Origin: a virus
DNA: 29,158 nucleotides
Virus record (IMG/VR): IMGVR_UViG_3300030104_000593
Span: 1 to 29,158 of that record
Strand: one strand, 5' to 3'
In this document: positions 1 to 29,158 of the stretch, in pieces
Position numbering within the stretch: the stretch's first letter is position 1
How the letters are laid out: each line of letters opens with the position of its first letter
Notes under the pieces: model-generated
Databases searched by the model: none
Told to the model about the DNA's origin: nothing
Seen by the model: only the letters and a program-made list of their open reading frames with translations
Made by a program: the position numbers and the translations under genes

Positions 1-82
1 GCGATATTCTTTTAATTGTTTTATTTCTTTTTAATTTTTTCAATACTTCTTCCTGCAAAATATGCAGAATATACAACCATCA
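1..82. repeat. Left copy of terminal direct repeat (circular closure)
   Basis: Bases 2-82 are identical to bases 29078-29158; base 1 (G) differs from base 29077 (A). The simplest reading is a circularly closed contig whose ends overlap, giving a genome of about 29,076 bp. The repeat lies over the end of the holin gene and, in the right-hand copy, the open frame upstream of the metallophosphoesterase, so it is coding sequence rather than a special terminal structure. A real short terminal repeat cannot be excluded from sequence alone. Confidence 0.9.
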
Positions 83-404
83 TTAGTGTTTGATAGACAG
101 GAACGTAAATGGGGTTCATTGTGAAACTGCCTAAGTTGCCATCAAAAAAAGATATTATTACAAATATCATAGTTAAAAAAGCAAGGGTGATAGGACGAAT
201 GTTAGCAGGTAACCATCCTGCTTTAGCATCAGCTTCCCACCTTCTAGTTACTTGCTCCTGAGCATTGCTCTCAGCTTTAGTTAAAACTTCTTGCAATTTA
301 ATTTTTAATTCTTTCTTCTCGACAGGGCTAGAGTGTAATTCATCAACAATGTTATGAACATTTTTCAATACATCACTTCCTAGTATTTTTCCTATAATAC
401 TCAT
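21..404 (-). CDS. Holin-like protein, GTA-type 3TM holin family
   Basis: A protein of 127 aa that probably forms the inner-membrane lesion at lysis. The N-terminal half is a charged helix (about residues 1-60). It is followed by a WLPANIRP motif and two hydrophobic segments (about 73-88 and 98-120), then a lysine-rich C-terminus. A Trp-Leu-x-x-Asn-Ile-Arg-Pro motif leading into membrane segments is typical of the GTA_holin_3TM group (from memory, not searched). The ATG at 404 is preferred over an in-frame GTG at 410, because its ATGA overlaps the stop of the upstream M15 peptidase by 4 nt, the coupling style seen through this operon. It is the last gene of the leftward lysis cassette. Across the circle junction its stop overlaps a possible ATA start of the metallophosphoesterase. 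Confidence 0.7.
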   Translation of the reverse strand: MSIIGKILGSDVLKNVHNIVDELHSSPVEKKELKIKLQEVLTKAESNAQEQVTRRWEADAKAGWLPANIRPITLAFLTMIFVIISFFDGNLGSFTMNPIYVPVYQTLMMVVYSAYFAGRSIEKIKKK

Positions 405-898
405 AAGCACTTATACTCTATTGGTAAACGGTATTTTGTTTTATTATTATCATCTTTATAAGCTACTAAAACCTGCTTTCTATTGTCATTTACTTTCCAA
501 CTTATATGAATCCAATCAGGATAATCAGAATCATTTTCTAATGTTGCTCCACCAAATTCTAATATGCATTGGTCAAATTCTAAGCCTAAGTCTATTAAAG
601 CATTATATATTTTTATATTATCCATTTTACCACGCTTAATATATTGCAGGTCTACCGCTTCAGCTTTTGCGTGTTGGCTATTAATGTGAGAACCTATTGC
701 AACACAAAGCTCTTCAGACCTGTAGCCACTCGTCACCCTTAATGCACCTACTTCATTCCTGAGTGGTTGAAGAATGGCAGTGGCTAGAAGTCTTAATTTA
801 ATGATTTGTTCTTTAGACGGAGTGTTGTCTATATTTTTTCTTAAGGCGGTAGAACTGTATATAAGTTCTTGCAATGTGAAGTTTTTACTTAGTCGCAT
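401..898 (-). CDS. Peptidase M15A-type endolysin
   Basis: A 165-aa zinc peptidase of the M15A (D-Ala-D-Ala carboxypeptidase-like) family, probably the endolysin that cleaves peptidoglycan cross-links. The family signature is visible: SGYRS at 57-61, His76 and Asp83 in SQHAKAEAVDL (zinc ligands), and the last ligand His131 in WIHIS. The usual Gly of SxHxxGxAxD is Ala here (residue 79). No signal peptide is evident, consistent with holin-dependent release. The length fits single-domain phage M15 lysins. It overlaps the upstream thioredoxin-like gene by one base (TAATG) and the downstream holin by 4 nt (ATGA), so peptidase and holin are probably translated together. Confidence 0.88.
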   Translation of the reverse strand: MRLSKNFTLQELIYSSTALRKNIDNTPSKEQIIKLRLLATAILQPLRNEVGALRVTSGYRSEELCVAIGSHINSQHAKAEAVDLQYIKRGKMDNIKIYNALIDLGLEFDQCILEFGGATLENDSDYPDWIHISWKVNDNRKQVLVAYKDDNNKTKYRLPIEYKCL

Positions 899-1287
899 TA
901 TTCAAATTTAGCTAACATCAACTCATCAATCCTATTCTGTACATCTTTTCTAGTAGCTTCTAGCTTAAACATTATATTAGCTTTAAAGCGTTCTTTTTCT
1001 TCACCACTCTCAAAGATTATCACAGTAGGTATACAAGTGACATTATATTTTTTTTGTAAACTAGGAAATCTTCCTATGTCTACTCTATATTTTTCGCAAT
1101 CGTTTAATTTTACAAATTCAGCAAATTCATTTGATTTGTTCCATTCTACCCAAAATTCTACAGCTACAATATCTTTTGCTATTTTATCACTAAAATCTGA
1201 TTCTGAAACAAAGTCTTGTCCTTGAGCTATTGCAAAGAAAAAGAAGAATAATGATATTAGGATGTAAAGTATATTTGTTATATTCAT
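898..1287 (-). CDS. Exported thioredoxin-fold protein lacking both catalytic cysteines
   Basis: A 129-aa protein. Residues 1-23 form a strongly hydrophobic signal peptide or anchor. The rest follows the thioredoxin plan: a strand VAVEFW (41-46), then WNKSN (49-53) where thioredoxin has WCGPC, and later CIPTVIIF (85-92) carrying the conserved cis-Pro (Pro87). Both redox cysteines are therefore Asn, so disulphide exchange by the normal mechanism is not expected; a binding or chaperone role is more likely. Cys64 and Cys85 remain but are not in the active-site position. It overlaps its upstream neighbour by 4 nt (ATGA) and the M15 peptidase by 1 nt. Fold assignment is by motif; function is unknown. 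Confidence 0.68.
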   Translation of the reverse strand: MNITNILYILISLFFFFFAIAQGQDFVSESDFSDKIAKDIVAVEFWVEWNKSNEFAEFVKLNDCEKYRVDIGRFPSLQKKYNVTCIPTVIIFESGEEKERFKANIMFKLEATRKDVQNRIDELMLAKFE

Positions 1288-1568
1288 TGCATTTTGTCTA
1301 TTTTATCTCTTAGATACTTCATATCTTCTTTTATCTCACTAACATCTTCTTGCGTTGTCATTATTGTTGCTCTTATCATTTGGTCCTTCATATCAAATTC
1401 CATCTTAGTAACTTCAGGCGGTGGAGGTTCTGGTAATAGTTTAGCTTCATTAATGTCAGCTTGCAGAGTAAACCACATACCAACTAAAGTGGCTATTAAG
1501 AAACCAATACCGCCAAGAGTCTTTATACTTATTTCAAATTTTGAATCTTCTGAAAGTTCTTTTTTCAT
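1284..1568 (-). CDS. Single-pass membrane protein with coiled coil, lysis-cassette accessory
   Basis: A 94-aa protein with a charged N-terminus, one transmembrane segment (about 17-35), a proline-rich linker (PEPPPPE at 46-52) and a C-terminal amphipathic helix likely to form a coiled coil (about 68-94). This architecture suits a lysis accessory such as an i-spanin-like protein or a holin partner. No specific family is recognised and there is no partner o-spanin lipobox nearby. It is sandwiched by ATGA overlaps with the two-TM holin-like gene upstream and the thioredoxin-like gene downstream, so it is part of the same translated unit. Confidence 0.6.
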   Translation of the reverse strand: MKKELSEDSKFEISIKTLGGIGFLIATLVGMWFTLQADINEAKLLPEPPPPEVTKMEFDMKDQMIRATIMTTQEDVSEIKEDMKYLRDKIDKMQ

Positions 1569-1801
1569 TTTTTAGGGCAATTATCACATTTATTTTTAGA
1601 AAACTTTTCTACTCCACTAATTCCAAAACAACCAAGAACAACCCAAACAAAAGAGTCATATACAAACTCATTAATTATTAGGTCTTTACCAATCCATCCT
1701 GTAAGTAAATCAGCAATCATTATTAAGCACATTATTAGAAACGCTACAAAACCTATTATAGCTTTCTCATTCCAATCGTTATTATCTTTAAATATATTCA
1801 T
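1565..1801 (-). CDS. Small two-TM membrane protein, holin-like
   Basis: A 78-aa protein with two predicted transmembrane helices (about 14-34 and 47-62) joined by a short polar loop (GKDLI). It ends in a basic, Cys-containing tail (KNKCDNCPKK). Size and topology fit class II holins. A second holin candidate is encoded at 21-404, so one of the two may be an antiholin or a pinholin-type regulator; sequence alone cannot say which. The start codon shares one base with the stop of the upstream 196-aa gene (TAATG), and its own stop overlaps the downstream gene by 4 nt. Confidence 0.62.
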   Translation of the reverse strand: MNIFKDNNDWNEKAIIGFVAFLIMCLIMIADLLTGWIGKDLIINEFVYDSFVWVVLGCFGISGVEKFSKNKCDNCPKK

Positions 1802-2391
1802 TATAATCTGTATTTAATTTTACCATTTTCTATATAAATTCCTTCAGGCTTTCTTATATGTTGACCGTTAAGGTTATACAATAAACCTGTATTTTTTGAC
1901 TTGTCTAGTATTTCTTCCATTCCACTCTCACAAGGTAATCCCGTAACACAATCCACATACTCTGTAACATACTCTATTACATCAATAAACATAGTATCTA
2001 AAACATCTGCGTAAACTGTATCAGTGACGTATATATACTGCGTTTCTACTATTGTTTCATATTCTATAATAGTTTCGTATTCTATTACTGTTTCGTAAAT
2101 ATAGACAGTGTCACAAGGTGGAGGTGGTGGAGGTGGAGGTGCAGCACACGCTTCAATTGGTGTTGGTAATACACCCTCTGCTTCATCACTAGCATCAACA
2201 CAATCTTCCCATCCGTCACCTATCCAATCTGTCTGCACACAACCATCAGGAGCGTACTGAGTCCAATTAGAAGGGTCATCACCACAATAAAAGCCATTAG
2301 CGTTAGCACAGTCTATACATAATTGCTGATAGTCATATTCTTGACTAAATGCAAAAGAAGAAATAAATAATAATAATAGTAATTTTTTCAT
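1801..2391 (-). CDS. Secreted LDLa-like / polyproline / repeat protein with sorting-domain-like C-terminus
   Basis: A 196-aa mosaic protein. Residues 1-17 are a typical flavobacterial signal peptide ending FSQ. Residues about 25-82 are Cys-rich and contain GDGWEDCVDASDE, close to the calcium-binding signature of LDL-receptor class A modules (CDGxxDCxDGSDE), with the first Cys of that signature replaced by Gly. A Pro8 run (85-92) follows, then Thr/Glu/Tyr/Val-rich imperfect repeats (about 93-147). The end is a short domain with LYNLNGQ (171-177) and GIYIENGK (184-191), resembling C-terminal sorting tails of Bacteroidota secreted proteins (type IX secretion type A). It may be displayed on the infected cell or carried on the virion; no function is demonstrated. 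Confidence 0.6.
   Translation of the reverse strand: MKKLLLLLFISSFAFSQEYDYQQLCIDCANANGFYCGDDPSNWTQYAPDGCVQTDWIGDGWEDCVDASDEAEGVLPTPIEACAAPPPPPPPPCDTVYIYETVIEYETIIEYETIVETQYIYVTDTVYADVLDTMFIDVIEYVTEYVDCVTGLPCESGMEEILDKSKNTGLLYNLNGQHIRKPEGIYIENGKIKYRL
2042..2097. repeat. Short tandem repeats inside the 196-aa secreted protein gene
   Basis: On the plus strand, GTTTC-initiated units begin at 2042, 2054, 2072 and 2090. The units at 2054-2071 and 2072-2089 are 18 nt and differ at 4 or 5 positions. They encode the ETIIEY/ETIVE-type repeats. Such in-frame units can expand or contract and change the length of the linker. Confidence 0.75.
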
Positions 2392-2393
2392 TG

Positions 2394-3401
2394 TTAAAAC
2401 ATTAAGTAATTAAAACCAAATTTGCACTCATAGATAGGTTTTTCCCAATAGTTGACGTATGTGCCTTCTACAAAAACCCCTAAATGCTTAGTTATTCTAA
2501 GCCCTGCAACAACGCCACCATCAACATCTAAAGTGACTCCATCATACTCATAACTATATTCACTAAGCCCATAGTGTATAGGTAAGAAATTTACCCATAA
2601 ATGTAACCAATGCTCTTTGCTATACTTATAGTAAGCTACTCCAATAGCCATAGAAAGCTCATAGACGCTTCCTAACGCGTCCAATTGCTCTCGGTTATAG
2701 TTAGCTATAGCTTGACCAAAATAATGCTTGTAGAACTCATCATTTGACGTTGCTAATAATTCATCACCTGAAAACCAATGCCAATCGCCTTGCACATATT
2801 CGTTAGAATATCCAAAATCTTCAGCTAAATCATTAAACGTGCTTTCACCGCTTACCCAAAAATCTTCAATAGGAAGTATATGGTAAACAGGGTGCTGACG
2901 AGCCACAGCCCCCAACGTAAAATCGAAGTTACCTTTTGCAAGTCTAAACCTCGTATCAAAAGAATTAAATTCCAAATCTCTTCTTTCATCATTTTTCATT
3001 TGTATTTTGGTTACACATTTGTTGCCTAAGTATCTGAGCCAAAAATCCGAGTTATTAAATCTGTCACCACGATTACGGATAAATGAGTAATTAAGTAAAT
3101 ACTCCCAACCAATGCTATTGCCAATAGTAACATTATCAGCAACAGCTTTCTCAGTACCATAGTACCAAGTCTTAATTTTTTGTTCATATGAAAAACGAGC
3201 TACCTTACGCAATCCTAGTGTTAGATTGTAGTCGTAAGGATTAATTTTTGTAACATCTTCGTATCCTTTAGCAACAGCTATATAGTTTTGATTTTCTACC
3301 ATACTTGTATTAATACTCATAGAAGTATAAAAGGTAGAATACTTAAAAAAGCCACTTTGACTAAATGATAAAAACGGTAATAGTAATAGTAAATACTTCA
3401 T
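2394..3401 (-). CDS. Phage-encoded outer-membrane beta-barrel-like protein
   Basis: A 335-aa protein with an N-terminal signal peptide (MKYLLLLLPFLSFSQ). The body alternates polar and hydrophobic or aromatic residues in many short stretches (for example SMAIGVAYYKY, VVAGLRITKHLGVFVEGTYV). It ends in a terminal Phe (FGFNYLMF), the classic signature of outer-membrane beta-barrels recognised by the BAM complex. No enzyme motif was found. Its position between a fibre-like gene and the secreted 196-aa protein, with an ATGA overlap to the fibre gene, makes it a late-expressed exported product. Possible roles are remodelling the host surface (receptor masking, superinfection exclusion) or weakening the outer membrane at lysis. 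The barrel call is inferred from sequence pattern. Confidence 0.6.
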   Translation of the reverse strand: MKYLLLLLPFLSFSQSGFFKYSTFYTSMSINTSMVENQNYIAVAKGYEDVTKINPYDYNLTLGLRKVARFSYEQKIKTWYYGTEKAVADNVTIGNSIGWEYLLNYSFIRNRGDRFNNSDFWLRYLGNKCVTKIQMKNDERRDLEFNSFDTRFRLAKGNFDFTLGAVARQHPVYHILPIEDFWVSGESTFNDLAEDFGYSNEYVQGDWHWFSGDELLATSNDEFYKHYFGQAIANYNREQLDALGSVYELSMAIGVAYYKYSKEHWLHLWVNFLPIHYGLSEYSYEYDGVTLDVDGGVVAGLRITKHLGVFVEGTYVNYWEKPIYECKFGFNYLMF

Positions 3402-3952
3402 AATGATACGTCTATAATTCTGTAAGTAACATATAAAATCAATGTTCCTGTAGCACCTCCTGTTGGTGCTGAACCGAAATAATAATACAAACCTTTATCT
3501 TCTATTGTTCCATCATCAGCAACAACACCACCTGACGCAGGTGCTCCCCCAGAGTATATAAAAGCTCCACCATCATAACTAGTGGAATCCATCCAAAATC
3601 TTGCACTGTCCCAATAAAAACTAACTTCTTGGTCAACGTGTCCTATTCGAGAGTTGAGCGTTTCTGTGTTAGGAGTGCCACCCTCAGTATAGTGTGCATA
3701 AACACTTTCAGGAATAATAACAAAACCTGCTCCAGGTGCTGCAACTAATTCTTTTCCTGTAGTTGCTAATGCTAGAAATTCTGTATTATCGATAGTTTTT
3801 CTATCTGTTTGTAGAATAAATTTATTATCAATTTTTTTAGACGTTCCTGCGGAGCTAGAGCTCGTATCGCTGGTATCTACAATCATTAGTTTATCATCTG
3901 ATGCTGGTGTTGTTACTAATGCACTTTTGTCGGTTAGTTTTGTTCCTGCCAT
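3398..3952 (-). CDS. Fibre-like virion protein (tail or head fibre)
   Basis: A 184-aa protein. The N-terminus (about 3-42) has the pattern LTDKSALVTTPASDDKLMIVD followed by Ser/Thr-rich sequence and KKI, which resembles the N-terminal attachment segments of phage fibre proteins. The remainder is rich in Gly, Ser, Thr and aromatic residues, predicted mostly beta, with no catalytic motif. It follows the DUF6712-type connector gene after a 68-bp A/T-rich gap and overlaps the beta-barrel gene by 4 nt. It is probably exposed on the virion and involved in adsorption; the host-binding assignment is inference. Confidence 0.5.
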   Translation of the reverse strand: MAGTKLTDKSALVTTPASDDKLMIVDTSDTSSSSAGTSKKIDNKFILQTDRKTIDNTEFLALATTGKELVAAPGAGFVIIPESVYAHYTEGGTPNTETLNSRIGHVDQEVSFYWDSARFWMDSTSYDGGAFIYSGGAPASGGVVADDGTIEDKGLYYYFGSAPTGGATGTLILYVTYRIIDVSL

Positions 3953-4020
3953 TTTTTAATTTTTTAATATAATTTTTTAACTTTTTAAAGTTTTCCAAGC
4001 TACTTGGATATGTTCGTCTT

Positions 4021-4608
4021 TTAACAGTCATATATAGTAACTCCTGAAAGTTGTAAATAGTTTTTTAATCTATTGCTCATTGGTTGATTTACGTCAAGAT
4101 TCAACCCTGCATAGTAGTTTCTTGTGGTTGGTGACATTTCTCCTGCATCACTATTACTATCATATTCAGGGAATGCACTACTACCTTTGTCTGTTAAATA
4201 GTCTATCAATCTTTGTCTGTAGAACTCGGCTGCATCTTTAGCGGTGTTCATTAAAGGCTTGATATCATCATAAGTAGCACTAGAACTTTGTTCTGTAGCT
4301 CCCATTACTACAACGCTATTATTGCTAAAACGTAGTCTTAAATATGGTGCTAAAGTAGCTAGTGAAAATTGTACTAAAGCAGGTTGGATATAAGTTTCTA
4401 GTAGTGTTTTATAATCACCCGCAGGTCCTGAGCCTTGAATATCTGTTTTTAGCTTTTCATATAAATCTGATCCAAGAATAGGAAATATATTCATATCTTG
4501 AGCCAACAGTATATAAGGCATTATTAAATCATCATCAACGCTACCGCCCAAGATAGTGTCACGTTTTAAGCGTGTAGCTGATATAAAAAGTGTATGTTGT
4601 ATTGCCAT
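4021..4608 (-). CDS. Head-tail connector-like protein, DUF6712 type
   Basis: A 195-aa, mainly alpha-helical protein matching the pattern I associate with DUF6712 proteins of Bacteroidota phages. An N-terminal region starts with FISATRLKRDTILGGSVDDD, followed by PILGSDLYEKLK, a helical core (about 68-150), and a C-terminal NRLKNYL segment. It probably forms an adaptor ring between portal and tail, as similar small helical proteins next to portal genes do. It lies 11 nt downstream of the portal gene, consistent with co-expression. Family membership is recalled, not searched. Confidence 0.65.
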   Translation of the reverse strand: MAIQHTLFISATRLKRDTILGGSVDDDLIMPYILLAQDMNIFPILGSDLYEKLKTDIQGSGPAGDYKTLLETYIQPALVQFSLATLAPYLRLRFSNNSVVVMGATEQSSSATYDDIKPLMNTAKDAAEFYRQRLIDYLTDKGSSAFPEYDSNSDAGEMSPTTRNYYAGLNLDVNQPMSNRLKNYLQLSGVTIYDC

Positions 4609-4619
4609 AGTTTATTCTT

Positions 4620-6770
4620 TTATTTTACTCCTGGATAATGTCCTTGATTAGGCATATTCTCAGGTGCTATTACTGCATCTTTAATTCCTCTTGGTTTTGG
4701 TGTATACGATTTTGGTATACTATCAGTTTTTGTATAGTCATCCATACTATCTGCATCTTTTAATTCTGTACCTTCTTTTAATCTATATAAGATTACCTTC
4801 CAGGCGTGACGACAATACACCCCTCCTTTCCAGCGAAAAAGGTCGTATGGACGCCCCTTATGCCCCAATTGTCTATTTACACCTTCTCTGCTAGCTTTAT
4901 CTATATCTTCTATTCTATATACAAATCCTGCTCTTGCTAATCTCATCATATTCTTACAAAATTGCCTAGTAGATTTACTTGGCTTTCTGCTCTTTTTAAT
5001 ATACTTAAATCTGACTCTATAATAAGACTTGTCCAAATAACTAGTCTTATCTTCTTTGCTTACTATCTCATCTGCAAACTTATCTTTCTTTTTTTCTTCA
5101 ATTAATGTTTCTGCCCAATCTTCATAATCTTCTACATAGTCTTGTTCGTCTACAATTTCCCATATATCTTCATCAATTTTTTCTCCTTTTAAATTATCTA
5201 ATAGCTCATTAAATTGGTCATCACTCAAATCATCTCTTACGTTCTCTATTTCTTTAACTTTTTTTTTTGCCCAACTTTGTCCTGCATCACCACCCCATAA
5301 AGCCCAAGCTATTCTACCTGCACTAGGGAATCCATCTTCACCTATTTCAAATCCTTCTGCCTTTTTATCTACTTCGTGTCTAGCAAAGAAACTGTTCATT
5401 CTTTTAATTGTATCAAAACTAAGGTTGTCACCATTTTTGATATTTGTTGCTCTTGCTACTGCAACTTGTGTGCCACCTCTTCCATGTTCTCTTCTCCATT
5501 CTAAACCCTTTTCTGCTTCTTCTATCATTCCTTGAGTAGGCTTAGTATCTATATCTTGCAAATCTTTAAATTCTTCTTTTAAATCTTCACTATTAATATC
5601 TTCTTTTGTCACACCTTCTTTCTCTTGGTCTTCTTCACTCTGAGTCTTGGTAACTTCTAAATCAATGAAATCAGCAGGTTTAAGCGATTTAAAGTACAAA
5701 TCAAGGTTTATATCATTAACTCTAAATATCTTCTCTAAACCCTTTAACAGCGTGTTTTGGAAGGGAATAACAACAGTATTGTTAAATAAACTGTAAGCAT
5801 CTCGTAATTCATCAGCATTATTACCTAACCCACCGCCTTCAGAACGTATTCCAAATAAAATTGGTGAAGTTACTCTATGTCCTGCAAGAATTTGATTTAC
5901 TGCTTGTTTAGACATTCCTTCCCAAGCACTTTGTGCATCATTCATTTGAATAGGTTCTATAACAGGAGCTGTTTCTTTTCCATCATTGAAAGTTATTAGT
6001 ATCTTTCCTGCATTACCACTACCCGCGAACTTAGCATTTAATTGTCGCTCTATAGTACGTCTTTCCTCTTCGGTAGGTACACCGTTAGAAAAACCAACGT
6101 GCATAGATGGTGTCATACCACTTGTAATGTTAGATAAATGAAACTGAGCAATTTCTAATTCCATTTGAATCCAATCAGTAGCAGCAACATAATCAGGAGC
6201 AAAGCCATAAAATAAAGCAGGGTTTTTATCTCTAATCATTAATATCTGACTAGCACTTGACCTATCTTCTGTTGAAAAAGCCCTATACGGTCTAGGTCTA
6301 TATTCAGCTTTTTTATATTTTGACCAATTAGCACTATAGTAATAAGTGTCTATTTCACCGTCAATCATTTTACCGCTTCTTATATATTGAGCAGGTATAT
6401 GAGCCATCTTAGCAATCTTGCTTCTATCTCTTGACCATATTACATTTACATAACAACCACCAAATAGCTTTAAATCCATTGCAAGGTCTTTTAATACATC
6501 ATCATCAGAATTGTGTAATAGTTCCGTTAAACGTAAATAAGACTCTTTTGTGTCTGTGTTCTCATCTGCATTAGTAGCAGCTAATCCTTCACCATATATC
6601 ATTGCTCCTATAGACTTAACTAAAGCACCATTGATAGCACTTCCTAAGAATAAGTCTAGTATATAATTAGGGTATAGATTGTCCTCTCCAAAGCTAATCC
6701 AATCCTGGTTAGGGTTCTCCACTAAGTGTGGAATGTTGTAATGTGATAATTTAACTAAATTTAAGTTCAT
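4620..6770 (-). CDS. Portal protein with two C-terminal extension domains
   Basis: A 716-aa protein. Residues about 1-390 look like a portal core: ISFGEDNLYPNYILDLFLGS near the N-terminus, and a helical stretch with SPILFGIRSEGGGLGNNADE (302-321) before the barrel region. It is much longer than a typical portal (about 400-500 aa). After an acidic linker come two extra modules. Residues 414-510 hold GRGGTQVAVARATNIKNG...RMNSFFARHE...GRIAWALWGGDAG, a domain often seen in phage head proteins. Residues 577-680 hold RQFCKNMMR (Cys605), GHKGRPYDLFRWKGG and CRH (653-655). Neither has a known activity. The gene sits 11 nt after the paralogue triplet and 11 nt before the connector gene. It is encoded downstream of the capsid gene, the opposite of the usual order. 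Confidence 0.8.
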   Translation of the reverse strand: MNLNLVKLSHYNIPHLVENPNQDWISFGEDNLYPNYILDLFLGSAINGALVKSIGAMIYGEGLAATNADENTDTKESYLRLTELLHNSDDDVLKDLAMDLKLFGGCYVNVIWSRDRSKIAKMAHIPAQYIRSGKMIDGEIDTYYYSANWSKYKKAEYRPRPYRAFSTEDRSSASQILMIRDKNPALFYGFAPDYVAATDWIQMELEIAQFHLSNITSGMTPSMHVGFSNGVPTEEERRTIERQLNAKFAGSGNAGKILITFNDGKETAPVIEPIQMNDAQSAWEGMSKQAVNQILAGHRVTSPILFGIRSEGGGLGNNADELRDAYSLFNNTVVIPFQNTLLKGLEKIFRVNDINLDLYFKSLKPADFIDLEVTKTQSEEDQEKEGVTKEDINSEDLKEEFKDLQDIDTKPTQGMIEEAEKGLEWRREHGRGGTQVAVARATNIKNGDNLSFDTIKRMNSFFARHEVDKKAEGFEIGEDGFPSAGRIAWALWGGDAGQSWAKKKVKEIENVRDDLSDDQFNELLDNLKGEKIDEDIWEIVDEQDYVEDYEDWAETLIEEKKKDKFADEIVSKEDKTSYLDKSYYRVRFKYIKKSRKPSKSTRQFCKNMMRLARAGFVYRIEDIDKASREGVNRQLGHKGRPYDLFRWKGGVYCRHAWKVILYRLKEGTELKDADSMDDYTKTDSIPKSYTPKPRGIKDAVIAPENMPNQGHYPGVK

Positions 6771-6781
6771 AATTTTTATTT

Positions 6782-7267
6782 TTAATAAGCACCTGTTGAT
6801 GTTACATATACAGCTTCGGTGTCTGTGTCATTAGTTGTGTATTCGGTATAAACTACAGGCTCACTAGATGAATGTGATAATCCATCAGCAACACTTAAAT
6901 TCATAACACCGTAATAGACTATATTTAATCCTGTAGGGTCTAGGTTTGCTGTTGCTGTATTTTCATATACTATTATATCATAAAATCCTAGCGGAAAATC
7001 TGTAGAACCAACATAGATTACCCCTTGTAATAAATTTTCTGCTGCTGAATTGGTTGTGCATAGTGTTTCTAGTTGCACATATCTTTCTTTCTTTGTAAAG
7101 TTAGCAGATGATGAATAAACTTTTGTATTAGATGTAAATTGACTTGTTATTCTAATCAAGGGTCTAAATGTGTTTGCTTTGTCATTAAATTTATCAAATA
7201 TATCTATTGACACCAAATTTTGGAATTGAAAGTCTAAAGGATTTTGTCTTACTTTAAATTGAAACAT
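6782..7267 (-). CDS. Tandem structural paralogue C (third of three)
   Basis: A 161-aa protein without signal peptide, predicted mostly beta. It shares a layout with the two genes immediately upstream: start MFQ, an IDIFDKF segment (about 23-29), a central KERYVQLE strand, DFPLGFYDIIVYEN (about 92-105), and an end motif NDTDTEAVYVT. No known family is recognised. It sits between the tail-tube gene and the portal, so a minor virion component (decoration, adaptor or fibre base) is plausible. It starts 2 nt after the stop of the preceding paralogue. Confidence 0.6.
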   Translation of the reverse strand: MFQFKVRQNPLDFQFQNLVSIDIFDKFNDKANTFRPLIRITSQFTSNTKVYSSSANFTKKERYVQLETLCTTNSAAENLLQGVIYVGSTDFPLGFYDIIVYENTATANLDPTGLNIVYYGVMNLSVADGLSHSSSEPVVYTEYTTNDTDTEAVYVTSTGAY

Positions 7268-7269
7268 AT

Positions 7270-7812
7270 CTAAAAAGTTATATATACAGACTGTGTGTCT
7301 GTGTCGTTATCTGTATATTTATCGTATTGTACTGATTCAAAATTTGTTGCATCAGAAGCAGTTGATCCTTCCATATTTAAAACCCCATTAAATAAAGTTG
7401 AGGTTATGTATTGTGGATCATTACTCACAGGGACGGCAGTAGTATATATGGTTACATCATAAAACCCTAAAGGGAAATCTACTGTTCCAACATTCATATT
7501 TGCTATCTGTAAATTTTCAGTTAAAACACCACCGGTAGAATAAAAGACTTTTATAGGAATAGAGCGTAAGTATTTATCTTCAGGACTAGTCCATCTTGGT
7601 CTATTGTTATTTCCAATTTTAAAAAAAGAAACGTATTTACTTTTTGATGTTGCTTGACTAGTAAATTGTACAAGGAGATTAGGTGATTGTAATACATATT
7701 CACCTGATACAAGTGACACACTTACACTATCCATTTTATCAAATAAATCACACTCCATTGTAAAGAAGTTGTTAAAGTTACTTTCGTTTTTTGATATTGT
7801 TGCTTGAAACAT
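7270..7812 (-). CDS. Tandem structural paralogue B (second of three)
   Basis: A 180-aa protein, the longest of the triplet. It keeps the shared landmarks MFQ at the start, CDLFDKM, DFPLGFYDVTIY in the C-terminal half, and NDTDTQSVYIT just before the stop. It differs by an insertion in the middle (around FFKIGNNNRPRW). Beta-rich, no Cys pattern or catalytic motif. It starts one base after the stop of paralogue A, so the three genes are tightly coupled. Their divergence is high, suggesting old duplications kept by selection rather than a recent assembly artefact. A virion role is inferred from position. Confidence 0.6.
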   Translation of the reverse strand: MFQATISKNESNFNNFFTMECDLFDKMDSVSVSLVSGEYVLQSPNLLVQFTSQATSKSKYVSFFKIGNNNRPRWTSPEDKYLRSIPIKVFYSTGGVLTENLQIANMNVGTVDFPLGFYDVTIYTTAVPVSNDPQYITSTLFNGVLNMEGSTASDATNFESVQYDKYTDNDTDTQSVYITF

Positions 7813-7813
7813 A

Positions 7814-8269
7814 TTACCCTGCTGTTATATATACTGCTTTATTATCTGTATCATTAGTACTATACTTATTATAATTTACTTCAGGTACTTCTTCACTTGA
7901 AACATTTGCTATCCCTTGATATGCGATACTTATAGTATTAGCAATATCAGTATTTAAATCTGCATTATTTTCATATATAGTCATATCATAAAATCCGTAA
8001 GGATAGTTTTTATTGCCAAAAGAAACTGTACCCACAGTCGGTAAAGGAATTTCGTCTATTGTTAATTGCATAGAAACATATCTTTCTTTATAAGTCCAAT
8101 CAATACCACTACCAAAAGCACCTATAAGTGATACATAACTTTTTTTAGTATATTGACTTTTTAAAACAACTAAAGGCGTAAATAAGTTTTGCTTATTAAC
8201 AAAGTTGTTCCAAATATCTATATTAAATGTAACTGTATTACTATCCGATTTTTTTATCAGTTGTACCAA
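7814..8269 (-). CDS. Tandem structural paralogue A (first of three), TTG start
   Basis: A 151-aa protein aligned with the other two copies by its start (MVQ versus MFQ), IDIWNNF, KERYVSMQ, NYPYGFYDMTIYEN and the closing NDTDNKAVYIT. The start codon is TTG at 8269. There is no ATG in the right place, and the Met-x-Gln start shared by the paralogues supports this choice. The gene overlaps the preceding 60-aa ORF by 29 nt, which favours coupled re-initiation at the weak codon. Product unknown; probably a minor structural protein. Confidence 0.58.
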   Translation of the reverse strand: MVQLIKKSDSNTVTFNIDIWNNFVNKQNLFTPLVVLKSQYTKKSYVSLIGAFGSGIDWTYKERYVSMQLTIDEIPLPTVGTVSFGNKNYPYGFYDMTIYENNADLNTDIANTISIAYQGIANVSSEEVPEVNYNKYSTNDTDNKAVYITAG

Positions 8270-8423
8270 TTTTATTTTTCTTTTTAGGTTTATCTTCTAT
8301 AAACAAACTATTTCTAACACTCTCGTTAAGTCTACTTATTTGCTTTTGTGTTAAGTCATCTAGTGGGATGTTGATGTTATCAATGCTTTTACCTTCCCAC
8401 TCTTTTTTTAATTTCCAAGCCAT
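8241..8423 (-). CDS. Small basic protein in the structural operon
   Basis: A 60-aa hydrophilic protein (MAWKLKKEWEGK..., then LDDLTQKQISRLNE at about 21-34, ending in a Lys-rich tail). Similar short proteins lie beside capsid or connector genes in other Bacteroidota phages (recollection), but no function is assigned. It is the first gene after the terminator at 8472-8496 and is preceded by a copy of the A/T-rich leader motif (8434-8445). Its 3' end overlaps the first paralogue gene by 29 nt. Confidence 0.55.
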   Translation of the reverse strand: MAWKLKKEWEGKSIDNINIPLDDLTQKQISRLNESVRNSLFIEDKPKKKNKIGTTDKKIG

Positions 8424-8433
8424 AGTATTTTAC

Positions 8434-8445
8434 TATAAATATAAA
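8434..8445 (-). promoter_or_regulatory. A/T-rich leader motif upstream of the 60-aa gene
   Basis: On the minus strand this reads TTTATATTTATA, ending 11 nt before the ATG. The same 12-mer (or 11 of 12) precedes three other genes that follow an intergenic gap (10861, 11898, 20417). Confidence 0.4.
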
Positions 8446-8471
8446 TTTTTAATTATTGTTTTTTAGTGTAC

Positions 8472-8496
8472 AAAAAAAGGGGCAAAAAACCCCTTT
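8472..8496 (-). terminator. Rho-independent terminator after the major tail protein gene
   Basis: The minus strand forms a perfect 7-bp stem AAAGGGG/CCCCTTT (8490-8496 with 8476-8482) around a 7-nt loop, followed by an uninterrupted run of T to 8472. It lies 23 nt beyond the stop of the 8519-9112 gene and in front of the 60-aa gene. It should limit transcription from the capsid and tail-tube genes into the paralogue/portal block. Confidence 0.88.
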
Positions 8497-8518
8497 CTTT
8501 ATCTATATAGAGTAACGA

Positions 8519-9112
8519 TTAAGTTCCAACTGTAATAGTAAGGTTAGCTTCATCAGAAAGTCCATCAAATGGAAATTTAGCTGTAGCAGCTCCAGCACTT
8601 GCAGGTAACTGTATTAAAGCATTTCTTTCTTCTGCACCCCATTCTATAGTGTATCCTGTTAAGTCACCTTTAGCAGTTCCTGTAATAACAGTACCACCTG
8701 TAACGTGACAACCACCATCAATTCCTAATAAAAATACATTGTCATTTTCATCTTGTACAAAAATTTGAGCTCTCGAATATGCCATAAGTCTAAGCTCATT
8801 AGTCATATCGTGGTCAATCTTTTGTAGAGTAACTGATAGCGTTTGATTAAAGAATGTTGTTCCATTAGCATTGTCTGAGTTTACATTTACAGTCATACTA
8901 GATAGATTAGGCACTAGGTCATACTTAAATACTTCAACAGTACCACCACAACAGCTCCAAGTTGCAAAACCTGCAGTAGCCATTTCAGTAGTATTAATAG
9001 TAGCAGCAGCAGACACATTATTACTATAAGATTTAGCAATAAAGATAGCCTTTAAACCACCTATACTGTCTTTACAGTCTATTAATCGTCCTCTTGTAAT
9101 ATCACAAGCCAT
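8519..9112 (-). CDS. Major tail (tube) protein
   Basis: A 197-aa protein whose N-terminus MACDITRGRLIDCKDSIGG and later features (NGTTFFNQTLSVTLQKI, LMAYSRAQIFVQDENDN, GIDGGCHVTGGTV with GTAKGDLTGY) match the tail-tube-like proteins I recall from Bacteroidota siphophages. It is predicted to be beta-rich and to stack as rings around the tape measure. It is isolated between two intrinsic terminators (9134-9164 upstream, 8472-8496 downstream), like the capsid gene beside it, as expected for a very abundant virion protein. The name rests on family recollection and position. Confidence 0.72.
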   Translation of the reverse strand: MACDITRGRLIDCKDSIGGLKAIFIAKSYSNNVSAAATINTTEMATAGFATWSCCGGTVEVFKYDLVPNLSSMTVNVNSDNANGTTFFNQTLSVTLQKIDHDMTNELRLMAYSRAQIFVQDENDNVFLLGIDGGCHVTGGTVITGTAKGDLTGYTIEWGAEERNALIQLPASAGAATAKFPFDGLSDEANLTITVGT

Positions 9113-9133
9113 ATTATTTTATTTATTAAAAGT

Positions 9134-9164
9134 TAAATAAAAGGGGAGTATATTACAACTCCCC
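9134..9164 (-). terminator. Rho-independent terminator after the major capsid gene
   Basis: The minus strand has a perfect 7-bp stem GGGGAGT/ACTCCCC (9158-9164 with 9143-9149), an 8-nt loop, then TTTTATTT. It lies just past the stop of the capsid gene at 9179. Because the tail-tube gene downstream has no clear promoter of its own, partial read-through is likely. Confidence 0.82.
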
Positions 9165-9178
9165 ATTTAAAGTATCTA

Positions 9179-10162
9179 TTATGTCCAAACAGTTGAACCG
9201 TAAACACCATCTGCTGCTACAGCACATTGAACACCAAGTGCAAAGTTCATTACAATTCTTACATTGTCAGAACCATCAAATTGGTAAGTTGGTATCACTC
9301 TTGCTTCTGTCCAATCAGTAGCTAGGTTTGTTCCAAATACTAAGTTCTCTTTGTAAGTTGCAACGATAACATCATCAAACATTCCGGGACATACGTAAAT
9401 TGGGAATCCAAAGTATGTAATGCCTTCAAATGATTGAGCAACACCTAAACTATTGATACCTTGATTAGAACCTGCGTTAGCTAGTGCTTGGATTAAGAAA
9501 GCATAAGTTTTAGAGTTCATATAGAAACCAAATCCGGGCTTAGAAGTCAAACCTGCAATACCAACTGCTGCATCATATACTGAAGCCATATCATCCAAAA
9601 TATCACTAGCAGCTAAAGCGTTAGCAAAATCTACTTCTGTAAAATCTTTAAGTTGACTTGCGTCTGCACCTGTTTCATCTAGAGTACCATCATTAGATAA
9701 GAAACCTGTTCCAAATGGAGAAGAACCTTTCCATATCATATTTTCAATATGTGCACCTGCTTTTCCTGCAACTGCTGATAATAAAAAGTCTTCGAATGTT
9801 CCGGGTAGGTTTCCGTTTCTGTCCATATTTTCGCCAATCCAAGTAGGAAAAATTGTTCCTCTACAAATTTCTTCGTTTACTTTCATATCAGTAAGCGTTA
9901 AAACTTGCTCAGTTAATGATGTGTCATTACTTGATGAAAAAGCACAAGCAGCAGCTACTACAGGGTCAGAAACTCCTAAGTTAGATATTACTGCTTTACT
10001 ATTTAAACCGTCTATTTGTCTTACATATCCTTTTGCAATCGTATCAGGAGATTTGACTGCAGCAGTCACATAAGGCAAAGCTAATTTACCTGCATAGGTG
10101 TTATCAGTTACGGTAATATCAAACTGATAATCTTTACTTAAATTATATTTATTATTTGCCAT
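9179..10162 (-). CDS. Major capsid protein (HK97-fold type)
   Basis: A 327-aa protein with no membrane segment. It follows a scaffold-like gene and a protease-like gene and precedes the tail-tube gene. Features fit capsid proteins of Bacteroidota phages: a central GFGFYMNSKTYAFLIQAL segment, FPIYVCPGMFDDVIVATYKENLVFGTNL, and a C-terminal strand NVRIVMNFALGVQCAVAADGVYGS. The length is right for an HK97-type subunit. An N-terminal processing site cannot be read from the sequence. Spacing of 8 bp from the scaffold gene and the terminator directly downstream suggest high, self-contained expression. Confidence 0.8.
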   Translation of the reverse strand: MANNKYNLSKDYQFDITVTDNTYAGKLALPYVTAAVKSPDTIAKGYVRQIDGLNSKAVISNLGVSDPVVAAACAFSSSNDTSLTEQVLTLTDMKVNEEICRGTIFPTWIGENMDRNGNLPGTFEDFLLSAVAGKAGAHIENMIWKGSSPFGTGFLSNDGTLDETGADASQLKDFTEVDFANALAASDILDDMASVYDAAVGIAGLTSKPGFGFYMNSKTYAFLIQALANAGSNQGINSLGVAQSFEGITYFGFPIYVCPGMFDDVIVATYKENLVFGTNLATDWTEARVIPTYQFDGSDNVRIVMNFALGVQCAVAADGVYGSTVWT

Positions 10163-10170
10163 TTTATTAT

Positions 10171-10854
10171 TTATTTATTGTTAATGTAATATGCTGCCCT
10201 CTCTTTAGTAGACAGTTTCTTTAAATCAATAGTTGAGTTGAAGTGTTCCCCTTCAGGATTGTATGATATACCTTCCGTAGCAGGTTCGCCACTTAATTCA
10301 ACTACTTTTCCTTTGAGTTCTTCTATCTGAGTCATAAGCTCACCGATAACTTCGCTAGACATTTCTGTCTTGTCTTCTTTTTCTTCAGATAACTCAGCAG
10401 ATGCTTCTACTTTATCAGCTTTTAAATCAGCTACAGCATCCTCTAAATTTTTGATTCTTATTTCCATACCTTTCCAATCAGCAACATCAGCTTCTTCAGC
10501 TAACTCCTCTTCTTTTGACTCCTCAGTAGTTTCCTCTTTAGATTCTTCAGAAAGCTCTTCTTCAGATGCTTCAACATCTTCAGCTTCTTTCTCTTCTCCT
10601 AAGTCTAGGATTTCAGATGATTCACCGATTGTCATTTTATTACCATTTTCCATAGTGTAGCTTCCTGCTTCTAATGGACTAGCTTCGCCATCATCACCGA
10701 CAGCAAAAACTTTAGAGCCGATCATAAACTGCTCATCTTCTGTAGCAAGTATACGACCATCCTCTAATTTCATTTCAGCGTAGAATTTTACGCTATAAGA
10801 TTTAGGTTCGTTTTTCATTTTTAAGATATTTAAAATTTTTTCTATTGTTCCCAT
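10171..10854 (-). CDS. Acidic scaffold-like protein
   Basis: A 227-aa, extremely acidic protein. The N-terminal part (1-75) looks like a small beta domain (VKFYAEMKLEDGRILATEDEQF, then AGSYTMENGNKM). Residues about 78-125 are a Glu/Ser/Lys low-complexity stretch, followed by helices likely to form a coiled coil (128-195, WKGMEIRIKNLEDAVADLKAD and MTQIEELKGKVVEL). The C-terminus is NSTIDLKKLSTKERAAYYINNK. Coiled-coil, acidic composition and position between the XkdF-type protease and the capsid gene support a capsid scaffold that is cleaved or expelled during head maturation. A copy of the A/T-rich leader motif lies 7 nt before its ATG. Confidence 0.68.
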   Translation of the reverse strand: MGTIEKILNILKMKNEPKSYSVKFYAEMKLEDGRILATEDEQFMIGSKVFAVGDDGEASPLEAGSYTMENGNKMTIGESSEILDLGEEKEAEDVEASEEELSEESKEETTEESKEEELAEEADVADWKGMEIRIKNLEDAVADLKADKVEASAELSEEKEDKTEMSSEVIGELMTQIEELKGKVVELSGEPATEGISYNPEGEHFNSTIDLKKLSTKERAAYYINNK

Positions 10855-10860
10855 AACATT

Positions 10861-10872
10861 AATAAATATAAA
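10861..10872 (-). promoter_or_regulatory. A/T-rich leader motif upstream of scaffold gene
   Basis: Minus strand TTTATATTTATT, 11 of 12 identical to the motif at 8434, 11898 and 20417, ending 6 nt before the ATG. Confidence 0.35.
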
Positions 10873-10895
10873 GGTGTTTAAATTGTTTATTTCTT

Positions 10896-11891
10896 TTAGC
10901 GTTTTACTGTTCTATTTTTGATGGCAGCACATACTTTGGCAGCAGTTTCTTTGTTGCCATATTGCTTCATTTGATCTCTCATACAATCATCCCAAGAATA
11001 CTTAAGCATCGCTTTCTTTTTAGCATAAGCAACATATTCTAGCATTTTGTATTTTCTCTTTCTTTTCTTCTTTCCTGTTTTTGCGTGTTCTTCTCGCATT
11101 GTAGCACTAGCGTGGTCATCACAAGGCATAAATAGTTTTACACCATCTACGGTATGTGGGTGACTACCTGAACAACCTTTAAACATCTCAGCATATAGCT
11201 CAGCTTCTTCTCTAGTTCTAAATAAAGGCTCACCATCTAAAGCTCCTACAGGTCTTAATTCATTTTCTAGGATAATATCTTTTATTTTACCCATCATCAC
11301 TTCATCAGGGCAATCTTCACAAACCTCATCTAATATATCTTTACTTTTAGATGCTTCTATTAATTTATCTGTAAAATATCCTTCTATACTAAATCCTCTC
11401 ACTTCTTTGTTTTTTATTGATTCCCAGATTTCAGGATTATTTTCAGCACTTACTTGAACAAACCAAGTGCCTAAAGGTAGATTTTTAAAGCCATACATAT
11501 TAGACTTATCATATTTCTTATCTTCCTTAATCCAAGACTCTACGACAGTTAATCCTTGTACAGGCTCTTTATGTTCAAAAGTGTGATTATTGTTGTTTAA
11601 ACTAGACATAAACAGCTTCTGTGCTTGTTTAATAGTTTCTTTAGTGAAGAAAACGTCGTACTCCTCGTTGGTTTCCTTGTCGAGTCTAGGAATTTTTTTA
11701 TCTGGAATAAGAATTGCTCCAATTAATTGTTTTTTCTCTTCATCTACTTTTGCAAGTGATAAAAAGTCATTATTGAAGAATACGAAGTTTTCCTCTATTG
11801 CAGGGAATTTTACAACGCTAATTGCATCAACCCCAAAGTAGTCTGCTGTTTCGTCTATTATTAGTTCTATAAGTTTTTTCTTTTTTGCCAT
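10896..11891 (-). CDS. XkdF-type prohead serine protease (Peptidase_S78_2-like) with Cys/His-rich C-terminus
   Basis: A 331-aa protein. Residues about 1-185 resemble the XkdF putative phage protease family: LIGAILIPDKKIPR (56-69), a His region NNHTFEHK (His103/His107), an ESWI strand, and RGFSIEGYF with candidate nucleophile Ser168. The C-terminal part has CSGSHPHTVDG...FMPCDDH (240-260), possibly metal-binding, and a final segment SWDDCMRDQMKQYGNKETAAKVCAAI. A protease next to scaffold and capsid genes would process the prohead. Catalytic residues are assigned by motif position only. The gene follows the tape measure, which is unusual, and is preceded by the A/T-rich leader motif. Confidence 0.72.
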   Translation of the reverse strand: MAKKKKLIELIIDETADYFGVDAISVVKFPAIEENFVFFNNDFLSLAKVDEEKKQLIGAILIPDKKIPRLDKETNEEYDVFFTKETIKQAQKLFMSSLNNNNHTFEHKEPVQGLTVVESWIKEDKKYDKSNMYGFKNLPLGTWFVQVSAENNPEIWESIKNKEVRGFSIEGYFTDKLIEASKSKDILDEVCEDCPDEVMMGKIKDIILENELRPVGALDGEPLFRTREEAELYAEMFKGCSGSHPHTVDGVKLFMPCDDHASATMREEHAKTGKKKRKRKYKMLEYVAYAKKKAMLKYSWDDCMRDQMKQYGNKETAAKVCAAIKNRTVKR

Positions 11892-11897
11892 AACATC

Positions 11898-11909
11898 TAT
11901 AAATATAAA
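11898..11909 (-). promoter_or_regulatory. A/T-rich leader motif upstream of protease gene
   Basis: Minus strand TTTATATTTATA, ending 6 nt before the ATG at 11891; identical to the copies at 8434 and 20417. Confidence 0.4.
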
Positions 11910-11923
11910 ATTGATTATTTTGT

Positions 11924-13324
11924 TTATATACTAGCTTGTGTATCTAATTCTTGCTGTAATGCTTGAGCGTTAGAAATGTTGCTTTCTACTACATACGCTT
12001 GTACAGGTTGTGAGTCATTAGCACCCCCTAATGTTGGTTGGTCTATTGCTTCCATATTAGGTGTCAAAGGTCCCATTCCTCCCGGTGTAGGAACATCAGG
12101 TGCAGCTCCTCCTCCTCCTCCTCCACCATCTGCTCCGGGAAGTTTTGTTGATAATATCTTTTTTACATTAGCCATTCCTGCCGCCACTGCACCTACTGCA
12201 GCTATTGGTCCGAATATAGGACCTGCTCCCACAGGTGGTGGTGCTAGTGCTGCCGTTGCTGCACTATAAGTATTTATTAATGCCTGACCTACAGCTAATG
12301 CTTTACCTGCTTTAGATTCCTCACCTATTAAAGAAGCAATATCACCCATAGCACTTGCTACGATACTTCTACGCGTATTATTTAAATGTCTTTCTATTTT
12401 AATTTCTGCTTCAGCAGTTTCCATTGCAGTTTTTACTCTAATAATACCTGTTTCCTTTATAGCATTCTGCAAAAGTGTTTCATTATTAACAGCATCTAGT
12501 GTAATTGCTTTTTCCTGCTCCCCTTTCTTTTTACTATCAGCTAGTAATTCCCTTTCCATTGTATTTACTTCTCTTGTAACTCTTAATTGCCTTTGTGTTG
12601 AAGCTGTCTGTAAATCAATTAAAGCAGCTCTTTCATTTGCTAGATTTTGCATATCTTCTTCGCTTGATTTACCTAAATCAATAACCTTCTGCAATGCGTC
12701 TACTTTTCTTTCTTGTATATCTAACTCTATTTGTGCTACTCTTTGTTCTTCTTTAACTGCTGCTTTTAAAGCTACAAGTCGATCCTCTAAACTTCTTGTT
12801 TCATCTTCAGCTAATAATCTAGATTCTGCAATTACTTTATTTGCTTGTGCTCTTACTATCACCATTTCCCTTTCTGAATCTCTTACAGCTTGAAGCTGTC
12901 TTGTTAATTCTGCCATTGCTTTAGATTCTTCTCGTATCTCTGCTGTAGTTCCTGTAAAAGCTTCTTTAAATGCTTGTAAAGGATTTTTAAGTTTTATTAA
13001 TGATCTAATAAAATCTTCTGCTCTATCTCTAATAACATCAAATGCTGCACTTAGTTGAGAAGTTATTCTTTCAAACATTCTAGCAGTTTCTATATTACCA
13101 CTAAAAATATCTTTTAACTTTACAAAGGCAGCAACAATTAAACCTATTCCAAGAGCTTTAAATGCAACCCCTAACCCTTTTGCTGCACCTGTCATTTTAC
13201 TAAAAGCACCTTTAGATGCAATTGCACCTTTATTAGTATCTTGAACTCCCTTGTTTAGTTTATCAACTTGTTTTATGCCGTCTTTAGCATCTATATTTAT
13301 TTTTACATTTTTCTCTACCGCCAT
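11924..13324 (-). CDS. Tape measure protein (short)
   Basis: A 466-aa protein with the usual layout. The N-terminus has Lys/Asp-rich repeats (VKINIDAKDGIKQVDKLNKG). One hydrophobic, membrane-like segment follows (about 49-68, LGVAFKALGIGLIVAAF). A long charged helical region (about 85-320) is likely coiled coil. The end is Ala/Gly/Pro-rich with a Gly7 run. At roughly 0.15 nm per residue, a general rule for tape measures, the tail would be about 70 nm. It overlaps the 57-aa gene upstream by 10 nt. It is flanked by large tail-tip genes upstream and by head genes downstream. Confidence 0.82.
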   Translation of the reverse strand: MAVEKNVKINIDAKDGIKQVDKLNKGVQDTNKGAIASKGAFSKMTGAAKGLGVAFKALGIGLIVAAFVKLKDIFSGNIETARMFERITSQLSAAFDVIRDRAEDFIRSLIKLKNPLQAFKEAFTGTTAEIREESKAMAELTRQLQAVRDSEREMVIVRAQANKVIAESRLLAEDETRSLEDRLVALKAAVKEEQRVAQIELDIQERKVDALQKVIDLGKSSEEDMQNLANERAALIDLQTASTQRQLRVTREVNTMERELLADSKKKGEQEKAITLDAVNNETLLQNAIKETGIIRVKTAMETAEAEIKIERHLNNTRRSIVASAMGDIASLIGEESKAGKALAVGQALINTYSAATAALAPPPVGAGPIFGPIAAVGAVAAGMANVKKILSTKLPGADGGGGGGGAAPDVPTPGGMGPLTPNMEAIDQPTLGGANDSQPVQAYVVESNISNAQALQQELDTQASI

Positions 13325-13488
13325 ATTATTCTAATTATTTGTTTAAACATTCTTCTAAAACTTGTGTGGTATTCTTCCATACCATAAGCGAAATCTAATT
13401 CTTTATTTTTATGTTCTACTAATTGAATATGGTCAATAGTAGGTATAATTAATTTTGCTGTTGATTCTATATATTTTTTTAATTCCAT
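13315..13488 (-). CDS. Small protein coupled to the tape measure gene
   Basis: A 57-aa basic protein beginning MELKKYIES, with no recognised family. The ATG at 13488 is chosen over one at 13545, because it overlaps the stop of the 1228-aa gene by 10 nt, like its neighbours, whereas the longer version would overlap by 67 nt. Its stop overlaps the tape measure start by 10 nt. A short coupled gene directly before a tape measure could act in tail assembly, but nothing in the sequence proves this. Confidence 0.55.
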   Translation of the reverse strand: MELKKYIESTAKLIIPTIDHIQLVEHKNKELDFAYGMEEYHTSFRRMFKQIIRIIWR

Positions 13489-16400
13489 ACTAAGTATTCT
13501 CCGTTTTGTAATTCTATATAAACTAAATTTTGATATAAAGCCCATTTTGTATCAAAAGGAATAGACATATTAGGAACTTCATTTATATCTAATTCTACTT
13601 CTAATTGCCAAACCCTTTTAGTGTCAGCTTGTGTGTCTTTTAATCCAAACTCTATTACATTGTCAGTTTCACATAATACAAACAATGAACAGGATGTTGT
13701 TTTACCTGCTTCTGTTAAGGCGTACTCTAAATCACCCCCTCTAGTTCCAATAAGCGTAACAGTTTCTCCATCAGTTTGTCTAAATCCTAAAGAATATGCT
13801 ACTATCTCTGTATTACCTAGAGGGTATGTTGTAGATGTTCCTCCTACTACAGTAGCAATAGCTTTTATTCTAAGGTTAACTATAGAACTGCTTGGCATTC
13901 TTACTTTAGGTGCTGTAGGTTGACCGTTAATATATGCGTAACCTATAGTAGTTCCTTCTGTATAACCCATTAACACAAACCTATGGCTTTCACCTGCTAA
14001 TGAAGGTGTTGTTCTATTATAGTTTTTATATTTTATTTTAAAATCATCACCCATATGTGTTAATATGGATTTTGTAAATTTATCAGTATCAGTACCAATC
14101 ATTAACGGCTTTCCCCTTCCGTTTAATTTATTTTCTATTATATCTCTTAAATTACCTTTACTTAGTACCGCTCTAGGTCTATTATATAACTCTTTTTTTT
14201 GTATTGGTAAGCTACCTGTATTAGCAAGACAAGTTCCTGTTCCTGGAGTCCAATTTTCATAAACTCCTGGTTGCCCTGCCCATATTAGAGCTTCCCACTC
14301 TCCGCCATTACATTCACAACAAGCCCCTGTAGTTGAAAGATACTGATAACCACTTAAAAGCATAGGGTTGCAATCAGGGTCATCTTCAGGACACCACGCA
14401 AAATATCCATTAACTAAACTAGGACCTCCTGCCAAATTAGTAGCAACCACTTGGTCGCAATTGTGGCAAGTTTCTAAAAAAATTTCTGGAACCTTAATGA
14501 GTGTTACCTTAGTAGATGATACTACACCTACCTGATAGTTATTTATATTTAAAACACGCCAATATGTATCTTTAATAAATATCTCATCACCGAAGTTTAA
14601 ATTGTGTATATCTACTTCATTTAAATTTAGGTAACATTCCATTATCCTAGTGTCCTCATTGTATATCTGATTAAAATAGGTTTGCCAATACTCATAGTAT
14701 AAGCTCTGTCCTATAACAAGACCTGGATTAGAATTAAATACCAATAACTCCCCTGCTGGTGGTGGTTGCTGTGACCAATACAAAGATTTAGTATTTATAG
14801 TAATTGTTGAGCTTCCTGAACTAGCATCTAAGTCATAAGGACTACATAGGGGGTAATCATTAAATTGGTAGTATATCACAGTACCTTCAGAATTAAAGCC
14901 ATGTAAATAGTAATTATCAACATAATCTGTGACAGGTGTCTTTGAACCACTATAATAATATATTTTAGGTTTAGTAGCTTCAAAAGCATCTTCATAACTT
15001 CCTTGACCTACTCTTTTATAAGTATATTCATATTGTACCGCCATATTAGGAATAGCAGAAACCCAATTTTCATTGTTACCTCTAAAAACCTTTTCATTGA
15101 TATAAGGTGAAAAAATAGAACTACTTTTCATCTCACCATTAGCAAATTGATTTTGCGTGTTTAATATATTTACATTACCAAAGACATTTAAATCAGGTGC
15201 ATCTTCTTTAATTGACTTATTCCATAAATCGACATCTTCAAGGTCAGTTAAGTTAATCCTTTGTTTTTGTAATGAAGTAGCATCTTTTACTATAATTTCT
15301 TTTGATAAGTCTATTTTATCAGTCCAATGTTTTAAATCCCCACTAGCTATAAAGTCGTTATAAGGCTCTACAATAACTCCTGAAGGGTTATCAGGGTCAG
15401 GGATAACTACTAAATTAAATCTACTAATTAAGTCTTTTAAAAATGATTTCTGTGTTATTTCAGGGTCTATGCAATTTAATATATCTACTTCCTTGTCATA
15501 AACACCATCACCTAATCCTAGCCATTTAACCTCTAGCTTTACCCTTAGGTCTGTATTTTGAAGGTCAAGGTTTCCTAATAATAATTGAGCGGTATTAGAG
15601 TCATTATCTTTTTTAAAGCTATAAGGTCTACAGTAAATCTGACAACGCTCACCAACAGGGACATTTGTTATATCTAAATCAACGTCTACCCAAAAATTAC
15701 CACTCGCACTAGTTTGGTTTCCTATAAGTTGCGTTACTGTCTGAAGGTCTGAACCCCCTAATGTTCGCACTTTAAATTGCATTTCTATACCATCTCCACA
15801 TTGCTTGATATTACTACGAGAAACATTAAATCTAACATTCATACTAGTCATATTAATATCATCTCTTTTAAAAGAATTTGTGGCGGTACTCCATAAACCA
15901 TAGTTGTCTTGTGGTATAGTGTAACCTGAAGAAGGTGTTGTACTGTCAGCAGGTATTAATATCCAACTAGTATAGTTTGTTAATGAACCCCAACCCGGGT
16001 CACTAACTGCCATATTACTACAGCCAATATCTTGGTCTGCTGCAAATACGTATGTTTTAAAAGATGTACTATTACCAATTGTGCATTGTCCATCAACAGC
16101 TCCTGCTGAAGAACTTACAGTTGGAAAAGGTCTACCTGTATGGTTGCAGGTAGTCATAAATAACTTACGAAAATAAGCACTACCTAAAAATGTAGATTTT
16201 AAATAAAATCCTGCTTTAGCAAAAATAAGGTCTAGTAGCGTTCTTAGTTGTATTGCAGGTTTCAGTTGAGAAATAGGGACCATATACTGCTCCGCATTTT
16301 CTCCTTGAGCTGCAATGTCATTCATAGCAAGGTATCTATTAGAGTCAGAACTTTCGTACCAAAATTTTGGCACACTTATAGACATAGGGTACATTACCTT

Positions 16401-17165
16401 TTGTACTCCACCTACTGAATCTCTTAACGATACATCAAATACATCTAAAAAACTTGAAGAAGAACCATCCCAAGAATATCCTATATTAGCATAGTTAAAA
16501 TTGTGATTTAATTCTCTAGTTGGTATATTGTTATCATCCAAAAATAAATCTCTTAATTTCTTGCTACCAATTGCTGTAAAAAGGTCTGCTGTATTAGACA
16601 TTAACACGACTTCATAAAGTTGTGCTTTTTGGTATACTGCCTTTAATTGTATAAATCCATCAAACTGTGTTAAGCCCCCAACAGAAAGATTTGCATTAAA
16701 TCTTTTTTTAGTGCTAAACTCTAAAGTTGATAAATTAACATTAAACCAATTTTGAAAGAAATTATTATTGTTATCAGTAAATGGAAGTTTAAATGTTTGT
16801 GAAAAACTACCCTTCCTTTTCTCAGGTTCTTTAATATCAGCAAATTGAAAGTTAAGGCTTACATTAGGTTGCTCTTGAAAATCTAATTGATAAGTATCTT
16901 CTTTTGCAATATAAAAAGCATCGGAAGCTGTAAGAGGGGTATTAAGACTATGTAAGTCTATGCTTGTAGCAGAATTTATTTGCTTAATAATTCCATAAAC
17001 TTGATTGCTTGCATTTATTAAAACCTCTCCTACTGACAATGTTGTTGTAGCATCTGAACCTGATGTGGTTATAGTTATAGGCGTGATGTTAGTTCCTGAA
17101 GTTGATGATGACGTAACACCTGTTATATAAGGATTATTTCTATATACCTCTAATCTTACTTTCAT
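13479..17165 (-). CDS. Large tail-tip / baseplate hub-like protein
   Basis: A 1228-aa protein, the largest in the genome. After a Thr/Ser-rich N-terminal region (about 17-90) comes a conserved-looking block (about 94-185) with LDFQEQPNVSLNFQFADIKE, KGSFSQTFKLPFT and FNANLSVGG, a pattern of baseplate or distal-tail proteins in Bacteroidota phages (recollection). The middle region includes further beta-rich modules. A Cys-rich segment occurs around residues 900-980 (CHNC, CPEDDPDC, CCEC), possibly disulphide- or metal-stabilised. The C-terminus is beta-rich. It is probably part of the tail tip that contacts the cell. The ATG shares one base with the stop of the 486-aa tail gene (TAATG). Confidence 0.68.
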   Translation of the reverse strand: MKVRLEVYRNNPYITGVTSSSTSGTNITPITITTSGSDATTTLSVGEVLINASNQVYGIIKQINSATSIDLHSLNTPLTASDAFYIAKEDTYQLDFQEQPNVSLNFQFADIKEPEKRKGSFSQTFKLPFTDNNNNFFQNWFNVNLSTLEFSTKKRFNANLSVGGLTQFDGFIQLKAVYQKAQLYEVVLMSNTADLFTAIGSKKLRDLFLDDNNIPTRELNHNFNYANIGYSWDGSSSSFLDVFDVSLRDSVGGVQKVMYPMSISVPKFWYESSDSNRYLAMNDIAAQGENAEQYMVPISQLKPAIQLRTLLDLIFAKAGFYLKSTFLGSAYFRKLFMTTCNHTGRPFPTVSSSAGAVDGQCTIGNSTSFKTYVFAADQDIGCSNMAVSDPGWGSLTNYTSWILIPADSTTPSSGYTIPQDNYGLWSTATNSFKRDDINMTSMNVRFNVSRSNIKQCGDGIEMQFKVRTLGGSDLQTVTQLIGNQTSASGNFWVDVDLDITNVPVGERCQIYCRPYSFKKDNDSNTAQLLLGNLDLQNTDLRVKLEVKWLGLGDGVYDKEVDILNCIDPEITQKSFLKDLISRFNLVVIPDPDNPSGVIVEPYNDFIASGDLKHWTDKIDLSKEIIVKDATSLQKQRINLTDLEDVDLWNKSIKEDAPDLNVFGNVNILNTQNQFANGEMKSSSIFSPYINEKVFRGNNENWVSAIPNMAVQYEYTYKRVGQGSYEDAFEATKPKIYYYSGSKTPVTDYVDNYYLHGFNSEGTVIYYQFNDYPLCSPYDLDASSGSSTITINTKSLYWSQQPPPAGELLVFNSNPGLVIGQSLYYEYWQTYFNQIYNEDTRIMECYLNLNEVDIHNLNFGDEIFIKDTYWRVLNINNYQVGVVSSTKVTLIKVPEIFLETCHNCDQVVATNLAGGPSLVNGYFAWCPEDDPDCNPMLLSGYQYLSTTGACCECNGGEWEALIWAGQPGVYENWTPGTGTCLANTGSLPIQKKELYNRPRAVLSKGNLRDIIENKLNGRGKPLMIGTDTDKFTKSILTHMGDDFKIKYKNYNRTTPSLAGESHRFVLMGYTEGTTIGYAYINGQPTAPKVRMPSSSIVNLRIKAIATVVGGTSTTYPLGNTEIVAYSLGFRQTDGETVTLIGTRGGDLEYALTEAGKTTSCSLFVLCETDNVIEFGLKDTQADTKRVWQLEVELDINEVPNMSIPFDTKWALYQNLVYIELQNGEYLVWN

Positions 17166-18625
17166 TATGAATTAGTATTATATGGGTTAGCATATTCTAT
17201 ATTGATTGTGTATTGTATTAGTTTATCATTTGCAACTGTTTTTTTAACTAAGCTAGAGTCTGTTATTAAAACAGGCTGTTCTACATCTGTTTCTGCATTT
17301 TGCACCAACACAATGTTGTTAGATAGTAAACAGCTTTCTATTAGTTCTGCATCACCTTCTGTCATCCAATCAGTGTTTAAAATTTCTTTTCTTTTTGCTG
17401 TTACTTTTCTTACTGTTTTACCTCTATCAAAATCATCATACCTCCAAGAACTTTTGTTAAATGTACCAAGAACTTTATTATATTGGTCTCTTTCAATATC
17501 TATAGTCATTGTAGACTTCATTTTAAAATTATAATAATCATATCCACCAACCTTATTAGTCCAACCTAAACGCCTAACAACAAAACCTTTGCAACTACCA
17601 TCTTCTTTTACAAAATTATATGTAGCCGTTTTATAAGTTATTGTTCCTGTATTATTACTAGTTCCTCTAATAGTATAATATGCCCACCCTGAATTGTTAC
17701 TAGGTTGAGCATCTGGTTCAACTGACTGCTCTTCTAAATTTTTAGGACCACAACCAAAATATAATAATCTAGTTGCATTAGTTATACTACTACTGTCATT
17801 TGGTGGCATTCCCCCATTAGCACTAGTGTTTGCTATATATTCTTTGTCATTAATTTGAGCATTTGATGAATCATAGTAAACTATTTCTATATAATGTAAA
17901 CCAGAGTCATACTGAGCGAAATCGTTTAAAAAAGCGACAGTATGATAATCACTTTCCCTAACTTTGTTAATATAACCTGACAAACCATAAGAACCTGTGT
18001 TGTCAGATGTTGCATCACTTAGAAATTGACGTGTTGAAGAGCGAGGGGTATAAACATTAAAAGCTGTACTTTGAATGTAAGTACCTGAGTCACTTCTAGC
18101 TTGAGTAAGTGGTAGGGATGCTTGAACATAGTACAGTGTGTTAGTTACAGCCCCTGTATATACATTTCCGGGTGATACACTTGCAGACTCAGAATAGTTT
18201 TGATATGCTTGAATAGTAAAAGGTGCTATTTGTGTTTTGCCTAGTGTTACACTTCCACTTGCACTAAATGGTAACGTAGCTGTATTATCACCTATAGAGT
18301 GTATTGAAGCAAAAGGGTAATTATTGTCATTTTGGTCGTATAATGTTGGAACTAATTGTGTGTTTACAATATCTCTTAAATCAAAAAAAGCTCTTGCTCT
18401 GTTATTTGAAACATCATCACTATATCCGTTTCTTCTTTGTTTTATTACCGCCAATAATGTTCCTGACGTATTCGTTCCTGCATAAACATCAACAACTAAT
18501 TTATAATAAAAAAAACCTGAAATACTAGACTGATAAATCATATAACCTATCAGGGGTGTCCAATTTGTGATAACAGGTGCTAAAGACGTTGTGTTTATTG
18601 GATATTGTACTATTGAAGGTGCCAT
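17165..18625 (-). CDS. Tail-associated structural protein
   Basis: A 486-aa, beta-rich protein rich in Tyr, Ser, Thr and Asn. The C-terminal third has features I recall from tail proteins of Bacteroidota phages: RRLGWTNKVGGYDYYNFKMK, then IERDQYNK, KTVRKVTAKRKEILNTDW, and a final segment ending in IQYTINIEYANPYN. No enzymatic motif. It sits between a gp10-like neck/tail-completion gene (3-nt gap) and the large tail-tip gene (1-nt overlap), so it is probably a tail-tip or baseplate component translated in step with both. Confidence 0.6.
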   Translation of the reverse strand: MAPSIVQYPINTTSLAPVITNWTPLIGYMIYQSSISGFFYYKLVVDVYAGTNTSGTLLAVIKQRRNGYSDDVSNNRARAFFDLRDIVNTQLVPTLYDQNDNNYPFASIHSIGDNTATLPFSASGSVTLGKTQIAPFTIQAYQNYSESASVSPGNVYTGAVTNTLYYVQASLPLTQARSDSGTYIQSTAFNVYTPRSSTRQFLSDATSDNTGSYGLSGYINKVRESDYHTVAFLNDFAQYDSGLHYIEIVYYDSSNAQINDKEYIANTSANGGMPPNDSSSITNATRLLYFGCGPKNLEEQSVEPDAQPSNNSGWAYYTIRGTSNNTGTITYKTATYNFVKEDGSCKGFVVRRLGWTNKVGGYDYYNFKMKSTMTIDIERDQYNKVLGTFNKSSWRYDDFDRGKTVRKVTAKRKEILNTDWMTEGDAELIESCLLSNNIVLVQNAETDVEQPVLITDSSLVKKTVANDKLIQYTINIEYANPYNTNS

Positions 18626-18628
18626 ACT

Positions 18629-19189
18629 TTATTGTTTTAATGCTTGTTCTAATGCTAATTCTAAATCATCAGCAAAAGCCTTTGTTATTGTTTCTGTTTG
18701 TTTGTTAAATTGTTGTGTAAATGGTTTACTAAAGAATTGTGTTCTTTCTAAACCTCTTTGAAATATAGAACGCTGAATTAAAAACACTAAGCTCTTTCTT
18801 TTTATAAATTTACCATTTTTATCTCTTGCTTCTTTAAGTGGTTTACCAACTACCCATCTATCTATTTTAGCTTTAAAACTTTGCCAAGTTCCTCTAAACT
18901 TACCACTCCCAAACTTATAATCACTACCTTGCCCTCTTGCTCTTCCTGATCCTTTAAATCCACCTACACCTTTTACACCTTCATCGACAAATTGCCAATA
19001 ATCCTCAGCACCACCAAATTCAAATTCTAATGTTACTTCATTTTGGGATGAGGTTACTATATAATCAAAGTCATTATATAATGTATTTCTACTTGTAGTC
19101 TTTTTCTTACGTTTAAGAATACTACGTCCTTCTTTGACTACACTTCGCCCTAGATTCTGTAAAGATTGTATTGTATTTTTAAACTCCAT
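18629..19189 (-). CDS. Tail completion / HK97 gp10-like neck protein
   Basis: A 186-aa basic protein. The N-terminal helix (FKNTIQSLQNLGRSVVKEGR) is followed by a beta region and the motif YWQFVDEGVKG (about 64-74), a hallmark of HK97 gp10-type neck proteins. A Gly/Lys/Arg-rich loop and a helical C-terminus follow. It probably binds the end of the tail tube or the connector. It starts at the base where the tail-terminator-like gene stops (1-nt overlap), which agrees with the usual pairing of neck, terminator and chaperone genes. Confidence 0.62.
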   Translation of the reverse strand: MEFKNTIQSLQNLGRSVVKEGRSILKRKKKTTSRNTLYNDFDYIVTSSQNEVTLEFEFGGAEDYWQFVDEGVKGVGGFKGSGRARGQGSDYKFGSGKFRGTWQSFKAKIDRWVVGKPLKEARDKNGKFIKRKSLVFLIQRSIFQRGLERTQFFSKPFTQQFNKQTETITKAFADDLELALEQALKQ

Positions 19190-19680
19190 CAGCTATTAGG
19201 TGTTATTGGTACTATACAAAGGTTATTAGAGTTGTTAACGTCTACACTAATAGTAGCACTCCATCCTGTTAAAATGTTGTTAAAACGAGCTGTAAATGGC
19301 TCACAAGTTATAGGTGTCTGTAATACTACTTGATTATCTACCCAAGAAGTAGAATATAGTGAGTGTTTAAATTCATTAATAACATCTTGAAGTATTTGTA
19401 ATGTTTCTGAATAAGCATCTACACGTCCTTCTCTTTCTTTATTAGGAGCATCACCAACAACATCATTAATCATATCCATTACATAAATAGTAAACGAATA
19501 AGTCATCACTCCTGTGTTAACTGTAGCAGAACCGGGTTCGGCATATAGAATAACATAATCAGTAGCACCTAATTTATTAATATCTACCTCATCCATTTGT
19601 CCTGAATGAAAGCTATTTATTTCACTATGCTTTGATGCTATTGTTTCAAAATATCCTACTACATTTCTAAAAGTTATCAT
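19189..19680 (-). CDS. Tail terminator-like protein
   Basis: A 163-aa alpha/beta protein: an N-terminal helix (FRNVVGYFETIASKHSEINSF), VILYAEPGS, YSFTIYVMDMINDVV, a long central helix (ETLQILQDVINEFKH), and a C-terminal sheet ending LTGWSATISVDV. This strand-helix-strand plan and the neighbours fit a gpU-like tail terminator that caps the tail tube. Its ATG lies inside the end of the 53-aa ORF upstream (14-nt overlap). The family call is based on architecture and synteny only. Confidence 0.55.
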   Translation of the reverse strand: MITFRNVVGYFETIASKHSEINSFHSGQMDEVDINKLGATDYVILYAEPGSATVNTGVMTYSFTIYVMDMINDVVGDAPNKEREGRVDAYSETLQILQDVINEFKHSLYSTSWVDNQVVLQTPITCEPFTARFNNILTGWSATISVDVNNSNNLCIVPITPNS

Positions 19681-19828
19681 AATTGCTACGTTGTTTGTTA
19701 TTATAATCTTGACTATATGCTAAGTAAGTAAGCACTTCCAAAATTGGTAATCTAGTTATTTTATCTATGTCTAGTATTGAATTAGATAAGCTGTAGAGGA
19801 CATTATACCATCCCCACTTAGAACTCAT
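19667..19828 (-). CDS. 53-aa WGWY-motif ORF, probable frameshift extension of the tail assembly chaperone
   Basis: MSSKWGWYNVLYSLSN begins this short ORF, which ends in NYDNF. Its ATG lies 2 nt after the TGA of the upstream 193-aa gene. The frame is open far beyond the ATG: read in the -1 frame of the upstream gene it has no stop back to a T9 run at 19907-19915. It can therefore be either a separate coupled gene or the C-terminal part of a 248-aa frameshift product. The WGWY segment followed by ITRLPILEVLTYLAY looks like the C-terminal domain of chaperone-like proteins in related phages (recollection). Confidence 0.65.
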   Translation of the reverse strand: MSSKWGWYNVLYSLSNSILDIDKITRLPILEVLTYLAYSQDYNNKQRSNYDNF

Positions 19829-19830
19829 TG

Positions 19831-20412
19831 TCACACCTTTTGTTGTGTCGTGTTCTGAGCTACTAAAAATTGCTGCGAAATCTTCGCCAATTCGCTTCCT
19901 AAAGTCAAAAAAAAACCTAAGCTACTTAATGCTATACTCATAGGACATTCTTTGAACAATTCCTCTTTAAATTGGTCAGGATCATAAGGTTCTATAGCGT
20001 ATCTATCATTGACCTTATGTGTCACCTTTCTATATAGTATTGACATTATAGTATGTAAATTCTCAATAGGTTCTTTACAATATGCTTCTAAATCAATATA
20101 TTCTCCTGTGCTTAATTTATTTAAATTAGGACAGAAGCCATATTCCACTCCTTTCAAGGTGAATAGTTTTTTAAAGTCATCTTCTGTTGGCTCTGTGTCT
20201 ATCATTGCTTTGACAATGTTCATAATATCTAGCAAATCTGTGTATGCCATTTTCTTAACTACAAATGGGCTAGTGCCACATAATAAAGCAAGGCTTCTTA
20301 TTACCTTGTTTTTGTCACTTCCCTTGCCTTCTTGAATTTTTACATATTGCTGATAAGTGTCTATTGTTATGTCATTCCAATTATCAGGTATTGTTAGTTT
20401 CACCTCTTTCAT
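19831..20412 (-). CDS. Tail assembly chaperone-like protein (0-frame product)
   Basis: A 193-aa protein starting MKEVKLTIPDNWNDITIDTYQQ, mostly helical, with LALLCGTSPF, MSILYRKVTHKVNDRY and SLGFFLTLGSELAKI near the end. The type is common after terminase genes in Bacteroidota phages (recollection) and is positioned like a tail assembly chaperone, before terminator and tail genes. Codons 167-169 are TTT TTT TTG inside a run of nine T. A -1 slip there would replace the last 25 residues with 80 others and fuse it to the WGWY ORF, giving 248 aa, analogous to the G/GT pair of lambda. A leader motif copy precedes the ATG. Confidence 0.62.
   Translation of the reverse strand: MKEVKLTIPDNWNDITIDTYQQYVKIQEGKGSDKNKVIRSLALLCGTSPFVVKKMAYTDLLDIMNIVKAMIDTEPTEDDFKKLFTLKGVEYGFCPNLNKLSTGEYIDLEAYCKEPIENLHTIMSILYRKVTHKVNDRYAIEPYDPDQFKEELFKECPMSIALSSLGFFLTLGSELAKISQQFLVAQNTTQQKV
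19907..19915 (-). other. Candidate -1 ribosomal frameshift site (T9 run)
   Basis: The minus strand reads GGT TTT TTT TTG in the zero frame, containing the slippery heptamer T TTT TTT. In the -1 frame a TAG lies at 19922-19924, immediately upstream, and then no stop occurs until 19667. The alternative frame therefore opens right at the slip site. A single-base error in the homopolymer would create the same picture. Confidence 0.62.
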
Positions 20413-20416
20413 TACT

Positions 20417-20428
20417 TATAAATATAAA
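20417..20428 (-). promoter_or_regulatory. A/T-rich leader motif upstream of chaperone-like gene
   Basis: Minus strand TTTATATTTATA, ending 4 nt before the ATG at 20412; identical to the copies at 8434 and 11898. Confidence 0.4.
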
Positions 20429-20445
20429 ATGTTAATTTTTGTTTT

Positions 20446-21603
20446 TTATAGAATATAATACTTGCCACTATGATTAATACTTAGCTTGTTTAAACATAAA
20501 TATCTTGTTGCATCTACCAAATGGTCATTAACCTTAACGGGTGCATTAAGAACATCACCATTCTTATCAGTTGCCCACTTATAACTCCTAAATTCTTTTA
20601 TTGCATTTAAGCTATCTTTTGTGATATGTAGTTTATATCTTCTCATTATGTCAATGCCTAAATGTATTCCTGCTCCCTTCTTTGCAGGTTTTATGTTAAA
20701 TCCTTGTCTGTATATTTCTTCTATTGATTTAGGTTCTGCTGAATCCCCCACTATTTCTGTTTGCCTATCAATACCAAATTCTCTGAGCTTATTTGCTAAG
20801 TCTGTATTTGTTAACCTTTTCTCATACAGTAATTCTTTAATATATAAATTATCATCTAATTGCCTTACTTCTACTAATGCTGTTGGACTATTAGTAAATC
20901 CAAAATCTAAACCATAACCAATTAATCTTCCTTGTACATCATCTACTAAATTAAAGTTTCTAAATATAGCAGTTTGTATTGTTCCTATTTCACCAAGTCC
21001 ATATACACGCCAATAGTCAGGATCAATGTCTTTTAGTCTTTCTATCTCTGCTATTGTATCCTCATCTAAAAATGGATTAGCTCTATATGTAGATTTTAAG
21101 AATGTGCAATCATCTCTTGTGTGTACTTTCTCATATATCCAAGAATATGGATCGGAAGGGTTGTAGTCTAAGTATATCTTTTCTGTTGTTCTAAGTATTA
21201 ACTGTTGCCAATCTTCATAGTTAAATTCATTTGCCTCATTACACCAAAGGTAGTGTCTTTTTCTACCGCGTATCTTGACAGGTTGGTCAACTGAAATAAA
21301 CTCTAATAGATTGCCATTGAGGGTATATGATAATTCTGATTTGTTGTGATTAGCTTCATTATAAAGCTCTAGTTCTTTAAGGATAGAAATTACATCTCTA
21401 TATGCTGTACCTTTTAAGGCAGGTAGTGTCTTTCTGCATATCGTAAATACTTTGCCTGTTTCTTCTAAGCATTTGACAATAAATAACTGACAAAGCGAAT
21501 AGGTCTTGCTAGAACGCGTACCCCCCTGTAAGCACGTTATTCTAGTGGTTGACCCATACGCCTTGTGAAATACATTAGTAGTTTTAATCTTGCCCCGTAT
21601 CAA
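20446..21603 (-). CDS. terL: Terminase large subunit
   Basis: A 385-aa packaging ATPase/nuclease. ATPase: Walker A GGTRSSKT (27-34) and a Walker B region YLWCNEAN (118-125). Nuclease: Asp233 in GLDFGFTNSP, Asp287 in VGDSAEPKSIEE, and Asp364 in NDHLVDATRY, the RNase H-like acidic triad. It resembles the PBSX/Terminase_3 group. The start is TTG at 21603, overlapping the small-subunit gene by 20 nt; no ATG or GTG occurs between this codon and the Walker A motif. Length is a little short for the family (often 400-450) but complete. It packages DNA into proheads with the small subunit and portal. Confidence 0.92.
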   Translation of the reverse strand: MIRGKIKTTNVFHKAYGSTTRITCLQGGTRSSKTYSLCQLFIVKCLEETGKVFTICRKTLPALKGTAYRDVISILKELELYNEANHNKSELSYTLNGNLLEFISVDQPVKIRGRKRHYLWCNEANEFNYEDWQQLILRTTEKIYLDYNPSDPYSWIYEKVHTRDDCTFLKSTYRANPFLDEDTIAEIERLKDIDPDYWRVYGLGEIGTIQTAIFRNFNLVDDVQGRLIGYGLDFGFTNSPTALVEVRQLDDNLYIKELLYEKRLTNTDLANKLREFGIDRQTEIVGDSAEPKSIEEIYRQGFNIKPAKKGAGIHLGIDIMRRYKLHITKDSLNAIKEFRSYKWATDKNGDVLNAPVKVNDHLVDATRYLCLNKLSINHSGKYYIL

Positions 21604-21931
21604 TAACTTCTATTTTAAGTTCTGTAAGTGCTTTGCCCCCACTTGTAATATCTAACTTCTCAGCATAACCTCTTTCTTTAGCTTTAGATTTCAAATAAAA
21701 GATGATACTTGTTTCTTTACCATCTGATATGTTTTTTATTAACTGTCCTTCTACATAATCAATCTGAGCTTCTTTAATATCTTCTACTGCTTTGGCAAAT
21801 TCTTCATCTTCTCTCATATACCTATAGTATGTACTTCTACTTATATTACCTGCCTTTTTACAAGCGTGATATATTAATCCCTGCGTTTCTTGTAACGCTT
21901 TTAATAATCTTTCTTTTTTATCGTGTGCCAT
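21584..21931 (-). CDS. terS: Terminase small subunit
   Basis: A 115-aa protein with an N-terminal helix-turn-helix: LLKALQETQGLIYHACKKAG followed by ISRSTYYRYMREDEEF (about 9-45), the recurrent form of small-terminase DNA-binding domains. A helical oligomerisation region (about 46-85, VEDIKEAQIDYVEGQLIKNI) and a short C-terminal beta tail (LKIEVIDTG) follow. It recognises the packaging site and recruits the large subunit, whose gene begins inside its 3' end. The packaging site itself could not be located. Confidence 0.85.
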   Translation of the reverse strand: MAHDKKERLLKALQETQGLIYHACKKAGNISRSTYYRYMREDEEFAKAVEDIKEAQIDYVEGQLIKNISDGKETSIIFYLKSKAKERGYAEKLDITSGGKALTELKIEVIDTGQD

Positions 21932-21948
21932 TTGTATTATTTTATCTA

Positions 21949-23055
21949 TTATAATTTAGTTGCTTTTTGTCCTGTAAACTGTTCCCATCTTTCTATAATT
22001 ACATCACAATACTTTGTGTCTAATTCCATACCATAACAAACTCTATTTGTTTTTTCACAAGCAATTAATGTTGAACCACTACCTAAAAAAATATCTAATA
22101 CTATTTTAGGATTACCATATTTTTTAAAACAAAATTCTGATAGGGCTATTGGTTTTTGTGTTGGGTGTATTCTCTTTTGACCTCTTTCACTTGCTTTTAT
22201 CATACCGTGCCATTGGTGCCTAAATATATTAACCTTTACACCTTTATTTACAAAAGCTATTTCGCCACCACTAAAAGTATCTCCTTCTTTTTGTTTATCC
22301 CAAATTAACCAACCATATCCATTAGGCAATATATTGCTATAATAATTTGCACCCCAAAAAATTAATGTTGAACCATAGAACATATTGTTAATTAATTGAA
22401 AAGAGTTTATAGCAACACTAACATCATTATCGTTTAAAATTTCACCAAAATCATTTTCTTTTGTTTTTCCTTTAATCCCTTTTCCACTATGTTTAATTCC
22501 ATAAGGTGGGTCTGTAAACACCATATCAGCTTTATCTCCATTCATTAGTTTTTCAACATCACTTTCTTTTGTGCTATCTCCACACATTAATCGGTGTTTT
22601 CCTAATTCCCAAACATCACCGAGTTTAACTCTACTTTCTTTTACTTCTGGAATATGGTCATCTTCTGTATTACCCTCTGTAATTTTATCAATGTTAATAT
22701 CAAGGTCAATGTGTTTAAAACCCCAATCAACAAGCTCATCAATATCAAATTCATTAGCCAGAATATCCATATCAAAATCACCTGTATTTTTATTTAGTCT
22801 TATATTTAATTCTCTTTCTTCTTCTTTTGATAGGTCTAATACTACACAATCAATTTCTTTGTGTTTTAATTCCTTACATATTTTATATCTTTGATGACCA
22901 CCAATTATTGTGAAATTTTTATTAGTAATGATAGGATCAACAAGACCAAACTTTTCAACTGATGACTTTAGGTCTTTATATTGCTTTGTGCTAATCTGTC
23001 TAGGATTATAAGTAGCAGGTTTTAATTTATTTATTTCTATTTTTTCTATTTTCAT
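21949..23055 (-). CDS. ParB-like / DNA methyltransferase fusion (beta-class, N6-A or N4-C)
   Basis: A 368-aa fusion. Residues about 1-120 are a ParB-like nuclease/CTPase-fold domain (LKPATYNPRQIS; GGHQRYK at 52-58). Residues about 140-368 are an amino-methyltransferase with catalytic TDPPYG (181-186) preceding the SAM-binding DIFLGSGST (321-329). That order marks the beta class. HPTQKP (297-302) and YGMELD (341-346) are also typical. The fusion is common in phages and mobile elements. It likely methylates phage DNA for protection from restriction; the target sequence is unknown. Its ATG lies inside the end of the HNH gene (29-nt overlap). Confidence 0.9.
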   Translation of the reverse strand: MKIEKIEINKLKPATYNPRQISTKQYKDLKSSVEKFGLVDPIITNKNFTIIGGHQRYKICKELKHKEIDCVVLDLSKEEERELNIRLNKNTGDFDMDILANEFDIDELVDWGFKHIDLDINIDKITEGNTEDDHIPEVKESRVKLGDVWELGKHRLMCGDSTKESDVEKLMNGDKADMVFTDPPYGIKHSGKGIKGKTKENDFGEILNDNDVSVAINSFQLINNMFYGSTLIFWGANYYSNILPNGYGWLIWDKQKEGDTFSGGEIAFVNKGVKVNIFRHQWHGMIKASERGQKRIHPTQKPIALSEFCFKKYGNPKIVLDIFLGSGSTLIACEKTNRVCYGMELDTKYCDVIIERWEQFTGQKATKL

Positions 23056-23344
23056 CTACTCTTTTATTTAATTCTATTAATCCATACACTTGATGACATA
23101 CATTTTCTAGATGCCGTATTCTAACATACATATTAAAACTTTTATCTGCTTCAGCTTTAATATGGCAATCTCTACACAATCCGACAAGGTTCTCAATGTA
23201 GTCATTGGTAATTTTATTTCTAGTTCTTCTTTCTAAGTGGTGGATATCTACTGCTTGAGCTTTATCATTACACATCTCGCAAGGAATAAAATCCCCCTCT
23301 TCATAACCAAAAAAATTAAGATATACTTTCGTGTGCTTTAACAT
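23027..23344 (-). CDS. HNH endonuclease
   Basis: A 105-aa protein with a compact HNH domain: CxxC at 22/25 (CEMC), the catalytic pair DIHHL (33-37), Asn52 in ENLVGLC, and CRDCH (57-61), giving a Cys4 zinc site around a beta-beta-alpha metal fold. A C-terminal helical tail follows. HNH proteins close to terminase genes often assist packaging or cleave DNA. This one is coupled to the methyltransferase by a 29-nt overlap. It could therefore also be the nuclease half of a small restriction-modification-like pair. The sequence does not decide between these. Confidence 0.82.
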   Translation of the reverse strand: MLKHTKVYLNFFGYEEGDFIPCEMCNDKAQAVDIHHLERRTRNKITNDYIENLVGLCRDCHIKAEADKSFNMYVRIRHLENVCHQVYGLIELNKRVDENRKNRNK

Positions 23345-23477
23345 TATATCTTTCTCTTATTTTTAAATCATCTTTGTATGAAGTTACTAAAAACTTTCCT
23401 TTACAAAAATAACAACAATCATTTTTAATTAGTGTCATTCTAACACAACTACAACAAAATCTAAACGCTTGTTCCAT
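23316..23477 (-). CDS. 53-aa Cys-rich zinc-ribbon-like protein
   Basis: This small gene starts with an ATG at 23477 inside the end of the 126-aa gene (17-nt overlap) and ends inside the start of the HNH gene (29-nt overlap). It fills what would otherwise be a 116-bp gap. The protein starts MEQAFRFCCSCVRM and continues LIKNDCCYFCKGKF, giving CxxC pairs at 8/11 and 22/25 that could hold one zinc ion. The rest is basic and Lys/Arg-rich (DLKIRERYNVK). A nucleic-acid or protein-binding role is plausible; no family is recognised. Overlaps on both sides and the paired CxxC motifs are the evidence that it is real. Confidence 0.6.
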   Translation of the reverse strand: MEQAFRFCCSCVRMTLIKNDCCYFCKGKFLVTSYKDDLKIRERYNVKAHESIS

Positions 23478-23841
23478 CTTTATCGTCTTTTATATTACAA
23501 CTATTTTGATATACCTTTTTTAATTTCGCTAATGTTTCTTTTACACAACTACCGCAACTACTTGGTTGTTTGTTTGTATTAAAGACCTTATTATATAGCT
23601 TTACCATAATAGCCTGATCCTGTCCACTTATTGTTCCTTTTGTTCTTGGTAATACTTCCTCATATATTTTTATTTCATCTTCTGTCATTTGTCTACTATA
23701 AGGAAATATCTTGTTAAGTTTCTCTTTTCTTTCTTGACAACCACAATCATCACCTAATACTTTCTTAGCTAATTTATCTATACCTGTTGCTTTAAGTGCT
23801 TTCTCTACGGTATCACCTAAACCTTTTGATTTATTGCTCAT
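23461..23841 (-). CDS. Conserved-looking hypothetical protein with Cys motifs
   Basis: A 126-aa soluble protein. The N-terminus KGLGDTVEKALKATGIDKLAKKVLGDDCGCQERKEKLN is cut here only for description: key parts are GLGDTVEKALKATGI (7-21) and DCGC (32-35). It is followed by a helical middle (MTEDEIKIYEEVLP) and a second Cys group SSCGSC (94-99). I recall similar proteins beside early genes in Bacteroidota phages and in conjugative or replication regions, without a known function. Cys pairs might bind zinc. It overlaps the sigma-like gene upstream by 11 nt and the zinc-ribbon gene downstream by 17 nt. Confidence 0.5.
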   Translation of the reverse strand: MSNKSKGLGDTVEKALKATGIDKLAKKVLGDDCGCQERKEKLNKIFPYSRQMTEDEIKIYEEVLPRTKGTISGQDQAIMVKLYNKVFNTNKQPSSCGSCVKETLAKLKKVYQNSCNIKDDKDGTSV

Positions 23842-24337
23842 TTATTAAATAGTTTTTTACGTTATTAATTGCTTTCCATAAAGTGTTCTTATTGATTTTA
23901 GTTGCCTTTTCCATTTCTGATAAACTAAAATTTTCTCTATAGTAAATTCTAAATACTTCAGCATCAAACCAATATAAATCTTTTAGCTTTTCTTCTATCC
24001 ATTTAAGTTTCTCTTCTACTTCTTCTTTTTCTTGTTTATTGCTAACTGATGTATCAGGAGATACAGCTTCTACAATTCCTGAAACGTGGTATTCGTAGTA
24101 TTTACGGTACTTGTAATGGTATCTGCTTGTATGTGAATGAAATTGATTAAGCATTACTCTGGCTACATAAAACGTCATTTGATTATTTTCTATAATCTCT
24201 CTTAATCGTATTTGATCGCACTTATATAGTTCTTCTATTACAAAACTTAATAAATCGTCTTTTTGCTTAATACCTGCTATATTGTAAGCCATATCGTGTA
24301 GCTTATCATAGTTGTCTATAAGGTATTCATCTAACAT
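23831..24337 (-). CDS. Sigma-like helix-turn-helix protein
   Basis: A 168-aa helical protein with a two-domain plan like ECF sigma factors. Residues about 3-70 resemble region 2 (LIDNYDKLHDMAYNIAG, DDLLSFVIEELYK). A charged helical linker follows (102-120). Residues about 125-165 resemble region 4, with a helix-turn-helix (FSLSEMEKATKINKNTLWKAIN). The promoter -10-binding residues of region 2 cannot be confirmed. It could redirect host RNA polymerase to late genes, or be a DNA-binding regulator or small-terminase relative. It lies in the middle of the operon, before terminase and structural genes, overlapping the 93-aa gene upstream by 7 nt. Confidence 0.45.
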   Translation of the reverse strand: MLDEYLIDNYDKLHDMAYNIAGIKQKDDLLSFVIEELYKCDQIRLREIIENNQMTFYVARVMLNQFHSHTSRYHYKYRKYYEYHVSGIVEAVSPDTSVSNKQEKEEVEEKLKWIEEKLKDLYWFDAEVFRIYYRENFSLSEMEKATKINKNTLWKAINNVKNYLINEQ

Positions 24338-24612
24338 ATTTTAATGACTGAGGGTATATTCACCTGCTTACATAAGTTGTATTCTACATCCGTTATTTTA
24401 TTAGATTCTATTTCTGCTATATTGCCAAATCTATTGTGTAGTTTATTATAAATATAATAAGTAATCTTTTCGTTTTTTTTCAAATCTCTTAAAATAAAAG
24501 ACATCTCTGCACCGCTATGAAACAAAATTGTAAACAAGTAATTGTTAGTATCTACATAGTCATCATACAATCTTTCCCTTCTAGTATTAAAAAATGTTCT
24601 TTTAACTTTCAT
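24331..24612 (-). CDS. Hypothetical protein between methyltransferase and sigma-like gene
   Basis: A 93-aa protein starting MKVKRTFFNTRRERLYDDY, basic at the N-terminus and mixed alpha/beta after it (NNYLFTILFHSGAEMSFILR, then KITYYIYNKLHNRFG). No family is recognised. The ATG at 24612 is preferred to a GTG at 24621, because it overlaps the methyltransferase stop by 11 nt, matching neighbouring junctions. It overlaps the sigma-like gene by 7 nt and so is probably co-translated with it. Confidence 0.5.
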   Translation of the reverse strand: MKVKRTFFNTRRERLYDDYVDTNNYLFTILFHSGAEMSFILRDLKKNEKITYYIYNKLHNRFGNIAEIESNKITDVEYNLCKQVNIPSVIKIC

Positions 24613-25210
24613 ATAAACCACGTTTTAATATATGCAACCCAAGCTCAGGCTCTACACAATTTCTTAGTAATTGCCTTTTGTTTTTTATTTTATATGTACT
24701 TATATCTATTCCCTTTAATTTAGATATACTTTCTACTGTACCACCTCTATGACCCCTGCTTTTAATTTCATAATTTCCTACATCAAAATTTGACCACCAT
24801 ATATGCTTTCCCATCTTAACACCTTTTATAAGTGGACTGTAGTAAGGTATAGTATTTTCTACAACATATTTGCCTTCATACCAATACTGTAGTAAAAGTA
24901 TTTCCTCATATAATTTTAAATCAGGATATTTAGCATTTACTTTTTTATATTTTCTATTAGCTTTATATCCAATGTTATATCGGATTTGACTATGACTTTG
25001 ACAAGGCGGACTACTCCAAATAAAATCATATTCTTTATAGTATTCTAATAGATATTTATGTGCGTCTGCTACAATAACATTATCATTAGGAAACAAATCT
25101 GCATATACTTCTGCAATTTCTTTATTGTTTTCTACTGCTGTTATTTCGTGTTCATCTCCCCATAGCTTTCTATTTCCACCTATACCTGCATATAAGTTTA
25201 GTATTTTCAT
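24602..25210 (-). CDS. C5-cytosine DNA methyltransferase, compact
   Basis: A 202-aa enzyme with the SAM-binding motif I NLYAGIGG (5-12), motif IV SSPPCQSHS (66-74, catalytic Cys70), and a motif VI-like VVENT (116-120; usually ENV). The canonical enzyme is 300 aa or more, so the target-recognition region is very small; a compact phage-type enzyme is more likely than a truncation, since the reading frame is intact. It probably modifies phage DNA against host restriction. It starts one base after the VRR-NUC stop and overlaps the 93-aa gene by 11 nt. Confidence 0.82.
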   Translation of the reverse strand: MKILNLYAGIGGNRKLWGDEHEITAVENNKEIAEVYADLFPNDNVIVADAHKYLLEYYKEYDFIWSSPPCQSHSQIRYNIGYKANRKYKKVNAKYPDLKLYEEILLLQYWYEGKYVVENTIPYYSPLIKGVKMGKHIWWSNFDVGNYEIKSRGHRGGTVESISKLKGIDISTYKIKNKRQLLRNCVEPELGLHILKRGLYES

Positions 25211-25211
25211 T

Positions 25212-25550
25212 TTATTTAAAATTTAAATAAGTTTCTATTATTTCTATTGTTTGGTCTAATCCATTGCTTGTCATAGCTAAATAACCTCTTTCAGTTAACT
25301 TATTCATCCAAGTCATTTGTTCTAATGTAGGTTTATTATATCCTACCTTTAATTCTAGTGCTAATCCGTGATACGAACCTCTCGGCTCATAAATAAATAA
25401 ATCTGGAAATCCTTTTTTATATCCACTCTTTTTTGCCTTGATTCTTTGGCTCATATGCACTTGGTATTGTCCACCCATAGAACCACAATACAAAACATTT
25501 TGTAAGTCTAAGTATTTACATACTGCTTTTTGTAATTGGTATTCTTTCAT
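25212..25550 (-). CDS. VRR-NUC domain nuclease
   Basis: A 112-aa single-domain protein of the PD-(D/E)XK superfamily, VRR-NUC type: GFPDLFIY (47-54, with Asp50), LALELKVG (63-70, with Glu66 and Lys68), and Gln78 in LEQMTW. Stand-alone phage VRR-NUC proteins are thought to be structure-specific nucleases that process replication or recombination intermediates. It is coupled upstream to the 38-aa membrane peptide by ATGA and is followed after one base by the cytosine methyltransferase. Confidence 0.85.
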   Translation of the reverse strand: MKEYQLQKAVCKYLDLQNVLYCGSMGGQYQVHMSQRIKAKKSGYKKGFPDLFIYEPRGSYHGLALELKVGYNKPTLEQMTWMNKLTERGYLAMTSNGLDQTIEIIETYLNFK

Positions 25551-25663
25551 CTGTAAAATTTATAAATTAAATAAGATACTATTGGTGTTGTCATTAGTAT
25601 TGTAAATATGTTAATATGTGGTTCACCACAAATGCCAAATAAATGTTTAAATAATTCTATCAT
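25547..25663 (-). CDS. 38-aa single-TM peptide
   Basis: This small gene reads MIELFKHLFGICGEPHINIF, then TILMTTPIVSYLIYKFYR, with one transmembrane segment in the second half and a basic end (positive-inside). Both junctions are ATGA overlaps of 4 nt, with the replisome-organiser gene upstream and the VRR-NUC gene downstream; this is hard to explain by chance and fills the only gap between them. The GEPHxNIFT segment seems familiar from other flavobacterial phages, but this was not checked. Possible roles include superinfection exclusion or membrane anchoring of replication. Confidence 0.72.
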   Translation of the reverse strand: MIELFKHLFGICGEPHINIFTILMTTPIVSYLIYKFYR

Positions 25664-26427
25664 ACTTTTTGCTTTTTTCGCCAAGTAACTCCTGCTGTTG
25701 GTGAATAAATAGTTTCATATCCTAATGACTTTAAATAATCGGTGTATTCCTTTTGTCTTTCTTTATCTAGCTTTTTATAAGCGTATTCATCCCAATAATC
25801 TAAATACTTTGATTTAGTATTTTTATTAAAACCATTTGTAGCCCACCTTTTTAACCTTAAATTGATATCAAATGTTTTTTGCATCTCGGCTCTAAACTTA
25901 GAACCACTTTTGTTTTTTTCTGTCCAATATAAGAAGAAGTCATTTTTATCTTCATCACTTATATCACTAATTGAGTGTATTGCGTTTTTAAACGCATCTA
26001 TTCTTTCTTCTATACTTTTACTCTTCTTTACTTTTGCTTTACTTATACTTATACTAGCATTGCTGTCGCTATGCGATGGCATAGCTTTTGCATTATTCCA
26101 CCTTTTACTTGCATTTTCTTTAGCCTTATTAGATTTGTTATTTATATCTTCTATATGATTATATAATCTTCTAGAATAAAAACAACCATCTTCTATTACA
26201 AATAAATCAAAATCTTCTATTACTTGTTTTAAAATAACCGGATCGCATTGTAAGCCAAATGCTAAAGAATCATAGTCATCTATACATAGTTTGTTTTCTT
26301 CACTAAATAAAAGCTCTAAGACCGCCCAGAACGTTCCATATCCAGCCATACCAAGAGAACTCCTCACTTTAATTAATTTAAGGTCATTTCTACTATTAGA
26401 ATCGTGATTAAAAAATGTCTTTTTCAT
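25660..26427 (-). CDS. Replisome organiser-like protein (Lin1244/Lin1753-type N-terminus)
   Basis: A 255-aa protein. Residues about 1-90 match the DUF4373/Lin1244-type winged-helix domain of phage replication initiators: FFNHDSNSRNDLKLIKV, then GMAGYGTFWAVLELLFSE. The middle (about 93-135) is a Ser/Lys/Ala-rich linker. The C-terminal part has WTEKNKSGSKFRAEMQKTFDI followed by RLKRWATNGF, a feature of such proteins. It probably binds the origin and recruits host helicase or primase, since no helicase or polymerase is encoded. The 87-bp region just upstream holds a long-range inverted repeat and repeated CAAGTAA motifs. Confidence 0.7.
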   Translation of the reverse strand: MKKTFFNHDSNSRNDLKLIKVRSSLGMAGYGTFWAVLELLFSEENKLCIDDYDSLAFGLQCDPVILKQVIEDFDLFVIEDGCFYSRRLYNHIEDINNKSNKAKENASKRWNNAKAMPSHSDSNASISISKAKVKKSKSIEERIDAFKNAIHSISDISDEDKNDFFLYWTEKNKSGSKFRAEMQKTFDINLRLKRWATNGFNKNTKSKYLDYWDEYAYKKLDKERQKEYTDYLKSLGYETIYSPTAGVTWRKKQKV

Positions 26428-26453
26428 ATATATATAAATTTAAATTATAGCAC
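26425..26453 (-). promoter_or_regulatory. Conserved leader, GTGCTATAATTT, upstream of replisome organiser gene
   Basis: On the minus strand GTGCTATAATTT starts 26 nt upstream of the ATG; the same 12-mer occurs at the same distance from the ATG of the XRE regulator gene (27172-27200). It overlaps one arm of the inverted repeat at 26448-26509. It could be a promoter core or a conserved 5' leader. Confidence 0.45.
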
Positions 26454-26509
26454 CCACACAAGTAAGAAAATATAAACAAGTAAACTACGAAAAAAATGCA
26501 TGGGTGCTA
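26448..26509. repeat. Inverted repeat with internal direct repeats upstream of replisome organiser gene
   Basis: TAGCACCCA (26448-26456) and TGGGTGCTA (26501-26509) are perfect 9-bp arms around 44 nt. Inside, ACAAGTAA occurs at 26458-26465 and 26476-26483, and CAAGTAA recurs at 27227-27233. The layout suits an origin, an operator or an RNA hairpin controlling translation; there is no T-run, so it is not an obvious terminator. Confidence 0.6.
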
Positions 26510-26514
26510 CAAAA

Positions 26515-26964
26515 TTAAAAAGGAGCTTTGTCATTTACAAATTCCAAGTTTTTAGTTGATTGAACATCATAAACCCAATCTAACATATTATCTGCATATT
26601 TTTGAACATCATCAATTTCTATTTTATCATTGCATACTAATTCTACTGCACTTTTTAAAACAGCCATCTTTGCTATTCTTCTGTCTTTTGCATTAAAGAT
26701 ATTATTTTTTTCTTCTTTAGAATACTGATTATTATTGTTACTAGGAGTATAATTGCCATCTCTTTGTATTTTAATAGTTCCCCTTTCAGTTAATTCATAG
26801 TTAATACTATCTCCAACATTAACGTAAGCACTAGGTGACTGCTTATATATAGCTCCTGTATCACCGTTGTCTAATGTTAATTCAAAAACATAAAGCTCTT
26901 TACCGTCATTGGTTCTAAAGGTTTTTTGTTTCTGTTCTATGTTTGTAATTTTTGCTGTTTTCAT
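26515..26964 (-). CDS. SSB-like OB-fold protein
   Basis: A 149-aa protein. Residues about 1-72 look like an OB-fold: ITNIEQKQKTF, LYVFELTLDNGDTGAIYK, VNVGDSINYEL and GTIKIQR. An Asn-rich linker (NYTPSNNNNQ) leads to a helical region (about 88-135). The last residues NDKAPF resemble the acidic-hydrophobic C-terminal tip (DDIPF type) by which SSB proteins recruit partners. It likely coats single-stranded DNA during replication or recombination. Its position directly before the replisome organiser supports this. It starts 6 nt after the regulator gene stop. Confidence 0.58.
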   Translation of the reverse strand: MKTAKITNIEQKQKTFRTNDGKELYVFELTLDNGDTGAIYKQSPSAYVNVGDSINYELTERGTIKIQRDGNYTPSNNNNQYSKEEKNNIFNAKDRRIAKMAVLKSAVELVCNDKIEIDDVQKYADNMLDWVYDVQSTKNLEFVNDKAPF

Positions 26965-26970
26965 TTTTAA

Positions 26971-27174
26971 TTAATTAATAGTTAATAATTCTTTTAAATC
27001 TATGTCAAGTATTTCACATACTTTAGTCATTTCACTAATCTTCATACTTTGAGGATTAGACAACTTAGAAAGCATTGTAGGGTATGAAATATCCATAATC
27101 TCTGACAACTCCATCTTAGTCATATCATTGTCATACATAGCATATCCTATTGCTTTTTTTAATTTCTCATTCAT
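26971..27174 (-). CDS. XRE-family HTH regulator
   Basis: A 67-aa protein that is essentially one Cro/C1-type helix-turn-helix domain: MTKMELSEIMDISYPTMLSK (about 18-37), with a C-terminal helix EMTKVCEILDIDLKELL. It lacks an oligomerisation or cleavage domain, so it resembles Cro-like or small phage regulators rather than a full CI repressor. It is the first gene of the leftward operon and faces the rightward genes across a 170-bp control region with several dyads, its likely binding sites. It may also control its own promoter. Confidence 0.82.
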   Translation of the reverse strand: MNEKLKKAIGYAMYDNDMTKMELSEIMDISYPTMLSKLSNPQSMKISEMTKVCEILDIDLKELLTIN

Positions 27175-27200
27175 ATTATATATATTTAAAATTATAGCAC
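27172..27200 (-). promoter_or_regulatory. Conserved leader, GTGCTATAATTT, upstream of XRE regulator gene
   Basis: Minus strand GTGCTATAATTT (27200 down to 27189) starts 26 nt before the ATG at 27174, the same spacing as the copy before 26427. The following A/T-rich stretch to the ATG is also similar (TAAATATATATA type). Confidence 0.45.
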
Positions 27201-27251
27201 AATAATAATTAATTATTCTTAATACGCAAGTAAATTAATTTAATAGTTATC

Positions 27252-27266
27252 AACAATCTAATTGTT
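27252..27266. promoter_or_regulatory. Palindromic operator candidate at the leftward promoter
   Basis: AACAAT CTA ATTGTT is a perfect 6-bp dyad with a 3-nt centre. It covers the candidate -7 region of the leftward promoter, so a bound repressor would block it. Best candidate ligand: the XRE protein encoded at 26971-27174. Confidence 0.5.
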
Positions 27267-27282
27267 AATAAATAAAAACAAA
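27253..27282 (-). promoter_or_regulatory. Candidate leftward promoter (Bacteroidota type, imperfect)
   Basis: Minus strand TTTG (27282-27279), 18-nt spacer, TAGATTGT (27260-27253), compared with the consensus TTTG / TAnnTTTG; the -7 element has two mismatches. It would start the main leftward transcript about 72 nt upstream of the XRE gene. Confidence 0.35.
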
Positions 27283-27289
27283 TCTTTAT

Positions 27290-27319
27290 TTTGTGTAAAC
27301 TTTATTTTACATATATTTG
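27290..27319 (+). promoter_or_regulatory. Rightward promoter (Bacteroidota type) with operator in the spacer
   Basis: TTTG at 27290-27293 and TATATTTG at 27312-27319 match the Bacteroidota -33 and -7 consensus (TTTG / TAnnTTTG) with an 18-nt spacer. The spacer is exactly TGTAAA, 6 nt, TTTACA (27294-27299 and 27306-27311), an inverted repeat, and TGTAAA recurs at 27320-27325. The predicted start is near 27326, about 19 nt before the ATG at 27345. Confidence 0.75.
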
Positions 27320-27344
27320 TGTAAACAATTAAACAATTATAATT

Positions 27345-27560
27345 ATGAAAATAGAATTACATTCACAAGAACACGCTACCTTAATAATAGTATTAAAAAA
27401 AGAAAGAGCAGAAATAGACTCAACTATCAACAACTATAATATAAGATTAAATGGTTCTGATAGCACAGAAGATGTTAGATGGTATACTAACTTAATAAAA
27501 GGTCAAAAGAGTAAATTAAAATCAATAGATAATATGCTAAATCAATTAAAATGGAAATAG
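27345..27560 (+). CDS. Small coiled-coil protein, first rightward gene
   Basis: A 71-aa, highly charged and mostly helical protein: residues about 7-35 (EHATLIIVLKKERAEIDSTI) and 45-70 (WYTNLIKGQKSKLKSIDNML) look like two antiparallel helices. No family is recognised. It is the first gene after the regulated rightward promoter. The next gene starts inside its last codons (10-nt overlap), so it is translationally coupled to it. Position and size fit an early host-interaction protein, but there is no direct evidence of function. Confidence 0.65.
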   Translation: MKIELHSQEHATLIIVLKKERAEIDSTINNYNIRLNGSDSTEDVRWYTNLIKGQKSKLKSIDNMLNQLKWK

Positions 27561-27697
27561 TAACATTTGATACAACTACGCCTATGGGTTGGCGTAAAGC
27601 TATACAGTTTGAAAAAGATAACCCTCAATATGAATTAATAAATTGTAGACTAGACTTTACTTGGTACTACGAAAAAATAAATAACAATGAAGAATAA
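27551..27697 (+). CDS. 48-aa small protein, rightward cluster
   Basis: This ORF runs MEIVTFDTTTPMGWRKAIQF, then EKDNPQYELINCRLDFTWYY, ending EKINNNEE. It overlaps the gene before by 10 nt and the gene after by 11 nt, both in other frames. Without it there would be a 126-bp gap in an otherwise tightly packed cluster. The protein is mixed polar and aromatic, with no TM segment or known motif. Probably real because of coupled overlaps on both sides; function unknown. Confidence 0.6.
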   Translation: MEIVTFDTTTPMGWRKAIQFEKDNPQYELINCRLDFTWYYEKINNNEE

Positions 27698-27899
27698 ATA
27701 CTTAATACAAGGAAAAGGTTATGTTAATGATACATTTGACTATTCTATGTTACCAAACGTAAGCACAAACGATGTTGTTCTAGGACAAGATTGTGTTGAG
27801 TTCTACGGAACAGAAGATGAGCTAGATGAGTTTTGCAAACAAATAATAGATCAAGGCGAACAGTATTTTAAAATAATAGGTATTCACGATATAAAATAA
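27687..27899 (+). CDS. 70-aa acidic small protein, rightward cluster
   Basis: An acidic alpha/beta miniprotein: strand YLIQGKGYVN (5-14), then VVLGQDCVEFYGTEDELDEF and a closing strand QYFKIIGIHDI. The strand-helix-strand plan with an acidic surface resembles some phage DNA-mimic or host-inhibitor proteins only in general terms; no family is recognised. The ATG lies within the end of the preceding 48-aa gene, and the next gene starts 6 nt after its stop. Confidence 0.62.
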   Translation: MKNKYLIQGKGYVNDTFDYSMLPNVSTNDVVLGQDCVEFYGTEDELDEFCKQIIDQGEQYFKIIGIHDIK

Positions 27900-27905
27900 A
27901 TAATT

Positions 27906-28121
27906 ATGAAACAAGGAACACAAAAGCACACATTATACACTTACCTCAAGGAAGGTAAATCAATATCAACATTCAATGCAATGTATGATTTAGGGATTGC
28001 AGACCTTCAGGGGGTAATAAGAAATCTTAAAGAAGAAGGTATTAATATACAGTCTAAATATATTACTGTTAATACTAGATATAATAAAACGGCTACGGTT
28101 AAATCTTATTGGTTAGAATAG
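27906..28121 (+). CDS. HTH_39-like winged-helix protein
   Basis: A 71-aa protein that looks like a single winged helix-turn-helix: TQKHTLYTYLKEGKSISTFN (4-23), YDLGIADLQGVIRNLKEEG (27-45), and a beta wing INIQSKYITVNTRYNKTATVKSYWL. This pattern (Thr-Gln, yL-keGkslt, lgi-dLqgvIr-LkeeGi-I) matches the small HTH_39 domains frequent in phages. It is probably a DNA-binding regulator or excisionase-like protein. It is the last gene of the rightward cluster; the convergent hairpin at 28135-28160 follows it. Confidence 0.72.
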   Translation: MKQGTQKHTLYTYLKEGKSISTFNAMYDLGIADLQGVIRNLKEEGINIQSKYITVNTRYNKTATVKSYWLE

Positions 28122-28134
28122 GCAATAGAAGGAC

Positions 28135-28160
28135 ACCTGTATTGAACACTAAATACAGGT
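28135..28160. terminator. Hairpin between convergent genes, possible bidirectional transcription end
   Basis: ACCTGTATT (28135-28143) and AATACAGGT (28152-28160) form a perfect 9-bp stem with an 8-nt loop, in the 67-bp gap between two convergent genes. There is no T-run on either side, so it is not a classical intrinsic terminator. ACAGG can also pair with CCTGT at 28172-28176, giving an alternative fold. Confidence 0.45.
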
Positions 28161-28188
28161 ATAGGAGATTCCCTGTTACAGATGCCCT

Positions 28189-28326
28189 CTATTTTAGAGT
28201 TTTAATCAACTCTTTAAAGTCCTGAGTTATACCTTTAATATCATAGACTTTTTTATTGTCTTTATCATAGGTATAATAAGCACCGAGTTGAAACTTCTCT
28301 TTGTATATGTTATCAAATTTACTCAT
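28189..28326 (-). CDS. 45-aa small protein downstream of metallophosphoesterase
   Basis: This ORF runs MSKFDNIYKEKFQLGAYYTY, then DKDNKKVYDIKGITQDFKEL, ending IKTLK. It starts 3 nt after the metallophosphoesterase stop, in the same direction, and fills the space before the convergent hairpin. The protein is basic and soluble with no motif recognised. The tight spacing supports a real gene expressed with the phosphoesterase. Confidence 0.55.
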   Translation of the reverse strand: MSKFDNIYKEKFQLGAYYTYDKDNKKVYDIKGITQDFKELIKTLK

Positions 28327-28329
28327 AAC

Positions 28330-29004
28330 TTATTGCTTTGATAGAGTCGTATATGGTAAAATTAACGGAATCTTGCCAGAATTCAAAACCACTCCACAAG
28401 AAATCTTGTAAGTTTTGGGGAAGAATTTAGAGTAATTCATTGCGTATTGCTCTCTATCTACTCCGCATCCTGTTTGCATTCCCCACGAATTTCCTGCAAA
28501 AATTACGGATGCTTCAGTATGGATATGACCCTGTACGGTAGAATCTCCAAATTGTAATGCTTTATTTACTGCTGCATTTCTTCCTGAGCTTCCTGTTCCA
28601 TGTGTATATATAACTCCATCTATTTTATGTACTTCTTTAAAATTCCAATCAGGAACTCTAAGTACTTCATTATAATCTCGCACCCATTTCTTACTCACAC
28701 CAACTTCAAAACATTTCCTCCTCACAATGGCGTCATGGTTGCCAATGCAAACCGATATTCCATTAGGTACGGTTTTATTATTAAATAACTTATACCATTC
28801 TTGTATTTTATCAATAGCTCTATCTAGCTCTTCCCCTGCTCCATATCCGTCAGGGTCAGCAGTATGAAACGAGCTAAAATGGTTATCTATAAGGTCACCT
28901 AAAAAAACAACAGTATTGCATTCATAGGTGTGGTAAGCATTTACGCAATGCTCCATATATCCTTTTAAACAAAATGGTTCGTGTAAGTCACCAACGCAGA
29001 GCAC
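28330..29004 (-). CDS. Calcineurin-like metallophosphoesterase
   Basis: A 224-aa enzyme with the full metallophosphoesterase motif set: GDLHEPF (5-11), GDLIDN (36-41), GNHD (88-91), THG (134-136) and GHIHT (159-163), which bind a two-metal centre. Likely substrates are phosphomonoesters or phosphodiesters of nucleic acids. The start used is GTG at 29004, with AAAGGA about 9 nt upstream. However, the frame stays open for 34 codons upstream (to 29106) and encodes a plausible helical extension (KEYRLRLTKSEYDLIKEYRQ), without any ATG, GTG or TTG. An ATA at 29098-29100 overlaps the holin stop (ATAA) and could be a rare start. The true N-terminus is therefore uncertain. Confidence 0.85.
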   Translation of the reverse strand: MLCVGDLHEPFCLKGYMEHCVNAYHTYECNTVVFLGDLIDNHFSSFHTADPDGYGAGEELDRAIDKIQEWYKLFNNKTVPNGISVCIGNHDAIVRRKCFEVGVSKKWVRDYNEVLRVPDWNFKEVHKIDGVIYTHGTGSSGRNAAVNKALQFGDSTVQGHIHTEASVIFAGNSWGMQTGCGVDREQYAMNYSKFFPKTYKISCGVVLNSGKIPLILPYTTLSKQ

Positions 29005-29077
29005 GTTGTTGTATCCTTTGCCTTCAGATTGGCGATACTCCTTGATTAAGTCATATTCAGACTTAGTTAATCTAAGA

Positions 29078-29158
29078 CGATATTCTTTTAATTGTTTTAT
29101 TTCTTTTTAATTTTTTCAATACTTCTTCCTGCAAAATATGCAGAATATACAACCATCA
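29078..29158. repeat. Right copy of terminal direct repeat (circular closure)
   Basis: An 81-base exact copy of bases 2-82. Joining the two copies makes the lysis genes run directly into the metallophosphoesterase gene, both leftward, with no break in gene organisation. This supports circular closure. Confidence 0.9.

Follow-up and report, generated by a model that had tools for sequence, protein, structure and literature searches.

A late-operon cassette of exported and membrane proteins

What do exported and membrane proteins do in the late operon of a phage, directly ahead of its endolysin gene? This question is raised by the IMG/VR virus record IMGVR_UViG_3300030104_000593, all 29158 bases of which form the window analysed here. 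Its late operon ends on the minus strand with genes for the portal, a DUF6712 protein and a fibre-like protein, followed by the five genes that we call BAR (2394..3401), LDL (1801..2391), mem78 (1565..1801), mem94 (1284..1568) and TRX (898..1287), the neighbouring M15 peptidase, which is the endolysin (401..898; PF08291, E 1.2e-10; phrog_894 endolysin, E 4.7e-29), and the holin (21..410; phrog_3427 holin, E 1.8e-22). A first-pass annotation had drawn the five-gene cassette at 898-3401, and we found it to be real: all ORFs are on the minus strand and the joints of the cassette are as it gave them. From BAR onwards there is a gap of 2 nt between BAR and LDL, and there are overlaps of 1 nt (LDL-mem78), 4 nt (mem78-mem94), 4 nt (mem94-TRX), 1 nt (TRX-M15 endolysin) and 10 nt (M15 endolysin-holin). 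The two small membrane proteins that it described are present, but lie together between LDL and TRX instead of being interspersed among the exported ones. Strong TM-like hydrophobic segments are found in the window only in TRX, mem94, mem78, the holin and a 466-aa putative tape measure; BAR and LDL have short signal peptides besides.

The genes of the cassette are joined so closely in the late operon that no space is left for a promoter of their own. A Bacteroidota-type promoter motif matched twice in the window, which is chance level, and not once inside the cassette, while matches in a sigma-70 promoter scan were below chance.

In three sister contigs of similar size (L112, L120 and L121), the sequence following the holin corresponds to the other end of the window, from 29.1 kb downwards, and in a fourth (L115) it matches the window from 28.3 kb. 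Since post-holin sequence matches the opposite window end, the window comes close to being a complete, permuted genome. No gene for a tyrosine integrase was detected. Elsewhere in the window, three consecutive genes at 6782-8269 (161, 180 and 151 aa) resemble tandem paralogues, with similar N-termini and the common ending (T)NDTD..(A/S)VYIT.

A Bacteroidota host is likely because the cultured phages closest by terminase (~36% identity) have mostly Bacteroides and Parabacteroides as hosts. The only matches in a search of bacterial genomes for a host were two contigs filed in a Woesearchaeota MAG (L148 and L149; PBPJ01000041.1 and PBPJ01000028.1), in which BAR follows a gene of ~3000 aa and, in L148, mem94 and TRX are present too. 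These are probable misbinned phage contigs.

BAR, mem94 and TRX recur together in uncultured marine viruses

BAR, LDL and TRX each occur in tens of IMG/VR loci, the TRX profile has at least 530 confirmed relatives, and the gene set is common to hundreds of uncultured marine viral contigs. That the combination might be unconserved in related phages, which the first-pass annotation had regarded as fatal to its reading, is not what we observed, as the order is conserved in IMG/VR contigs. In all 224 distinct IMG/VR TRX genes that have upstream sequence, mem94 is directly upstream, most commonly with an overlap of 4 nt or 1 nt. BAR lies within 4 kb of mem94 and TRX, on the same strand, in 111 of 114 contexts. 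Among eight checked BAR contigs, which were truncated or had the pairs split, five carry TRX; of the other three, L216 and L217 have BAR within ~170 nt of the sequence end. A few contigs have BAR-LDL and mem94-TRX 5-7 kb apart on opposite strands, with both pairs present.

In a distant branch of BAR (27-28% identity), the order is BAR-mem94-TRX-M15 or mem94-TRX-BAR-M15; LDL is absent and mem78 mostly so. As these distant relatives keep BAR-mem94-TRX-M15 without LDL, we take BAR, mem94 and TRX to be the core, and LDL and mem78 to be add-ons of one branch. The earlier proposal of a coordinated set acting in the envelope gains from the conserved order across hundreds of contigs, the conserved export signals and the inseparability of mem94 and TRX; the core is, however, smaller than five genes.

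Among 50,697 phage records, BAR, LDL and mem94 found no match, and this type of TRX was absent, the search giving only weak, partial matches to other thioredoxins. A literature search found no such gene combination. The module is real and widespread, and undescribed in the collections that were searched.

We further compared divergence between genes, ignoring kinship. Within the cassette, the genes whose divergence best followed that of TRX were BAR and mem94 (r 0.78 for both); M15 and holin gave 0.43. In a wider set, the value for BAR and M15 (0.84) exceeded that for BAR and TRX (0.73). Late-operon linkage by itself can be enough to hold genes together. One 68-kb phage contig (L142) encodes a staphylococcal-nuclease homologue within the cassette region (7152-7514).

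A predicted outer-membrane barrel and a thioredoxin fold without its catalytic cysteines

Export signals had been noted on three proteins of the cassette, and all three are conserved among homologues. In BAR (335 aa), a signal peptide with a hydrophobic h-region, an AxA-like site and Gln at +1 is present in 212 of 218 homologues. We counted 11 amphipathic strand peaks, compared with 5.3 in shuffles, of which 1 in 200 reached 11; the signal was weaker with a narrower alignment, where 29 of 200 shuffles reached the observed value. One branch ends in a C-terminal beta-signal of the FGFNYLIF type. These features support, but do not prove, that BAR is an outer-membrane beta-barrel. No credible relatives of the family were found in Pfam, PHROGs, NCBIfam or PDB. 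Phages are known to encode outer-membrane proteins: lambda Lom and PA-2 Lc/NmpC are examples, each a single gene of a temperate phage. BAR resembles them as a putative phage-coded outer-membrane protein near late or lysis genes, but is tied to mem94 and TRX instead of standing alone.

TRX matched the Pfam Thioredoxin family PF00085 (E 2.7e-6; 27.8 bits, above the cutoff of 23.5), and its family profile found PDB thioredoxins with E-values down to 1.7e-11. It shares with thioredoxins the profile fold and Pro-Thr at the cis-Pro position, but differs from them in being exported and in having NxxN for the catalytic CxxC across the family. None of the 226 TRX sequences contains CxxC and nearly all contain [WF]NxxN, with Asn at both catalytic Cys positions (N50 in 95%, N53 in 99%). 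Because CxxC is replaced by NxxN, TRX is incapable of thiol redox chemistry at this site, and we rejected it as a redox enzyme. Conservation of the Asn pair in relatives down to ~31% identity suggests that the site is still used, presumably for binding rather than thiol chemistry. TRX would be an uncommon example of a thioredoxin fold that seems to have been retained for binding after its chemistry was lost. A canonical thioredoxin (WCVPC) was seen in an ORF of the ssRNA phage record NC_073930.1 (L294:154-564), which is unusual for such a phage and possibly reflects a chimeric assembly.

A signal peptide with an h-region, an AxA-like site and Gln at +1 was detected in 207 of 218 TRX homologues. 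The invariant Q24 is as expected of a signal-peptidase cleavage site that has Gln at +1. Only 25 of 218 homologues have a possible lipobox, and most members have no membrane anchor. Conservation of signal peptides in nearly all relatives also speaks against the idea that these are virion-associated proteins, which would attach after export and lysis. Their late position adjoining the fibre-like gene is compatible with it, but virion assembly is cytoplasmic, and we regard this idea as very improbable.

LDL, mem78 and mem94

LDL (196 aa) has an LDLa-like, Cys-rich head followed by a repeat stalk that varies in length. Its signal peptide (AxA-like site, Gln at +1) is found in 124 of 125 homologues, with Q17 invariant, and 37 of 40 sequences have nine cysteines. 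The match to Pfam LDLa (E 0.0058, 17.3 bits) is below the cutoff of 24.1, but LDLa came up again when the family profile was compared with solved LDLa domains in PDB (E 0.009). A 'sorting-like tail' had been read at its C terminus, but neither TIGR04183 nor PF18962 matched even at E 10, and we dropped the idea of a T9SS C-terminal sorting domain. This weakens a reading in which BAR and LDL, encoded adjacent or almost so, form a surface structure on the infected cell whose purpose is not lysis but dispersal or adhesion, while TRX assists folding in the periplasm. The nine cysteines and the repeat stalk would suit such a structure. However, TRX without CxxC could not catalyse disulfide formation, and LDL is missing from the distant core; we hold this reading to be improbable.

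The protein mem78 has two hydrophobic segments, which are predicted to be TM segments, and is a candidate holin or antiholin. A relative is encoded directly ahead of the endolysin in the cultured Flavobacterium phage immuto, which points to a role in lysis for mem78. The protein mem94 has one TM segment at about residues 13-31, followed by ~57 residues of charged, heptad-like tail that resembles a coiled coil. Its N-terminal flank is the more positive one in 63% of members, so charge leaves the orientation undecided. Some members gave weak profile matches to holin/antiholin and Rz-like families. These matches, the immuto relative of mem78 and the inseparable mem94-TRX pair would all be accommodated if mem94-TRX and mem78 acted in the periplasm to modulate the holin or endolysin, with BAR as an independent outer-membrane moron. 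BAR accompanies mem94-TRX in almost every context and does so even at ~28% identity, which argues against its independence, and we rate control of lysis timing or of the endolysin as unlikely.

The core as a candidate for outer-membrane disruption

Either M15 or a holin lies within 4 kb of TRX in 95 of 121 contexts, a count that leaves out DUF5675, against ~52 expected by random placement within those loci, an expectation that depends on the loci fetched. Where a locus has both genes, the median distance from TRX to M15 is 125 nt. No recognised lysin, DUF5675 gene or holin was found within 4 kb in 19 of the 121 contexts. In larger phages without linked M15, a DUF5675 gene and/or a holin is often near.

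In any frame of the near-complete genome, no ORF with a lipobox was found on the coding strand; four candidates were all antisense. Since no lipobox ORF is present on the coding strand, the genome appears to have no recognisable spanin. A survey from 2025 reported that Bacteroidetes phages have only unimolecular spanins (PMC12596118), and Kongari et al. (2018) listed Croceibacter and Bacteroides phages among the spanin-less ones and proposed an OMP as a possible o-spanin (PMC6139136). The cassette was first singled out on the premise that export signals are seldom required by lysis proteins; this is too sweeping, as spanins do require them.

Two functions had been offered for the cassette, superinfection exclusion and a step of outer-membrane disruption, and the second fits better. 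It is favoured by the late position without promoter space, the short distance to the endolysin, the enrichment of M15 and holin genes, the absence of a lipoprotein spanin and the predicted parts in the inner membrane, periplasm and outer membrane. Our preferred reading, tentative at a probability of about 0.42, is that the core may be a lipoprotein-free trans-envelope module taking part in outer-membrane disruption at lysis, acting like a spanin but outside the spanin families.

The main rival, which we consider unlikely, is superinfection exclusion or receptor masking. Here BAR, with LDL at the surface, would occupy or alter the receptor, and mem94 and TRX would prevent DNA from passing; alternatively, released progeny would be kept off debris. 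The exported and membrane-bound nature of the proteins and the variability of the LDL stalks would suit this role, and within the 29-kb group BAR, LDL and TRX (median identity to the window 67%, 52% and 44%) diverge more than the portal (89%). In contrast, BAR is more than 60% identical between contigs without detectable portal relatedness, and both the linkage to the endolysin and a late operon without room for a separate promoter speak against exclusion.

If the core does disrupt the outer membrane, mem94 would be anchored in the inner membrane and extend its tail into the periplasm, where it would bind its translationally coupled partner TRX. TRX would serve there as an adaptor without catalytic activity, docking to BAR in the outer membrane. 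Holin firing and the removal of peptidoglycan by the M15 endolysin would then allow the linked complex to destabilise or fuse the outer membrane, as spanins do elsewhere. LDL is possibly a stalk bound to BAR, and mem78 could serve as a second holin or as an antiholin. Two points weigh against this model: with ~57 residues in the mem94 tail and ~105 in TRX, the bridge looks short for the periplasm, and in most members TRX is unanchored.

Like the two-component spanins (lambda Rz/Rz1), the module has a small overlapping gene pair, mem94-TRX, beside the endolysin, a putative inner-membrane protein with a coiled-coil-like tail and predicted parts in both membranes. It differs from them in having no lipoprotein, in the thioredoxin fold of the coupled partner and in an outer-membrane part that would be a beta-barrel. 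With unimolecular spanins (T1 gp11) it would share a role in outer-membrane disruption without Rz/Rz1, but these have a lipobox and a C-terminal TM segment, and no protein of the module has both. We tested the lipoprotein criterion, found no lipoprotein in the module and did not file it as a spanin.

The means by which phages without spanins breach the outer membrane of Gram-negative hosts are still an open question (PMC6139136), for which the module is a concrete candidate present in hundreds of environmental contigs. The broader claim is more doubtful: that a beta-barrel, a redox-dead thioredoxin adaptor and an inner-membrane coiled-coil protein make up an undescribed class of lipoprotein-free phage outer-membrane disruption, widespread in uncultured marine phages probably of Bacteroidota and not found in cultured ones.

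Three minor observations concern neighbouring lysis genes. In large phages lacking linked M15, DUF5675 proteins (L142:14623-15111 and L157:5056-5547) adjoin the holin or BAR; DUF5675 is a possible lysin family, but having no known function it was rejected as a lysin in our counts. A lipoprotein-like family (KVLAVTxEGDTIQLDVNSLRPRVYQNIYHTYPYYH), to which no Pfam or PHROG entry matched, was found at 22 loci (among them L219:11143-11574 and L229:11874-12302); in some of the distant loci its gene is close to BAR or M15. Finally, in the cultured phage immuto (L293:8344-9007), gp187 has a TM segment and a coiled coil, and gp186 has a signal peptide and a C-terminal TM segment but no visible lipobox; the two resemble a lipoprotein-free spanin-like pair.

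Follow-up and report, generated by a model that had tools for sequence, protein, structure and literature searches.

A predicted −1 recoded, two-form gene with a conserved run of nine or more T in a large group of aquatic phages

Introduction

Production of two protein forms from a single gene through −1 recoding is classically found in tail assembly chaperones (PMC5009743, PMC3711429, PMC6316719). In a large share of bacterial genomes, selection against transcriptional slippage becomes apparent once a run reaches nine (PMC1088944).

The gene analyzed here lies in a 29,158-base virus contig (IMG/VR record IMGVR_UViG_3300030104_000593), the whole of which is referred to as the window. An initial annotation of its sequence had proposed a programmed −1 frameshift in a tail assembly chaperone gene. 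A literature search, with subscription journals mostly outside its reach, brought up no earlier description of the frameshift. The gene is divided between PHROGs 32199 and 38404, existing annotations list it as one or two hypothetical proteins, and public viral contigs contain several hundred or more members of its wider family. Uniting both parts would give a testable function to two families that have none assigned.

Gene organization and slip site

The 0-frame gene encodes 193 amino acids on the minus strand (19831..20412), forms the shared N-terminal part and corresponds to PHROG 32199, of unknown function. Close to its 3' end, it contains a run of nine T on the same strand (19907..19915), confirmed in the phase GGT TTT TTT TTG, with an in-phase T_TTT_TTT inside. 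After the slip site, the −1 frame extension covers 19667..19909 on the minus strand, stop codon included, and carries the WGWY domain, the 3' part of which is PHROG 38404, also of unknown function. Between the TAG at 19924-19922 and the TAG at 19669-19667, this frame holds 84 sense codons and reads through the ATG of the WGWY open reading frame at 19828-19826. In-silico translation that moves back one base at TTT TTT yields a 248-amino-acid product, confirming both the open frame down to 19667 and the fusion that the initial annotation had described. Its further statement that the −1 frame opens exactly at the slip site holds in the window, where a TAG lies close upstream (19922..19924, minus strand), and in some relatives only; the other relatives have this stop further upstream.

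The terminase large subunit gene (20446..21603, minus strand) is directly upstream, and a tape-measure-like gene of PHROG 9483 (11924..13324, minus strand) is several genes downstream, an arrangement at odds with the lambda-like gene position assumed earlier. The structural genes at window 4620-21931 run in the order terminase, recoded gene, tail genes, tape measure, protease, capsid and portal, similar to the order in the annotated Bacteroides phage BKO1-1. The gp3 of BKO1-1, which occupies the same position after terminase, was considered as a relative and set aside, as the profile does not match it. Elsewhere in the window, three neighboring open reading frames of 161, 180 and 151 amino acids (6782-8269) have the appearance of tandem paralogs, with similar C-terminal motifs (TNDTDTEAVYVT and its variants). 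At 5259-5268, the coding strand of a 716-amino-acid portal-like gene has ten consecutive A (T10 on the plus strand), in contrast to the rest of these contigs, where runs of ten A occur at about a tenth of expectation.

Conservation and coding selection

A first homolog scan of genome contigs found none. The first IMG/VR search yielded 80 close homologs. Each has exactly T9, and its −1 frame is uninterrupted for as much of it as the contig covers, two contigs ending within this frame; one of the homologs, contig 3300030372_002186, encodes an identical 193-amino-acid protein and the same −1 extension. Two wider searches confirmed at least 597 and at least 578 rows as relatives of the query. Pooling yielded 342 unique homologous loci among the matches listed, once a further row (L579), taken as a chance match in another frame, had been left out. 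The run is T9 in 257 of these loci, T10 in 84 and T11 in one; it occurs in all three codon phases, and the WGWY frame stands at −1 throughout. The arrangement recurs in two cultured phages of Nonlabens, P12024S and P12024L, whose genomes were sequenced from isolates; identity is about 29%, T9 is in another codon phase (CTT TTT TTT TAT), and the annotation gives two hypothetical proteins. Phages of this kind are aquatic, and hundreds of related phages keep the run at T9–T11.

When the overlap is reshuffled synonymously in 38 representatives, the −1 frame stays free of stops in a median of about 20% of trials per sequence, whereas all 38 real sequences are open. The 0-frame synonymous difference drops by about half, from 0.38 upstream to 0.17-0.21 in the overlap. 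Position 3 of the 0-frame falls from 0.40 to 0.24, and the freest overlap site is 0-frame position 2, equivalent to −1 position 3, at 0.31 versus 0.11 upstream. Amino-acid identity in the overlap is higher in the −1 frame (0.67) than in the 0-frame (0.61). The reshuffling and site comparisons show that selection acts on the −1 frame, including the stretch between the slip site and the ATG. In distant relatives, the 0-frame often extends 70-139 bases beyond the first WGWY codons, and start codons are frequently missing; in most of loci L176-L219 the extension is 124 or 139 bases, so that much of the WGWY domain is coded in two frames.

Single-frame relatives

The 0-frame profile matches a 191-amino-acid gene of Flavobacterium phage 6H. 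Relatives of the 6H gene are single open reading frames of 259-301 amino acids, annotated as hypothetical, in Flavobacterium phages FPSV-F7 and laban6-1, Cellulophaga phage Ingeline, Polaribacter phage Leef and Microcystis phage Mea-Yong924-1. When a profile is built from the in-silico fusions, its alignment to the single-frame proteins of cultured phages, mostly phages of flavobacteria, crosses the junction and spans 224 columns (E 4.6e-13). With the 0-frame profile, the alignment ends at FF, where the slip site lies, and the −1 part by itself matches more weakly (E 3.5e-4, probability 37%). The homolog comparison suggested by the initial annotation thus finds cultured relatives with both parts in one frame, which contradicts the idea that the parts are always separate genes; as judged from these alignments, the two-part architecture is common to the recoded gene and its single-frame relatives. 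The 6H gene itself (191 amino acids, L541:10352-10927) and the FPSV-F7 gene (293 amino acids, L545:4001-4882) diverge near RARCFFYSTR versus RAKFFQRQHIG; the divergence may be genuine or may reflect an error in the sequence.

The conserved run, the dual-frame selection and the homology of the fusion profile together make it nearly certain that recoding would yield the fusion, and they support the earlier proposal that a programmed −1 event joins the WGWY part to the 193-amino-acid product.

Mechanism of recoding

Ordinary expression of the gene would supply the 193-amino-acid form, and a programmed −1 frame change at T9 would supply the 248-amino-acid form, probably minor, with the WGWY domain appended. 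The kept signal would be the run of at least nine T, at which RNA polymerase would add one extra U and thereby place the ribosome in the −1 frame. This slippage of RNA polymerase is somewhat favored as the main mechanism. Conservation of run length at nine or more, beyond the heptamer alone, makes transcriptional slippage at least as likely as the ribosomal frameshift that the initial annotation had assumed; its −1 recoding stands, and its choice of the ribosome as slipping agent is no longer secure.

A classical programmed ribosomal −1 frameshift, with tandem slippage at the in-phase U_UUU_UUU, is a close and only slightly less probable rival, and under it the length of nine would reflect the heptamer plus neighboring amino acids (a hydrophobic residue before, an aromatic residue or Leu after). 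An in-phase T_TTT_TTT is present in every homolog and could be used by the ribosome, but any T9 contains an in-phase heptamer, which makes its presence weak evidence. Runs shorter than nine T are absent in the three codon phases in the homologs among the matches listed, and a T8 scan found no homolog among the 120 sites listed. T's lost on one side of the run are balanced by T's gained on the other in two groups, GGT with TTG and CGG with TTT. These gains and losses, which also speak against the ribosome, arose independently only a small number of times, and the heptamer, too, would require the one in the CGG group.

An exhaustive scan for T7C, that is, U_UUU_UUC alone, found 45 sites and no homolog among them. 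In the main distant group, this change is silent in both frames and 34% of Phe codons are TTC, yet TTC at the A-site occurs only behind T10 or T11; the tree implies six or more switches between the T and C states. Ribosomal slippage would explain the absence of T7C too if it needs U as the last base. The 77 homologs that match the pattern TTTTTTTC carry T10 or T11 followed by C; a reading of them as broken runs, which would have favored ribosomal slippage, was therefore rejected.

Long runs are scarce elsewhere in these contigs. Runs of nine or more A occur at 0.21-0.24 of the synonymous-shuffle expectation in all phases (A7, 0.89-0.98), and T9 or longer occurs 3 times against about 8 expected, a count for which the filter removing the recoded gene may have removed a few others too. 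Replication slippage could also produce such avoidance, which is therefore not specific to slippage by RNA polymerase. In-phase T7 is tolerated, with 86 occurrences in other genes, and this fits a ribosomal site. The shift is always −1, while polymerase slippage can go either way, which likewise favors the ribosome. Known tail-chaperone frameshifts are ribosomal, the putative SPP1 site included (PMC6316719). On the other side, U_UUU_UUU is weak in E. coli, being reported as less shift-prone there than A_AAA_AAG (PMC5009743). The region downstream shows no conspicuous structure in 12 sequences, and Rfam gives no match; this is a further point against the ribosome, although neither route needs such a structure.

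Predicted function

By analogy, the two products probably act like tail assembly chaperones. As in lambda gpG/gpGT, the shared part would act on the tape-measure protein and the appended part would recruit the tail-tube protein. The likeness that we consider probable is one of working, and membership in the G/GT family is not claimed. The recoded gene has no match in Pfam, NCBIfam, PDB sequences or PDB folds. The AlphaFold2 model of the 193-amino-acid form is confident (pLDDT 84), and that of the −1 part shows helices at low confidence. A BFVD fold search with the 193-amino-acid model returned its own relatives and one annotated chaperone, the latter weakly (E 0.05).

A genuinely recoded gene with another role, for example as a neck or other assembly protein, is rather unlikely. 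Such a role would suit a gene that sits just after terminase, lacks a match to known chaperone families and has single-frame relatives making the long form only. However, a two-form −1 recoded gene and a tape-measure gene in one phage are the usual sign of a chaperone, the weak BFVD match points the same way, and the relative in Cellulophaga phage Ingeline sits shortly before the tape-measure gene.

Start codon of the WGWY part and integrity of the run

The WGWY part might instead be a separate small gene read from its own ATG (19826..19828, minus strand, first base 19828), with an incidental overlap. This ATG adjoins the 0-frame stop in the window and in most close homologs, and both PHROGs and the Nonlabens phage annotation split the part off. 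Yet the ATG is replaced by CTA or TTA in six close homologs, which have no other ATG, GTG or TTG before WGWY. Such a start is likewise missing ahead of WGWY in 97 of 211 homologs, and selection on the −1 frame extends between the slip site and the ATG. A separate gene is thus very improbable, although some phages may use additional internal starts. The alternative raised in the initial annotation, that the T run is a sequencing or assembly indel in a continuous gene, is hardly credible: homopolymers are error-prone and distant relatives are continuous, but the −1 offset is kept with T9–T11 by 342 unique loci from many samples (among the matches listed) and by the Nonlabens phages sequenced from isolates, and the overlap is under dual-frame selection.

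Comparison with known systems

We tentatively propose that a large group of aquatic phages may set the ratio of its tail-chaperone forms by RNA-polymerase slippage at T9–T11 instead of ribosomal frameshifting, related phages being single-frame. To our knowledge, no tail-chaperone gene has been reported to use transcriptional slippage. The run-length rule raises the question of whether a phage can set a structural ratio through transcription rather than translation, and a further question is how single-frame relatives manage without the short form.

Lambda gpG/gpGT comprises a short and a −1 extended form with a common N-terminal part in a tailed phage (PMC5009743), and the same is predicted here. 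The two systems differ in that no sequence or fold similarity was detected between them, and the slip site is T9 here and another site in lambda. The lambda gene lies directly before the tape-measure gene, whereas the gene described here lies directly after terminase. For SPP1 gp17.5/gp17.5*, the comparison concerns the slip site only: a putative −1 shift is described at the U-rich heptamer UUUUUUC (PMC6316719), while the homologs here keep at least nine T, and the exhaustive T7C scan did not find UUUUUUC alone. Transcriptional slippage at A9 or T9 in bacterial genes and IS elements (PMC1088944) resembles the present case in using a run of at least nine as its signal and in the avoidance of long runs in other genes; here the likeness is drawn from DNA. 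A further comparison is with FPSV-F7, laban6-1, Ingeline, Leef and Mea-Yong924-1, which have homologous N- and C-terminal parts in the same order. Their frame is uninterrupted and encodes the long form alone, whereas the recoded phages are predicted to have two forms.
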